This document shows positions 1 through 57,021 of a stretch of DNA of 57,021 bases, in pieces. The position numbers and the translations under genes are program-made. The notes under the pieces are model-generated. The model searched no databases. It was given only the letters and a program-made list of their open reading frames with translations, and was not told where the DNA came from. This DNA is from Acidobacteriota bacterium (GTDB lineage Bacteria; Acidobacteriota; Thermoanaerobaculia; Multivoradales; J023): assembly GCA_029263395.1 (NCBI GenBank), contig JAJCXO010000028.1, forward strand, positions 1 through 57,021. The letters are read 5' to 3'. Positions within the stretch are counted from its first letter, which is position 1. Each line of letters opens with the position of its first letter.

Positions 1-1
1 C

Positions 2-454
2 TACCTGACACGTTTTTGCAGCAAGGTGACGGTGATCCATCGGCGGGAGGAGCTGCGGGCATCCAAGATCATGCAGGACCGGGCGATGAAAAACGAAAAG
101 ATCGCTTGGCAGTGGAACCAGCAATTGGTGGAAGTGCTGGGTTCGCGAGAGAAGGGTGTCCACGGTGTCAAACTGCAGAATACCCAAACCGGCGAGGAGA
201 CTACATACCCATGCCAGGGTTTGTTCCTCGCCATCGGCCACAAACCCAACACCGAAATCTTCGAAAGATTGCTCGATATGGACGACGCTGGTTATTTGAC
301 TGTCAAGTCACCCTCGACCTACACCAACGTCGACGGCGTCTTCGCCGCTGGCGATGTCATGGACCCCAACTATCGCCAAGCGGTGACCGCCGCCGGCAGT
401 GGTTGCCAGGCGGCCATTGATGCCGAACGCTGGCTGGAGGCACAGGAAGCATGA
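2..454 (+). CDS. trxB: Thioredoxin reductase, C-terminal part (5' end outside window)
   Basis: The reading frame is open from base 2, so the N-terminal FAD domain and probably the redox-active CxxC lie upstream of the window. The visible 150 residues begin in the NADPH-binding domain, with the HRREELRASKIMQDRA stretch typical of TrxB, followed by the GLFLAIGHKPNT segment and the closing FAD-binding motif GVFAAGDVMD. The family transfers electrons from NADPH through FAD to thioredoxin in the cytoplasm. Its stop overlaps the next start (ATGA at 451-454), so it is probably co-transcribed with the AAA+ and VWA genes. A related ferredoxin/flavodoxin-NADP reductase cannot be excluded without the CxxC region, but the C-terminal motifs fit TrxB best. 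Confidence 0.88.
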   Translation, partial: YLTRFCSKVTVIHRREELRASKIMQDRAMKNEKIAWQWNQQLVEVLGSREKGVHGVKLQNTQTGEETTYPCQGLFLAIGHKPNTEIFERLLDMDDAGYLTVKSPSTYTNVDGVFAAGDVMDPNYRQAVTAAGSGCQAAIDAERWLEAQEA

Positions 455-1950
455 GTCAGCCCACGACCCTCGGCGAGCTGAAACGATCCGGTTATCGCCC
501 GGAAACGGTGCGCCAGGAGTTGCGTCGGAATCTGCGCACCAAAATCCAATCCGGCGAAAGCCTCTTCCCCGGCATCCTAGGCTACGACCGCACCGTGATC
601 CCGGGTGTTGTCAATGCAATTCTGGCGGGTCACGACATGATCCTGCTCGGCTTGCGCGGCCAGGCCAAAACCCGCATCCTGCGCAACCTGACCGAATTCC
701 TCGACCCTGAAGTTCCAATCATCCGCGGCAGCGAGCTCAACGATGACCCGTTGCAGCCGGTCTCGGTTCCGGGTCAGAAGCTGGTAGCAGAAGCTGGCGA
801 CGACACCCCGATTGATTGGTTACCGCGGGAGATGCGCTACAACGAGAAATTGGCGACTCCCGACGTTTCGATCGCCGACCTCCTAGGCGATATCGACCCG
901 ATCAAGGCGGCGACTCGTAAGCTCACCTATGCCGATCCCGAAGTAATCCACTTCGGGATCATCCCACGCACCAATCGCGGCATATTCGCCATCAACGAGT
1001 TGCCCGATTTGGCGCCGCGTATCCAGGTTGGTCTGCTCAACATGCTCGAAGAGCGTGACTTGCAAATCCGCGGTTTTCCAGTCCGCATCCCGCTCGACAT
1101 CTTGCTCACCTTCTCAGCCAACCCTGAGGACTACACCAACCGCGGCACGATTATCACTCCGCTCAAGGATCGCATTTCGTCCCAAATCCTCACCCACTAC
1201 CCCGATGATCTCGAGACCGCAGCGGCGATCACTCGCCAGGAAGCCTGGACGAGCCGCGATGGCGACGAACCCTCAGCGGTCGAGATTCCCCATGAAATCC
1301 GGCTGATGGTCGAAGAGATCGCGATGGTGGCGCGGGATAGTGAGCTGGTGGATCAAACGTCAGGGGTCAGCGCCCGAATGGCGATCTCTGCTCTCGAAAT
1401 TCTGTGTTCCAACCTCGAACGCCGAGCCATGCTGACGGGAGACTCCCCGGTCTACCCCAGGATCTGTGACTTGCCGATGTTGCTGCCCGCGATCACCGGC
1501 AAAGTCGAAATGGTTTACGAGGGTGAGCAGCAAGGTATGGAAGTGGTCGTCACCAAACTCATCGGTCAGGCGGTCAAGAAAGTTTTCGAGAATCGGTTCC
1601 CGGCGATCGACCGTGAGCTCGGCAGCGGCGGCGAGGACGACAACGGCCCGTACGCCGGTATCGTCCGCTGGTTCGCGGCAGGCAACGCGATTACCCTCTC
1701 GGACGACCTACCGTTCGCCACCTATGTTGCCGAATTGGAGCAAGTTCCTGGTTTGATGGAACTAGCCATCCAGCACAGCGACGGCAAAATCGAAGAGAAA
1801 GCGCTGGCTGCCGAGTTGATTCTCGAAGGGCTACACCAACACCTCAAGCTGTCTCGGGAAGATCTCGACAGCCAAGTCAGCTACAAGGAGATGGTCAAAT
1901 TCCAACTCCTACGTCCGCAGAAGCGACGTGGCGGTGGGGATGTCAACTGA
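451..1950 (+). CDS. MoxR/magnesium-chelatase-type AAA+ ATPase
   Basis: This 499-residue cytoplasmic ATPase belongs to the ChlI/MoxR group. A Walker A of MoxR style, GLRGQAKT, lies at residues 67-74. The Walker B position reads FAINELPDL, with Asn182-Glu183 where Asp-Glu is usual. A sensor-like FSANPEDYTN and an arginine-finger region (LKDRISSQI) follow. MoxR-type ATPases work as chaperone-like partners of VWA proteins in metal insertion or complex assembly, and a VWA gene follows 96 bp downstream, which supports such a pair. The ATG overlaps the upstream stop by four bases. The client protein is unknown. A role in chlorophyll synthesis is unlikely, because no other pigment gene is present. 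Confidence 0.85.
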   Translation: MSQPTTLGELKRSGYRPETVRQELRRNLRTKIQSGESLFPGILGYDRTVIPGVVNAILAGHDMILLGLRGQAKTRILRNLTEFLDPEVPIIRGSELNDDPLQPVSVPGQKLVAEAGDDTPIDWLPREMRYNEKLATPDVSIADLLGDIDPIKAATRKLTYADPEVIHFGIIPRTNRGIFAINELPDLAPRIQVGLLNMLEERDLQIRGFPVRIPLDILLTFSANPEDYTNRGTIITPLKDRISSQILTHYPDDLETAAAITRQEAWTSRDGDEPSAVEIPHEIRLMVEEIAMVARDSELVDQTSGVSARMAISALEILCSNLERRAMLTGDSPVYPRICDLPMLLPAITGKVEMVYEGEQQGMEVVVTKLIGQAVKKVFENRFPAIDRELGSGGEDDNGPYAGIVRWFAAGNAITLSDDLPFATYVAELEQVPGLMELAIQHSDGKIEEKALAAELILEGLHQHLKLSREDLDSQVSYKEMVKFQLLRPQKRRGGGDVN

Positions 1951-2046
1951 CTAGATTCCGTCCACAACACATCGAGAACTCGGTCGGCCCCAGGGGCTGC
2001 GCAGCAGCTCCGAAACCAGGCGTTACCGCTAGACGGGATCCAACTA

Positions 2047-3135
2047 ATGCGTCACCGTTACCGCTACCTTGACCCGGCACTGTTGCAGGCTCTGCTCAAC
2101 GGCCTCAATTTACAGCGCATCTTCAATCAACTGCTATTGGCGTCCGGAGGTGACGTCGAGCAGACGATGGAGTGGATGCGTTATCTCCAAGAGCAGGGTT
2201 ATCTGCCCGAGGATCTGGATCTCGACGCCTTCTTCGATTCGCTCGAAGACCAGCAGGTTGTGGCTCGCGATCAAGAAGGCGTCCCTCAACTCACCGGTGT
2301 CGGTGAACGCCGCATCCGGCGCAGTGCTTTCGAGGAGATCTTCTCGTCGTTGGAGCGCGGCGGCACGGGTTACCATCCGATCCGGTCGTCCGGCGACGGG
2401 GTGGAGAAGCTACCCGAAACCCGGCCTTACCACTTCGGCGATGAGTTGCACCACATCGACATGGCGCGCTCGTTCCAAAATTCGCTGAAGCGCAACTTCG
2501 GGCAGCTCAGCCTCTCTGAGGAAGATCTCGAAGTCCACGAAACCGAGCACCTTGCCAATTGTGCAACCATCGTCGCCATCGACATCAGTCATTCGATGAT
2601 CCTCTATGGCGAAGACCGCATCACCCCGGCCAAGAAGGTCGCCTTGGCACTCACCGAGCTGATCCAGTCGAAGTATCCCAAGGACTATCTGGGGGTGATC
2701 CTATTCGGCGATCGTGCCGAGCCCGTGTTCCTTTCGGAGCTGCCTTACATCCAAGCCGGGCCGTACCACACCAACACTCGCGAGGCGTTGCAACTCGGCC
2801 GCAACTTGTTGGCGCGACAAAAGCAGCCCAACAAACAGATCTTCCTGATTACTGACGGTAAACCGTCCGCAATCACCGAAGGGGACCAGATTTACAAAAA
2901 CCCCTTCGGGCTCGACATGAAGATCATCAATCTCACCCTCGAAGAGGCTGATCTGTGCCGTCGCCAGGGGGTTGTCGTCACCACCTTCATGATCGCAACC
3001 GACCCGACGCTCAAATCCTTCGTCGAGAAGATGACCCAGATCAATCGCGGCCGGGCCTTCTTCGCCTCACCCGACAACCTCGGCGAATTTATCCTCGCCG
3101 ACTACATCAAGAATCGACGTAAACGGGTGAAGTGA
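2047..3135 (+). CDS. VWA-domain protein, partner of the AAA+ ATPase
   Basis: A 362-residue protein with no signal peptide. Residues 1-170 form a helical, charged N-terminal part. The von Willebrand factor A domain begins near residue 172 and carries the metal-ion-dependent adhesion motif DISHS (Asp179, Ser181, Ser183), with the later MIDAS Asp in TDGKPSA near residue 270. Such proteins bind partners through a divalent metal and are typically encoded beside MoxR or ChlI ATPases, as here. The 96-bp gap from the ATPase has no obvious terminator, so the two are probably one operon. It resembles the BchD/CoxE-like VWA group in general plan. The specific complex it helps build is not evident. Confidence 0.85.
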   Translation: MRHRYRYLDPALLQALLNGLNLQRIFNQLLLASGGDVEQTMEWMRYLQEQGYLPEDLDLDAFFDSLEDQQVVARDQEGVPQLTGVGERRIRRSAFEEIFSSLERGGTGYHPIRSSGDGVEKLPETRPYHFGDELHHIDMARSFQNSLKRNFGQLSLSEEDLEVHETEHLANCATIVAIDISHSMILYGEDRITPAKKVALALTELIQSKYPKDYLGVILFGDRAEPVFLSELPYIQAGPYHTNTREALQLGRNLLARQKQPNKQIFLITDGKPSAITEGDQIYKNPFGLDMKIINLTLEEADLCRRQGVVVTTFMIATDPTLKSFVEKMTQINRGRAFFASPDNLGEFILADYIKNRRKRVK

Positions 3136-3249
3136 GCCGTCAGGTGGCTGGGCTATATTGCTACGAGCCTTGCCCCACGCCACAAGCTTCAATAACATAG
3201 TGGAAATGTCTTTGGAGCATCAAACTCGACCTTAGAGGACGGACGACTC

Positions 3250-4296
3250 ATGGAACCTCGGATCGATCTTCCCCGCTACCGTTCGCCCAGGCTGATGGTT
3301 AGCCTGTTCATCCTGACCGCCGTTTTGCTCGGTGGCTCCGCCAGCGTTGCCTCCACCGTCGACGACTTCTCAATCTCTGTCACCCCTGACCCAGCCACTT
3401 CGGACGAACCGATGGTGGTCACAGTCCGTGGCGTCGCCTCGTGCCCAACCTTGTCCGGCGCAACCATCACCCCTGAACGAGTCATCAGTTTCCGGTTCGC
3501 TGACGACTGCCAGATCTTGCCACCGACGCCGAGCGATTTCACTCTGCACGAACTACTCGCGCCCCTTCCGGCGGGCCTTTGGGAAGTTCTCCTGCTCGAC
3601 CGAAACGAGCCACCCGCGATCCTCGACTCGACGACGGCCACCATCAACGACCCTCGCTTCTCCGTCCAACTCATACCATCCCCCGCAACCGAAGACGACG
3701 AAATCATCGCTCGGGTGACGGGGTTCGGTGCAGGGCCCTACGTCGATACCCCAGAGATCGAACCGGGTCTGATTCGGCTCCGGGTGTACCCGTGCGGTAT
3801 CTGTGACCCACCTCCGATCCCTGGCCCGTTTCAGCAGGACGTACCCCTCGGCCAGCTTGCAGCCGGCGCGTACGACGTTGAGCTCTTATTCGTCGATCAG
3901 CGTGTGGGAGGCAACACATTGAACGTGCTTCCCGTCGAATCGCTTTGTCTGCCGGGCGAAACTTCACTTTGCCTGAACCAAGGGCGCTTCCAAGTCGACG
4001 TGACGTGGACCAACGCAGATGGTCTCAACGGTCCCGGAATGGCGATCGAAGAAACTGCGGACACTGGCCTCTTCTGGTTCTTCGAAGCCGCAAACATCGA
4101 ACTAATCGTCAAGGTACTCGACGCCTGCGATAGCGAATTCGAAAGCTTCTGGGTATTTGCCGGCGGACTGACCGATGTGGGTGTTGTCATCACAGTCACC
4201 GACACCCACACCGGTGACATCGTCACCTACGAGAATCCTGCCGGGCGCCGGTTCGAGACCATTACCGACACCGGAGCTTTTGCAACCTGCCCCTGA
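3250..4296 (+). CDS. Secreted protein with Acidobacteriota-type C-terminal module
   Basis: A 348-residue protein with an N-terminal hydrophobic export signal (about residues 16-34, ending SASVAS). After it come two Ig-like beta-rich segments that each begin with a similar phrase, FSISVTPDPAT and FSVQLIPSPAT. The C-terminal 110 residues start at SLCLNQGRFQVDVTW and continue through TGLFWFFEAANIELIVKVLD. I recognise this module from many secreted proteins of Acidobacteriota and relatives, where it appears to be a sorting or adhesion module of unknown mechanism. Several paired cysteines suit an extracytoplasmic protein. No catalytic motif is visible. The ATG at 3250 is preceded by a GAGGACGGA purine stretch; Met16 is an alternative start. 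Confidence 0.75.
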   Translation: MEPRIDLPRYRSPRLMVSLFILTAVLLGGSASVASTVDDFSISVTPDPATSDEPMVVTVRGVASCPTLSGATITPERVISFRFADDCQILPPTPSDFTLHELLAPLPAGLWEVLLLDRNEPPAILDSTTATINDPRFSVQLIPSPATEDDEIIARVTGFGAGPYVDTPEIEPGLIRLRVYPCGICDPPPIPGPFQQDVPLGQLAAGAYDVELLFVDQRVGGNTLNVLPVESLCLPGETSLCLNQGRFQVDVTWTNADGLNGPGMAIEETADTGLFWFFEAANIELIVKVLDACDSEFESFWVFAGGLTDVGVVITVTDTHTGDIVTYENPAGRRFETITDTGAFATCP

Positions 4297-4309
4297 CGGG
4301 CCGGATCCC

Positions 4310-6988
4310 TTATTCGCTCCGCAACGCCTTCAAGGGATCCATCGTGCCGACCTTTCGGGCCGGTAAAACACTGGCGATGAGACACACCAACATCAACACC
4401 GCAACCGCACCGGCAAACTTCGGTACATCCAGAGGTTGCACGCCGAACAGCTGGCTTTCGACCAGACGCCCGAGGGCCAAAGCAGCCGGCAACGCAATTG
4501 CGAAGCCGATCACCGCCAGCACCATCGCCTCGCGGACGATCAGGCCACCAGCAGCCCAGCGCTGGGCGCCGAGCGCCAGCCGAATGCCCATTTCTTTGGT
4601 GCGACGTTCAGCCGAAAACGACAGCACCGCGTAGAGGCCAATCATCGCCAGCAACGTGGCCAGGACAGCAAACGCACCTGCCAACGTCGCGAGCATGCGC
4701 TCATTGCTCAGCATGCGGTCGAGTTGATCGTCGAGGGTCCGCATCGACAGCACCGTGACGGTCGGGTCGACCTTCGCCACGGCGGCGCGGATCGAACGGC
4801 CTGCCACCTCGGACGGTGTCCGCGTCCTGACGTAGAACGTCCCACCTGAAAATCGGGTTTCCCATAACGAGAAGAAAGCCTGCGGGCGAGTTTCCCGGAT
4901 ACGGGTATCGCGAAAGCTCTGGACGACACCAACAATCACAATCTCGGGGACCACATCGGGTCCATTGCCGATCGCCAACCGTGCGCCGATCGGTTCGGTA
5001 TTGGAAAGGTATCGCTCTACAAACGCCTCGTTGACGATCACCGAACGTAGATCCCAATGAAACTCCTCGAAATGATCGCGCTCGTCGAAGTCACGTCCTT
5101 TGACGATCGGGGTGCCAAGACTCTCGAAGAAGCCCTCACTGACCGCATTCATGGGATGGCTGCGGTCGGTGACGATCCGCTCGCCGACGTCCACCGTCAT
5201 CGGGTTGTTCCAACCGCCTCCAGTCAACATTTCGAAGGCTGCCAATCCGGCCTGCTCAACCTCCGGCAGACTCTCGACTGCCGCCACTAACTCCCGCAAC
5301 AGTGGCTTGGTGCCCTCTCGCTCGAAACCATCGTTCATCGGCTGAACGCTGAACATCATCAAATTGGTTGTCGAGTAGCCCGGCCCTTGTTGGCGTAAGC
5401 TGCCGAGAGTGCGACTGAACAGACCGGCGCCAATCAACAGGATCAACGCCAGCACAAATTGGCCAACAACCAACGTCTTGCGCAACGTAAAACCAGCTGC
5501 GGTCGCCGAGGTTTGTTGTTTGAGCGCGTTTACTGGCCGCACGGAGGCTACATACAACGCCGGGGCGGCACCGGAGAGAATTGTGGTCAACCCGGTAATT
5601 GCCACCGCAAACAGCAACATCCGGCCATCGAGCGTGGCGTCGAGGCGCTCGAGAAACGTCAGAACTCCGCGGCTCACCACCGGCGCCAGCGCAGCCCCCA
5701 AAGCACAACCCATCGCGGCCAACAATCCACTCTCGATCAACTGTTCGCCTACGATCCGCCACCGTGAAGCGCCCAACGCGCTGCGCAACGCCGTCGCTCT
5801 GCGACCGGCCACCACCCGAGCAAACGACAGATTTGCAACATTCAAGCAGGCTAGTAGAAAGATCAAGCCCGTGGCCACCATAAGGATCAGCATCGGCTGC
5901 TGGACGTCCCGTTGTAACCGAGATTGCCCTTGAGAGCCCGGTCGCACATCGAGCTTGGACGCCAAATACTCGGCCATCTGTCCTTCGGTGACCGCAGGCC
6001 AACCTTCGCGTTCGGTGTCGGCACGCAAGTAGCTGGTAAACCAAGGTTGTAATTGCGCGGCAGCGTCTTCACGACTGACATCCGGCGCCAAACGCGCAAA
6101 CACATGAGCGAACCGGGCTCGCCGTTCGTCCACCCCACTCCAGCCACGGGTTGCCCGCGCCTTCATCGCCATCGGGATCCACAGACCCGGAGCCATGCTC
6201 CAATCCGTGCCGCGGAAACCCTGCGGCGCCACTCCGATGACGGTCATCGGAAGATCGTTCATCCGCAGCTGCGTGCCGACAACCTCTGGATCGGCACCGA
6301 AACGCAACCGCCAGGTGTCGTAGGACAACACGACGACGGGATGGGCATCCTCATACAGGTCGTCTGCTTCCCCAATCAGTCGACCGTGGGCCGGCTGGAT
6401 CCCGAGCGCCGAAAAGTAGGACCCGCTGACGAGTTCCGCCGGCACCGCCTCCGAACGATCGCCAATCCGCAAGTGGACCTCTGCTGTGGTCCGCGCCAGC
6501 ATGTCAACGAACACATCGTTGGCTTGCCGCAAGTCTGCGTACAGTGGATACGGCACCAAGCTACCAGAGCCCACACTACCCATCCCCGCCCCCACAAAGC
6601 GACCGTTCCAATGCAGCTGAACCAACTCCTCGGGCGCTCGCACTGGCAACGCACGGACCAATGTCTGATCAGCCAGCGAGAAGATCCCGGTATTCAGCCC
6701 GATACCCAGGGCCAGCGACATAACAATGGTTGCGGTCGAAATCGGCGAGCGCCGCATCTGGCGCAGCGCGTAGCGACCATCTCGCAGCAAATTCTCCAAC
6801 CACATCCGGCGATTGGACTCATAAAAACGCTCGCGAGTTTGAGTGACATTGCCGAAGGCACGACGGGCCGCATCCATCGCATCCTCGGGCGCCATCCCCT
6901 CCTCAATCAGTTGATCCGCTTCGAGCCGGAGGTGGGCCTCAACCTCTTCGGAGAAATCATCGTCGAGGCGTTCCGTCCGCCGGATCAT
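4310..6988 (-). CDS. ADOP-family duplicated ABC permease (MacB/FtsX-like)
   Basis: An inner-membrane permease of 892 residues. It has an N-terminal prefix (DFSEEVEAHLRLEADQLI), a first membrane helix near residues 89-110, a periplasmic MacB-type core, a four-helix FtsX block (about 365-490), a second periplasmic core and a second FtsX block from about 765 to the end (EMGIRLALGAQ). Both halves share the RxALGA motif after the first helix of each block. This duplicated layout defines the acidobacterial ADOP family, which usually lacks an adjacent ATPase gene, as here. The start at 6988 is chosen because it overlaps the padR stop as ATGA; the open frame extends 21 codons further without support. 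The substrate is unknown. Confidence 0.9.
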   Translation of the reverse strand: MIRRTERLDDDFSEEVEAHLRLEADQLIEEGMAPEDAMDAARRAFGNVTQTRERFYESNRRMWLENLLRDGRYALRQMRRSPISTATIVMSLALGIGLNTGIFSLADQTLVRALPVRAPEELVQLHWNGRFVGAGMGSVGSGSLVPYPLYADLRQANDVFVDMLARTTAEVHLRIGDRSEAVPAELVSGSYFSALGIQPAHGRLIGEADDLYEDAHPVVVLSYDTWRLRFGADPEVVGTQLRMNDLPMTVIGVAPQGFRGTDWSMAPGLWIPMAMKARATRGWSGVDERRARFAHVFARLAPDVSREDAAAQLQPWFTSYLRADTEREGWPAVTEGQMAEYLASKLDVRPGSQGQSRLQRDVQQPMLILMVATGLIFLLACLNVANLSFARVVAGRRATALRSALGASRWRIVGEQLIESGLLAAMGCALGAALAPVVSRGVLTFLERLDATLDGRMLLFAVAITGLTTILSGAAPALYVASVRPVNALKQQTSATAAGFTLRKTLVVGQFVLALILLIGAGLFSRTLGSLRQQGPGYSTTNLMMFSVQPMNDGFEREGTKPLLRELVAAVESLPEVEQAGLAAFEMLTGGGWNNPMTVDVGERIVTDRSHPMNAVSEGFFESLGTPIVKGRDFDERDHFEEFHWDLRSVIVNEAFVERYLSNTEPIGARLAIGNGPDVVPEIVIVGVVQSFRDTRIRETRPQAFFSLWETRFSGGTFYVRTRTPSEVAGRSIRAAVAKVDPTVTVLSMRTLDDQLDRMLSNERMLATLAGAFAVLATLLAMIGLYAVLSFSAERRTKEMGIRLALGAQRWAAGGLIVREAMVLAVIGFAIALPAALALGRLVESQLFGVQPLDVPKFAGAVAVLMLVCLIASVLPARKVGTMDPLKALRSE

Positions 6989-7353
6989 CGCACGGTCTCG
7001 GCACCGTCTAGACCCAACACCCGGGCCATTGCCGACGCCAATCGACACCATTGGTGGGTCTCGCGAGCCAACTGCTCACGTCCCAGCACTGTCAGCTCAT
7101 AAAAACGAGCCCGGCGGTTGTTCGCGCTTACCCCCCATTCAGCAACGATCCACCCCTTCTTCTCCAGCCGCTGTAATGCTGGGTACAGCGACCCATGATC
7201 CACCAGCAACACATCGTCAGACGACTGCTGGATCGCCCGGGCGATTCCCTGGCCATGTTGGTGACCAAAAACCAGGGTACGAAGAATAAGCACGTCGAGG
7301 GTTCCCTGCAACAGGGCAATGCGGTCGGAGTTGGAAGCGTCTTGGGTAGTCAT
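6985..7353 (-). CDS. PadR-family transcriptional regulator of the ADOP operon
   Basis: A 122-residue winged-helix repressor starting MTTQDASN. It has the PadR core LLQGTLDVLILRTL, the recognition-helix/wing region GSLYPALQRLEKKGWI, and a short C-terminal dimerisation helix. The family typically represses its own promoter and a neighbouring transporter until a ligand binds. It overlaps the permease gene by four bases, so the two are co-transcribed. The start at 7353 is preferred over the in-frame ATG at 7392 because N-terminal extensions are rare in this family. In either case the coding start lies in an inverted repeat (7341-7388) that looks like its own operator. Confidence 0.9.
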   Translation of the reverse strand: MTTQDASNSDRIALLQGTLDVLILRTLVFGHQHGQGIARAIQQSSDDVLLVDHGSLYPALQRLEKKGWIVAEWGVSANNRRARFYELTVLGREQLARETHQWCRLASAMARVLGLDGAETVR

Positions 7354-7388
7354 GCTACCCAAGAGTGTGTCCTCTCTTGGGTAGCATG
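7341..7388. promoter_or_regulatory. Probable PadR operator: three alternating copies of a 9-bp half-site
   Basis: The word CTTGGGTAG occurs at 7341-7349 and 7376-7384, and its reverse complement at 7355-7363. The middle and right copies lie in a perfect 15-bp inverted repeat (7351-7365 and 7374-7388, spacer 8 bp). The left and middle copies form a second perfect 9-bp palindrome with a 5-bp spacer. The array covers the padR start codon (7351-7353) and the start of the 115-155 bp gap to the divergent histidine kinase gene. PadR dimers bind such dyads, so autorepression is inferred from position and symmetry; the kinase promoter may also be affected. Confidence 0.75.
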
Positions 7389-7507
7389 TCAACCCAAAGC
7401 ATTTAACTTCCGCACGACTGCGCCTCCAGCATCACTGTGCCTTTGCCCTGGCCGTCCTCCCTAGTCGCGGGCACTTTCATCGGATAAGGATTACACTTGG
7501 CTTCACC

Positions 7508-9496
7508 ATGACGAAGAGGCCGCGATGCCGACTGGCCGCGGGGCTCGCAGCTTTGGTAGTCGCAGTATGTGCCGGTTGTGCAGATGCCTCGACGACCCGG
7601 GTTGTATTGAGTGATCCCGCACCCCTCGCCGGAGCCTGGAAATTCCAGCCCGGTGACGATCTCGCCTGGGCTGAACCAGACTTCGACGACTCAGGCTGGG
7701 CAGAGATCCAGGTTCCAGGCAGCTGGGGTCGCCAAGGCTACGCCGATGTAGATGTCGCCTGGTACCGGCTCACCATCGAGCTTGAGTCTGAGCGCGAACC
7801 AGCCGTAGATCAACCCCAACTCGGGTTGCGCATCGGCGATGTCTTCAGCGCCTACGAGCTCTACGTCGATGGAGTACTGCTGGGTGGCCTGGGTGCCCTC
7901 CCGCCCGAGCCGAGGATGGAATGGTCACATCATGCCACCTACCCGATCACACCCCGTGCGATGCTGGAGGATCGTCAGCTCGTGATCGCCCTGCGGGTTT
8001 GGCGCACATCGGCTGCCGGCCGTGGCCTGGGTGGCATCCTGAACGAACCACTAGAAATCGGCTATCTCCCCGACTTGGTGCAACGTGCCAGCACCGCCGA
8101 GCTTCACTTACTTGTGCTGGCGGTGCTGTTCGCCGTTGTTGGTCTTTACCACCTGCACCTGTTTAGCCGTCGGCCACAGCTCAGGAGTTATCTGTGGTTC
8201 GGACTTTTTGCTCTCAACGACGCCGCCTTTACCTTCCTCCGTACCCAATGGCGATTCGCCCTGAGCGACAACTTTGCGCTGTTGAAGGAGGTCGAGTACC
8301 TGAGTCGATACCTGCTGCCGGCCCTAGCGATACAGTTTCTGTGGCCATTTCTAGCCCGCCCGATCGGTCGCTGGCTGCGCCTATACCAACTTTCTCACAT
8401 CGCGCTCGCCATCGCCGTTGTCACCGTTCCAGGGCTAGAGCTCAATCTGCTCACCGTCCGCGGTTGGGAGCTCTGGACCTTGCCGCTGGTCTTCGGCACA
8501 CTGGCTCTGATCGTCCAGCGTGCCTGGCAAGGAGACCCGGAAGCTCGCACACTGGCCATCGGTGTCGTAGTGTTGTGCGTCACCTACGGCAACGACATCC
8601 TGTTCGGCCGTGGACTGATCCAATCCACGTATATCAGCAGTTATGGTTTTGCCGCCTTCATCGCCGCGATGGCACTCTCCCTGTCCAATCGATTCACCAG
8701 GGTTTACCGCGAGCTCGACGACCTGCGGCACGAGCTAGAATTGCGGGTCGAACGCCGCACCCAGGAATTGCGCCAGGCGTTGGTTGCTGCCGAAGCGGGC
8801 AACGCCGCCAAAAGCCAATTCCTCGCCAACATGAGTCACGAGATCCGCACCCCAATGAACGGCATCATCGGAGCCGCCGATCTGCTGTGCCGAGAAGATC
8901 TGCCTCACCGGCAGCACGAACTCGCCGCCGCCATCTCCACGTCAGGCATCGCCCTCGAACGTCTGCTGGGCGACATCCTGGATCTATCCCGCATCGAATC
9001 TGGCAAGCTGGCGATCGAGGCCACAAACTTCCGCCTACGTGATCTGGTCAACGAAGTGACCGAGCTGATGCGCCCTCGAGCCGACGAGAAAGGCCTGCGG
9101 CTCGCTGTTGAGTTCGCCGACCACCTGCCGACAAACATCGTTGCTGACCGCGTCCGCCTTTCCCAAGTCCTGCACAACCTAGTCGGCAACGCAATCAAGT
9201 TCACCACCGCCGGCGCCGTGACCTTGGCCGTAGAAACCAACCAAACCGAAGATCTCGGCCAATGGTTGCGCTGCAGCGTGACCGACACTGGCATCGGTAT
9301 CCCAACCGACGTCCTCGACGCCGTCTTCAACCGCTTCACCCAGGCCGACTCCTCCACCACCCGTCGATTCGGCGGCAGCGGGCTGGGCCTGGCGATCAGC
9401 AAAAACCTAGTTGAACTAATGGGCGGCAAGATCGGCGTCGAAAGTCGCGAGGGTGTTGGATCGAGGTTCTGGTTCGAGGTACCTATTTCGACCTGA
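7508..9496 (+). CDS. Membrane sensor histidine kinase with beta-sandwich sensor and 7TM region
   Basis: This 662-residue kinase has a signal region with a lipobox-like CAGC at Cys24. A beta-sandwich sensor at about 30-190 resembles the sugar-binding N-domain of family-2 glycosidases ([17 protein letters not shown]). Seven or so membrane helices of 7TMR-DISM type follow (about 195-400), then a coiled coil. The dimerisation domain carries the phospho-acceptor His444 in [17 protein letters not shown]. The ATPase domain has [17 protein letters not shown] and GSGLGLAI. No receiver domain is fused and no response regulator gene lies nearby, so its partner is an orphan elsewhere. It would autophosphorylate in response to an extracytoplasmic, perhaps carbohydrate, ligand. 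It is convergent with the CHAT gene, with only 22 bp between them. Confidence 0.9.
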
Positions 9497-9520
9497 TGAC
9501 ACCGTCCTGGTGACACCGTC
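9497..9520. repeat. Short direct repeat between convergent genes
   Basis: The 10-mer TGACACCGTC occurs at 9497-9506 and 9511-9520, filling the 22-bp gap between the kinase stop and the CHAT stop. No strong hairpin or T-run is present, so a terminator is not supported here. Confidence 0.5.
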
Positions 9521-12263
9521 ATTTCAGTTCGACTGATAGCGGCCGATACCGGAACGATCCGTCGTGGCTAGCGAGTAGGAGGTCGAAAGTAGTCGATGTG
9601 GCTGGCGGCTCGGTGAAGTCGAGCCAATGGAAGACTCTGCCGCCTGGTGGAATGGTCTCAGTGTAGATCTGATCCGGGCGCATACCAGTATCTGAAGCTT
9701 TGAGGCGATAAGGGTAGGAGCCGTCCGTCAGTTTGATCTTGGCGAAGTCAAACCCAACATCGATCGCCTCACCACCCTGGTTGCTCAGCTCGAGCTGCCA
9801 ACGTAGACGGCCGTTTTCGAGGCGTTCGACTTCCACCAAACGTGCGTCGAGATTCCCAGAACTGGTACCGAAACTGCCGCCATCCTCAGCGGCGAAAGAT
9901 ATGGTTTCGGGCGTGTAGCGGAAAGCTGAGGCGATCTCAGGCAGATCGAAGGCAATCTCGTCGAACTGGAGTTGGCCTGGTTCATAATTGGCAAAACGTG
10001 CCTTGAGATGCCGCACGCCGGGACGCGGCGCTGGGAATTCAAGCCAAGGATCGCGCCGCAGACCACCCCCAAGATCCTGAATGTAAAGCCCTTGTGCCGG
10101 AAGCTGGCCGGCACTCGAGGCGAGCACTGAGTAGATGTTGCCGTACTCATCTTCGAGGTGGATGGCAGGCAAAGCCAACCCCACTTCAATCGTCTCGAAC
10201 GTCGTGTTGTGGAGCGCCAGCACCCACCGCATCCTGCTCTGGCCGCGGCCAGCACCAGCATCAGCCGCGAGCAAAACGATCGAGCTGACCCGGGCGTCGA
10301 GCCCCTGGACACCGCGGACCCCAATCGGGGGTACATCAACCGCCAATGGCACAGCACCCTCTGGCACAGGTGGTGTCGCAAGAATGCCCGCGTCCTTGAT
10401 ACTTTCGCCGGCGAGCTCAATCCGAAACGGGTCGAAACGGACGCCACGTTGGGTGCTATTCATAAAAGCGATGAACTTTCGCTCACCTGCGATTGGAGGA
10501 TCGAAAACCATCCAATATTCGCGTTTGTCACCAGATCCAAACGCGTCGATCACCGGCTGCCGCTCAGTTGATGTGTCAGCGCGTAGAATCGGATAGCGCG
10601 AGCCTCGACTATCAGCAAGGTAACTGGTCTTGAGATCGAACCCCGCCTTGACAAGCGTAGAACCAGAATTCATCAGCTCCAGTTTCCAGCAAAGCAACCG
10701 ATCCGGCAGTTGTACAACATCCTCGAGTTGCCCAAGGAAACCTCGTGCGGAGCTCTTGAAACTCACCGGGACCGCGAGCACCGAAGCACCGGCCGGTGCT
10801 TCGGTTCGAGCCGCCTGCGACTTGGCAGCCACCGGCTCAGCAACAGGCGGGGGAGGAGGCTCCGACCGACGATTCGGTTCGGTCACCATCAGGTCCCGCG
10901 GTGTGGGCTTTTCCGCAGGTGGCTCCTCGTTACTCAACAGCGCCTGCTCGACGAGTTCGATGGCGCCGACATCAACATCCCGCACCTCGAACCAATACCA
11001 GGTGCCGAGGGCAACCAAGGGCACCAGGATCAATGCGAGTACTGAGAGTAGACGGCTGGGTCGCGTATTCTCCGAACCGGTAGCAGGCTCGACAGCCGGC
11101 TCGGGTGCGGCCTCAGCAACAGTTGGTCCGGGCCGGAACAACCGGCCGTCCGGAATTCGCAAGAAGAGGCTCGGTGTGCTCCACTCAGAGCTTCCGGGGG
11201 TTGCGAAGTGTACCGCCTGACGGCCTTCGGTGAGTGCGGTGTCGATCGGCGCGCCGGTGGTCAACAGACGGTAGAATGCTTCACTGAAGACGATGGCGGC
11301 GGCATCCGAGATCGGTGCCTGCATCGCAACCACCGCCGGCAGTCCACCGAGCACGAGAGCATTGGCTACACCTGCAAACGGCTGGCTGTCCTGTCGGCCA
11401 GCTCGCGCCGACTCACAGGCATTTAGCACCGCCAGCCGCAAGGTTGGCACGTCGCGCAGAATCGTCGCCAAGGCTCCACCGGACATCGGCAAAGCCCGCC
11501 CATCTGGTCCGATGAGGTAGAGCACCCCTTCACCGGACTCGGGATTGAAGCCACCGTGACCAACAAAATGGAGCATGTGGATCTCGTGCTCCACCAGCGC
11601 ACGGCGTAAGGCATCGGGGCGAGCGGCTTCGACAAACAACACCTCGAGCATCCCGGGCTGGCTGAGGCCAGCAAGCTGCTGCTGCTCCTGCTTGACATCG
11701 AGAGGGTCGAGGTCGAGGGGATTCGACACCACGACCAGCAGCCTGAGCGGCATCGGCAACGGCAACGCGTCGGGCGGCCGCGGAACGTCGAGGAAACGTA
11801 CCACCGGACTGTACCGGCTCAGGCTCAGATACTCCTGGGTATCCGCACGCCGCAACAGCTCCCAGGGCAACGCTTGCAGCTGGCCCGCATTGGGCAAGTT
11901 GGGATCAAGCTTCAACTTGATCCGCAGCCCGGATCCCGACTTCCCACTGAGGGAGCCCAGGCTCTGATCATAGAGACTCCGCACTTGGCCAGTGAACAAG
12001 GCATCGAAGAGTTTCTCACCAACCGCTGCAGTACTGACCGCAGATTCGGCCACTGGCATCGGAGGCACGAGATGGCGCGTACTTCCGGGCTCGACCCGAC
12101 GCGTCTTGGTTTGCGTGCCCGCGTGGGCTAGCTGAACGTCGGCAAGCTCCGGCGGCAGGCGCAGAATACCGGTTCCCTGACCCGCTGGCGACGCCAACAC
12201 CCGCAAGCGGTGCCCCTCGCCATCGTCGCGCCCCAACTGGATGACGAAGTCCTCGTAGTGCAT
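9519..12263 (-). CDS. CHAT-domain protein with one membrane helix and three C-terminal beta-repeats
   Basis: A 914-residue protein whose first half holds a CHAT (caspase-like) protease domain. Catalytic His236 lies in LHFVGHGGF and Cys283 in LNACESAR, with the family's SEAFYRLL helix after them. A single membrane helix (about 404-424, LALILVPLVALGTWYW) follows, then a Pro-rich linker. Three related beta-sandwich repeats begin near residues 523, 678 and 821; each has a pattern like LELxNxG...VGFD...LxDxxG and resembles DUF4352-like extracytoplasmic domains. The topology suggests a cytoplasmic protease joined to an external sensor or binding part. It is the last gene of the sigma-controlled operon and lies 20 bp after the csgG-like gene. 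The substrate is unknown; a partner within the operon is likely. Confidence 0.88.
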   Translation of the reverse strand: MHYEDFVIQLGRDDGEGHRLRVLASPAGQGTGILRLPPELADVQLAHAGTQTKTRRVEPGSTRHLVPPMPVAESAVSTAAVGEKLFDALFTGQVRSLYDQSLGSLSGKSGSGLRIKLKLDPNLPNAGQLQALPWELLRRADTQEYLSLSRYSPVVRFLDVPRPPDALPLPMPLRLLVVVSNPLDLDPLDVKQEQQQLAGLSQPGMLEVLFVEAARPDALRRALVEHEIHMLHFVGHGGFNPESGEGVLYLIGPDGRALPMSGGALATILRDVPTLRLAVLNACESARAGRQDSQPFAGVANALVLGGLPAVVAMQAPISDAAAIVFSEAFYRLLTTGAPIDTALTEGRQAVHFATPGSSEWSTPSLFLRIPDGRLFRPGPTVAEAAPEPAVEPATGSENTRPSRLLSVLALILVPLVALGTWYWFEVRDVDVGAIELVEQALLSNEEPPAEKPTPRDLMVTEPNRRSEPPPPPVAEPVAAKSQAARTEAPAGASVLAVPVSFKSSARGFLGQLEDVVQLPDRLLCWKLELMNSGSTLVKAGFDLKTSYLADSRGSRYPILRADTSTERQPVIDAFGSGDKREYWMVFDPPIAGERKFIAFMNSTQRGVRFDPFRIELAGESIKDAGILATPPVPEGAVPLAVDVPPIGVRGVQGLDARVSSIVLLAADAGAGRGQSRMRWVLALHNTTFETIEVGLALPAIHLEDEYGNIYSVLASSAGQLPAQGLYIQDLGGGLRRDPWLEFPAPRPGVRHLKARFANYEPGQLQFDEIAFDLPEIASAFRYTPETISFAAEDGGSFGTSSGNLDARLVEVERLENGRLRWQLELSNQGGEAIDVGFDFAKIKLTDGSYPYRLKASDTGMRPDQIYTETIPPGGRVFHWLDFTEPPATSTTFDLLLASHDGSFRYRPLSVELK

Positions 12264-12283
12264 TATGGAGTCTCCTCAACCGC

Positions 12284-13597
12284 TCATGAGTCGCCGACTG
12301 GCCTCGTGCTGCCTTCAGGCGTCCCGGTATCGGCTTCAGAAACTCGACTGGCGGCACCGTTCCGCTGGATGCTTGGGTTCCCCTGGGTGCCACCCTCTTC
12401 GGGCGGTGTGGCGTTGATTGCTTGCGGTCGGCCATTCGGGTTGTCTTCCGGCAAGCCAGCTGGCCGTTGAACCTGCGCCTGGCGACTCTTGCTTGTTGCC
12501 GCGTCGGCAAGGAGCTCCACGCGATCACCTCGTTTCACACCCTCGCAACCATCAACAATCGCGGCCTCGGAGAACGCTGGCTCAACCGCAGTGACCCGTG
12601 CCGTGCCAATCACTTCGGTGCGTGATCCCAGGCTCTTACCGGTTTCAGGATCGGTCAACTCACGGCCCTTATGGAGGACAGTGAACATCATGTTGCGCTC
12701 GATCCCCTGATCGCTTCCGGCGTTGATCATCACGACATTGTCGATGACGTCCATGACCGCCCCTCGCCAAGGCCTCTCAGTAAGGAAATACACTAGCTCG
12801 TAGGCCGCTTTGGCCATCGCTGCCTGCACAGCGTAGCTGACTGGAGCACTCTTGCTGAAACCCAACTTTCCGAACATACCGCCCCTGGCGCCACCGCCTC
12901 CTCCGATTCCCCAACTCTTCGAAATCGCACGAGTCGTGACCGTGTTCAGCACCGTGCTGGTGGCTGCGTCAACCACCCTAAAATTCATCGCAACTTCAGC
13001 CTGCCCCTTGCTGAAGCTTCCCCCCGCTTGCTTGCGATGCCAATACCGGTTCTTACCTCCGCCCACACCGATCTTGCTCTTTTCGGGGACCCACTCCACC
13101 ACATCTGCAAAGATTTGGTACTGAGCCCCCTGCAAGACTCCAATCTTGGCTACTGTAGGCTTGGCAAACCGATCGCCAACTCCAAGATCTTGCTCGTCCA
13201 TGACCAGGCCCAACGCCTGTCGTTCGACGAGGACAAAACGCTGCGTGTTGAACAAGATGGTGCCCATTAGGGCTTCTAGGCCGTCAATCGGCACGTCGTG
13301 GTAGCCACTCCGGTTATTCACTTGCTGAATCGCCAACCGAAGCTTTGGCCCTTGATAGTCAGTGAATCGCAAGAACATCCAGTCGCGATCCTTCATCGAT
13401 TCGACGGGATTGGGTAACGCACACTGCTGGCCTTCATCGGTGTGCAGATAACCTTGCCAGCTGCCGCTGGCCTGAAAAGGTGCACACTTATTCTTCTTGC
13501 CGATCTTCGGTAGCTTCGCTGCAGCTGGATTAGCGGCGAGTCCCATCAGAACCAGGGCAATCAAGATCGCGAACGGCTTCCTCCCGCTTGCATGCAT
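12284..13597 (-). CDS. CsgG/LpoB-like exported protein with FlgT-type C-terminal domain
   Basis: A 437-residue protein with a signal peptide (hydrophobic about residues 9-24, cleavage near NPAAA). The mid region matches the CsgG fold: FNTQRFVLVERQAL, then GAQYQIFADVVEW and a RVVDAATSTVLNT strand. Residues from about 280 resemble the FlgT C-terminal domain (VVMINAGSDQGIERN, LTDPETGKSLG). CsgG proteins form outer-membrane secretion channels, while relatives such as LpoB regulate cell-wall enzymes. There is no lipobox cysteine, unlike true CsgG. The ATG at 13597 is chosen over the upstream frame because AGGAGA sits seven bases before it and the signal peptide follows directly. In a protease operon it could be a pore, a periplasmic scaffold or a target. 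Confidence 0.82.
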   Translation of the reverse strand: MHASGRKPFAILIALVLMGLAANPAAAKLPKIGKKNKCAPFQASGSWQGYLHTDEGQQCALPNPVESMKDRDWMFLRFTDYQGPKLRLAIQQVNNRSGYHDVPIDGLEALMGTILFNTQRFVLVERQALGLVMDEQDLGVGDRFAKPTVAKIGVLQGAQYQIFADVVEWVPEKSKIGVGGGKNRYWHRKQAGGSFSKGQAEVAMNFRVVDAATSTVLNTVTTRAISKSWGIGGGGGARGGMFGKLGFSKSAPVSYAVQAAMAKAAYELVYFLTERPWRGAVMDVIDNVVMINAGSDQGIERNMMFTVLHKGRELTDPETGKSLGSRTEVIGTARVTAVEPAFSEAAIVDGCEGVKRGDRVELLADAATSKSRQAQVQRPAGLPEDNPNGRPQAINATPPEEGGTQGNPSIQRNGAASRVSEADTGTPEGSTRPVGDS

Positions 13598-13692
13598 AAC
13601 AGGTCTCCTTCGTTGGGTTGTGTGTCTCGAATCTGGAGCGCGCTCCCGGGCGCTCCGGATCAACCGGTGAGAAACGAACGAACTCGAAGGGT
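13598..13692 (-). other. 95-bp leader between caspase and csgG-like genes
   Basis: Read on the minus strand, this gap starts with a 30-bp element (13663-13692) that is repeated upstream of the 48-residue peptide gene. Next comes a GC-rich inverted repeat with 7-bp arms GGAGCGC/GCGCTCC and an 8-nt loop, without a T-run, and then the ribosome binding site AGGAGA. It may hold an internal promoter or RNA element; nothing else is visible. Confidence 0.5.
13663..13692 (-). repeat. Copy A of a 30-bp intergenic element in the protease operon
   Basis: It matches copy B (17309-17338) at 25 of 30 positions by eye, with an uninterrupted block TCGTTTCTCACCGG at the 3' end. Both copies start within a few to about twenty bases after a stop codon and lie upstream of an exported or small-protein gene. 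Confidence 0.6.
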
Positions 13693-15711
13693 TTAGTGCC
13701 CTATTCCAGGCCGCCGGATATCGACTGCAACTTGCGCGGTGATCCAGTCACGACCCGCGTGAGGATCGCGTGGTGCAACCGCCCCAACGGAGCGAGTCTT
13801 TAGTATGTGGCGATCGGTCAGCGACGCTAGGTAGCCCTCGAGTCCACTCTGGGCAGCAAACGGGCGGACGATCCTTTGCGAACCGACCTGGACCAGGGGC
13901 GGCAACTCGAGGCAGCGAAAATCGGTGGTGTCAATCGCGGCGAGCACGGTCAAAACATCGCGCCCACGATCACAGCCGGCCGGAAGATCAGCACGCAACG
14001 GCAACAGCTGCTCGGAACCGGGCTCGAGTTCGAAACAAGGCGCAGCGGTTGCCGTCGGAAAAACTTGAGAGATTCCCCAATCGGGTTGTAGGTCGAGCAC
14101 GGCGATGTTCAGCACGAGCGTCGAGGTGTTGAGCAACCGTAGGCATAACCACTGCCCGACGTCGGCGAGGTGCGACCCACCGAGGGTGGCAGGATCCGGC
14201 CGAGGACGCTCCTTTGCACGGTAGTCGTCCGCCAGCCGCCCGATTTCGACCTGCAAGGCATCGCGCAGATAGGCCACGGGATCTGGATTCTCGAGCTGAC
14301 GGACGTTGGCGAACCTCGCCAGATGGACCAGACGCTGCACGAGCCGCGGCACACTCACCGACTCGATCACCAAGCGCGGCTCCTGTAACGACAGCGCCAC
14401 ACCTGCCGCATCGCGCAGCTCGAAAACGCTGTCGATCGCCGCCACTAACAGATCCGGCGCCTCACGGGCTCCAACCCACACCACCGAGCCCCCTCCCCAG
14501 CGCTCGATCGCTGCTTCGATCTCGGTCATCAACCCACCAGCCAGCCCACTTTCAGAGTCGACGCCGAGCCGTAGCCGACCGCAGCGGCCCGGCTCCAGGA
14601 CCCGTGCGCGACTCTCCACGGTGAGCCTGTCGATGGTAGACTCGTTGCGGTCGATGGTATCGGCCTCGGCCCAGGAAGCGACTGCATCGGCCTCCACCAC
14701 CCGTGCAGTGAGCCCCGCCGGTTCGAATCGCAGACGCGCCCCCAGTCCAACGCCCATCGCTACCCCGACAGCGATCCGTATCCGCCGACGATCGTCGATC
14801 TCGAGGACCGGCACGCCGATTGGAACCTCACCCAAGGTCTCGAGGCCGAGAAAGGCACGATCCGCCTCACCTTCGAGCTGCGGATGCTGCATTTCGAATT
14901 GTGCTCGCACCCGACGGGTGACGCGCTCAAGAATCTGGCGCACCGACTCGCCGTTGGCTCCCTCAAGAGCGGCGAACAGCCAATGGCTGAGAGCGCCGCT
15001 GAAGTGGCCATCGAATGGATACTCATAGGCCAGCTCCGCAGCTCGACAGGCGGCGAGACAGACATAACCCTCCGGCACCGGCACCCACCCCTTCTCCGGC
15101 TGTACACTTTTTGCTCTGGCTTGTCGCCGTTGGTAGGCACGACGGATGGCTTCGGCGCTCGCTAGCGGCGTGTCGGAGGGTTTCGAAACCGTTAGGCTCT
15201 GAGCCAGGCCGCGAGCCTTGGCTGGACCGCGAGTGGCGCCCCCTGAGTGACAGGCGTCGAGCACCAACGTTACGAACGCCCCCTTGGCGCTCAGCCGATC
15301 GAGCAGTGCCGCAATCTCGAGATCCCGAATGTAACGTGCGCTGTCGCGGCCAATGTCGCACGGTACCAGGCATTCGTCTAAGGCTCCCGCGCCCTTCAGG
15401 TCGGGGAGCGCGGTCGGTACTCTGGCACCGTGCCCGGAATAGTGGATCAGAATCTGCTGGCCAACAACGGCACCAGCAACTAAGCGCTCGCAGGCGAGCA
15501 CCAAGTTGTGGTGGGTCGGCTGAAGTTCAAGCGGCACCTCCGGGCTGGCCAACAGGCAGTTGATGTCTGCCTGTGCCACCCCAAAACGCCGACGCAGCAA
15601 TCGTTCCATATGGGTCGCGTCACGAACAGCCCCCGCCAAGCAAGGGAAGCCCGGCGAATCGAGATAGCGATCGACCCCGATCACCAAAGCTCGAATAGGT
15701 GGTGCAGTCAC
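13693..15711 (-). CDS. Caspase-family (C14) protease with long C-terminal region
   Basis: A 672-residue protein whose N-terminal 260 residues form a metacaspase-like peptidase domain. Strand 1 is IRALVIGVDRYL. Catalytic His94 lies in IHYSGHGAR and Cys154 in LVLDACHSGG, both canonical. The remaining 400 residues are a beta-rich region without a family I can name; it ends with a segment on lipid-like or agonist sensing that resembles C-terminal domains of other bacterial caspase proteins only in position. The start is the GTG at 15711, which overlaps the upstream stop as GTGA; the frame upstream of it is only the antisense overlap of the preceding gene. There is no signal peptide, so it probably acts in the cytoplasm. 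Such proteases are known as proteolytic effectors or activators. Confidence 0.88.
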   Translation of the reverse strand: MTAPPIRALVIGVDRYLDSPGFPCLAGAVRDATHMERLLRRRFGVAQADINCLLASPEVPLELQPTHHNLVLACERLVAGAVVGQQILIHYSGHGARVPTALPDLKGAGALDECLVPCDIGRDSARYIRDLEIAALLDRLSAKGAFVTLVLDACHSGGATRGPAKARGLAQSLTVSKPSDTPLASAEAIRRAYQRRQARAKSVQPEKGWVPVPEGYVCLAACRAAELAYEYPFDGHFSGALSHWLFAALEGANGESVRQILERVTRRVRAQFEMQHPQLEGEADRAFLGLETLGEVPIGVPVLEIDDRRRIRIAVGVAMGVGLGARLRFEPAGLTARVVEADAVASWAEADTIDRNESTIDRLTVESRARVLEPGRCGRLRLGVDSESGLAGGLMTEIEAAIERWGGGSVVWVGAREAPDLLVAAIDSVFELRDAAGVALSLQEPRLVIESVSVPRLVQRLVHLARFANVRQLENPDPVAYLRDALQVEIGRLADDYRAKERPRPDPATLGGSHLADVGQWLCLRLLNTSTLVLNIAVLDLQPDWGISQVFPTATAAPCFELEPGSEQLLPLRADLPAGCDRGRDVLTVLAAIDTTDFRCLELPPLVQVGSQRIVRPFAAQSGLEGYLASLTDRHILKTRSVGAVAPRDPHAGRDWITAQVAVDIRRPGIGH

Positions 15712-17078
15712 GTGGATCGCGATCCTAGACGCACCGCCGGGTCGCCTAGCAGCATCCACCCCCGCGCATCGCGGGCCGCCGTCCACAAGCTGGCAATCTC
15801 GTCTGCTGGCACCTCGGACTCTCTTGACCGCTCCATCGCCATGAACAGCGCAACCGTGATCTCGCTGTAGCGCTGAGCGAAACACTCGAGCGCCCAACCG
15901 ACTCGCCGACCGTCGAGAATTGCCCCCAGAGCACCCATGAACGTCTCAATCTGAGTCCGCTGGGTCTCTGCCCACAAAAACGAATAGCCCCAAGCACGAT
16001 CAACCCGCCCAATGACCGCTAGAGCGGCACCACCGGGATGCGATAGCAGACGCCGCGGCAAATCGGCTACAAAGGACTTAGGTGCCAGAGGTCGATAAGC
16101 CTCCCCAGGGCGTGGGAAGCGACTCATCCGCGGTGTCCCGGCACTGTAGCAGGCAAAGAAACAAGCGATCAGGCCCTCCAGATCGGCGGCTGGATCGAGG
16201 TCTGCGCCGGCAAAATAGTGGTCGGCTGAAACCGGCCCACGACTTGCCAAGGGCCCTCGCCAATCCTGACATAACAGAGCCCCCTGGGCTCCGCCTTGGC
16301 GTTCGTGCCCCGCGTCGAAGCCCATACCATGACTGGCGACAAACAGCAGGTCCGGTGGCGCCGACCCCAACGTACGAGCTAAGCCCTGCTTACATGCGGC
16401 GTTCTCAAACAGGCTGTCCACGTTCGACCGCGAAGCGAGCTCAGAGGCCAACGGTTGAGCCAGGTAGCGGCGGGTCAAGAGGGTCGGTCGGTCGTCTGGA
16501 TTTGCTGGTGCGAATACCACCGTTCGGCGTTGGCGACGCGGAGCCCGCTCACTTCCCGTAACGACCGCCCGAGCATACCTAGCATAATCTTCAGGGTAGT
16601 CTAGATCCAATCGCCCGATAGCGTATTGCACCGAGAGTTCATCTTGGACGTCGAAGGGAATCGCCTCGGGACCACCAACAAGCAACAGATAGTAGGGCAT
16701 GCGATCCGGCATCACCGGCCCCGGGCCGACACCATGACGCACCAGGAAGCGGTTCTTGGTCTCGCCAGAATAATAGGTGAGCTCGCGGTACCGCTCCGTT
16801 GAACCACCGTTCGCTGTCTCGCGTCGAAGCTCTAGGAGCGGCGCCAAGGCTTCACGTATCGCCGGGTCCAAGCCCTCCGGCAACACGATCCCCCAGCCGG
16901 CGCTAGAAAGATCATCAGGATCAATATCCGGCAGGGGCATCCGTGGCAGCGACGGCACGCCGAAGCCACCGAGAGCAAGATTCTCGGTCAGCTGGGCGGC
17001 GTCGAGCGGTGGCCGCAGATAGCCACCGCTCGCGCCGTCAATCCCATTGCCAACCCAGGACTCTGTCGTCATGGGCAT
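15708..17078 (-). CDS. C25-like (gingipain-fold) caspase-clan protein
   Basis: A 456-residue protein. Residues 120-330 show a clan-CD fold: the strand YYLLLVGGPEAIPF, then LLFVASHGMGF with His250 and LIACFFACYSAGTPR with Cys310. This spacing and the Gx2(I/V)PF strand recall C25 peptidases and the related uncharacterised caspase-like proteins, rather than CHAT or C14. No signal peptide is visible. The start at 17078 has GAGG nine bases upstream and lies 11 bp after the 48-residue peptide gene; it overlaps the caspase gene by four bases. Tight coupling to the caspase suggests the two act together, perhaps as an activation cascade. The family name carries some doubt; a conserved His/Cys pair is clearly present. 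Confidence 0.75.
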   Translation of the reverse strand: MPMTTESWVGNGIDGASGGYLRPPLDAAQLTENLALGGFGVPSLPRMPLPDIDPDDLSSAGWGIVLPEGLDPAIREALAPLLELRRETANGGSTERYRELTYYSGETKNRFLVRHGVGPGPVMPDRMPYYLLLVGGPEAIPFDVQDELSVQYAIGRLDLDYPEDYARYARAVVTGSERAPRRQRRTVVFAPANPDDRPTLLTRRYLAQPLASELASRSNVDSLFENAACKQGLARTLGSAPPDLLFVASHGMGFDAGHERQGGAQGALLCQDWRGPLASRGPVSADHYFAGADLDPAADLEGLIACFFACYSAGTPRMSRFPRPGEAYRPLAPKSFVADLPRRLLSHPGGAALAVIGRVDRAWGYSFLWAETQRTQIETFMGALGAILDGRRVGWALECFAQRYSEITVALFMAMERSRESEVPADEIASLWTAARDARGWMLLGDPAVRLGSRST

Positions 17079-17089
17079 CGTAGTCGACC

Positions 17090-17236
17090 TCAGCCGCCGG
17101 GTGTGGGGTAGTCTTCCTCAGTCCCGTCGTCTGGCGGCGGCTCCATCGGCGGCTCGGGCTCCCAACCCAGTTGTTCGTCGCCATCTTTCAGATCGGCTGC
17201 CTGGTGGGCTTCGGGCTCACGTACTCTCGAGGTCAT
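17090..17236 (-). CDS. 48-residue acidic, proline-rich peptide in the protease operon
   Basis: This small gene starts MTSRVREPEAHQ and ends with a proline- and acid-rich tail (EPEPPMEPPP, DDGTEEDYPTPGG). The start at 17236 has a strong GGGAGGAG ribosome binding site five to seven bases upstream. The next gene starts 11 bp after its stop, so it sits within the operon. It has no membrane helix, cysteine or signal peptide and looks disordered. Possible roles are a protease substrate, an inhibitory pro-peptide or an adaptor. The strong ribosome site, codon use like its neighbours and operon spacing are the evidence for it being real; no homolog is known to me. Confidence 0.6.
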   Translation of the reverse strand: MTSRVREPEAHQAADLKDGDEQLGWEPEPPMEPPPDDGTEEDYPTPGG

Positions 17237-17308
17237 CGGCTCCTCCCTTCAGTTGGTTGATGTGGCCTCCCGCCGCACTCTCCTTCAAGGCGACGGTGAG
17301 GGGTTCGG

Positions 17309-17338
17309 CCGGTGAGAAACGACCGAAACCGGAAGGTT
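17309..17338 (-). repeat. Copy B of the 30-bp intergenic element in the protease operon
   Basis: It lies in the 121-bp gap between the TPR-CHAT stop and the 48-residue peptide gene and matches copy A (13663-13692) at 25 of 30 bases. The rest of the gap shows only purine-rich stretches ahead of the small gene. Confidence 0.6.
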
Positions 17339-17357
17339 GAGTCGATTGCCTGAAAAA

Positions 17358-20300
17358 CTAACGCCACTCGCCGTGGAGCACGAAGCCAGCCCAGAATCGG
17401 GGCTCGTGCCAACGCGGCTGGGTACGCATCCAATCCTGGGTGAAACGCAGCGCCGCCGCCGCGGATCGATGGTTGACGAACAGCTCGTGATAGAAGTGGC
17501 CCATGAATTCCGAGGTCGCCTCGTCGTCGATATTCCACAGGCTAACGACAACCCGCTGAGCGCCAGCCCCAAGGAAAGCCTGGGTCAGTCCCACCAAACC
17601 CTCGCCCCGAATCTCTCGGCCGCGTCCTGAACGGCAAGAGCTTAGTACCACTAGCTCCGCTACTACTGATGCACGATGGATATCACGGGCGCTGAGCAAG
17701 CTGTTGATCTTCTGTCCATCCGCGTCGAAACGCGACAAGACAAGCCCAGAGTGTTCGGGACGGACCGGATTATCATAACCGTGTACGGCGAAGTGCAGAT
17801 AGTCGGCCGACTCGAACTCGCTCAATACGTTGGTCCGCTGGACATCGGTTCCAAAAAAACCTTTCTTCGGTCCGGGAGCAAGACGCAGAATGTCCTGCCC
17901 TTCCTTTCGCGACGCCGGCAGCTGAGGGTAAAAGTCGATGAAGGCGTCTTCCACCACACTCCAGGCGTCGCGGAAGTTGTCTTCCACACCAGACGCAGTG
18001 GGGACCTCGATACGCTCATTGGTCTCGGCAACCGATGAACCGACAGCTAGCGCCTCAAGAAACGATCTCTCGCCTACCAGTGATCTCGAGGGTTGAGGAT
18101 AGTAGGTTGCGTCAGCAAACACCGTCAGCGAAGGCTGAGAGCTAGAGCGCTCGGGACGGATCAGACGGAGCTGTCGCAGAACCCCTGCCGAGGGCAGATT
18201 GACGAGCTCATGGCCGGTGATCATGGGAGCGGCTGCGCCCAAAGGATGCCCAGGCGGCATCGGCAAAACACCGAACGGTACAAAATGTACCGCGCCATCC
18301 TTCACGATCGCCAAGCGCTTGGAGGTCAGCTTCGCCGCCACCGACGGTGGGAACAAGGCCGCCGACAGTTTAGCAAGAGCTTGCTCGCGTCGCTGTACCA
18401 AGATCTCTCTAGGCCTTTCGTCCAACAAACGTCGGTGAACTTGCCGCGCCAGATCTTCGAGTTCACTCCGAGGTGGCAGCCAATGTGCCGAGAAGCTATC
18501 GCGGCTAACCACCCACACAAAGCTGGCACGCTCCCCTAGAGAATATTCGAGCAGGATCGTATCCTCATCCAACAACTCTTGGATCGCAGCCAATCTCGGT
18601 GCTGGAGGCCGCGGCCGATACTCCGGCGCCAACCGATGCGCATCGATCTCGAAAATATCGAACAGCAGGTAGAGACGATCGAGTTGCTGGGAAAAAAGCG
18701 ACGACGGATCGATCGACTGACCGGTGAGGACCAGTCGATCGAACTCTTGCTCATGATTCAGCAGCTCCCGCCACAGAGTCTCCTCACGCTGCCGCAGCTC
18801 CGGAGCCTGCGGGGGGAGATCCTCGGCAGGAGTATGCAGGCGCTCGTTGAGAGTGCGAGACCGTCGGCGCCCGTTTGCGTGCAGCGCTAACGCTTCGAGT
18901 TCCCTCGCTCGGGGCCCCGTCGCAAGACGCATCAGAATCTCGACATAGAGATCGTAGTATTGCTGCTTGTTGCGCAGATAAGCTGAACGCAACGGCCGCG
19001 AGCTCTTACTCTCCCACAATTTCTCGACAAGCTCTATCGCCTCCAGGATCTCGAAATGTCCCTGGGGCAGGTCATCGAGGGCAAGGAACGCCTCCGCCAA
19101 AGCGAACCGCGCCGAGGCTTGTCCATTGGCCGCTCCCTCTTCTTGCCGTAACTTCAAGGCTCTCCTGAGATCGTCGAGCGCTGCACTGGGCTGCCCTGAC
19201 TCCATAAGGAAGAGGCCACGGGCGCCCAAGGCAACAGCCTCGTCGCTGGGTTCCCGCTCTGGACATTCAGCTATGTTTTCTAGAGCTCGTCCGAAGAGAG
19301 CACTAGTTCTAAGCGCTTTTCCTTGAAGTGCTCGTACCCTGGCCTTTCCAAGGAGAGCTACACTGCGACGCCGGCAGGCATGTTTGGACTCTCCCGACAC
19401 GTGCCGTGGCCCCAACAGCTCGAGGGTGCGATCGAAGCGCTCGAGGCTCGACTCGATCCGCCCCAAACGACGTTCAGCATCTCCAAGAGTGTTGAGGGTG
19501 ACTGCCATCGCTAGCGGTACGTCCAGCCGCTCTTGAAGACTGAGTCCGTCTTCAAGGAAGTTGATGGCCCGTCGATGCTCGCCGATGCCTGTGAACAAAC
19601 GCCCGATACTTCCGAGCGTCACCGCACGGCCACCAGCGTCTCCCAGCCGATTATAGAGTCTTAGAGCCTGTTCATAGCTATTGAGTGCCGCGTCTTCCCG
19701 CCCGAGCCGTCTGAGAGCTGCGGCAACAGATCGTAGGGCCGTGGCCTGATCCTTCAGCATCCCCAAACGTTGTGTTGCACGCACCTGCTCTTCAAAGCAC
19801 TCGACGGCAAGCTCTGTGGCACCGTGAGCCTTCGCCCTTTCGCCACGATAGCCGGCCACACGGACCAAACGCGGATGCTCGGCCTCTAGAAAAATTTCAT
19901 AAGCCTGCCGATAAGATTCGAGCTCACCAGTCACGTCCTTTTGCTCGACTTGCACTCTCGCCAGCTCTTCCCAGGCAAACGCAGCCTGGATTCGATCGCC
20001 GCCCGCACTCCAATGCTCGACAGCAGCCTTGAAGGCTTCGGCTGCTTCCTGCCAGCCCACAGCATTCGCTGGCAGGCTGCGGCCTCGCGCTTCCCGCACC
20101 AACTCACGACCGCTAGCGAACGCGGCAACACCAGCAGCCCGCGAAACAGCCAGCGGGTCAGCCTGATGAGGTTGCCAGAGATCCAACCGGTATCTGCCAG
20201 GGTTGTTGCCTGCGCTGGAAAGCGTAATCTCGAGTCGGTGGTCACCGGCCGAACGAGCTACATGATAGAGCGGTTCGAGCATGTCTCGTCGAGAGCCTGG

Positions 20301-20567
20301 ATAATCTACACGCAGTAATCGATCACCATCTGGAGCCAGCAAGATCGTTGCAACATCTGCACCCAGGTGAGTCACTTCAGCGCGTAACAGCTCGCCAACA
20401 ACGAGTTGAATCGTGCAGGTATGAACTTCGCCGCTCTCGATCTGTCGCTCACCCACTAAACAAGGCTCGAGACCCTCCGAATCACTATGGGCGACCGGGT
20501 GGGCGCCTCCGTCGCTGAGTAACAACGCCAACAAACCAACCACATAGCTGACCGCAGGCGTCCGCAT
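17358..20567 (-). CDS. Secreted TPR-CHAT protease
   Basis: A 1069-residue protein with an N-terminal signal sequence (VVGLLALLLS). A beta-sandwich pre-domain follows (about 35-135, resembling bacterial pre-peptidase C-terminal-like folds), then a tetratricopeptide array (about 165-590) and a C-terminal CHAT domain. Catalytic His929 lies in LHFAVHGYDN and Cys978 in VLSSCRSGRG; the conserved SLWNIDDEAT and FWAGFVLHG segments are also present. TPR-CHAT proteins include the Craspase protease of type III-E CRISPR systems, in which TPRs control the protease; no CRISPR is present here. It starts six bases after the anti-sigma-like gene, so it is translationally coupled to it. The signal peptide suggests action in the periplasm or outside the cell. 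The substrate is unknown; the anti-sigma-like protein is one candidate. Confidence 0.9.
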   Translation of the reverse strand: MRTPAVSYVVGLLALLLSDGGAHPVAHSDSEGLEPCLVGERQIESGEVHTCTIQLVVGELLRAEVTHLGADVATILLAPDGDRLLRVDYPGSRRDMLEPLYHVARSAGDHRLEITLSSAGNNPGRYRLDLWQPHQADPLAVSRAAGVAAFASGRELVREARGRSLPANAVGWQEAAEAFKAAVEHWSAGGDRIQAAFAWEELARVQVEQKDVTGELESYRQAYEIFLEAEHPRLVRVAGYRGERAKAHGATELAVECFEEQVRATQRLGMLKDQATALRSVAAALRRLGREDAALNSYEQALRLYNRLGDAGGRAVTLGSIGRLFTGIGEHRRAINFLEDGLSLQERLDVPLAMAVTLNTLGDAERRLGRIESSLERFDRTLELLGPRHVSGESKHACRRRSVALLGKARVRALQGKALRTSALFGRALENIAECPEREPSDEAVALGARGLFLMESGQPSAALDDLRRALKLRQEEGAANGQASARFALAEAFLALDDLPQGHFEILEAIELVEKLWESKSSRPLRSAYLRNKQQYYDLYVEILMRLATGPRARELEALALHANGRRRSRTLNERLHTPAEDLPPQAPELRQREETLWRELLNHEQEFDRLVLTGQSIDPSSLFSQQLDRLYLLFDIFEIDAHRLAPEYRPRPPAPRLAAIQELLDEDTILLEYSLGERASFVWVVSRDSFSAHWLPPRSELEDLARQVHRRLLDERPREILVQRREQALAKLSAALFPPSVAAKLTSKRLAIVKDGAVHFVPFGVLPMPPGHPLGAAAPMITGHELVNLPSAGVLRQLRLIRPERSSSQPSLTVFADATYYPQPSRSLVGERSFLEALAVGSSVAETNERIEVPTASGVEDNFRDAWSVVEDAFIDFYPQLPASRKEGQDILRLAPGPKKGFFGTDVQRTNVLSEFESADYLHFAVHGYDNPVRPEHSGLVLSRFDADGQKINSLLSARDIHRASVVAELVVLSSCRSGRGREIRGEGLVGLTQAFLGAGAQRVVVSLWNIDDEATSEFMGHFYHELFVNHRSAAAALRFTQDWMRTQPRWHEPRFWAGFVLHGEWR

Positions 20568-20573
20568 CGGATG

Positions 20574-21434
20574 TCAGTCGGTGACTCGCATCGAGTCGCT
20601 GTTGAGAAGTTCCCCGCGTCGTCTCAATTCGATGCGATAGAGACCTGGGGCAGGCATCTCCGGCCAAATCACTCTCAAAATATCGTCTTGGCGATCGTCC
20701 TCGACCTGCTGACTTTCCGGTTTTACCGAAGCATCTTTGGGGATCAGCCGGAGCTCGAAGGAATCCCCGCTGACTGGATAGTCAGCGACGTCGATCTCAA
20801 CCAAGAGACCACCAGAAGTCGATCGGGCTTGTTTTGGTTCGGAACCGCTCGCTCGATGGGTACCAGCCATCAACTGGATGACCGCCGGGTTCTTCACCGT
20901 TTCAGGGCCGCGCGGATTCTCCGACGTCTCAGGGCCACTGTGTTGCACTACGAGACCAAGACCAAAACCGATCAGTAACATCGCCGCGAGGGCCAACCAC
21001 TGAGGCCATCGTCGTGTCGAGAGACCCGAGTCAGGAAAGCTCTCGACAGTCACCTCGCCGACAGGCTGGTCAGCCGCAGGTCGGTCTCGCGCAGGTCGGT
21101 CTTCGGCAAGCATCGGAGCCGCCGTCAACGGTTCGGCTGGAGCGACGTCCGGTTCCAAAGTCCCCTCCTCCACCAGCTGCTCCCGTAACGACTGCCAACC
21201 AGTACCCGATGAAAACGTGTCGAGCACCCGCTGCTCCTCCGCTGTCGGCTCGAGATCGGGGAAGTGTTTGGCATCGAGCAACAGCTGACTTTCCAGAGCT
21301 GCTTCGTCGACGACAGCGGCACGCAAGGTCTGTAACTCGTCGACGGTTGGCGGCTCCCCCGCACTCTCCTCCGGCAGCTCGACAAAGGCACGGCGCAACG
21401 CACGGTCGAGATCGTCTTTCTTCATCTCACCCAT
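20574..21434 (-). CDS. Membrane protein in anti-sigma position
   Basis: A 286-residue single-pass membrane protein. An acidic helical N-terminal half (EMKKDDLDRALRRAF) precedes a membrane helix at about 143-165 (WLALAAMLLIGFGLGLVV). The extracytoplasmic C-terminal part ends in a beta-sandwich with the phrases SFELRLIP and APGLYRIELRRRGE, as in other proteins paired with ECF-sigma CHAT loci. Its place directly after an ECF sigma gene and its topology suggest that it holds the sigma factor at the membrane. No zinc-binding HxxxCxxC anti-sigma motif is seen. The chosen start lies just inside the sigma gene's end, at 21434; an ATG at 21425 is also possible, and the longer frame only reflects sigma overlap. 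Confidence 0.72.
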   Translation of the reverse strand: MGEMKKDDLDRALRRAFVELPEESAGEPPTVDELQTLRAAVVDEAALESQLLLDAKHFPDLEPTAEEQRVLDTFSSGTGWQSLREQLVEEGTLEPDVAPAEPLTAAPMLAEDRPARDRPAADQPVGEVTVESFPDSGLSTRRWPQWLALAAMLLIGFGLGLVVQHSGPETSENPRGPETVKNPAVIQLMAGTHRASGSEPKQARSTSGGLLVEIDVADYPVSGDSFELRLIPKDASVKPESQQVEDDRQDDILRVIWPEMPAPGLYRIELRRRGELLNSDSMRVTD

Positions 21435-21435
21435 G

Positions 21436-22149
21436 CTACCCGACGCTCCCATGCTCGAGTACATCGGCGAGTCGCTCGCGCAGTCGCCCCCTGGCCTGAT
21501 GGATCTGGGCCTTGGCCGTCGCCACCGAGGTACCGGTGAGAGTGGCGATCTCGCTGTATTTGAGCCCCTGGCCAAAACGCAACACCGCGCATCGCTGCAT
21601 TTTTGGAGGAAGCTCATTAAGGGCTAGCGAAAGTCTCGAGCCGAGCTCCCGGCTAACCACCCGGTCTTCTTGTTCGCTACGTTCGGAACGGGGTATAGAA
21701 GCCTCTGAGTTCTCGCTCCCTGGCAGCGTCACCTCTTGACCCGTTCGACTCAGAGCAGAACCGGTGCGCAGCCGGTTGCGCCAAACATTGGCCGCGATGC
21801 CGAACAGCCAGGTGTCGAAAGTCGACCTTCCCTTGAAGGTATCGATACCCCGGAAAAGATTCATGAACGTTTCCTGACGCAAATCGTGACTGTCTTCCGG
21901 CGAGAAACCACGGCGCAGGAAGAAGACGAGTACTGCATCCGCATAAAGCGCATAGATCCGTTCGAAGATCTGCTCCCGGTCGCCACCCACGGGAGCGGTG
22001 GCGAGTAGACGTCCCAAGGCCTGACGCGCAGCAACCTGCTGCCGATCGGACAGCCTTTCGACAGCGGCGGGCGACCGCCCTGAACTTGTCTCGGCGGACT
22101 CTCGATTCACGCTTGTTTCCCAAGAGATCGCAACGGATGCTCCCATCAT
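21436..22149 (-). CDS. ECF-type RNA polymerase sigma factor
   Basis: A 237-residue sigma-70 family protein. Region 2 (about residues 60-130) contains FSPEDSHDLRQETFMNLFRG and FDTWLFGIAANVWRNRLR. Region 4 (about 180-232) contains LPPKMQRCAVLRFGQGLKYS and a helix-turn-helix (EIATLTGTSVATAKAQIHQAR). It directs RNA polymerase to a stress or signal regulon, most likely including its own operon of proteases. The roughly 50-residue N-terminal extension is longer than in minimal ECF factors. It is the first gene of the operon, and the next gene starts within its last codons. The ATG at 22149 lacks a clear ribosome site, so an internal start remains possible. Confidence 0.9.
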   Translation of the reverse strand: MMGASVAISWETSVNRESAETSSGRSPAAVERLSDRQQVAARQALGRLLATAPVGGDREQIFERIYALYADAVLVFFLRRGFSPEDSHDLRQETFMNLFRGIDTFKGRSTFDTWLFGIAANVWRNRLRTGSALSRTGQEVTLPGSENSEASIPRSERSEQEDRVVSRELGSRLSLALNELPPKMQRCAVLRFGQGLKYSEIATLTGTSVATAKAQIHQARGRLRERLADVLEHGSVG

Positions 22150-22384
22150 TGCAACCGGTTTCGCTCTTGAAGAGCTACCGAGACACGAGACGACTACCCT
22201 CTGCTACCCGGCCGCAACCGTGTCTCGTAATGAACACTCAAGATTTCTCTCCCAGAGTATACAACCGCTTCTAAACTTTTTCGCCGGTATCGCAACTCAC
22301 CGAAGTATCACCCACTTCGGAGCAACCATTTCGGGGTAACCCCACCGTGAAAACGAATCGCATGAACAGGGAGGAAGATCGGTC
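22150..22384. promoter_or_regulatory. Divergent regulatory gap with inverted repeats
   Basis: This 235-bp gap separates the sigma-led operon (-) from the membrane-protein operon (+). It holds a 9-bp inverted repeat (CGAGACACG at 22179-22187, complement at 22219-22227), a perfect 7-bp hairpin (22300-22306 with 22314-22320) and a small GGGGT/ACCCC dyad (22333-22343). A TATACT-like sequence lies near 22255 on the minus strand without a clear -35 box. A GGGAGG ribosome site precedes the GTG at 22385. The inverted repeats suggest protein binding or mRNA structure; an ECF promoter could not be assigned. Confidence 0.5.
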
Positions 22385-23659
22385 GTGCTCACCTATTACT
22401 TGACGTCTCTAGGAGTTATCCCCTATTTCGTTGCTCGGGCCTTCGTGCCCTTGTTCACCACTGCTCTGGTCGGACGACTCGGCTCGGACACCGCGCTGTT
22501 TGCCGATGCCGCCGGCGTCCAACTCCTGGCGAACATGCCTGGGTGGGCCACAAGCAATAGTGCGCTCATGATCCTTGGGCTCCTCGCACTCTTCGAAGTT
22601 GTGACCACCAAGATACCCGAGATTCGCGAGCTCATCAGTTGGAGCGACGCTCAGGTCAAGGCCGCTGCGGGATTCCTCATGTGTTTCGCCATCGTCCGCG
22701 GTGACCCGATCGAACTTGTCGAACATGTCGAGCAAGTCGGGCTGACCACCAGCTTCGCCAGTGGTCAGTCCTTTGGCTACGTGTGGTCCTTTGTCATCGC
22801 CACCATCGTCTGGTTCGCCGCGATGATGCGCAACTCGATCTTTGCCTTCCTGCGCGAGTTCGACGAGGATGACGACTTGGGCATCCAAGGGTTTCTCAGC
22901 TGGATCGAAGACAGTCTTGGTGTCTTCGGCGTGCTTTTCGCCGTCGTGTTTCCCATGCTCGCATTGCTTCTGGTCGGATTGACGCTGCTCGGATTGTGGC
23001 TGACTCGGCGCCACCTGGAACGCAAGGAGCAGCTGGCAAGAGTACCTTGCGACCACTGCGGGGCACCCAATGCACTCTGTGGAATTCACTGTCCGTCCTG
23101 TCGTCAGCCGCGGCGAGGGGTCAGGCAAGTCGGTTTGATGGGTTCGATCAAACAAACGCTTGCAACCGATCTCGACCAACACCGCCTCCAGCTGCTGGCG
23201 GGGAAACGTTGCGGCAACTGCGGTGAGCGGCTGAAAGATCGTCGACTCGCTCAGCAGTGTCAGAGCTGCGAAGTCGAGCCCTTCAGAGATTCGGCAGCGG
23301 TCGAAGCGTATCTGGCCTCGCTCCGGGCGACTTTACCCCGCACCTTGGCCGTGCTGCTCTTGCTGAGTGCGATTCCGCTGATCGGGCTAGTTCCAGGGGT
23401 AATTTACTACCGCCTTTCCCTGATCTCGAGCCTGCGATGTTACGTCCCGCGGTCAGTCGGTGCAGTCGCTCGCTGGGGTATCCGCATCCTGAGTCTGTTG
23501 CTACTGGCCCTCCAGTCGATTCCGCTTTTCGGCATGCTCATGCTGCCACTCCTCTGCCTGCTCAACTTCACCGTCTACCAAGGGCTGCTGCGGCGACAGT
23601 CGAGAACCGCATTCTTCCCGATGCTCGATCCGAATCCGGGAACCCCGCAGAACGTTTGA
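22385..23659 (+). CDS. Multi-pass membrane protein with two zinc ribbons (DUF4126-like N-terminus)
   Basis: A 424-residue inner-membrane protein. The N-terminal 220 residues form several helices resembling DUF4126 (LFEVVTTKIPEIRELISW). Two cysteine clusters follow: CDHC...CPSC near 220-238, and CGNC...CQSC near 277-297. Each is a treble-type zinc ribbon. The C-terminal 130 residues are again membrane helices, starting LPRTLAVLLLLSAIPLIG and containing IYYRLS. That part is paralogous to the next gene. The GTG start has a GGGAGG ribosome site. The function is unknown; zinc ribbons on a membrane protein suggest protein or nucleic-acid contact at the inner face. The divergent position suggests a link to the protease operon. 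Confidence 0.7.
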   Translation: MLTYYLTSLGVIPYFVARAFVPLFTTALVGRLGSDTALFADAAGVQLLANMPGWATSNSALMILGLLALFEVVTTKIPEIRELISWSDAQVKAAAGFLMCFAIVRGDPIELVEHVEQVGLTTSFASGQSFGYVWSFVIATIVWFAAMMRNSIFAFLREFDEDDDLGIQGFLSWIEDSLGVFGVLFAVVFPMLALLLVGLTLLGLWLTRRHLERKEQLARVPCDHCGAPNALCGIHCPSCRQPRRGVRQVGLMGSIKQTLATDLDQHRLQLLAGKRCGNCGERLKDRRLAQQCQSCEVEPFRDSAAVEAYLASLRATLPRTLAVLLLLSAIPLIGLVPGVIYYRLSLISSLRCYVPRSVGAVARWGIRILSLLLLALQSIPLFGMLMLPLLCLLNFTVYQGLLRRQSRTAFFPMLDPNPGTPQNV

Positions 23660-23687
23660 TCACCTTTCACTTCGAGGGAGTCTCACA

Positions 23688-24320
23688 ATGTTTCCTTTTC
23701 TTAGTTCGACCGTCTCGAGCACACAGTTCGCCAGCTTCCAGGCTGTGCTCGCCGACGTGTTCACACAGATCTTGGCCGCCGATACCGCCACCCTCTTGGC
23801 CTGGATGGAGGTCGCCGCAGTGATCCTCGGTATTGCCTTTTTCGGAGTCTTTCCGGCGCTTTCGCTGCTGACAGGTGCGATGACCCTCGCCAGCCTTCCG
23901 CTGTGGTGTCGAGGCCGCACCCAGGAGAACCTTCGCCAAAGCCTCGGCCTGGCTGATCCGAAGATCCCCGAAGCGCTCCAGGCACTCGACGCCCATCTCA
24001 CGAAGATACGCAGCGACCTACCCCGCACCCTGGTCTGGCTGCTCGCGATAGGCCAGGTCCCATTTCTCGGCGTCGTTTTCGGCTTGATCTACTATCGGCT
24101 CTCCCCTATAGCAGCCTTACGTGCCCGAATCGACAACGGGGATCTTGGACTCCTGAGATGGCTGTTGCCGCTGGCTGCGGCCGGCTTCATCGCTATCCAG
24201 CCCATCCCGGTCGTGGGTCCTTTCGCCCTGCCACTGCTCTATGCTACTTACCATGCCGTCTACGACACGATGCTGAAACGTCGACAGCACGGAGAAGCCA
24301 TACTGCCGATTGCTGCCTGA
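23688..24320 (+). CDS. Membrane protein paralogous to the C-terminus of the preceding gene
   Basis: A 210-residue protein with about four membrane helices. Its C-terminal half matches the end of the upstream protein: LPRTLVWLLAIGQVPFLG and GLIYYRLSPIAALRARI here, against LPRTLAVLLLLSAIPLIG and GVIYYRLSLISSLRCYV there. It lacks the zinc ribbons. The ATG at 23688 follows the upstream stop by 28 bp, so one operon is likely. The two proteins could form a heteromeric membrane complex. No enzyme motif is seen. Confidence 0.72.
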   Translation: MFPFLSSTVSSTQFASFQAVLADVFTQILAADTATLLAWMEVAAVILGIAFFGVFPALSLLTGAMTLASLPLWCRGRTQENLRQSLGLADPKIPEALQALDAHLTKIRSDLPRTLVWLLAIGQVPFLGVVFGLIYYRLSPIAALRARIDNGDLGLLRWLLPLAAAGFIAIQPIPVVGPFALPLLYATYHAVYDTMLKRRQHGEAILPIAA

Positions 24321-24349
24321 TTCGACAGGTAGAAGAAGGGAGGGTTGGC

Positions 24350-25024
24350 TTGAAGTGCCTCAAAGCTCTGTGCTGTTTGCTGTTTGCCCTATCACTCTCG
24401 GCTCACCAACCGCCTCACGAGATCAGGCCGTCCGTTCGTGAGCTGCCCCGGGACGTCAAGACGCTCCCGGTGGTCACCGGTGATTTGATCTTTCGCCGCG
24501 GTAGGAGTCTCAATAGTAGAGCGGTGCTGCTAGCCGATCAGGCGTCCCGGTTCTCCCATGTCGGCATCGTGATCGAGACCCCGCACGGCCTACGGGTCGT
24601 CCACACCGTCCCTCCGGAGGGTGATGCAATCGGCGGCATTCGCGTCGATGCAATCGAAGTTTTCCTGGCGAGAACCTCCACGAGTGACTGGGGCGTCTTT
24701 CGCCTCAGACGGACACCTAGTGAACATCAGGCTTCGACGGCAGCACGACCCGCAACAGCAGCGCGAGCTGCAGCCGCTATGGCTGAAGAAGGGTTCCACT
24801 TCGATGGTGCTTTCGACCTGGCGAACGACCGCAAGCTCTATTGCACGGAATTGGTCTGGAAAGCCTACCAAGCAACCGGGATCGACCTGGTGGACGGACG
24901 CTTCGACACGTTGAAATTTCCGCTGTTTGCGGCGACCCAAGTCATCCTCCCGAGTCGCCTTCAGAAAAGCCCACATTTGCAACAAGTCTTCTTTCCCGAG
25001 GACAACCAGGAGCGATCTCAATGA
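24350..25024 (+). CDS. YiiX-like exported papain-fold (NlpC/P60 superfamily) enzyme
   Basis: A 224-residue protein that begins at a TTG after a GGGAGGG ribosome site and has a signal sequence (LKALCCLLFALSLSA). The permuted papain fold is shown by TGDLIFRRGRS, the conserved SHVGIVIE with the active His, and YCTELVWKAYQATG with the active Cys. The family includes YiiX/YebB enzymes that cleave or transfer amide bonds in peptidoglycan or lipids. The ATG of the longer open frame (24158) lies within the preceding gene and is rejected. It overlaps the next gene as ATGA. The substrate is unknown. Confidence 0.82.
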   Translation: MKCLKALCCLLFALSLSAHQPPHEIRPSVRELPRDVKTLPVVTGDLIFRRGRSLNSRAVLLADQASRFSHVGIVIETPHGLRVVHTVPPEGDAIGGIRVDAIEVFLARTSTSDWGVFRLRRTPSEHQASTAARPATAARAAAAMAEEGFHFDGAFDLANDRKLYCTELVWKAYQATGIDLVDGRFDTLKFPLFAATQVILPSRLQKSPHLQQVFFPEDNQERSQ

Positions 25025-25404
25025 AGATAAGAACTTCTCTCGTAGTCTTTCTGCTCGTCTGCACCACGGCCTGCTCTGGCGGCAGTCCCTCCGGAACGGT
25101 CGAGGAGTTCTACGAACGTGTCGAGGCAGGAAAGCTCGACGGGGCCCTGGAGCTGCTGTCCAACCAAGCTCGCTCCCAGGTTACGAACGACAAGATGAAA
25201 CAAGGATTGCAAGAAGCCACACGCCAGATCGACTCGAAGGGTGGGATCAAGAAGATCAAAGTCATCGAAGAAAAAGTGATCGGTGAAACCGCCGAAGTGA
25301 ATCTCAAGATCATCTACGGCAACGGCACTAAAGAGACCGACCAGAGTTCGCTTATCAAAGAAGACGGCAAGTGGAGAATTCAACCCTCGGCCCGTGGTAA
25401 ATAG
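25021..25404 (+). CDS. Small lipoprotein, DUF4878-like
   Basis: A 127-residue protein with a lipoprotein signal ending TTAC (Cys18). The mature part is an alpha+beta NTF2-like domain of DUF4878 type: VEEFYERVEAGKLDGALELL, a central helix, then strands ending EDGKWRI. These lipoproteins are common and of unknown function, probably ligand binding in the periplasm. It is the last gene of a four-gene set with the two membrane proteins and the papain-fold enzyme. Confidence 0.8.
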   Translation: MKIRTSLVVFLLVCTTACSGGSPSGTVEEFYERVEAGKLDGALELLSNQARSQVTNDKMKQGLQEATRQIDSKGGIKKIKVIEEKVIGETAEVNLKIIYGNGTKETDQSSLIKEDGKWRIQPSARGK

Positions 25405-25555
25405 GGCCTATTGGCGATGAGGATTGATCCGAGCTTCGCGACGCATTCTCTAGCACCACTTTCGGATATCGAGGGCTAAAGGTCGACTCCTAGCCCAACA
25501 CCGGACGTCAGGTCTCCGCGATGACCTGAACCATCTAACGTATACTTCGATCCGT
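25405..25555. promoter_or_regulatory. Gap upstream of the AT-ER gene with two hairpins
   Basis: It contains inverted repeats GGGCTA/TAGCCC (25473-25478, 25491-25496) and TCAGGTC/GACCTGA (25508-25514, 25523-25529). A TATACT hexamer (25541-25546) ends only nine bases before the ATG, and no Shine-Dalgarno sequence is present, so the AT-ER message may be leaderless. The first hairpin lacks a T-run. Confidence 0.4.
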
Positions 25556-27799
25556 ATGAACGGACATCCCTCCATCGCTTGTGTTTTCCCCGGTCAAGGC
25601 TCCCAGCGCAAGGGAATGGGTGGTGATCTCTTTGATCACTACGACTCGTTGTGCGCTGTCGCCGATGACATCCTCGGGTACTCGATTCGTGACCTCTGCT
25701 TGAACAATCCCGACGGTAAGCTGCGGTATACCCAGTACACCCAGCCGGCCCTCTTCGTGGCCAATGCCTTGATCTGGCTCGACCGTACAGAACATCAACC
25801 GCCGCCGGCCTTCCTCGCTGGACACAGCCTCGGGGAGTACAACGCCTTGTTCGCAGCGGGTTGTTTCGACTTTGAGGCCGGTTTGCGGATGGTCCAACAA
25901 CGGGGCGCGCTGATGGCGCAGATCGAGGAAGGCGGTATGGCTGCCGTACTCGGCCTGGACGAGACTCAGGTCCGGGAAGTCTTGCAAGCTCAAGCAGGCG
26001 CTCGAGGCGTCGAAGTGGACATTGCCAACTTCAACTTGCCCACCCAGCTGGTGCTCTCGGGCCCGAAGTCCGTGCTCGAATCGCTGATTGCTCCGATGGA
26101 GGCGGCCGGGGCTCGGCGTTGTCTGCTACTCAACGTCAGCGGCGCCTTCCACTCCCGCTACATGAGCCCGACAGCGACGGAGTTCGAAACGTTCTTGAGC
26201 CAGTTCACTTTCGAGCCACCACAGATTCCGGTGATCGCCAACACCACGGCCAAACCCTATGGTCCCGATCAGGTGGCGCGTCATCTCGTGGACCAGATCC
26301 GTACGTCGGTGCGCTGGTCGGAGACGATGGACTACTTCCTGGCGCATGGAGTGGCCAAGGTCGAGGAACTTGGGCCGGGCAAGGTTCTGCGCAAGCTCTG
26401 GGCGACCGCGAGCGAGACCGCCACCAGCCCCGCCGAGACACCGCCAATTGCAACAACCCTGGCCAGAGAGCCACAGATCACCGTAGCTCGAAAAGGTGCA
26501 GAAACACTCGGTGACGCAGGATTTCGTCGTGACTATGGCCTCCGCTACGCCTATGTAGCGGGAGCACCAGCGCCCGGCGTCCGCACGGTGGAGTGGGTCA
26601 CCAGCCTGGGCCGAGCCGGTCTGCTTGGGTTCTTGGATTCACCGGAGAAGGACGCCGTCACCCGGGCAGCTCACACGCTCGGCGCGGGAGGACCGTTCGG
26701 CGTCAGTCTGCACGCCAACGCGGTTCATTCACCCAATGGCAATGGCTCGGTTGAGGACCATACCGTCGCCACAGCGCTAGAACACGGGGTGCGATTCGCC
26801 GAAGTCAACGGATATACCGGCATCACCCCGGCACTGCTCCGCTTCCGCTTTCGCGGCGCCCATCGCGACACGGCAAGACAACCGATCGCCCGACGGTTCT
26901 TGCTGGCACTAGTCAGCCGCCCCAACATCGCGAGACAATTCCTGAGTCCAGCTCCGAACGAGTTGGTGACATCGTTGGTTGCCCAGGGCGCGTTGACCGC
27001 CATCGAAGGTGAGATCGCCCGTGAACTCCCCATCGCCAGCGACGTTTGTGCTGTCCCTGATCCCTCCGACGCCACTGATTTGACGACCTTGCTACCGACG
27101 ATCCAGCGACTCCGCGATCAGGTGGCAGCAGCGCACGGCCACCAACACCCGAGTCGTGTTGGGGCAGGCGGTGCCATCGGCACTCCCGAGGCGGTGGCCT
27201 GCGCCTTCCTACTCGGTGCCGACTTTGTCCACACCAGCGCCATCAACCTCTGCACTGTCGAGGCTGGCGTTGCACCCACCGTCAAAGAGCTTCTTGCCGG
27301 CCTACAGATCGGCGAGACGACCCAGGCTCCCGCACTGGATGGGTTCGACCATGGGACCCAGGTCCAAGTCGTCCGCAAAGGCACCTTGTTCGCACAGCGA
27401 GCACGTAAACTCTATGAGCTCTTTCGCTTCCATGACTCGCTCGAAGCCATCGCTCCAGCCCAACTAGACAAGCTAGAACAGACTACGTTCAAGCGACCGT
27501 TAGAGTCGATCTTGGAGGAGCTCGAGGACTCCCCGAACTTCGGACCCTCGAGCGCCAAAGAGCGTATGGCGTGGGTCTTCAGTTGGTACCTGCGGCAATC
27601 TCTGCGTTGGGGCCTCACCGCCGAGCCAGGCGAAGACATGAGTTATCAGATCCCCTGCGACGAATCGATGGCCGCCTTCAATACCTATGTCGCCGGCAGC
27701 AACCTCGCGGACCGTTCCAGCCGTCATGTTGCCGCGATCGGCCAACGGTTGATGCAGGACGGCGCAGCGCTCTTGAGCCGCAGATTGATGTCCGTCTGA
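25556..27799 (+). CDS. Trans-acting malonyltransferase fused to PfaD-type enoylreductase
   Basis: A 747-residue bifunctional protein. Residues 1-290 are a malonyl-CoA:ACP acyltransferase with the oxyanion GQGSQ motif, catalytic Ser91 in GHSLGE and His199 in GAFHSRY. Residues about 320-747 are an FMN-dependent enoylreductase of the PfaD/2-nitropropane-dioxygenase class (VGAGGAIGTPEAVACAFLLG, DFVHTSAIN). Such AT-ER fusions serve AT-less polyketide synthases: they load malonyl units onto the ACPs and reduce enoyl intermediates in trans. The megasynthase on the opposite strand lacks AT domains in its only complete polyketide module, so this protein is its likely partner. Confidence 0.92.
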   Translation: MNGHPSIACVFPGQGSQRKGMGGDLFDHYDSLCAVADDILGYSIRDLCLNNPDGKLRYTQYTQPALFVANALIWLDRTEHQPPPAFLAGHSLGEYNALFAAGCFDFEAGLRMVQQRGALMAQIEEGGMAAVLGLDETQVREVLQAQAGARGVEVDIANFNLPTQLVLSGPKSVLESLIAPMEAAGARRCLLLNVSGAFHSRYMSPTATEFETFLSQFTFEPPQIPVIANTTAKPYGPDQVARHLVDQIRTSVRWSETMDYFLAHGVAKVEELGPGKVLRKLWATASETATSPAETPPIATTLAREPQITVARKGAETLGDAGFRRDYGLRYAYVAGAPAPGVRTVEWVTSLGRAGLLGFLDSPEKDAVTRAAHTLGAGGPFGVSLHANAVHSPNGNGSVEDHTVATALEHGVRFAEVNGYTGITPALLRFRFRGAHRDTARQPIARRFLLALVSRPNIARQFLSPAPNELVTSLVAQGALTAIEGEIARELPIASDVCAVPDPSDATDLTTLLPTIQRLRDQVAAAHGHQHPSRVGAGGAIGTPEAVACAFLLGADFVHTSAINLCTVEAGVAPTVKELLAGLQIGETTQAPALDGFDHGTQVQVVRKGTLFAQRARKLYELFRFHDSLEAIAPAQLDKLEQTTFKRPLESILEELEDSPNFGPSSAKERMAWVFSWYLRQSLRWGLTAEPGEDMSYQIPCDESMAAFNTYVAGSNLADRSSRHVAAIGQRLMQDGAALLSRRLMSV

Positions 27800-27845
27800 A
27801 GCTTCGGGAACGTGCGTTTAGACCCAGACCCCTCACCCCCCTTAG

Positions 27846-27886
27846 CCCCTCTCCCGCCCACCCTTCACGCCCACCCAGGAGAGGGG
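27846..27886. repeat. GC-rich intergenic hairpin between convergent genes
   Basis: A perfect 9-bp stem (CCCCTCTCC at 27846-27854, GGAGAGGGG at 27878-27886) encloses a 23-nt loop in the 197-bp gap between AT-ER (+) and the DUF5916 gene (-). Such C-rich/G-rich dyads resemble widespread intergenic repeats and may act as a bidirectional terminator. No T-run follows. Confidence 0.55.
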
Positions 27887-27996
27887 AATCAGAAGGGTTG
27901 TTCCTTGGCGATGAAGCACCAAGGGGGCGTTGCCGCTGGACGGGATCCGGCCAGATGCCAAGCCAGAGGCTCAGCATCTGCCAGGGTGCGCTGAAC

Positions 27997-30228
27997 TTAC
28001 CGGCTGAAAATATCAATCAACCTGCTGTACTTCACGATCAACTGACGCTGGTTCTCCTGGGCGCTGCGACCAATCTCCTCGATGTCGTTGTAGACGACGT
28101 AGAGGCCGGTGTTGGCGGTGTGGCGCCAGCCGAGACGGATGTTGGAGGACCACTGGTCAGCACTGGTATTGTATTGAAACAGGCTCTCGACGAAGAGCTT
28201 GGGAGTGAACGCGTAGGCCAACCGAAGGCGGCCGAGATCAGCGTCGAAATCGCCGAAGGGCATATTGACGTTGTCGTGCCGCCAGGCGATTTCACCGGTG
28301 AACTTCTCGGTCTTGCGGAAGCGGAAGCTTGGGCGCAGCGAGATGCGATCGCCATCGAAGAATTCGCCCGCGACGACGATCAACCGATAACTCACCGGTT
28401 TGCCGAGATTGGTGTAGGCGTCCAACTGCACCTCAGTACGACTGAATTTCTGGGCTGGGATGATGACACCAGAACTGATCTCGAAGGGATCTTTCACCCC
28501 GTCGTCCCAGATGTTGAAGCCAGAGTGGAATTCGTTGCCGTTCTTCCACTCCCAGTGGACGCCAGCATGGAACACGCTGCTCTCCTTGAAGCCGTCGAAA
28601 TCCCAATACCCTTGATAGTAGACGTGGGGGCGGATTTCTTGCAGTCCAAAACGGTTCTCAGGACGCAACCGACTGAGAAAGTAGACCTCGGGCCGACGAT
28701 AGTTACGCCGGGTCAGAAAACCCACTTCGGGACTGAAGCCCTCGCCTACCTCGGAGTAGCTCCCCTGGATCAGATGCTTCTCTGAGTTCCACCGGCCACC
28801 GATGTGCAATGCGTGCTCGTCACCCACTGCGTTCGGGGTATCGGTTTGGGCGATGAAGGCGTTGAGCTCGGTCTGAGGGTTGATGGCCCAGCGTCCATCA
28901 ATGCCGTAGGTACGACCATAATCATCATCGTCAGCCAGGGAACCGGTCGCTTCACGGCTGGTGGCGATCAAGCCGATCGAAGAATTTTCACCCAAGTCGC
29001 GACTCACTCGGATGACTCCGAACTCGTTCTCTGGGCTGATCGAAGTGTCATCGGTCAGCATGTAGAGCAGACCGACGTTGGTGCGCCCAGACTTGCCTGT
29101 TAGACGGACACCGCCACGAATCGGAATCTCCTGGCCTTGCGGACCGAGGCCGATACGACGGCTGAAGAAGAGCTCCACCTGGCCCGGGATGCCAACCCGA
29201 AAGGTGCCGGCATTCTCCAGGAAAAACGGTCGCTTTTCTGGAAAGAACAGATTGAAACGATCGAGATTGAGCTGCTGTACATCAGCTTCGACTTCGGCAA
29301 AGTCAGTGTTTACGGTCAGGTCGAGGGTCATGTTGGGTGTGATACCGAACTTGACGTCGACACCACCGTCAAAGTCGTCCTCGGAGTCGGAAGAGCCACT
29401 CCGCCCCTCGACTCTTTCGGCTCGGAGGTAAGGCGCTGCTTGCAGGAATTGTTGACGCGGCACCTCGACACCCTCGAGGCGACCTGCCAACGAAACCCGG
29501 TCGAGATCGAATTGGCGAGACATCGGTGCCCAGAAGGAAAACTCTTTGCGATCCCGGATGTTGCGTTGAAAGTTGATGCCCCAAGTCTGTGGACTACCCT
29601 TGGGAAACCGTAGGGTCTGAAAGGGGATGGCAAACTCGGCGCTCCATCCTTCCTCGCCAACCCTGGCCGCAACTTTCCAAGCCCCGTCCCAATTCAGGTT
29701 GAAGCCACCGGTACTGCCGAAAACGACTTCCCCGTCGCGGGTCACCTGACCGTCGTATTCGATGCCGGCGGGATTGGTCCCAAAAAGGAACCCGCTCTGC
29801 AAATCGCTGTAGGTATCGAGCACCAACTGAAAGCTGTCGGTCTCGGCCAAGGACGCATCGCGGCGACTGTCCGAGATGACAATACCGGAGGGATCTTGGT
29901 CATGACACACCACGCCGATGTACAGCGTCTCGGCGTCATAACCGACAAACACTTCGGTCTTCTCGGATGCCGGTTGCGCGTTGTCAGGGGCGGTCTGCAC
30001 AAAACCCGTCGCCGGTTCCATGTCGGCCCACGCGGCGTCACCCGAAACGTCTCCGTCGAGCGTCGGTGTTGCCGCAATCTTGAACGCCTTCATCGTCGGG
30101 CGGTCGGGCACCTCGTCCTGTGCCAACAGTGGGGATGCCATCCCCAACCCCGCAAAACAGACAATCCCTGCGGTGAACCAACCCAGTCCGGCAAGCCGAA
30201 CCGTCCTTCCTTTCCTGAACATGTGCAT
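27997..30228 (-). CDS. DUF5916 outer-membrane protein with CBM9-like N-domain
   Basis: A 743-residue exported protein. A signal sequence (AGLGWFTAGIVCFAGL, cleaved near LLAQ) precedes a CBM9-like carbohydrate-binding beta-sandwich (about 45-210: DGDVSGDAAWADMEP, VFVGYDAETLYIGV, WSAEFAIPF). A DUF5916 region follows (LNLDRFNLFFPEKRPFFLEN), and the rest is rich in alternating aromatic strands of an outer-membrane barrel, ending SRLIDIFSR. DUF5916 proteins are frequent in Acidobacteriota and Bacteroidota; their role is not established. The ATG at 30228 has a GAGGAGAAAGGAC ribosome site. It lies between the two biosynthetic genes, 59 bp beyond the megasynthase stop, so it could be co-transcribed and serve export or self-protection; that is inference. 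Confidence 0.82.
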   Translation of the reverse strand: MHMFRKGRTVRLAGLGWFTAGIVCFAGLGMASPLLAQDEVPDRPTMKAFKIAATPTLDGDVSGDAAWADMEPATGFVQTAPDNAQPASEKTEVFVGYDAETLYIGVVCHDQDPSGIVISDSRRDASLAETDSFQLVLDTYSDLQSGFLFGTNPAGIEYDGQVTRDGEVVFGSTGGFNLNWDGAWKVAARVGEEGWSAEFAIPFQTLRFPKGSPQTWGINFQRNIRDRKEFSFWAPMSRQFDLDRVSLAGRLEGVEVPRQQFLQAAPYLRAERVEGRSGSSDSEDDFDGGVDVKFGITPNMTLDLTVNTDFAEVEADVQQLNLDRFNLFFPEKRPFFLENAGTFRVGIPGQVELFFSRRIGLGPQGQEIPIRGGVRLTGKSGRTNVGLLYMLTDDTSISPENEFGVIRVSRDLGENSSIGLIATSREATGSLADDDDYGRTYGIDGRWAINPQTELNAFIAQTDTPNAVGDEHALHIGGRWNSEKHLIQGSYSEVGEGFSPEVGFLTRRNYRRPEVYFLSRLRPENRFGLQEIRPHVYYQGYWDFDGFKESSVFHAGVHWEWKNGNEFHSGFNIWDDGVKDPFEISSGVIIPAQKFSRTEVQLDAYTNLGKPVSYRLIVVAGEFFDGDRISLRPSFRFRKTEKFTGEIAWRHDNVNMPFGDFDADLGRLRLAYAFTPKLFVESLFQYNTSADQWSSNIRLGWRHTANTGLYVVYNDIEEIGRSAQENQRQLIVKYSRLIDIFSR

Positions 30229-30287
30229 GTCCTTTCTCCTCGAAAAACGTATGCCGGAAATCGGCGACATCTCTAACAACTGAGTCC

Positions 30288-33200
30288 TCAACTGCTGACC
30301 AATGGATCCAAGACGTGAGCGAGGCGCGCCACGTCCGGGCCAAGAATGATTGAACGGTGATCTCCTTTGACATCCGTCACAGAGAACGGACCGGTGGCCA
30401 GGTTCTGCCAACCGAGCTGTGGTGGCGGCGGTACAATCGGTCGGTCCAACCGCCAAGTGGCACGAATCAAGTCGAGACGCCCGGGGTACTGGCGAGGAAA
30501 GTAGGCCCGAATCGACGCCAGGTTCGCCAGCATGACCCGATAAGGGTGCAAGAGTCCTTCTCGGCGGGTGGTCGTCAACCAGTCATCGTCAGACACCTCC
30601 TCAGCAAGGCGCAGGATTTGCCCTAGCGCGTCGTCACCTGATGGCAGTGCCTGGCCCGCTGGCAGCCCAAGCACCTTTCGAAGGCCAACCTCTGCTGGCA
30701 TTCCCCCGTCGAGACCAAGGTCCGCTACCAATCGAGCCAGCACCGCCGACTCCCCCGCCGGCATCTCACGGATCAGGTCAGGCGCATAGCTGTCGATCAG
30801 CACCAGACGAGCCACCTCGCGCTGTTGGTCGTGCAGCAGGCGAGCCATTTCGAGCGCTACCATTCCGCCCATCGACCAACCAGCCAAGGTAACGGAGCCC
30901 TGCGGTTGAGCCGCCTGGACAACTTCGACGTAGGCCTCGGCCAGCTCGAGAATCCCTGTCGGCGGCGGGCACTCTCCGCGCAGGCCAGGACACTCGATGC
31001 CAACGACCGGGCGACGGGTGTCGAGTAGATCCACCAAGCCTTGGTAGGTGGTTGCCAAACCCTGAAAGTCATGGACCAGATAGATCGGCAGGCCCTCGCC
31101 GGCTCGGAGCTCAACCAATGGCGAAGGAGTCTCCTCGACCCGTTGCTCCGAACGACGACATAACTCAGCAATCGCCTGGACGGTGGGATTCCGAAAGAGC
31201 CCGGGCAGCCCGAGCCGCCGTCCACAGTCTTGCTCGATCACTGCGAGCAATCGCACCGCCAACAATGAGTGGCCGCCGAGCTCGAAGAAGTGGGCGTCGC
31301 GGCCCAGCTCAGAGATTCCCAGAACATGCTCGAAAGATTGAACAACGGCACGCTCCCACCGATCTCGCGGCGGTTCCGACGTTTGACCTTCCATTCGCTC
31401 GGAACCCGCCGTCGCCACCAGCGCTCGGCGATCGATTTTGCCGTTCGGCATCTGCGGAAACTCCGCCAACAGCCGCAGCTCGGACGGCACCATGGGCTCT
31501 GGCAAGTGCTCGTCGAGATGAGCCCGCAGCAGCGAAACCAACTTTGCCGAAGCTGCGCCTTCGTCGGTTGCAACCGCAGGCCGAACAAACGCCAGCAGCC
31601 TAGGCTCGCCGTGCACGGATGCGGCCATCACCAAAGCGTCCGTCACCTCGACTCGTTGTCGCAACAGGCTTTCGATCTCACCTAGCTCGATGCGAAATCC
31701 ACGAAGTTTCACCTGGTGATCCAGGCGACCCAACAGGCTTACCGATCCGTCATTGCGATGGCGGGCCAGATCCCCAGTCCGGTAGAGCCGGCCGCCCACT
31801 GCCTTGGAAAAGGAGTCCGGCACGAAACGTCCGGCGGTCTGGGAGGGGCGTTCGAGATAACCCCGAGCGAGGCCCTCTCCCGCCAACACCAACTCGCCAC
31901 GGCCCCCCAACGGCACCAGCTCGAGATTCCGATCCAGCACGAACAGTCGAGTGTTGTCGATCGGTCGGCCGATGGTCTGCGCGCCGCCCGGCCGCCTCAG
32001 GGTAACGGTCGAATACGTCGTGTCTTCGCTCGGGCCGTAAAGATCGTAGACCCGCTCAACGGCAGGGAGTTGATAAAGCTGGTCTGCCAACTCACTGGTT
32101 AGCGACTCCCCAGCCAGATTGATCACCCGCACACTGTCGGGGATCTGCCCGGCGCTCAGCAGGGCGGCGGCAGCGGACGGCACCGTATTCAACAGGGTCA
32201 CCGCATTACGCTCTGCCATTTTACCCAGAGCGATGACGTTGTCCGCCAAGTACAGCGTCCCGCCGACGCTGAGCGGCAGGAAGATCTCGAACACCGACAG
32301 GTCAAAACAGACTGAGGTTGCGACCAACGTCCCTTCGAGATCGCGCCGGGAATACACCCCGCGTGCCCAGGAGAGCAAAGATGACGCCGCTCCATGGCTG
32401 ATCGCAACGGCCTTGGGTTTACCGGTCGAGCCGGAGGTGTAGATCAAATAGGCCAGTTGCAAGGGATGGACCGACGACACAAAACCCTCGATCGCATCGT
32501 CAGCGGAAGCCTCGAGCCTGTCGCCCTCTTGTCCGCCATCCTCGAGAGCGTCGACAAAGCAGATCGGGCAATTCGCCGGGATCGTACTCCGCTCCAGGAC
32601 ACTCCGTTGCAAGGCACTACGACTGGTGATCAACAAAGACACTCCGGCGTCCTGCAGCATGAATTCCAGCCGCTCCTTCGGATAGGCCGGATCCAGAGGT
32701 ACATAAGCCGCGCCAGTTGCCAGCACCGCCAGCAGGCTACTGATCAACTCCTGTCGCCGCTCCAGGAGAACCGCCACCCGCTTTTCTGGACCTGCTCCCT
32801 GGCCTCGCAAGACGCCCGCCAAATGGCGAGACCGAGCTTCGAGCTCACCGTAGGTCCATCGGACCGAATGACCGTCTTGCGAGTCGCAAACCAAGGCCAA
32901 GTGCTGCGGTGTAGCTGCCGCCTGGACGTGAAAGGGAGAGTTGATCCCGGGTTCCGCGGGCAACTCCATTGCCGTATCGTTCCAGCCTTGGAGGAGTTGG
33001 TTGCGCTCTCCCGCCGACAACAAGTCCAACTGCCGCATCTCAGCATCGGGTCGTTCGACCAGGCCTTCCAGCAGCGTTCGAAAGTGCGCCGCCATGCGTC
33101 GCACCATGGTGGTTTCGAAGAGGTCGGAGGCAAACTCGAAGCCACCCTCCAGGCGGTCATCGGCCATGGTCATGAACAGTGTCAGCTCGTATTTGGCAGC

Positions 33201-34470
33201 GATCGAACCCTCTGGCCAACGCTCCATCGGCCAGGGTTCGGCGACCAATCCCTCCAAAGCCAGGTTTTGATCGGCAGTGTCCTGCAACAAGAACATCGCC
33301 TGGAAAAGCGGCGACCGACTCGCGTCCCGCAGCGGGTTGAGGGCTTCGACCAAACGCTCGAACGGCAGATCCTGGTGAGCAAAAGCCCCGAGGGCCATCT
33401 CCCGCACCTCGGCGATGCGCTCGTGAACCGTCACCCTGCCATCGAGCCGATTACGCAGCACTAACATGTTGACGAAGAAGCCAATCAAGGATTCCAACTC
33501 GGTGTAACGACGATTCGCCACCGGGGTACCCACATTAATTTCGGTTGCACCGCTGGTGCGTCCCAGAAGTTCGGCAAAGGCGGTCTCGAGCACCAGAAAC
33601 AGCGTGGAATGCGTGGCCCGAGCCAGTCGCCGCAACTCGCCTGCCAGCTCGTCGGGCAGCTCGAAGGTAATCCACTCGCCGCGGTGGCTTTCGGTGCCAG
33701 GGCGAGAGCCGCGGGTGAGCAAGTCGAGGGCCTGGGGCGCCCCGTCCAACTGCTGCCGCCAATAGCTCAACTGGGTTTCCAGGGCATCACCCCGCAACCA
33801 GTCCCGTTGCCACAGCGCATAATCGGCATATTGAATCGGCAAGTCGACTAAACCATCGGGATAAGGCGAGTCCAAGGCACTCTTGTCCAGGGCATTCTGG
33901 TCGAAGGCTCTCTGGTCGAAAACACAGTTATAGAGCGTCTGGAGCTCTCGCAGCAGCACTTGCATCGACCAACCATCGGAGACGATGTGATGCATGTTCA
34001 ACACCACAACGTGCTCCTCTGGGGTGAGACGCACGACGTGTGTTCGAAACAGCGGGCCGCTGGCTAGATCGAACGGTCGCAAGGCCTCTTCCCTCAGCAA
34101 CCTCTGCGCTTCGGCTTCCTTATCCGCTGGGGCAAGATCCGCGACATCGCTGAGCCCCAGCCGAGAATGGTTCGCCTCTAGAGCTGACGGCGGCTGGACA
34201 ATCTGGATCGGCTCGCCAAGGTCACCTCCAGCACGCTGTTGGTCGTGACCGGCTTGAGTAAAAACCGTCCTGAGGCTCTCATGGCGTCGGACAATGGCCT
34301 GCAGAGCGAAGTCGAGGGCCGTAAGGTGCAACGTGCCCCGCAGATGGAGGACGACGGGCAGGTTGTAGATTGCAGTGCCGCCCTCCATCTGATCGAGAAA
34401 CCACAGCCTTTGCTGGGCAAAAGACAGCGGCAGATCCTCAGGGCGCAAACCGGAGCGCGGCGGCGCAATC
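30288..34470 (-). other. Megasynthase: NRPS module 5 (alanine code) and terminal thioesterase
   Basis: The C domain has HHIVSDG (near residue 7665). The A-domain pocket reads D-L-F-N-N-A-L-T-Y-K, which equals a known alanine code. PCP Ser8576 precedes a type I thioesterase with Ser8707 in GWSMGG, Asp8734 in LIDSYAPD and His8879 in KGDHRSI. The TE releases the chain by hydrolysis or cyclisation and ends the assembly line. Confidence 0.85.
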
Positions 34471-37400
34471 GGTGATGTCTGACTGCGCAAGGCAGGCAAC
34501 GAGACGGCCAAGGCCGCCAACGTCGGCCGTGCGAAAACCTCTCGCACCGGCAGCTCGACACCAAACGTCTTGCGCACCAAGGCCGTCAGACGAGTTGCGG
34601 AAAGACTGTGTCCGCCGAGTTCGAAGAAATGACTGTCGGCTCCCAGAGCCGCCTCGTCCAGGCCGAGAACGTCCGCCCAGATACCACAGAGCAACTCCTC
34701 TTCCGGTGACCGTGGGCCTCGGCCATTAGACGCAACGTTCGACGACGGTAGCACCAGCTCGGCAAGGCCTCGTCGGTAGAGTTTGCCGCTCGGCGTCACC
34801 GGCAGCCGGGTCACGAAGACAAAGCTGGCAGGAATCATGACCTCGGGCAATCGAGACCGCAGAAACTCCCGTAACGTTGCGCCGAGGGTGATGTTGTCGA
34901 CGATCTCGACCGCATCGCTGGCACGCTCGACGCCATCTCCAGCCTCAGTCACCGCAGCAGCTTCTACCGAAGAGATTTCGGTCGACACCAGGAAGGCGAC
35001 CAGACGCTTCGGCCCGGTTGCGCGCTCCGGCCCGGCTGCGCGCTCCGGCCCAGCAGCTGGCTGCTGCACGATCACCGCCGCCTGCCGAATCGCCTCATGC
35101 CCCCGTAACAAGGCCTCGATCTCTCCCGGTTCGATCCGAAAGCCACGGATCTTGACCTGTGCATCGGTACGTCCCAGATATTCGATCGCACCGTCCTCGC
35201 GATACCGAACCCGGTCGCCGGTGCGGTAAAGCCGCCCACCACCGCAGGGATCTACCGTCAGTGCCAAGCCGGCAAACGGATCAGGAATGAATCGCTCCGC
35301 CGTCAAGTCGGGACGCCTCAAATAACCTCGGGCGAGGTTCGCCCCCGCCAGATACAGCTCACCGGGTGCATCAATCGGTACCGGAGCGAGTTGCGGATCG
35401 AGCACATAAACCCGGTTGTTGGCGACCGGTCCACCGATCGGCGGCAACGGCGACCAATCTCCGACCACCGGTGGCAGACCAAAGGCCGTGATGACGTGGC
35501 TTTCGGTGGGCCCGTAGTGGTTACACAACGAAGTTTCAGGTAGCGCTTCGAAGAACGCCCGCATGGTTGGATTCACTTGCAACTGCTCGCCAGCAGTGTA
35601 GACCTCCAACAGCGACGCCGGACGCGGTCCGCCATCCTCGAACGCCGCCGCCAACGCTTGCAGGCCGACGAAGGGCTGGTGGATCCGTTGGATGTCGCGA
35701 TCGGCGAGGAATTGCAACAAGGCGGTGGCGTCCCGTCGCAGGTCTTCGTCGATCAACACCAACTCACCGCCACTGGCCCAGGTGCCCAACATTTCCTGCA
35801 CCGAAACATCGAAGCTCGAGGCTGATCCCTGCAGGCTGCGCAAGCCGGGTTTGAACGACGGCAGCGCGATCTGCCAGCGGATGAGATTGGTGATCGCTCC
35901 CCGACTCATCGCAACTCCCTTGGGTTTGCCGGTGGAACCCGAGGTATAAATCACGAAAAGCAGATTCTGCGGACCGGCGAACTCTTCCAACGGGCCAGTT
36001 CCACAGTCCGCGGCGGCGGCATCCAGTTCTCGTGCGGACAGCGTTGGCACCGCGGCTGTTCGCACCGAGGCCGTCGACAACTTGCTGTCGGCCAGAGCAC
36101 CGGTCAGAGCATCGGTTCCAGCATCGTCAACCAGCAACAACGCTAAATCAGCATCTTCGACGATGGTGCCGATGCGACCGGCGGGGTAAGCGGGATCCAA
36201 GGGAACCCAGGCACCTCCGGCCTTGAGCACCGCAACCACGGTTTCCGTCAACGCGATCGAACGCTGCATACAAATTCCGACGCGTCGGTCCGGTCCGATG
36301 CCGAGCCTGCGCAAGTGACGCGCCAGTCGATTCCCGCGGCGCTCCAGGTGTTGATAGGTCAACCGCATCTCGCCAAAACTTGCCGCCACCGATTCAGGCC
36401 CCTGACTCAACTGCGCCTCCAAGACACTGTGGAGCGACCGCGGGCGCTGTAAGTCTTCGGTCGTCGCGTTCCAGCCCACCAGGAATTGAGTGCGCTCTGC
36501 CTCGCTCAACACGTCCAGGTCTCGAACCTGACGCTCCGGCTGGCTGACAAAACCCTCCAACAGCGTCTGGAAGTGATTCGCTAGGCGCCGGATCATCGCT
36601 GGTTCGAAAAGATCTGAGGCATATTCCAGACTGGCGGCCAGCCCGCCTTTGGCTTCACCGACAAACAGGCTGATATCGAACTTCGAAATGGTCCACTTCT
36701 GGAACCAGGGCTGCACAGTCAAACCTTCGAGCGCCAAAACGTCGGCCGGAAAATTGTGTAATGCGAAAAGTGCCTGAAAGAGCGGCGCTCGGCTGGTATC
36801 GCGCGGCGGATTGAGCGCTTCTACCAGCTTCTCAAAGGGCAGATCTTGGTGCGCGAAGGCATCCAGGGCCATTTCCCGCGTCGCGTCGATCCGCTGACGC
36901 ACGGTCGCCGCCCCATCGAGCGCACTCCGCAGCACCAGGATGTTGACAAAAAAACCGATCAGCGGCTCCAGTTCGGCATACCGCCGATTGGCCACCGGCG
37001 TCCCGACATTGACCTCGTCTGCCCCGCTGTAGCGGCCCAAGAGTTCGGCGAAAGCCGTCTCGAGGACCAGGAACAATGTCGATCGAGTCTCGCGAGCCAA
37101 CGCGTTCAACCCGGTGGTCAGCTCCTCCGATAGCTGGAAGTTGTGCAACCCACCGCGATGGCTTTCGATGGCCGGGCGTGGGCCCCGCGTCGGTAGATCG
37201 AGGGTCGGCAGCTCACCCTCTAGCTGCCGACGCCAATAGCTCAACTGTGCCCCCAGAGCCTCTCCTTGAAGCCACTGCCGCTGCCAGATGGCATAGTCGG
37301 CGTATTGAATCGGCAAATCTCCAAGGTCAGCATCAACCGTGGGCGAGGCCAATTCGCCGTTGTAGAACGTCCGCAGCTCTTGCAGCAGGACGTTGATCGA

Positions 37401-40400
37401 CCACCCATCGGCGATGCTGTGGTGCAAGTTCAGCAGCAGTAGATGCTCGTCGTCTGCCAGGTGCCAGAGGCAAGTCCGGAACAGCGGCCCGGTTGCCAAA
37501 TCGAACGGTCGTAATGCTCCAGCCCACGCCAATCGCTCGGCCTCAACCGCTCGCTCCGGCCTTGGGAGACCCGAAAGGTCGATCACTCCGAGTTGTGTGC
37601 TCGACCGTGGATCAATGAATTGAAAAACCTCACCCTCGATCGCCCCGAAACGGGTACGCAGACTCTCGTGTCGACGCACAATCTCCCGCAGGGCTAGATC
37701 CAGCGCGTCGACCTCGAGACCACCCCGCAAGTGAAGGGTTGTCGGCACATTGTAGATCGGTGCCCCGCCCTCTAAACGATCCAAGAACCACAGCCGCTGC
37801 TGAGCAAAGGACAGCGGCACCCGCTCGGGACGGGGACTGGGACGAGGCGGAGCCAGCGGCGGATTGTGACTGCGCAACGCGGGTAGAGAAGCCGCCATCG
37901 CACCTAGCGTCGGCTGAGCAAAAACCTCTCGCACCGGAAGCTCGACGCCAAAAGTCTGACGAACCAGCGCCGTCAGCCGGGTCGCAGTCAGACTGTGGCC
38001 CCCGAGTTCGAAGAAATGACTGGCACCACTCAGAGTTGATCCTTCGAGCTGGAGTACCTCCGCCCAGATGCCGCTCAGGAGCTCTTCTTCCGGAGATTTT
38101 GGCCCTCGAGCGGCGGGCGTCGCGGCCACCGACGGTTCCGGCGCCAGGTTTGCCAGAGCCTGCCGGTGGAGCTTGCCCGTCGCCGTCAACGGCAGTCGCG
38201 ACACGACCAGGTAGGCGCTAGGCACCATGACTTCAGGCAACTGCGACCGCAGAAACTCCCGCAACGTCGCCTGCAACCGGGAGTCGTCGAGGACTTCGAT
38301 CGGATCAGAGCCGTCGGGCGCTGGGTTCTCGGGCCTCGGCGCAGCAAGATCCCGGGGCACCAGAAAGGCAACCAATCGTTTCGATCCCGACACCGGACCC
38401 TGCACAATCACCGCCGCTTCTTGCACGCGGTCGTGGCTTCGCAGCAGAGACTCGATCTCTCCCGGTTCGATGCGGAAGCCACGAATCTTCACCTGGCTAT
38501 CCGTGCGTCCCAGGTATTCGATCGTTCCATCGGTCCGATAACGAGCCCGATCCCCGGTACGGTAGAGACGCCCACCACCGGCCGAGCTTGCGGCCTCGAC
38601 CAGGGTTGCGAAGGGCGGCGCGGTATAGGGCGGCGCGGTAAAGGGCGGCGCGGTAAAGGGCGGCGAGGCATAAGGGTCAGGAATGAAACTGTCGGACGTC
38701 AGGCCAGGTCGCTGAAAATAGCCGCGGGCAAGGTTGGCGCCAGCCAGATACTGCTCACCCGGAGCTCCGATCGGCACCAGAGCGAGCTGGCGATCGAGCA
38801 CGTAAACCTGACTATTGGCGATCGGACCGCCGATCGGCGGCAGGTCTGGCCAGTCCCGCGGCGTCGACGACAACTCAAAAGCGGTGATCACATGGCTTTC
38901 GGTCGGTCCATATTGATTAGTCAACGAGGCGTCCGGTAGCGCCTCGAAGAAGGCTCGTAACGTCGGACTCACCTGCAATTGTTCACCCGCAGTGTAAACC
39001 TCCAGCAGCGACCTTGGGCACGGGCCACCATCTTCGAACGCAGTCGCCAGGGCCTGCAGGCCGACGAACGGTTGGTGGATGCGTTGAATGGCGTGCACGG
39101 CGAGAAACCGCAGAAGTGCGTTGGCATCCCGTCGCAGGTCTTCGTCGATCAACACCAATTCACCACCGCTGGCCCAGGTGCCCAGCATCTCCTGCACCGA
39201 AACGTCGAAACTCAATGCTGAACCTTGCAGTGACCGCAAGCCGGGCCGAAACGACGGCAGCGCAACTTGCCAACGGATCAGGTTGGTGATGGCACCCCGG
39301 CTCATCGCGACCCCCTTGGGTTTACCGGTCGAGCCCGAGGTGTAGATCACAAACAGCAGATTCTCCGGCCCTGCCAGCTCTGGCAAGGGTTGGTCAATGC
39401 CGTCTGCTGCCGCCTCCACCATCTGTTGGTGAAACAGCGTCGGCACCTCGCAGCTGGCCAGGGCCTCGGCACCCGTTGGGTCGACCCACAACAGGGCCGG
39501 TGCCGCGTTGTCGACCATCGTCGACAGGCGCTCGGCAGGATACGCCGGATCCAGTGGCACCCAAGCTCCCCCAGCTTCGAGGACTGCCGCCACTGCCTCC
39601 GCCAGGGCGATCGAGCGCAACATACAGAGTCCAACCCGCACGTCTGGCCCGACGCCCAAGGTCCGCAGGTGTCGGGCCAGGCGATGGGTTCGACGCGCCA
39701 GCTGCCGGTAGGTCAGCGTGGTTTCGCCGAAGCTCACAGCCGCCGCGTCAGGAGTCCGGATCGCCTGGTCCGAAACTAAACCATGGAGGGAAGGTGGATG
39801 TCCGAGATCCACCGTGGTGGCATTCCAATCCACCAAGAGCTGGCGTCGTTCCGCCGCCGATAAGAGCTCCAAGTCCCGAAGCTTGGCATCCGGACGAGCA
39901 ACAAAACCTTCGAGCAAAGTACACCAATGAGCCGCTAGCCGCTGGATCAGGTCGGCCTCGAAGAGATCCGAGGCGTACTCCAAGCTGGCACCCAAGCCGT
40001 CTGCGGTTTCAGCAACGAAGAGCGTGACGTCGAACTTCGCGAGGGTCCAATCCTCGACCCACGATGTGACCGTCAACCCCGCCATCGCCAAATCTCTCGC
40101 CGTCAAGTTGTGCAAAACGAACATGGCCTGGAACAGGGGCGAACGACTGGTGTCCCGAACCGGGTTGAGCACCTCAACCAGCTTTTCGAACGGAAGATCC
40201 TGGTGAGCGAAGGCTTCCAGGGCCGTATCGCGAGTCGCTGCCAGGCGCTGGCGCGCCGTCATCGAACCGTCCAGCATGTTGCGCAGTACCAGAGTGTTGA
40301 CAAAAAACCCGATCAAGGGCTCCAGTTCGGCATAACGGCGATTGGCGATTGGTGTACCGACATTGACTTCGTCGGCGCCGCTGTAGCGACCCAGGAGCTC

Positions 40401-43400
40401 AGCAAAAGCCGCCTCGAGCACTAAAAATAGGGTCGACCGGGTCTCGCGGGCCAGCGCGTTCAATCCATCGGAGAGCTCCGAGGACAGCTGGAAGTTGTGC
40501 AACCCACCGCGGTGGCTCTCGACGGCAGGGCGCGGGCCACGCGATGGCAACTCGAGCACCGACAGCTCCCCGGCCAACTGACGCTGCCAGTAGCGCAGTT
40601 GGCTGTCCAGGGCATCACCCTGCAGCCATTGGCGCTGCCAGATCGCATAGTCGACGTACTGAATCGGCAGGTCGCGGAGCACATCACGCTCAGCAACGCT
40701 CGCCGCCGGGGGCGTATCTAGGGACGCGCTAGACGACGCGCTGCACGAAGCGTTATACATTGCCCGCAACTCCTGCAGCAGTACGTTCATCGACCAACCA
40801 TCGGCGATGATGTGATGCAGGTTCAGCAATAGGACATGCTCATCGTCGGCAAGCCGGACCAACAGGGCTCGGAACAACGGACCCGTCGCCAAGTCGAAGG
40901 GTCGGACAGCCTCATCGTGCGCCAGCCTCTCGCTTTCAGGCGTCCTATCCTGTGACCGAAGATGCGATAGGTCTGTCGCCTCCAATCTCGAGACGGCTTG
41001 CGAAGCGATGACTTGGAAAGCCTCACCCTCGATCGCTTCGAAGTGTGTGCGCAAGCTCTCGTGCCGAGCCACAATTTGCCCCAAAGCGTGGTCGAGCGCA
41101 CGGTATTGTAAGGCTCCTTCAAAGCGCAGGGCTGACGGCACATTGTAGATCGGCGCCCCGCCTTCCAAGCGATCGAGAAACCACAGCCGTTGCTGAGCAA
41201 GCGACAGTGGCAAATGCGCGGGACGCGGACCGCAGCGCGGTGGCGCGATCGGTGCGTTGGGCCCACGCAGGGCGGGTAAAGAGGCTGCCAGGGCCCCCAA
41301 CGTCGGCTGTGCAAACACTTCCTTGAGCGGTAACTCGATGGCAAACGTCGTCCGCACCAAAGCGGTCATGGACGTTGCGCTCAGGCTGTGACCGCCGAGC
41401 TCGAAGAAGTTGCTTTCGACCCCAATGGCCGTCGGGTCCAGATCCAGCACCTCCGCCCAGATGCCACAGAGCAACTCTTCCTCCGTCGTCTGCGGGGCGG
41501 TGCGGTCGTCGAGAACAGGCGTCTTGCGATACGCAGCCCGCTGCTGGAGAGTTTGACGATCCAACTTGCCAGCCGGCGTCGTCGGGAAACGTGAAAGCAA
41601 GGCGATCTCCGAAGGCACCATGTACGCTGGCAATCCAGCGGTAAGCTCCTGGCGTAAGGCAGCCAGCAGAACCGGGTCCGCGACGTCATTGACGGCACCA
41701 CGGTTTTCGTCGACGCCGTCTTCGTCGACACGGTTGTCGTCGATACCGTCTTCGTCGATCATCGGCACCACAAAGGCCACCAAACGCCGATCCCCGGAAG
41801 CGGTTTCATGGACAATGACGGTTGATTCTCGCACCGTCGGCTGCCGCTCCAGGAGGGCTTCGATCTCACCCAGCTCGATCCGAAAACCGCGCACCTTCAC
41901 CTGATGATCGATCCGCCCTTGAAAAACCAACGTGCCGTCGTTGCCCCAACGCACCAAATCCCCGCTGCGATAGACACGGGCACCAGCGGCATCTCCAAAT
42001 GAGTCGGGATTGAAGCGCTCGGCGGTCAATCCAGGGCGTCTCAGATACCCTTGAACCACCCCATCACCACCGATCAGAAGCTCACCGGAAGCTCCCATCG
42101 GCACCAGCCGCAAGGCCTGGTCTACGACGATCACTCGGTGGTTCGGGAGCGGTCGCCCTATGGAGGGTGCTGCTGCCAACTCCGGCTCGATCGCCCCGCT
42201 CAGGGTGGTACAGACGGAGTCTTCCGTCGGGCCATAAGCATTCAGAAGACGCCGGCCGCTGGACCACGAAGCTGCCAACTCGCGAGAACAGGCATCGCCA
42301 GCAACAATCATTGTCGTCACCGACGCAAGACTCTCCGTGGGCATCACCGCTAGTGCGGTGGGAATCATCAAGAGATTCGTAATGCCACGCTCATCACAGA
42401 GCTGCGCAAGATCGCGACCCGGCAAGAGACGCTCCTGGGGAGCCAGGTGCAGGCTGGCGCCAGCCGCCAAGGCCCAGAAGATTTCCCAGATGGACGCATC
42501 GAAGTTGGCGGACGCAAGCTGCAGCACCTTGGTTCCCGGCCCTGCCCCAGGCAACTGTTGTTGTGAGCGGACCAGGTTCAACAATCCGCTGTGAGAGACA
42601 ACAACGCCCTTTGGAATACCGGTGGAGCCCGAGGTATAAATGAGGTAGGCCACTTGGGCTGCCTGGCGCTGGGGCACCGGATGCGGAGCCGACTCCAGTG
42701 CCGTTCCGATCGGCACCGAGGCCACTTCCGGCGCCTGTTCGTCGAGCAGAAAGCGCCGAGTCGAGCCGTCTCCTAGTGGCAGGAGATCTTGCAATGCCGA
42801 GGTTGTCACGACTACTGAGCAACGGCTATCTCGCAACAGGAACTTTAGGCGTTGGCGGGGATACTCCGGATCGAGGGGAAGGTATATCGCCCCACTCTTC
42901 AGAATCGCCAGCAATGCGATGATCGCGTCCGGCGAACGTCTCAAGAAAACTCCGACGACCAGGCTCTGGCGTTGCTGCTGGCCAAGGAACACCCGTGTCA
43001 TCAGGTGGTGAGCCAGCTGCTCGGCTCTCTGCTCGACCGCACCGTAGCTTAGAGCCTGCCGCTCGAAGACAATTGCTGTTCGGTCGGGGAAACGCGCCGC
43101 CTGCTGCGCAACAAGATGGTGGCCGCAGGGGGTTTCGCTCCAGGTCTGAGCGGTATCGTTCCAGCCCCAAAGCAACTGAAATCGCTCCGCTCGGGACAGA
43201 CAATCGAGCTGACTGATACCAGCGTCCGGTTGGGTCACGAATCCTTCGAGGAGCGTCTCGAATTGCCCGATCATCCGTCGGATCAGGGGCGCCTCGAAAA
43301 GATCACGGTTGTATTCGATACCAGCCGAGAAACCGCCATCGGCTTCGACCATATAAAGCGTCAAGTCGACCTTCGCAACGTCGTACTTCTGCGGCTCCTC

Positions 43401-46400
43401 GCTGACCGTGAGCCCAGTCAACTCGAGCGCCGGTGCGGGGGTGTTCTGGAGGGTAAACATCACCTGGAAAAGAGGCGAACGGCTGGTATCCCGGACCGGA
43501 TTGAGCACCTCCACCAAGCGCTCAAACGGTAGATCTTGATGATCCAGAGCGGCCAGAACTACTTCTCTCAGAGTCGCAACCCGATCGCGGACGGTGTCCC
43601 GACTGGCCAGCACGTTCCGCAAGACCAACGTGTTGACAAAAAAACCGATCAACGGTTCGAGTTCAGCAAATCGTCGATTCGCAACTGGCGTGCCGATATT
43701 GATCTCGCTGGCACCACTGTAGCGCCGCAACAACTCGGCAAACGCTGCTTCGAGCACCAAGAACAACGTCCCTCGAGTCCCAGCGGCCAGCCGGCGCAAG
43801 CGGGTGGTCAACTCCGGGCTCAGATGAAAACTCTCCAGAGCACCGCGAAAAGTCTGGACCTTCGGCCGCTGGCTCGAGGTCGGAAGATCGAGCGTTTGCG
43901 GCGCACCATCCAGTTGGCGAGTCCAATAAGTCAAAAGGTTTTCGAGGGCCTGGTCTCGCAATTGCTCTCGCTGCCAGCGTGCGAAGTCGGCGTATTGGAT
44001 CGGCAGAGGGTGCGCCGTCGACAAGTCGAGGCCCTCCGCCTGCGCGGCACGGGCTTGTCGCAACGCACCGTAGAACGTGGTCAACTCTCGATGGAGCACG
44101 CCGAGCGACCAGCCGTCCGACACGCTGTGGTGCATGACCAAAGTGAGGATGTGAAGGTTGCTGCCCAGGTCCAGTAGATGGAACCGGAACAGGGGGCCAC
44201 GATCGAGCCGAAAGGGGTCGACGGCATCCCGCGCCATCAGTTCCGCCGCTGTCCGTTCCGCGACGGTAGCTGGGAGATGGCCCAGATCCACCAGCGGCAA
44301 GCTCCACTGTCCCGGCGGAGTGATCATCTGTCGCACTCGCCCCACGGTGTTGCAGTGATCAGCAACCTCGACAAAGTGCGTCCTGAGACTCTCGTGACGC
44401 TCGACAATCGCTCGCAGCGCCCAGTTCAAAGCTGCCACATCGAGCAGACCCTCGAGTCGAAAGGCGTAAGGCATGGTGTAGGTTGATGATGGCCCTTCCA
44501 TACGATCCAAAAACCACAGCCGCTCTTGGGCGAAGGACAATGGCGCGGGGCCCGCGTCTTGTTCGGCGGCAGTTGGTGGCGTGAGTGCCTCACCTCGCCC
44601 TTTGAGAGTCACCAAGTGAGACGCCAGGCCCGCTACGGTCGGCCGCGTGAAAATCTCTCGCAGTGGGACTTCCACCGCCAAAGTTTTGCGCACCAGGCTG
44701 AGCAGACGGCTAGCGGCCAGACTGTGGCCACCCAACTCGAAGAAGTGGCTCTCGGCGCCAATCGATGCTGGATCCACCTCGAGCACTTCTGCCCAAAGGC
44801 CACATAACAGTTCCTCTTCTGGGGTCCTGGGAGCGGTGTGTTCGCGCCCGGATGCCACACCTAGGCCCTCAGCCCGCCGGGTCAGGGCTTGTCGGTCCAA
44901 CTTCCCGCTCGGCGCCAGCGGCAGTCGGGACAGTAGGGCAACCACCGAAGGCACCATGTAAGCTGGCAACTGGGCGGCGAGCTCTTCTTGCAGCGTAGTG
45001 ACCAGGGCCGGGTCGGAGAGGTCGCGGACTGTTCCGTCCACCTCTTCATCGGATGCCTGGGGCACAACGAAGGCCACCAACCGTCGATCTCCAGCGGTGA
45101 GTTGATGGGCCACCACAGCGGCTTCTCGGACATTCGGCTGGCGGTTCAACAGGGTCTCGATCTCACCCGGCTCGATACGGTATCCCCGCACTTTGACCTG
45201 GTGATCACACCGCCCTAAACATTCGATTTGGCCGGCCACGCCATAACGCGCCAGATCCCCGGTCCGGTAGAGACGCTCACCACCGCGGGTGTGGGAGGTC
45301 CCTGGGCCCTCGACAAAGGGATTGGGTAAAAACAGCTCCCCGGTCAGCCCAGGACGCGCCAAATAACCGCGAGCCAAGTTGGCACCGGCAACAAACAGCT
45401 CCCCCGGTACACCGCGGGGTACCAGCTGCAACTTGTGATCGAGCAGGTAAATCCGAGTCCGGTCGATCGGTGTCCCAACTGGCGGCAAAGCAGACCATCG
45501 GTGCGGCTGCCGTGGCAGGTCGAACGCGGTGATCACGTGCGCTTCCGACGGCCCGTAGTGGTTGTGAAACGAGCACTCCGGGATGGCTGCAAAAAAGGCC
45601 CGTAGCTGACGGGTCGCCTGCAGCTGCTCCCCCGCTGTCACAATCTCTCGCAAGGACGTGGGCTGCAATCCAACGTCTTCAAACGCCGCCGCTAGCGCTT
45701 GCAGGCCAACAAAAGGTTGATGCATCCGTGCGATTGCACGACGTTTGAGAAACTCCAACAACCCGTGGGCATCGCGGCGTAGCTCTTCGCTCACCAGCAC
45801 CAACTCACCGCCGGTGAGCCACGTTTCGAAGAACTCCTGCGTCGAGATATCAAAACTCAGTGAGGCTAGCTGGACCGTGCGCAGGCCGGGATGGAACGAC
45901 TGCAAACCAATCTGCCATCGCAGCAGGTTGGCGATTGCACCACGCCCCATGGCTATCCCCTTGGGCCTGCCCGTTGAGCCCGAGGTAAAAATTACATAAA
46001 GCAGGTTCTCAGCCGACGTCACTTCGTCGAGAGGAGAGTCGTCGTAGGCGGCCAGGGTTGCCTCCAGGTCGGTCGGGATCAGACGTTCCGGGGCTAGGAG
46101 GGTGACCACCTCAACTCCGTCTGGATCAGCGAAGATCCAAGGGGGCGCGGCATCCTCCACCATCATCCGCACCCGGTCTTCGGGATAAAACGGATCCATC
46201 GGCACCCAGGCCCCGCCGGCTTTGAACACCGCCAACACCGCTTCCACCATGGCGACCGAACGCTGCATGCAGACCCCAACCAACACATCCGGACCAACAC
46301 CCAGCTGTCGCAGATACCGCGCCAACCGGTTGCTGCGCCGATCGAGGGTGCGGTAGGTCATCACTTCATCGCCGAAGCTCAGAGCCGGAGCATCCGAAAA

Positions 46401-49400
46401 GCGCTCGACGGCTGCAGCAAAGGCTGTGTGAAGGCTAGGCGTCGGCCCCGCAACATCGGTGTTGTTGAGTTGATTCAGGAGTTGATGCCGCTCGCTGTCG
46501 GGCAACAAGGGGAGCTCCTCAACTCCAGTATCCAGACGAGACCCGAGCCCCGCAAGCAGCTCCTGATATTCATCCGCCATGCGACAGATCCGCTGGCGGT
46601 CGTAGAGGGAGGGGTCATACTTGAAGGTCAGCTTCAGACGATCTTGAAGGTCGAACACCTCTAGGCTGAGCTCAATTTCGCCAATTTGGTGCACGCCGTC
46701 GACCGGTTCCAGCACTAGGGCCTGGGCAGCCCGCCCACTGCCGTACTCGCGGTCCAAGCGGCTGCGCAGGTTCTGCCAGATAAAACTGGTCTGAAACAAC
46801 GGCGTCGAATTGGCCTCGGGCACGAGCCCCAACTCCTGGATGAGCCGCGGGAAGGGCAGATCGGCATGCTCGAGTAGACCAAAAACCGACGTTTGAACCT
46901 GCAGCACGTATTGGGTGAGGCTGGGATTCCCCGTCAGGTCGAGTCGCAACGGCAGCATGTTGACGAAAAATCCGATCACATCGCTGAACTGCGACTCAGG
47001 TCGCCCCTTGACCGCCGTGCCGACCAGCACCTCGGTGACCCTCGCCTGGCGAGCCAGCAAGATTCCGAAGGCCCCAAGGCACAGGCTGTACAGGTTGGTC
47101 CTGAGGGTTCCAGCCAAACCGCGTAACCCGGAGGTGAAGTTGGCGTCCAGCTCGAGTTCCAAGAACTCGCCGCTGAAGCTCTGTATGTCGGGACGGGGAA
47201 AGTCGGTCATCAAACCTAGCTGATGTGGTGCACCGGCGAGGGTTTCTTGCCAGTAGCTGACTAGTCCAACGGCCTCGGGTCCGGTCAGGAACCGCTGTTG
47301 CCAGACCTGGAAATTGCGAAAAGCGGCAGCCGGTTCAGGCAGTCCGTGCGGCTCGGCCAGGCGCTCGGCACCGTAGATGTGGAGCAATTCGTCCACGAGC
47401 AGCTGATAGGACGCACCATCAAACACCAGGTGATGGACGTTGATCAGCAGGACGGGTCGCTGCTCGTCCCGACGGAAGAGCACCACTCGAAACAGAGGTC
47501 CTTGCTCGAGATCAAAGGGTGCACGAGCGGTGGCGACGATATCTTCCAGCAACACATCCCAACTCGATTGCGCAGCATCATGCTCTCTAAACGCAACATC
47601 GTGTGGGTCTTGGACGACCTGCACGGGCTGCCCGTCGACCTCGCGAAAGACCGTGCGTAGGCTCGGGTGTCGATCGAGGATGGCCTGGAAGCTGCGCCGC
47701 AACGCCACCCCATCGGTATCGCTACCGAGCTGGAATGCGAACGGAATGTTGTAGGCATAACTCTCTGGAGCCAGGCGGCAAATGAACCAGATGCCGGCCT
47801 GCCCTTCGGTGAGTGGGAACGTCCGCGGAGACTCTGGCGGAGAAGGCAACGGCACCCCATCGGCGGGCTGAGCTGGTGCCTTGATCCCGTAGGTGCTCTC
47901 GAATTCGGCACCAAAACCTTGCCCTTTGGCCACCAGCTCGAGATCAAGCGCCACGGAGGGCTGCCGGACAAAGTTGATCAAGGTAGCCGCCAAGTCCGTC
48001 GCCTGCTGACGATCCAGCCCTAACGAAATTGCCAAACGTACGGTGTTCTGGAGTGCTGGCCAAGCCTCGAGCCCGCTCAAGTGGGCACCACCGCGAAGTC
48101 CGGTCGCAACATACAGACTCGCAAGGAACGAGGGTACCGGTCGATCCAGGTCTCGGAATTCTGGCAGCGCCCCGACGTCCAGCAGCACACCATGAGACCC
48201 CGCCGGTTGGTGAATTGGCACCCCGGCCGTGGCGAGCTGCTCGACTAGTATTCTGACCGCTGTCAATCGCTCGCTGACCAACGCCAGCTGGCCACGTCGG
48301 TCCGCTACAGCCAAGGCCAACAGCCCCGCTTGATTGGTGTCTAGAGGTTCCGGATAGTCCAGGTACGCAGCCACCTGCGGGTCGTTGGTACCCACCAAAC
48401 CGCCCACATTGACCGCGAAGTCTTTGGCCAAACTAGCGGTCAGATGATCAGCCTGTGAGCACAGTTCCTTGACCATGGCCCAAGGCTGAGTCGGATCGAC
48501 CAACAAGGCATTTTCGAGCACCCGGGTAGCATCGATCATTAGCGGGACGCCAGCATCCGATAGCAGCCGTTTAGTAACCCGCAGGCTATCGAGTGAGACC
48601 GGGTAGCCACCGATACCGTTGTTGCTCAGCTCGAGACAGGCCAACACCGGTTTGCGGGTTTGGAGTTGGCGCTCCAGAGCCTCGAGATCCATGCCACCAC
48701 GAAACAGGTGTTGGGAGTGGATCTCCAGAATCTGGGGCAGCTCCACCGCCTCGAAGCCATTCTCGATTTGGTGATAAAGCTGGGTTGGGAAGAGCAGGTT
48801 CTGAACCAGGCCGGGCGCCCCCTCCGCACTCCCCTCCCCCAACGCACTAGAGCCGTAAGCTTTGGCGAACGCCTGCCAAAACAACCCCTCCGCACTGCGA
48901 CCCGACGCCGTGACCCGCAGGTGTGCAAATGGAAACAACCAACGCAAGGTGGCTTCGAGGTCCGGCGCCCTAGCCACTTGCGCCCGCAGCAGCTCCATCC
49001 TCGAACGAATGAAGGGGTTGTCCAGCTGGGCCCAGGAGTCCGTCTTGAGGTCAACGGCGACCTCCTCGGAGGCCAGCCTGAGGGTGTTGTAACCGACGGA
49101 CTCCAAACGCTGTGATCGCTGGCCCGGATCAGATGGAGCCGAAGTTTGCGACGCAGTCCCTGGCGTCGAGGACCCTGGTGTCGAGGTCAGCGGCGTCGAA
49201 GACCCTGGCGGCGAAGACCCTGTTGGCGAAGACCGTGGCGGAAGACCGGGCGATCCACCGTCTGGATTGGCCAGCATCATCAGAATATCCACAACTCGAT
49301 CGGGATCCGCGGCCAGCGGGCGACTCAGGTAAAGCTGATGGTTCTGCGGGCGAAACTTGTTCTTGAACTGCAGGTTGCCAGCACCGTCAAAGGCACCTCG

Positions 49401-52400
49401 GTCACGCAAGCCGTTCAGTACCGCATCCCCGGCGGGATCGGTCACGACAGCATCGGCAAGTCGAGCGCCAAACGTCGCGCCTAGACTGTAAGCGGCGTGC
49501 TCCTCGCTGCGGAGCTGAGTGAGGATGTGACAGATTCCGGTTTCGAGCCCGCCCAACGGCATGTCTGGACCGTAGAACTCCAAGTCCATCAAATAACCTT
49601 GCCGGTTAGGCATGGAAGTGATGATGATGACGTTCTGTAGCCGATCACTGAGCCATGTGAGAAAGATCCGATGGGCGGCGGGCAAAACGCCAGCAAGGAT
49701 CTCGCGCCGCACATTCGATACATACGGATTGACCATGTCCTTGCTGGCACACCAAGCATCCACCACCTCGACGATGGCACGGTCGGTGCCGGCATTTTCG
49801 CCAGAGTGGTATTCCTCCGTGAGACATTCACCGGACTTAGCGAACCGGCTCACCAGGTACCTGAGGCGACGCATCGCCCGCCCCTCGAGCGTGAAGGTGC
49901 TCAATGCAGGCAAACGCTGCATGACGCCGAACGGGGCGGCGCCGAAGGCCTGACCACCCGCGGATGCTAGCGGCTGATCACCGACCAGGTATGGCACGAG
50001 TTGGCGCTCGTCACAGTAGCGCACCAACTCATCGGCCAGAGGCTGGAAGTCGTCGACGGCACCGACGTAACAGAAGGCGAAACATAGGCCATCCGCTTCG
50101 TTGAAGTAGAACAGGGCGCGGCCGTAGGAGCCGAGAAAGATCCACGGAGCGATATCGCGACGGGCTAGGGCCGAGGTTTCCCAGGCCTGCTGTTCCAGAA
50201 TCGAGGCTACCACTGCCGATTCCCTGGGCCAGTCCGCCAACTCGTCCTCGCGCACAACAGTCCACTGGATGGGCGGCGCCACTTCGAGCTCGGCTTCAGG
50301 AACGATGGCAGCCTGTTCGACCCGTTCCTGTTCGACCCGTTCCTGTTCGATCCGTTCGACGTTCGGATTTGCTGGTAGGTCCGACGCAAAAGCTTCGATC
50401 TTGTGCTCGACCAGGTAGGCTGCCAGGTCGGCGAGGGTGTCTGCCTCGAACAACAGGGTTTTGGGTAAGGTGCCCACCCTCTTCTCGAGGGTTTTGACAA
50501 TGCGGAGATTGAGGAACGAATCCACCCCGTATTCGTCGAAGGGTTGATCGGGATCGATTTCGTCCACCGAAGTCCGTAACGCGCTGGCGAAGGTATCCGC
50601 CAGAAAACCCTCAACCTGTGGCAGGGTGGTGGCTACATCGGGTAGCGCTGCGGTCTCGGTACGGAGTGCCGGGCTCTCTAAAACCCTGGCGACAACCTGC
50701 GGCTCTGCCATCGACGAGTCGTGAACCTCTGTCCGAGGATTCAGGGCGAGTTCAATCCGATCCCGGTCTCCCGGCGCAACGGCAACATTCGAGTCATTGG
50801 ATCCGAGAGCAGCCACCAGCGCCGCCAGTCCGTCGTCGGTGGCCAATGGGATCACCCCGGTGGCTTCCTCAAAGAAGGCGATCTGATCCTGAGAGATCGC
50901 CATGCCGCCGTCGAGCCACAAGGGCCAATTGACTGCCAGGCTCTTGCCTTGCCGCTCCCCCTGCTGACGCAGGCGCTCGCGATAACGAGCAAAACCATCC
51001 ATGAATCCGTTGCCAAAGGCGTAGTCTGCTTGGCCCGGGTTGCCGAGAATCGACGATAGAGAGGAAAACAGCACAAAACACGCTAGGGGCTGATCGCGAG
51101 TCACCGCATCCAGCACCAACGTCCCTTCCCGCTTGGGCATCACGACGTTGTGAAACCGGGCAGAGGATTTGTTGGTCAGGAATCCGTCGTCGAGAATGCC
51201 AGCCGCATGAAACACGCCGTGTAGCGGACCGAAACGTTTGCCAACGTCGGCCACAAGCTGGGCCATCTGGTCTTCGCGGGTCACGTCGGCCTGCGTGTAC
51301 AGGCCCCGGTTTTGCCAACCTTGTAATGCGACCAGACGCGCTGCGAGCTCTGGGTTGGCCGCAGACCGACCCGTGAGTACAATGTTGCCCGAGGTCCGGC
51401 GCAACAAAAAGCGCGCCAAGATAAGACCCAGGCCACCGGCCCCACCGGTGATCAGATAGGTCCCGCTCTGCGGTAACTCCAACGGCGGCAACTCGAGAGG
51501 TGACGGTGAAACGACCTTCGGAACCAGCCGCCGTTGACGCACCTGGCGACCGCCCCAAAGTAGGTGACGAAAGCCGCCGTTGATCTCGAAGAGCTGAGCA
51601 GGCAACGCCCCAGTCTCCCGGGTCTCGCCACTCTGCTCCTTACCGTCACTCTGCACCTCGACAACTGTTGCCGAGAGTTGAGTCTCTTCGAGGATAACCG
51701 TCCGGAGCAGTCCAGCCAACGCTTCGATCCGCGGCGACAGGTTGCCTTCAGGGTTGGCGGCAACACAGCAGAGATGGACTGGCTCCGATTGATCGAGAAC
51801 TGCCTCGAGACATGGCAATAGAGTCTCGAGATCGTCGACGTGTGAGTTATCAGGCAGACGGTTCTCAGGCAAACAGTAGACAACAAGTCGCGGTAGCTGG
51901 TGTTGACCGAGGTGCTCGAAGAGCTGCCGCCAATTGGTCACCTCATCAACCGCCAGGCGATATCGATGCTGGCCGGTGACTTCGAAAGCCACACCCGGCT
52001 GCACCCAGGTGACGTGATCTGCTGCAGAGAGCCCTAGTGCATCAACCACGCGGCTCGTCAGTCCACTGTTGACGCCGAGAACTAACCCAGCGGTCGGCGT
52101 CAGGCCGGCAGCGCCTGTCAGAGGTATCCACTCGGGCCGGAAACTATGGACAGTGGTCTCCGAGGCGGACACTGGCTGCGTGGTGGCTGCTGGCTTAGCG
52201 CTAGCGACCGGCGGAGCTTCAAGAGAAGTCGCAACGCCTGAGGTCACCGGCCCTTTCGTGACATGAACTCTTTGGCGGCCACCGTTCGACGAAGGCTTCG
52301 CTGCGCCTCCTAGAGCCCGGACCGACAGATTCTCGAACCGCACCAGGAGGTTGCCTTGCGCGTCGACCAGGACGACGTGGAACCGACGGACGGGACTCAC

Positions 52401-55400
52401 CAATCGACCCTTGCCTGCATCCCCGGGCTCGGCACGCGTGACATAGGCGAAGCAGGTCTCGGGCAGGTCAGCCCACGGTACCAACCGCTCCAGGGCAAAG
52501 GGCACAGGCGTCCCTTCTTCGGGCGACATCAAGCCGACGATCGTCTGCAGCGCGCCATCCATCAGGCTGGGGTGGAACCGGAAGGGACAGGCTCCGGCGG
52601 CAGCAGGCAACACGAGCTCGGCCAGCGCCTCTGACCCGTTGCCTTGCCATGAGCGGATCGCCTGGAAAGCAGGCCCGTAGTGAAGTCCTCGCTCAGCGAG
52701 ACGTTGGTACCAGGTAGCGCCGTCAACGGCATCCCCACAGCGCTGACGGACCGCGGCGAGCTCCAAACGAGCCGGTGCCCCTTTTACGTTCAGCGGCATC
52801 ATTCGTCCCTCGGCTAGGACTCCGCCTCCTTTCTGGCCGTTGCAGGACAGCGACCAACTGCTGCTCCCCGAGGGTAACGCCGCGTCAGATCCCGCAATCG
52901 TCATCCGTAGTTCATGGGGGGCGCCGGAGAACACCAATGGACGCTGCCACGAAACACCGGCTAGTTCAGTCAGCCCAGAACCCCGGCTGACTGGACCCGA
53001 GGCACCGTTCCCACTGACCGAACTACCTGAGATACCAACGCTGAAACCGCCAGACGAGCCGGTGCCAGACACTGGGCCGTTGCCAGACACTGGACCACTT
53101 AGTTCCGTGCTTCCAGAAACCTTGCCAGACGACGCGGCAGCCAGCGCAATCTCCAAACAGACAACTCCTGGTAACAGCACCTGCCCGCCGATCACATGAT
53201 CGGCCACAAACGGCTCGTCGCCACGCAATAATTGGACAAAACTGTCGTTGCTGGCCAGCGGAGAGTCTACGATCGGCTCCGCCAAGACACCTGGCTCCCT
53301 CGTCTCCTCAGGTTCTGTCACGTCCTCAGGCTTGGTCGCCTCTTCAGCATCCGCCAACGCATCAGCGATCTTGGCTGGATCGCGTTGATCCGGCACCCAA
53401 TACCGAGCCTTGGCGAAGGGATAGGTCGGCAACGGCAGACGACGCGGCGGACGCTCACCGTAAAGCTTGGCCCAATCGATGGCTGATCCACTCACCCAAG
53501 CCTGCGCCAACGTCGCCACCTCGCGACCGGCCAACGCCAGGCCGACCGTGGCTGCATCCACCGGTTCTTGCCCAGAACTCGCAGCCTTCTTGCCCCGGCG
53601 TACACGCCCCGACCAAATTGCATCTGAAGGCTCACCGGCCGTAAACGCGACGAGTTGGCGCTGCAAGTCGCTCGCATCCCTGGCAACAATCGCTAGTCGA
53701 CAGGCATAAGCCTCCCGCCCGACTTGCAACGTGTGGGCGACGCGGCGCAGATCCAATGAGCTCGCCTCCCTGTTCCCTGCCGACGCTGCCCTCGCCAATG
53801 CGGCCAGGCTCGTGGATTGGGTGACCTGCCGCGGGTCGAGGCCCAACGACTTCGCCAACCGTTCACCGAACCGGGCATAACTCTCCCAGTCGAATCCGAG
53901 CTCAGACAGAGCCTCTTCCGGATCGAGATGCGCGACACCCAACGCCAGGACCTCAGCGGCGATGTTGACCACTTCGGACAACGTCCCCGAGTCCTCAGCA
54001 ATGATTGGCTTCATCGACACACTGCTGGCGGAGCTCAGGAAGCTGGCTAAATCCGTCGCTCGCGTCCGAAGCGCCTCGTCGGTTTTGGCCGAAAGCACAA
54101 AAACCTGCTCCCCCGCCTCAGCATCGCCAACGCCCAACAGGCCGGTGTCCTGCGAACCGGATGCCCCCACATACTCCTCGAGGGCAACATGACCGTTGAC
54201 GCCACCCATACCAAAGGAACTGACCCCAGCGCGACGCGGTACCGACCGGCCGTCCGCAGTGGTCGGCACATCCCAAGAGCGGGTCTCTCGCACGATCTCA
54301 AACGGAGAACCGTCCAACTTGATGAACGGATTGACTGCTTCGATGTGGATCGAGGCAGGTAGCTGCCGATGACGCATCGCCAGCAGGACTTTGCACATAC
54401 CAGCAATACCAGCGGCACGTTCCAAATGGCCGATGTTGCTCTTGACCGAGCCGATCCCACAGTGAGGCTCGTTTGGCGGCACCACCCCATGGCTGTCGTA
54501 GAGTCGGGCGAAAGCCTTCTTGAGACCACTGATCTCGATCGGATCGCCAAGGGCGGTGCCAGTACCGTGGGCTTCCATGTAGGAGATGGTTGTGGGATCG
54601 ATCCCCGTCATCTCCCACGCAGTCGCCACCAGATCGGCCTGGGCGTTGGGGTTGGGGGCGGTCATGGATGCCGCTTTGCCGCCGTGATTGACCGCGGTGC
54701 CTCGGATCAACCCATAAATAAAGTCGCCATCCGCTTCGGCCGCACTCAACGGCTTGAGCAATACGGCACCGGACCCCTCGCCCCGGGTATAACCGTCAGC
54801 CCGGCTATCGAACGTCTTGCACCGACCGTCGGGCGCCAACATGTCGGACTTTGAGATCGCGATGTGGTCGCGAGGACTGCTGTTGACGTTGATGCCGCCA
54901 GCAATCGCCAGTGCACAGTTGCCGATGCGGATCGCCTCGACTGCATTGTGCACCGCCACCAGCGCGCTGGAGCAGGCGGTATCCACCGGCTCGCTAGGTC
55001 CATGAATGTCGAGCAGATAAGAGATGCGATTGGTGAGGATGGTGTGGAACGAACCGGTCAACGTGTAGGCTTCGAGATCAACCTCGTAGTCGCGATAAAG
55101 CTCTTTGTAGTCGTAGTTACCAACCCCGACGAATAAGCCAGTATCGCTACCCGCCAGATCCGAGGGGCGATAACCGGCATCTTCGAGGGTCTTCCAGACG
55201 GTCTGCATGAAGATCCGCTGCTGCGGATCCATCAGCTCGGCTTCCCGTGGCGAGATGCCAAAAAACGCCGCGTCAAAACAGTCGATCTCGGGCACGAAGC
55301 TCCCGAACTTGGCATTGGTGCGATTCTTGTCTTCGGCAGGATCACCATACACCGCCCGCCAATCCCAACGATCGGGCGGCACCTCGGTGATCAGATCTTT

Positions 55401-57021
55401 CTCCGCCACCAGGTGTTGCCAGAAGGTTTCGAGATCGGGCGACTGTGGCATCACCCCACTCATGCCGATAATGGCGATCGGTTCGTTGGCGATCTGGCCC
55501 GGTGCTGGATGTGGTGCGGACTCCGTGCCGAGCGACGCTATCGTGAATGCAGGAACACTCTCCACCGGCACTGGCGCTACTGGAGCGGGCGCTACTGGAG
55601 CGGGCACCGAGACCTGTAACACCGGAGTTGGCGACACCGGTGCTGCCAGCTCTGGAATCACCTGCACCGGAGCTGACGAAGGCGCATCTGGCGGGCCCGT
55701 TGTTGCGGCAAAATGCCGGGCTATCTGCTCACGGTTCTCTTCGAAGACGTGACCCGATAGGCCACCCAGGGTGGGATACTCGAAAAAGATTACCGGCGTG
55801 AGGTCAAGGCCAAACTCGCGGTTGATGTCGTCGGTGAACTCGGTGAACGTGATCGAGTCGAACCCGAAGTCGCTCATGTCGGCCTCGAAGTCGACATCGT
55901 CCGAGCTCAACCCCAGAATGCCCTCCAGCTTGTCCCACATCCGCTCGCGCAATCGAGCCAAGAGCGCTTTGTCGTCCAGTGCAGCTGACATCGAGGGGTC
56001 TTGCCCCGGTGTTGCCGCCGCCACCGCCTGCAGCGGTGCGCCTTGTGGAAGGGTCACCGTTTGTAACGTGGCTCCAGCCGGGGACGTGGCTCTAGGCTGT
56101 AACGCGGGGGGCACGGCTGAGGCAGTGGGCTCCCGGGAAGCTTTCTTCTTCCGAGATGGGCCGAAAACCTGATGGATCTTTTCTGCCTCACCGTGCACCA
56201 CCATCAGATTCGACCGATCACCAGCCAGGGCAGCATCGAACAGCTCGAGACCAAGCTCTGTGGTCAGCGGCTTCATGCCCCAGTTCCGCAGCAAATGCTG
56301 CTCGAGTCGCTCGTCCAAACTCATGCCGCCTTCGCGCCACAACGGCCAAGCGATCGCGATGGTCCGGCCCGAGCGTCGACCCGCCTTGCTGGCTGCTTCC
56401 CGCTGATCGGCGAACGCCGTCAGGAATGCGTTGGCATAGGCGTAGTCACACTGGCCGGCATTACCTTGAACCCCAGCCACCGACGAGAACACCATGAAAA
56501 AGTCCAGCTGCAGACCGGCACAAGCCTGGTCCAGATTGCGTGCTCCACGCACCTTGGGGTGGAGAACCGCCAAAAAATCGTCCGCCGTTTTATTCCAGAA
56601 GTAGTTGTCGCGGAGGACGCCAGCAGCATGGACCACTCCGCGAAGCTCGCCGAATCGCTCATCGGCTGCAACCACAGCCAGCAGTCTCTCCACCGCCTCA
56701 GGGTCTCCAACATCGGCCGCGAGGTAACACACAACACAGCCTGCCGCCTCAGCTTCCCTGACGAGACTCACGAATGGATCCGCTTCACCTTCGCGTCCCA
56801 CGACCCCGGCAGAGCGCCCACTGAGCACAACCTGCAGCGCCTTACCTTCACGACGACCACGATCGATGAAATGTCGGGCCAGCAACAATCCCAGGCCACC
56901 TGCTCCACCGGTGATGAGATACGTCCCGCCATCACGAAGACCCACCGACGATGACGACTCAGTGACGGGTTTGAAGGGCAACCATTGACGCACCTGACGA
57001 CGCCCACTCCCTAACCGGACC
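30288..57021 (-). CDS. Trans-AT PKS / NRPS megasynthase (5' end outside window)
   Basis: One uninterrupted frame of at least 8,910 codons, open to the right edge. The apparent GTG start at 56993 is not real: codons upstream continue a KR structural region like the one before the second KR. The order, in residues counted from 56993, is KR1 (to 265), ACP1 (Ser380), KS (503-940, Cys674), an ACP-like insert (Trp1036), DH (His1266, Asp1479), KR2 (Tyr1991), ACP2 (Ser2159), DUF2156-like (2238-2577), PLP lyase-like (2632-3035, Lys2857), five C-A-PCP modules (PCP Ser4091, 5203, 6334, 7463, 8576) and TE (Ser8707, Asp8734, His8879). There are no AT, epimerase or methyltransferase domains. It builds a polyketide-peptide on carrier arms in the cytoplasm. 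The product is not known to me. Confidence 0.95.
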   Translation of the reverse strand, partial: VRLGSGRRQVRQWLPFKPVTESSSSVGLRDGGTYLITGGAGGLGLLLARHFIDRGRREGKALQVVLSGRSAGVVGREGEADPFVSLVREAEAAGCVVCYLAADVGDPEAVERLLAVVAADERFGELRGVVHAAGVLRDNYFWNKTADDFLAVLHPKVRGARNLDQACAGLQLDFFMVFSSVAGVQGNAGQCDYAYANAFLTAFADQREAASKAGRRSGRTIAIAWPLWREGGMSLDERLEQHLLRNWGMKPLTTELGLELFDAALAGDRSNLMVVHGEAEKIHQVFGPSRKKKASREPTASAVPPALQPRATSPAGATLQTVTLPQGAPLQAVAAATPGQDPSMSAALDDKALLARLRERMWDKLEGILGLSSDDVDFEADMSDFGFDSITFTEFTDDINREFGLDLTPVIFFEYPTLGGLSGHVFEENREQIARHFAATTGPPDAPSSAPVQVIPELAAPVSPTPVLQVSVPAPVAPAPVAPVPVESVPAFTIASLGTESAPHPAPGQIANEPIAIIGMSGVMPQSPDLETFWQHLVAEKDLITEVPPDRWDWRAVYGDPAEDKNRTNAKFGSFVPEIDCFDAAFFGISPREAELMDPQQRIFMQTVWKTLEDAGYRPSDLAGSDTGLFVGVGNYDYKELYRDYEVDLEAYTLTGSFHTILTNRISYLLDIHGPSEPVDTACSSALVAVHNAVEAIRIGNCALAIAGGINVNSSPRDHIAISKSDMLAPDGRCKTFDSRADGYTRGEGSGAVLLKPLSAAEADGDFIYGLIRGTAVNHGGKAASMTAPNPNAQADLVATAWEMTGIDPTTISYMEAHGTGTALGDPIEISGLKKAFARLYDSHGVVPPNEPHCGIGSVKSNIGHLERAAGIAGMCKVLLAMRHRQLPASIHIEAVNPFIKLDGSPFEIVRETRSWDVPTTADGRSVPRRAGVSSFGMGGVNGHVALEEYVGASGSQDTGLLGVGDAEAGEQVFVLSAKTDEALRTRATDLASFLSSASSVSMKPIIAEDSGTLSEVVNIAAEVLALGVAHLDPEEALSELGFDWESYARFGERLAKSLGLDPRQVTQSTSLAALARAASAGNREASSLDLRRVAHTLQVGREAYACRLAIVARDASDLQRQLVAFTAGEPSDAIWSGRVRRGKKAASSGQEPVDAATVGLALAGREVATLAQAWVSGSAIDWAKLYGERPPRRLPLPTYPFAKARYWVPDQRDPAKIADALADAEEATKPEDVTEPEETREPGVLAEPIVDSPLASNDSFVQLLRGDEPFVADHVIGGQVLLPGVVCLEIALAAASSGKVSGSTELSGPVSGNGPVSGTGSSGGFSVGISGSSVSGNGASGPVSRGSGLTELAGVSWQRPLVFSGAPHELRMTIAGSDAALPSGSSSWSLSCNGQKGGGVLAEGRMMPLNVKGAPARLELAAVRQRCGDAVDGATWYQRLAERGLHYGPAFQAIRSWQGNGSEALAELVLPAAAGACPFRFHPSLMDGALQTIVGLMSPEEGTPVPFALERLVPWADLPETCFAYVTRAEPGDAGKGRLVSPVRRFHVVLVDAQGNLLVRFENLSVRALGGAAKPSSNGGRQRVHVTKGPVTSGVATSLEAPPVASAKPAATTQPVSASETTVHSFRPEWIPLTGAAGLTPTAGLVLGVNSGLTSRVVDALGLSAADHVTWVQPGVAFEVTGQHRYRLAVDEVTNWRQLFEHLGQHQLPRLVVYCLPENRLPDNSHVDDLETLLPCLEAVLDQSEPVHLCCVAANPEGNLSPRIEALAGLLRTVILEETQLSATVVEVQSDGKEQSGETRETGALPAQLFEINGGFRHLLWGGRQVRQRRLVPKVVSPSPLELPPLELPQSGTYLITGGAGGLGLILARFLLRRTSGNIVLTGRSAANPELAARLVALQGWQNRGLYTQADVTREDQMAQLVADVGKRFGPLHGVFHAAGILDDGFLTNKSSARFHNVVMPKREGTLVLDAVTRDQPLACFVLFSSLSSILGNPGQADYAFGNGFMDGFARYRERLRQQGERQGKSLAVNWPLWLDGGMAISQDQIAFFEEATGVIPLATDDGLAALVAALGSNDSNVAVAPGDRDRIELALNPRTEVHDSSMAEPQVVARVLESPALRTETAALPDVATTLPQVEGFLADTFASALRTSVDEIDPDQPFDEYGVDSFLNLRIVKTLEKRVGTLPKTLLFEADTLADLAAYLVEHKIEAFASDLPANPNVERIEQERVEQERVEQAAIVPEAELEVAPPIQWTVVREDELADWPRESAVVASILEQQAWETSALARRDIAPWIFLGSYGRALFYFNEADGLCFAFCYVGAVDDFQPLADELVRYCDERQLVPYLVGDQPLASAGGQAFGAAPFGVMQRLPALSTFTLEGRAMRRLRYLVSRFAKSGECLTEEYHSGENAGTDRAIVEVVDAWCASKDMVNPYVSNVRREILAGVLPAAHRIFLTWLSDRLQNVIIITSMPNRQGYLMDLEFYGPDMPLGGLETGICHILTQLRSEEHAAYSLGATFGARLADAVVTDPAGDAVLNGLRDRGAFDGAGNLQFKNKFRPQNHQLYLSRPLAADPDRVVDILMMLANPDGGSPGLPPRSSPTGSSPPGSSTPLTSTPGSSTPGTASQTSAPSDPGQRSQRLESVGYNTLRLASEEVAVDLKTDSWAQLDNPFIRSRMELLRAQVARAPDLEATLRWLFPFAHLRVTASGRSAEGLFWQAFAKAYGSSALGEGSAEGAPGLVQNLLFPTQLYHQIENGFEAVELPQILEIHSQHLFRGGMDLEALERQLQTRKPVLACLELSNNGIGGYPVSLDSLRVTKRLLSDAGVPLMIDATRVLENALLVDPTQPWAMVKELCSQADHLTASLAKDFAVNVGGLVGTNDPQVAAYLDYPEPLDTNQAGLLALAVADRRGQLALVSERLTAVRILVEQLATAGVPIHQPAGSHGVLLDVGALPEFRDLDRPVPSFLASLYVATGLRGGAHLSGLEAWPALQNTVRLAISLGLDRQQATDLAATLINFVRQPSVALDLELVAKGQGFGAEFESTYGIKAPAQPADGVPLPSPPESPRTFPLTEGQAGIWFICRLAPESYAYNIPFAFQLGSDTDGVALRRSFQAILDRHPSLRTVFREVDGQPVQVVQDPHDVAFREHDAAQSSWDVLLEDIVATARAPFDLEQGPLFRVVLFRRDEQRPVLLINVHHLVFDGASYQLLVDELLHIYGAERLAEPHGLPEPAAAFRNFQVWQQRFLTGPEAVGLVSYWQETLAGAPHQLGLMTDFPRPDIQSFSGEFLELELDANFTSGLRGLAGTLRTNLYSLCLGAFGILLARQARVTEVLVGTAVKGRPESQFSDVIGFFVNMLPLRLDLTGNPSLTQYVLQVQTSVFGLLEHADLPFPRLIQELGLVPEANSTPLFQTSFIWQNLRSRLDREYGSGRAAQALVLEPVDGVHQIGEIELSLEVFDLQDRLKLTFKYDPSLYDRQRICRMADEYQELLAGLGSRLDTGVEELPLLPDSERHQLLNQLNNTDVAGPTPSLHTAFAAAVERFSDAPALSFGDEVMTYRTLDRRSNRLARYLRQLGVGPDVLVGVCMQRSVAMVEAVLAVFKAGGAWVPMDPFYPEDRVRMMVEDAAPPWIFADPDGVEVVTLLAPERLIPTDLEATLAAYDDSPLDEVTSAENLLYVIFTSGSTGRPKGIAMGRGAIANLLRWQIGLQSFHPGLRTVQLASLSFDISTQEFFETWLTGGELVLVSEELRRDAHGLLEFLKRRAIARMHQPFVGLQALAAAFEDVGLQPTSLREIVTAGEQLQATRQLRAFFAAIPECSFHNHYGPSEAHVITAFDLPRQPHRWSALPPVGTPIDRTRIYLLDHKLQLVPRGVPGELFVAGANLARGYLARPGLTGELFLPNPFVEGPGTSHTRGGERLYRTGDLARYGVAGQIECLGRCDHQVKVRGYRIEPGEIETLLNRQPNVREAAVVAHQLTAGDRRLVAFVVPQASDEEVDGTVRDLSDPALVTTLQEELAAQLPAYMVPSVVALLSRLPLAPSGKLDRQALTRRAEGLGVASGREHTAPRTPEEELLCGLWAEVLEVDPASIGAESHFFELGGHSLAASRLLSLVRKTLAVEVPLREIFTRPTVAGLASHLVTLKGRGEALTPPTAAEQDAGPAPLSFAQERLWFLDRMEGPSSTYTMPYAFRLEGLLDVAALNWALRAIVERHESLRTHFVEVADHCNTVGRVRQMITPPGQWSLPLVDLGHLPATVAERTAAELMARDAVDPFRLDRGPLFRFHLLDLGSNLHILTLVMHHSVSDGWSLGVLHRELTTFYGALRQARAAQAEGLDLSTAHPLPIQYADFARWQREQLRDQALENLLTYWTRQLDGAPQTLDLPTSSQRPKVQTFRGALESFHLSPELTTRLRRLAAGTRGTLFLVLEAAFAELLRRYSGASEINIGTPVANRRFAELEPLIGFFVNTLVLRNVLASRDTVRDRVATLREVVLAALDHQDLPFERLVEVLNPVRDTSRSPLFQVMFTLQNTPAPALELTGLTVSEEPQKYDVAKVDLTLYMVEADGGFSAGIEYNRDLFEAPLIRRMIGQFETLLEGFVTQPDAGISQLDCLSRAERFQLLWGWNDTAQTWSETPCGHHLVAQQAARFPDRTAIVFERQALSYGAVEQRAEQLAHHLMTRVFLGQQQRQSLVVGVFLRRSPDAIIALLAILKSGAIYLPLDPEYPRQRLKFLLRDSRCSVVVTTSALQDLLPLGDGSTRRFLLDEQAPEVASVPIGTALESAPHPVPQRQAAQVAYLIYTSGSTGIPKGVVVSHSGLLNLVRSQQQLPGAGPGTKVLQLASANFDASIWEIFWALAAGASLHLAPQERLLPGRDLAQLCDERGITNLLMIPTALAVMPTESLASVTTMIVAGDACSRELAASWSSGRRLLNAYGPTEDSVCTTLSGAIEPELAAAPSIGRPLPNHRVIVVDQALRLVPMGASGELLIGGDGVVQGYLRRPGLTAERFNPDSFGDAAGARVYRSGDLVRWGNDGTLVFQGRIDHQVKVRGFRIELGEIEALLERQPTVRESTVIVHETASGDRRLVAFVVPMIDEDGIDDNRVDEDGVDENRGAVNDVADPVLLAALRQELTAGLPAYMVPSEIALLSRFPTTPAGKLDRQTLQQRAAYRKTPVLDDRTAPQTTEEELLCGIWAEVLDLDPTAIGVESNFFELGGHSLSATSMTALVRTTFAIELPLKEVFAQPTLGALAASLPALRGPNAPIAPPRCGPRPAHLPLSLAQQRLWFLDRLEGGAPIYNVPSALRFEGALQYRALDHALGQIVARHESLRTHFEAIEGEAFQVIASQAVSRLEATDLSHLRSQDRTPESERLAHDEAVRPFDLATGPLFRALLVRLADDEHVLLLNLHHIIADGWSMNVLLQELRAMYNASCSASSSASLDTPPAASVAERDVLRDLPIQYVDYAIWQRQWLQGDALDSQLRYWQRQLAGELSVLELPSRGPRPAVESHRGGLHNFQLSSELSDGLNALARETRSTLFLVLEAAFAELLGRYSGADEVNVGTPIANRRYAELEPLIGFFVNTLVLRNMLDGSMTARQRLAATRDTALEAFAHQDLPFEKLVEVLNPVRDTSRSPLFQAMFVLHNLTARDLAMAGLTVTSWVEDWTLAKFDVTLFVAETADGLGASLEYASDLFEADLIQRLAAHWCTLLEGFVARPDAKLRDLELLSAAERRQLLVDWNATTVDLGHPPSLHGLVSDQAIRTPDAAAVSFGETTLTYRQLARRTHRLARHLRTLGVGPDVRVGLCMLRSIALAEAVAAVLEAGGAWVPLDPAYPAERLSTMVDNAAPALLWVDPTGAEALASCEVPTLFHQQMVEAAADGIDQPLPELAGPENLLFVIYTSGSTGKPKGVAMSRGAITNLIRWQVALPSFRPGLRSLQGSALSFDVSVQEMLGTWASGGELVLIDEDLRRDANALLRFLAVHAIQRIHQPFVGLQALATAFEDGGPCPRSLLEVYTAGEQLQVSPTLRAFFEALPDASLTNQYGPTESHVITAFELSSTPRDWPDLPPIGGPIANSQVYVLDRQLALVPIGAPGEQYLAGANLARGYFQRPGLTSDSFIPDPYASPPFTAPPFTAPPYTAPPFATLVEAASSAGGGRLYRTGDRARYRTDGTIEYLGRTDSQVKIRGFRIEPGEIESLLRSHDRVQEAAVIVQGPVSGSKRLVAFLVPRDLAAPRPENPAPDGSDPIEVLDDSRLQATLREFLRSQLPEVMVPSAYLVVSRLPLTATGKLHRQALANLAPEPSVAATPAARGPKSPEEELLSGIWAEVLQLEGSTLSGASHFFELGGHSLTATRLTALVRQTFGVELPVREVFAQPTLGAMAASLPALRSHNPPLAPPRPSPRPERVPLSFAQQRLWFLDRLEGGAPIYNVPTTLHLRGGLEVDALDLALREIVRRHESLRTRFGAIEGEVFQFIDPRSSTQLGVIDLSGLPRPERAVEAERLAWAGALRPFDLATGPLFRTCLWHLADDEHLLLLNLHHSIADGWSINVLLQELRTFYNGELASPTVDADLGDLPIQYADYAIWQRQWLQGEALGAQLSYWRRQLEGELPTLDLPTRGPRPAIESHRGGLHNFQLSEELTTGLNALARETRSTLFLVLETAFAELLGRYSGADEVNVGTPVANRRYAELEPLIGFFVNILVLRSALDGAATVRQRIDATREMALDAFAHQDLPFEKLVEALNPPRDTSRAPLFQALFALHNFPADVLALEGLTVQPWFQKWTISKFDISLFVGEAKGGLAASLEYASDLFEPAMIRRLANHFQTLLEGFVSQPERQVRDLDVLSEAERTQFLVGWNATTEDLQRPRSLHSVLEAQLSQGPESVAASFGEMRLTYQHLERRGNRLARHLRRLGIGPDRRVGICMQRSIALTETVVAVLKAGGAWVPLDPAYPAGRIGTIVEDADLALLLVDDAGTDALTGALADSKLSTASVRTAAVPTLSARELDAAAADCGTGPLEEFAGPQNLLFVIYTSGSTGKPKGVAMSRGAITNLIRWQIALPSFKPGLRSLQGSASSFDVSVQEMLGTWASGGELVLIDEDLRRDATALLQFLADRDIQRIHQPFVGLQALAAAFEDGGPRPASLLEVYTAGEQLQVNPTMRAFFEALPETSLCNHYGPTESHVITAFGLPPVVGDWSPLPPIGGPVANNRVYVLDPQLAPVPIDAPGELYLAGANLARGYLRRPDLTAERFIPDPFAGLALTVDPCGGGRLYRTGDRVRYREDGAIEYLGRTDAQVKIRGFRIEPGEIEALLRGHEAIRQAAVIVQQPAAGPERAAGPERATGPKRLVAFLVSTEISSVEAAAVTEAGDGVERASDAVEIVDNITLGATLREFLRSRLPEVMIPASFVFVTRLPVTPSGKLYRRGLAELVLPSSNVASNGRGPRSPEEELLCGIWADVLGLDEAALGADSHFFELGGHSLSATRLTALVRKTFGVELPVREVFARPTLAALAVSLPALRSQTSPIAPPRSGLRPEDLPLSFAQQRLWFLDQMEGGTAIYNLPVVLHLRGTLHLTALDFALQAIVRRHESLRTVFTQAGHDQQRAGGDLGEPIQIVQPPSALEANHSRLGLSDVADLAPADKEAEAQRLLREEALRPFDLASGPLFRTHVVRLTPEEHVVVLNMHHIVSDGWSMQVLLRELQTLYNCVFDQRAFDQNALDKSALDSPYPDGLVDLPIQYADYALWQRDWLRGDALETQLSYWRQQLDGAPQALDLLTRGSRPGTESHRGEWITFELPDELAGELRRLARATHSTLFLVLETAFAELLGRTSGATEINVGTPVANRRYTELESLIGFFVNMLVLRNRLDGRVTVHERIAEVREMALGAFAHQDLPFERLVEALNPLRDASRSPLFQAMFLLQDTADQNLALEGLVAEPWPMERWPEGSIAAKYELTLFMTMADDRLEGGFEFASDLFETTMVRRMAAHFRTLLEGLVERPDAEMRQLDLLSAGERNQLLQGWNDTAMELPAEPGINSPFHVQAAATPQHLALVCDSQDGHSVRWTYGELEARSRHLAGVLRGQGAGPEKRVAVLLERRQELISSLLAVLATGAAYVPLDPAYPKERLEFMLQDAGVSLLITSRSALQRSVLERSTIPANCPICFVDALEDGGQEGDRLEASADDAIEGFVSSVHPLQLAYLIYTSGSTGKPKAVAISHGAASSLLSWARGVYSRRDLEGTLVATSVCFDLSVFEIFLPLSVGGTLYLADNVIALGKMAERNAVTLLNTVPSAAAALLSAGQIPDSVRVINLAGESLTSELADQLYQLPAVERVYDLYGPSEDTTYSTVTLRRPGGAQTIGRPIDNTRLFVLDRNLELVPLGGRGELVLAGEGLARGYLERPSQTAGRFVPDSFSKAVGGRLYRTGDLARHRNDGSVSLLGRLDHQVKLRGFRIELGEIESLLRQRVEVTDALVMAASVHGEPRLLAFVRPAVATDEGAASAKLVSLLRAHLDEHLPEPMVPSELRLLAEFPQMPNGKIDRRALVATAGSERMEGQTSEPPRDRWERAVVQSFEHVLGISELGRDAHFFELGGHSLLAVRLLAVIEQDCGRRLGLPGLFRNPTVQAIAELCRRSEQRVEETPSPLVELRAGEGLPIYLVHDFQGLATTYQGLVDLLDTRRPVVGIECPGLRGECPPPTGILELAEAYVEVVQAAQPQGSVTLAGWSMGGMVALEMARLLHDQQREVARLVLIDSYAPDLIREMPAGESAVLARLVADLGLDGGMPAEVGLRKVLGLPAGQALPSGDDALGQILRLAEEVSDDDWLTTTRREGLLHPYRVMLANLASIRAYFPRQYPGRLDLIRATWRLDRPIVPPPPQLGWQNLATGPFSVTDVKGDHRSIILGPDVARLAHVLDPLVSS
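33868..33927 (-). repeat. In-frame 4 x 15-bp repeat (FDQxA/LDKSA) in C5
   Basis: Four degenerate 15-bp units encode FDQRA FDQNA LDKSA LDSPY in the loop after the HHxxxDG helix of the fifth condensation domain, a position where family members vary in length. Confidence 0.8.
34470..37860 (-). other. Megasynthase: NRPS module 4 (C-A-PCP, proline-related code)
   Basis: The C domain has HHSIADG (near residue 6524). The A-domain pocket reads D-V-Q-I-Y-A-H-V-I-K, differing from module 3 at a single position. Long stretches match module 3 at both protein and DNA level, for example around 35731-35815 versus 39121-39205. PCP Ser7463 is intact. A 3 x 18-bp AAGPER-type repeat lies in the A subdomain. 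Confidence 0.75.
35004..35057 (-). repeat. In-frame 3 x 18-bp repeat (AAGPER) in A4
   Basis: Three 18-bp units encode AAGPER AAGPER ATGPKR in the C-terminal A subdomain. Confidence 0.85.
37860..41250 (-). other. Megasynthase: NRPS module 3 (C-A-PCP, proline-related code)
   Basis: The C domain has HHIIADG (near residue 5393). The A-domain pocket reads D-V-Q-I-Y-A-Q-V-I-K, related to proline codes but with Tyr and Gln changes, so the substrate is uncertain. A 4 x 15-bp PPFTA repeat is inserted before the GGGRLYRTGD motif. PCP Ser6334 is intact. The module is strikingly similar to module 4. Confidence 0.75.
38611..38670 (-). repeat. In-frame 4 x 15-bp repeat (PPFTA) in A3
   Basis: Four tandem units based on AAGGGCGGCGCGGTA encode PPFTA/PPYTA pentapeptides in a loop before the conserved YRTGD motif. 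Confidence 0.88.
41250..44560 (-). other. Megasynthase: NRPS module 2 (C-A-PCP, Phe-like code)
   Basis: The C domain has HHSVSDG (near residue 4287). The A-domain pocket reads D-A-W-L-I-A-A-V-C-K, near phenylalanine codes such as D-A-W-T-I-A-A-V-C-K; the Thr-to-Leu change makes another hydrophobic residue possible. A 4 x 15-bp acidic repeat sits in the A subdomain. PCP Ser5203 is intact. Confidence 0.75.
41701..41760 (-). repeat. In-frame 4 x 15-bp acidic repeat in A2
   Basis: Two 30-bp units, each made of two related 15-bp halves, encode IDEDG IDDNR VDEDG VDENR in a loop of the C-terminal A subdomain. Confidence 0.85.
44560..47870 (-). other. Megasynthase: NRPS module 1 (C-A-PCP, proline-like code)
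   Basis: The condensation domain has HHLVFDG (near residue 3187) and joins the polyketide to the first amino acid. The adenylation domain has FTSGSTGRPKG, YRTGD and SGKLDR. By manual alignment to GrsA, the pocket residues read D-I-Q-M-V-A-H-V-I-K, close to the proline code D-V-Q-L-I-A-H-V-V-K. Proline or a ring analogue is the best guess. PCP Ser4091 lies in ELGGHSL. Confidence 0.8.
47890..50285 (-). other. Megasynthase: DUF2156-like domain followed by tryptophanase-like PLP domain (DUF-SH-like)
   Basis: Residues 2238-2577 resemble DUF2156, the GNAT-type C-domain of MprF lysyltransferases (FTLEGRAMRRLRYLVSRF, LMDLEFYGPDMPLGGLETG, SLGATF). Residues 2632-3035 resemble tryptophanase/tyrosine phenol-lyase: NNGIGGYPVSLDSLRVTK, LMIDATRVLENA and SLAKDFAVNVGGLVG, with Lys2857 in the place of the PLP lysine. 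A pentapeptide Ser/Thr/Pro/Gly linker joins the two. Leinamycin-type synthases carry a DUF-SH didomain after an ACP, in which a cysteine adduct is formed and its C-S bond is cleaved to leave a thiol. The same order is seen here, so sulfur insertion is inferred. Confidence 0.75.
49163..49237 (-). repeat. In-frame 5 x 15-bp repeat (SSTPG-type), DUF-PLP linker
   Basis: Five imperfect 15-bp units encode Ser/Thr/Pro/Gly pentapeptides that form a flexible linker between the DUF2156-like and PLP domains. Confidence 0.8.
50313..50357 (-). repeat. In-frame 3 x 15-bp repeat (VEQER), ACP2-DUF linker
   Basis: Three tandem units CTGTTCGACCCGTTC, the last with one change, encode a charged helical linker of EQERV pentapeptides between ACP2 and the DUF2156-like domain. 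Confidence 0.85.
50480..55490 (-). other. Megasynthase: complete KS-DH-KR-ACP polyketide module without AT
   Basis: The KS has active Cys674 in DTACSSA and the two histidines in EAHGTGT and SNIGHLE. The flanking region contains VFVLSAKTDEALR and LPLPTYPFAKARYW, as in trans-AT synthases, with an ACP-like insert near residue 1036 in which the serine is replaced (LGFDWESY). The DH has HVIGGQVLLPG (His1266) and Asp1479 in HPSLMDGALQ. KR2 has Tyr1991 and an LDD motif (GILDDG), the mark of B-type ketoreduction. ACP2 bears Ser2159 in EYGVDSF. All parts look active, so the module should leave an alpha,beta-unsaturated thioester on ACP2. Confidence 0.9.
53061..53096 (-). repeat. In-frame 2 x 18-bp repeat in a Gly/Ser-rich DH insert
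   Basis: Two near-identical 18-bp units encode GPVSGN/GPVSGT. They lie in a longer Gly/Ser-rich insert (about residues 1285-1332) within the DH fold, just after its active-site His. Confidence 0.75.
55573..55602 (-). repeat. In-frame 2 x 15-bp repeat (VAPxP), ACP1-KS linker
   Basis: GGCGCTACTGGAGCG occurs twice in tandem without change and encodes VAPAP-type pentapeptides in the linker between ACP1 and KS. Confidence 0.85.
55720..57021 (-). other. Megasynthase: KR1-ACP1 end of an upstream PKS module
   Basis: KR1 has the NADPH motif TGGAGGLG, the Ser in MVFSSVAG and the Tyr in CDYAYANAF (near residue 183), so it should reduce a beta-ketone. ACP1 carries the phosphopantetheine Ser380 in DFGFDSITFTEF. 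The KS of this module lies beyond the window. The ACP1-KS linker is rich in Ala/Pro/Val and includes a perfect 2 x 15-bp repeat. Confidence 0.9.

Follow-up and report, generated by a model that had tools for sequence, protein, structure and literature searches.

The window, i.e., the whole stretch of 57,021 nucleotides that was analysed, probably carries the larger part of a gene for a giant trans-AT PKS-NRPS with two sulfur stations feeding its NRPS modules (probability about 0.75). Each station is a DUF-SH didomain. The domain order, the adjacency of the contigs, the homology, the catalytic residues, the purifying selection, and the conservation in four genomes were all observed.

The megasynthase gene and its domain order

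The minus-strand stretch 30288..57020 of the window is a single open frame and encodes the C-terminal 8910 aa of a megasynthase gene. The 5′ end of the frame lies beyond the end of the window's contig (C28), and the rest is on contig C167. Since the ends of the two contigs share 16 bases, in frame, that occur nowhere else in the assembly, it is likely that they form one megasynthase gene of ~13,357 aa, two thirds of which lie in the window. A second DUF-SH, 43% identical to that of the window, was found on C167. The predicted order is KS(Cys to His)-ACP / KS-DH-KR-ACP-DUF-SH / KS-DH-KR-ACP / KS-DH-KR-ACP-DUF-SH / (C-A-PCP)x5-TE, so that one line would have two DUF-SH stations, copy a on C167 (module 1) and copy b in the window (module 3). 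The probability given above is a joint figure for this whole model. The initial annotation had a single station; the window copy stands, but it is not the sole one. The features of the window are as follows.

56172..57005, minus strand: KR of module 2 (C167 carries the N-terminal portion of this module)
55734..55976, minus strand: ACP of module 2
54171..55490, minus strand: KS of module 3, VDTACSS intact
52305..53267, minus strand: DH of module 3, catalytic motifs HVIGGQVLLP and HPSLMDGALQ intact
50742..52142, minus strand: KR of module 3, motifs TGGAGGLG and S...Y..GN intact
50403..50633, minus strand: ACP of module 3, YGVDS, a Pfam PP-binding match directly upstream of the DUF
49263..50225, minus strand: DUF, second copy of the line, PF09924/DUF2156, MprF/Fem-like fold in the predicted structure
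47958..49118, minus strand: SH, second copy of the line, PLP-dependent, thiocysteine/cysteine lyase-like by PF01212, tree, and residues
46530..47828, minus strand: C domain 1, the direct acceptor of the predicted sulfur-bearing acyl chain
30300..46436, minus strand: A-PCP of NRPS module 1, C-A-PCP modules 2 to 5, and TE (30300-31124)
25556..27799, plus strand: discrete AT-ER didomain gene, trans-acting AT and PfaD-type ER

A Pfam search of window:47799-50570 (minus strand) matched PF09924 LPG_synthase_C (E 1.8e-12) and PF01212 Beta_elim_lyase (E 3.2e-26). The DUF, whose name DUF2156 stands in the title of PDB 5vrv, sits immediately before the SH and after the ACP. Thus, the DUF-SH didomain initially placed at 47890-50285 is real, with limits at 47958-50225 (minus strand). 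The enoyl-forming module claimed to precede it is the KS-DH-KR-ACP module 3, from which an enoyl thioester is expected because the DH and KR motifs are intact. The claimed hand-over to five NRPS modules also holds, as five C-A-PCP modules and then a TE directly follow the DUF-SH.

Pfam Acyl_transf_1 is absent from the C167 ORF and from window:47886-57020. An AT seed search that detected the ATs of two cis-AT controls found no AT in the examined frames of the four lines described below. The discrete gene encodes a DisD-like AT and a DfnA/PfaD/MlnA-like ER, and a discrete AT-ER is present in all four genomes. By its gene content, PKS modules without AT plus a discrete AT gene, the line is a trans-AT PKS, and the non-actinobacterial trans-AT setting that was originally proposed is retained. 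No HMGS beta-branching cassette was found among the 29 Pfam-tested ORFs of the window and C167.

Distribution of the twin DUF-SH layout

The two-DUF-SH layout recurs in three related genomes. It lies in one open frame in G001 and in a single 17,277-aa ORF in G010, and it spans a 127-base contig overlap in G119. Each of the four twin genomes is an assembly of several contigs, and the three that have a public title (JAJCXQ, JAHZIX, and JALXFE) are MAGs. I also performed a census of DUF-SH loci, which is a lower bound: it was based on two peptide patterns that gave 86 confirmed matches, of which the best 80 were kept. Among the 75 genomes from the census loci, two PKS DUF-SH share a frame in G020 and G021 (identical to G001 and G010), and in G051 (identical to G119), G046, and G045 they are split between two contigs. 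The copies of G046 and G045 continue into a KS and may not belong to one line. In a domain-order search that took E up to 1e-20 and scored no more than 14 candidates in each genome, 46 genomes gave a match, and in 40 of these the matches listed comprise PLP-side stretches only.

Of the 80 census loci, 60 have no actinobacterial title, although the title of L084 gives no phylum. DUF-SH outside actinobacteria is thus common, a point on which the initial annotation is corrected. In leinamycin lines, according to PMC7618002, beta-branching is followed by a terminal KS-ACP-ACP-DUF-SH-TE module that contains their one DUF-SH. The leinamycin-family DUF-SHs (LnmJ, GnmT, and WsmR of Streptomyces) resemble that of the window in the ACP-DUF (PF09924)-SH (PF01212) order, in the main PLP residues, and in belonging to one SH clade. 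In contrast, the present line has two DUF-SHs, each after KS-DH-KR-ACP, and the second passes to an NRPS C domain; instead of the leinamycin-type terminal module, the window has KS-DH-KR-ACP-DUF-SH-C. The non-leinamycin DUF-SH PKSs described in PMC8479088 and PMC7618002 are like the window in having a single ACP, a DUF-SH within the line, and a module without TE. Many of the non-actinobacterial census loci may correspond to these PKSs. However, 50 of the 80 loci have no seed domain before the ACP-DUF-SH in frame and pass to a KS, whereas a C domain after the DUF-SH was found only in this group of related genomes, namely in L037, L038, L068 (3/80), and the window, as counted within 6 kb on each side with 11 seeds that were all taken from the line in the window.

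The SH domain

The SH part aligns over ~400 residues with the solved PKS domain 9cen_A ("Polyketide Synthase Protein"), the closest solved SH by sequence (E 6.7e-44, 35% identical), and on this basis the family resemblance is not due to chance. The 9cen_A sequence lies in a Streptomyces/Kitasatospora (actinobacterial) SH clade. The PLP domain might instead be a tryptophanase or tyrosine phenol-lyase (TPL) fusion with a non-sulfur role, since the Pfam family is common to these enzymes and TPLs are the next-best solved matches. This is highly improbable. In the SH tree, 81 SH sequences, including that of the window, are separated from nine tryptophanase-like sequences by a 100/100 split, and the Tyr-Ala-Gly segment (DExYAG) is missing from all ten SH sequences printed, those of the window and C167 included, but present in all three tryptophanase-like ones printed. 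The Tyr of this segment presumably corresponds to the Tyr71 region of TPL. The tryptophanase fusion was rejected on the tree split and the residue differences. The phylogeny and residues of the PLP domain, which had been singled out for checking, thus agree with an SH that keeps the main PLP residues.

The Schiff-base Lys, the Asp and Arg of DATR, and the stacking Phe are present in 81/81 SH sequences, both copies included, and the carboxylate Arg in 80/81, the remaining sequence having a gap; both copies keep it. At the TPL Asn185-like position, the window copy has Asn and copy a has Asp, the latter shared by 30 of the 81 sequences (copy a counted). Copies a and b each form a 100/100 clade across the four genomes. 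The tree was built without L079 (246 aa) and L108 (30 aa), which are too short, and without the tryptophanase sequence L020, and it was flagged for long branches and unusual residue composition. None of its sequences is named LnmJ, GnmT, or WsmR; Streptomyces sp. CB01635, an LNM-producing strain according to PMC8479088, is represented by L085. As to a local duplication as the source of the DUF-SH pair, the best SH tree separates copies a and b, while their joint grouping is not rejected (p-AU 0.29). In the DUF tree, a quick tree without L104 in which 29 of the 80 inner branches are weak, each copy forms one side of a branch.

Proposed mechanism and product

I infer each chemical step, the acetyl starter, and persulfide over thiol as follows. 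The loading module resembles KS(Cys to His)-ACP, and its KS would produce an acetyl starter from malonyl. The starter identity is a guess because the first KS lacks its Cys. The KR and DH of modules 1 and 3 would form an alpha,beta-enoyl-ACP, the DUF would deliver (thio)cysteine to the enoyl beta carbon, and cleavage of the C-S bond of the cysteine by the PLP-dependent SH would leave the chain with -SSH (or -SH). Since module 2 would add two carbons between the stations, the sulfurs would be 1,5-related, at C3 and C7 in acyl-unit numbering. The C domain would then join the acyl chain to the first amino acid, and the product would be released as a pentapeptide conjugate. The predicted acyl unit is 3,7-bis(hydropersulfido or thio)-octenoyl or -octanoyl. 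As a counterpoint, the trans ER might reduce the enoyl ahead of DUF action. The product had been suggested to be a lipopeptide or depsipeptide, of which the lipopeptide is unproven: no fatty acyl ligase was found among the 29 ORFs run through Pfam, and the loading module is of the KS(Cys to His)-ACP type.

Alternative readings of the sulfur chemistry

The sulfur installation suggested at first is supported by the SH-family homology, but the characterised SH domains install -SSH rather than -SH (PMC8479088). An enzyme for an intact -SSH on a natural product was first assigned only in the leinamycin family, according to the same paper. Could the SH domains here be plain cysteine lyases that use L-cysteine and install thiols? 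Cysteine lyase activity is measurable for LnmJ-SH (PMC8479088), and the Pfam-tested genes of the window include no obvious sulfur-tailoring family, so that this is a possibility to be taken seriously. It is nevertheless less probable than not, as all three characterised SH domains favour a thiocysteine substrate by 50- to 106-fold (PMC8479088). It is also conceivable, but unlikely, that only one DUF-SH station functions, the second being skipped or left over as a relic. In the window's genome, DH1 has HVIQERCVLP, with Glu replacing the Gly of G001, G010, and G119 in HxxxGxxxxP; because of this replacement, station 1 may be weaker there. SH copy a also departs from the window copy in its Asn185-like residue. 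Against this, the Schiff-base Lys, both DATR residues, the carboxylate Arg, and the stacking Phe are present in both SH copies, both copies are kept in 4/4 genomes (the window's and the three relatives), and the dN/dS values against a congener, 0.07-0.14 for the DUF and SH of both copies, indicate purifying selection.

A further question is how the DUF might supply the thiocysteine adduct. The predicted structure of the DUF (pLDDT 94.8) is closest to MprF/L-PGS/A-PGS (Z 20.6-25.3 over 257-300 residues), followed by 2hqy of unknown function (Z 19.6) and by Sbb17/Sba18 and FemX (Z 16-18), while ordinary GNATs are well below (Z 13 or less). By this model, the DUF has the fold of the MprF/Fem aminoacyl-tRNA-dependent transferase family, although, unlike MprF and the Fem transferases, it sits within a PKS, flanked by an ACP and a PLP lyase. 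Since the functionally characterised proteins closest to it in fold are aminoacyl-tRNA-dependent transferases, the model suggests that the DUF possibly takes thiocysteine from tRNA. Asp214 and Lys288 of the DUF, invariant in 60/60 sequences, align with A-PGS residues that are likewise an Asp and a Lys, and E. coli CysRS forms tRNA-bound CysSSH (PMC5660078). However, a common fold does not equal a common function. The Arg of the A-PGS LDLMR segment, three residues after the Asp and which I take to be R768, is replaced by Phe217 of DLEF, which is also invariant (60/60). Moreover, the tRNA ester would mask the alpha-carboxylate, the expected ligand of the SH Arg, so that hydrolysis would be required, and the published precursor proposal is thiocysteine itself from cystathionine gamma lyase (PMC8479088). 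It is thus quite unlikely that the DUF takes Cys or CysSSH off a charged tRNA and thereby supplies the adduct. The full version, in which the DUF transfers CysSSH from tRNA to the enoyl-ACP twice in one polypeptide to give a 3,7-bis-persulfide peptide, is decidedly unlikely.

The product class predicted from the twin-station PKS-NRPS line was not found in the literature searched, and the line suggests a novel family of doubly sulfur-bearing natural products. The twin lines are natural material on the possible placements of DUF-SH within a line. The fold turns the question of the DUF role into a directly testable one; if the tRNA-dependent transfer is true, the assembly line would draw sulfur from the translation machinery.

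The megasynthase gene spans two contigs

In the window, the DUF-SH didomain (a PF09924 DUF2156-like domain plus a PF01212 PLP-dependent domain, the leinamycin-type sulfur-installing unit) lies inside a long frame:

30288-57020, minus strand: megasynthase frame with an open 5′ end (8910 aa)
47958-50225, minus strand: DUF-SH didomain (copy b); by Pfam, PF09924 then PF01212, with a PP-binding domain directly before

Thus, Pfam agrees with the initial annotation, which had placed such a didomain behind an ACP at about 47890-50285. The domain order is KR-ACP, then KS-DH-KR-ACP-DUF-SH, then (C-A-PCP)x5-TE, so that the five NRPS modules proposed to take over the chain do lie directly after SH. Since the DH and KR motifs of the preceding module are intact, an enoyl-ACP is the expected substrate, as had been predicted. 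The window carries two thirds of one megasynthase gene. A search of its own genome revealed a second DUF-SH (copy a; 43% identity) on another contig, C167, in a 4452-aa frame that reaches the contig end in the same direction as the window frame. The C167 frame ends in the same 16 bases with which the reverse strand of the window begins, and the two are in frame; across the 10.68 Mb assembly, this 16-mer has exactly two copies, one at each of those contig ends. The joint splits a KR, whose N-terminal part lies on C167 (PF21394, aa 4275-4424) and whose remainder opens the window. The joined pieces encode about 13,357 aa (4452 + 8910 - 5) in the order KS-ACP, KS-DH-KR-ACP-DUF-SH, KS-DH-KR-ACP, KS-DH-KR-ACP-DUF-SH, (C-A-PCP)x5-TE.

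Upstream of the megasynthase, C167 carries a phage-type integrase and two IS91-type transposases (L012 1212-5195, plus strand). The neighboring stretch of the window (9519-22149, minus strand) contains CHAT, CsgG, caspase-like, and TPR-CHAT genes and a sigma-70 gene.

The twin layout in related genomes

The twin DUF-SH order recurs in three further genomes.

Genomes sharing the twin layout
G001: JAJCXQ, MAG, labelled Acidobacteriota
G010: JAHZIX, MAG, labelled Deltaproteobacteria, yet placed in the window's order
G119: JALXFE, MAG, labelled Thermoanaerobaculia

In G001, which belongs to the genus of the window's genome, both didomains lie in a single 8008-aa open frame that spans the whole contig and ends within the first A domain. 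G010 has an uninterrupted ORF of 17,277 aa (G010:C31:56775-108605, minus strand), a very large predicted bacterial protein; its line differs in having two ACPs ahead of the second DUF and eight NRPS modules ahead of the TE. In G119, of the same genus as G010, the line lies on two contigs overlapping by exactly 127 bases, and its NRPS part runs past a contig end. When 72 genomes of the order were searched, DUF and SH occurred together in only these four among the matches listed, DUF alone in two more, and PLP-side stretches only in the other 40 genomes that had a match.

The line had been called trans-AT, and this holds. No AT was found by Pfam in the C167 frame or in window 47886-57020, and an AT seed, which detects the AT of two cis-AT lines, had no match in the available frames of the four twin lines. 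A discrete AT-ER gene (DisD-like AT, DfnA/PfaD-like ER) is present in all four genomes. A single other ORF (27997-30456) separates it from the megasynthase 3′ end in the window; in G010 it lies on the strand opposite the megasynthase and adjoins its 5′ end.

Distribution of DUF-SH

DUF-SH is already known, also outside leinamycin. A genome-collection scan confirmed 86 loci, and the best 80 were kept. Of these, 20 are labelled actinobacterial, and the remaining 60 include Bacteroidota, Pseudomonadota, and Acidobacteriota. None of the 20 has a further seed domain after SH in the same frame, although actinobacterial TEs may escape the TE seed, which was taken from the line in the window. Behind SH, the other 60 have KS (54), C (3), or nothing visible (3, two of them, L084 and L108, on short contigs). 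The three SH-then-C loci (L037, L038, and L068) each come from a twin genome. A cross-phylum class of 50 of the 80 loci (e.g., L039, L042, L056, and L071), with hosts including Aquimarina, Kordia, Fulvivirga, Lysobacter, Massilia, Steroidobacter, and Acidobacteriota, has no seed domain before ACP-DUF-SH in the frame and a KS after it; most continue KS, then DH-KR-ACP-KS. Upstream of L042 lie discrete KS, two AT, and one zinc-ADH gene. Searches of open-licence full texts turned up no line with two DUF-SH stations or with a direct DUF-SH hand-over to NRPS.

Two DUFs without SH sit behind the AT of cis-AT modules, KS-AT-DUF-DH-KR-ACP (the DH of L127 identified by eye): L127 (G120:C21; aa 1256-1580 of a 2468-aa ORF) and L128 (G005:C153; aa 951-1253 of 2664 aa). 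Thus, the DUF can occur separately from the lyase.

SH phylogeny and residues

The best PDB match of the window PLP domain by phmmer is 9cen_A, 'Polyketide Synthase Protein' (E 6.7e-44), followed by tyrosine phenol-lyases and tryptophanases. In a tree of 90 rows, flagged for long branches and letter make-up, 81 SH rows, the window's among them, split from nine tryptophanase-like rows at 100/100, which upholds the assignment of this domain to SH. Copies a (C167, L115, L080, and L074) and copies b (window, L037, L038, and L068) each form one 100/100 clade, so the twin state is probably older than the split of these lineages. Copy b may have arisen from copy a by duplication: the best tree separates the two, but a tree that joins them is not rejected (p-AU 0.29).

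All 81 SH rows carry the Schiff-base Lys, the stacking Phe, and both the Asp and the Arg of DATR; the carboxylate Arg is present in 80 (one gap) and the Arg of SGR in 72. The roles given to these residues are taken from tryptophanase and TPL work. The Asn185-like position is Asn in 30 rows, Asp in 30 (C167 included), and another letter in 21. Against the congener, DUF and SH of both copies have dN/dS of 0.07-0.14, and the comparison domains (three KS, one C) 0.04-0.13. In DH1 of the window's genome, Glu replaces the Gly of HxxxGxxxxP, which the other three twin genomes keep; this is a weak point in the functional case.

A possible donor and pathway

The nearest solved folds to the DUF model (pLDDT 94.8) are MprF, L-PGS, and A-PGS (Z 20.6-25.3), followed by 2hqy, a protein of unknown function (19.6), the aminoacyl-tRNA-dependent synthases Sbb17/Sba18 (17.3-17.6), FemX/FemA (15.6-17.1), ATE1 (13.3), and ordinary GNATs (<=13.0); a profile search gives the same picture (best E 3e-14). 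The invariant DUF residues Asp214 and Lys288 have aligned counterparts in A-PGS, an Asp and a Lys that are presumably D765 and K840; three residues past this Asp, A-PGS has an Arg where the DUF has Phe. According to PMC5660078, tRNA-bound CysSSH is produced by E. coli CysRS. Taken together, the modelled fold kinship, the aligned residues, and this CysRS product make a tRNA-borne thiocysteine a concrete hypothesis for the DUF donor; the fold alone is no proof of a tRNA-dependent role. The term 'tRNA' is absent from the main text of PMC8479088 and PMC7618002.

In the N-terminal KS of all four twin genomes, the active-site Cys is replaced by His and HGTGT is kept (the His motif is at aa 205 in the C167 frame, L009, and at aa 142 in G001; also in G010 and G119). 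Its dN/dS between C167 and G001 is 0.07. It is possibly an unusual loading KS. KSQ is a precedent for a KS that decarboxylates malonyl-ACP, and by analogy this KS may do the same, yielding an acetyl starter. The further steps are predicted from the domain order, with the scheme of PMC8479088 applied to this line. Module M1 would convert the acetyl starter to crotonyl and then 3-(SSH)butyryl, M2 would extend the chain by two carbons, and M3 would give a dienoyl unit sulfurated at C3. The resulting chain would be 3,7-bis(hydropersulfido)oct-4-enoyl, or the octanoyl form if the trans ER acts, and the C domain would couple this bis-sulfurated chain to the first of five amino acids.
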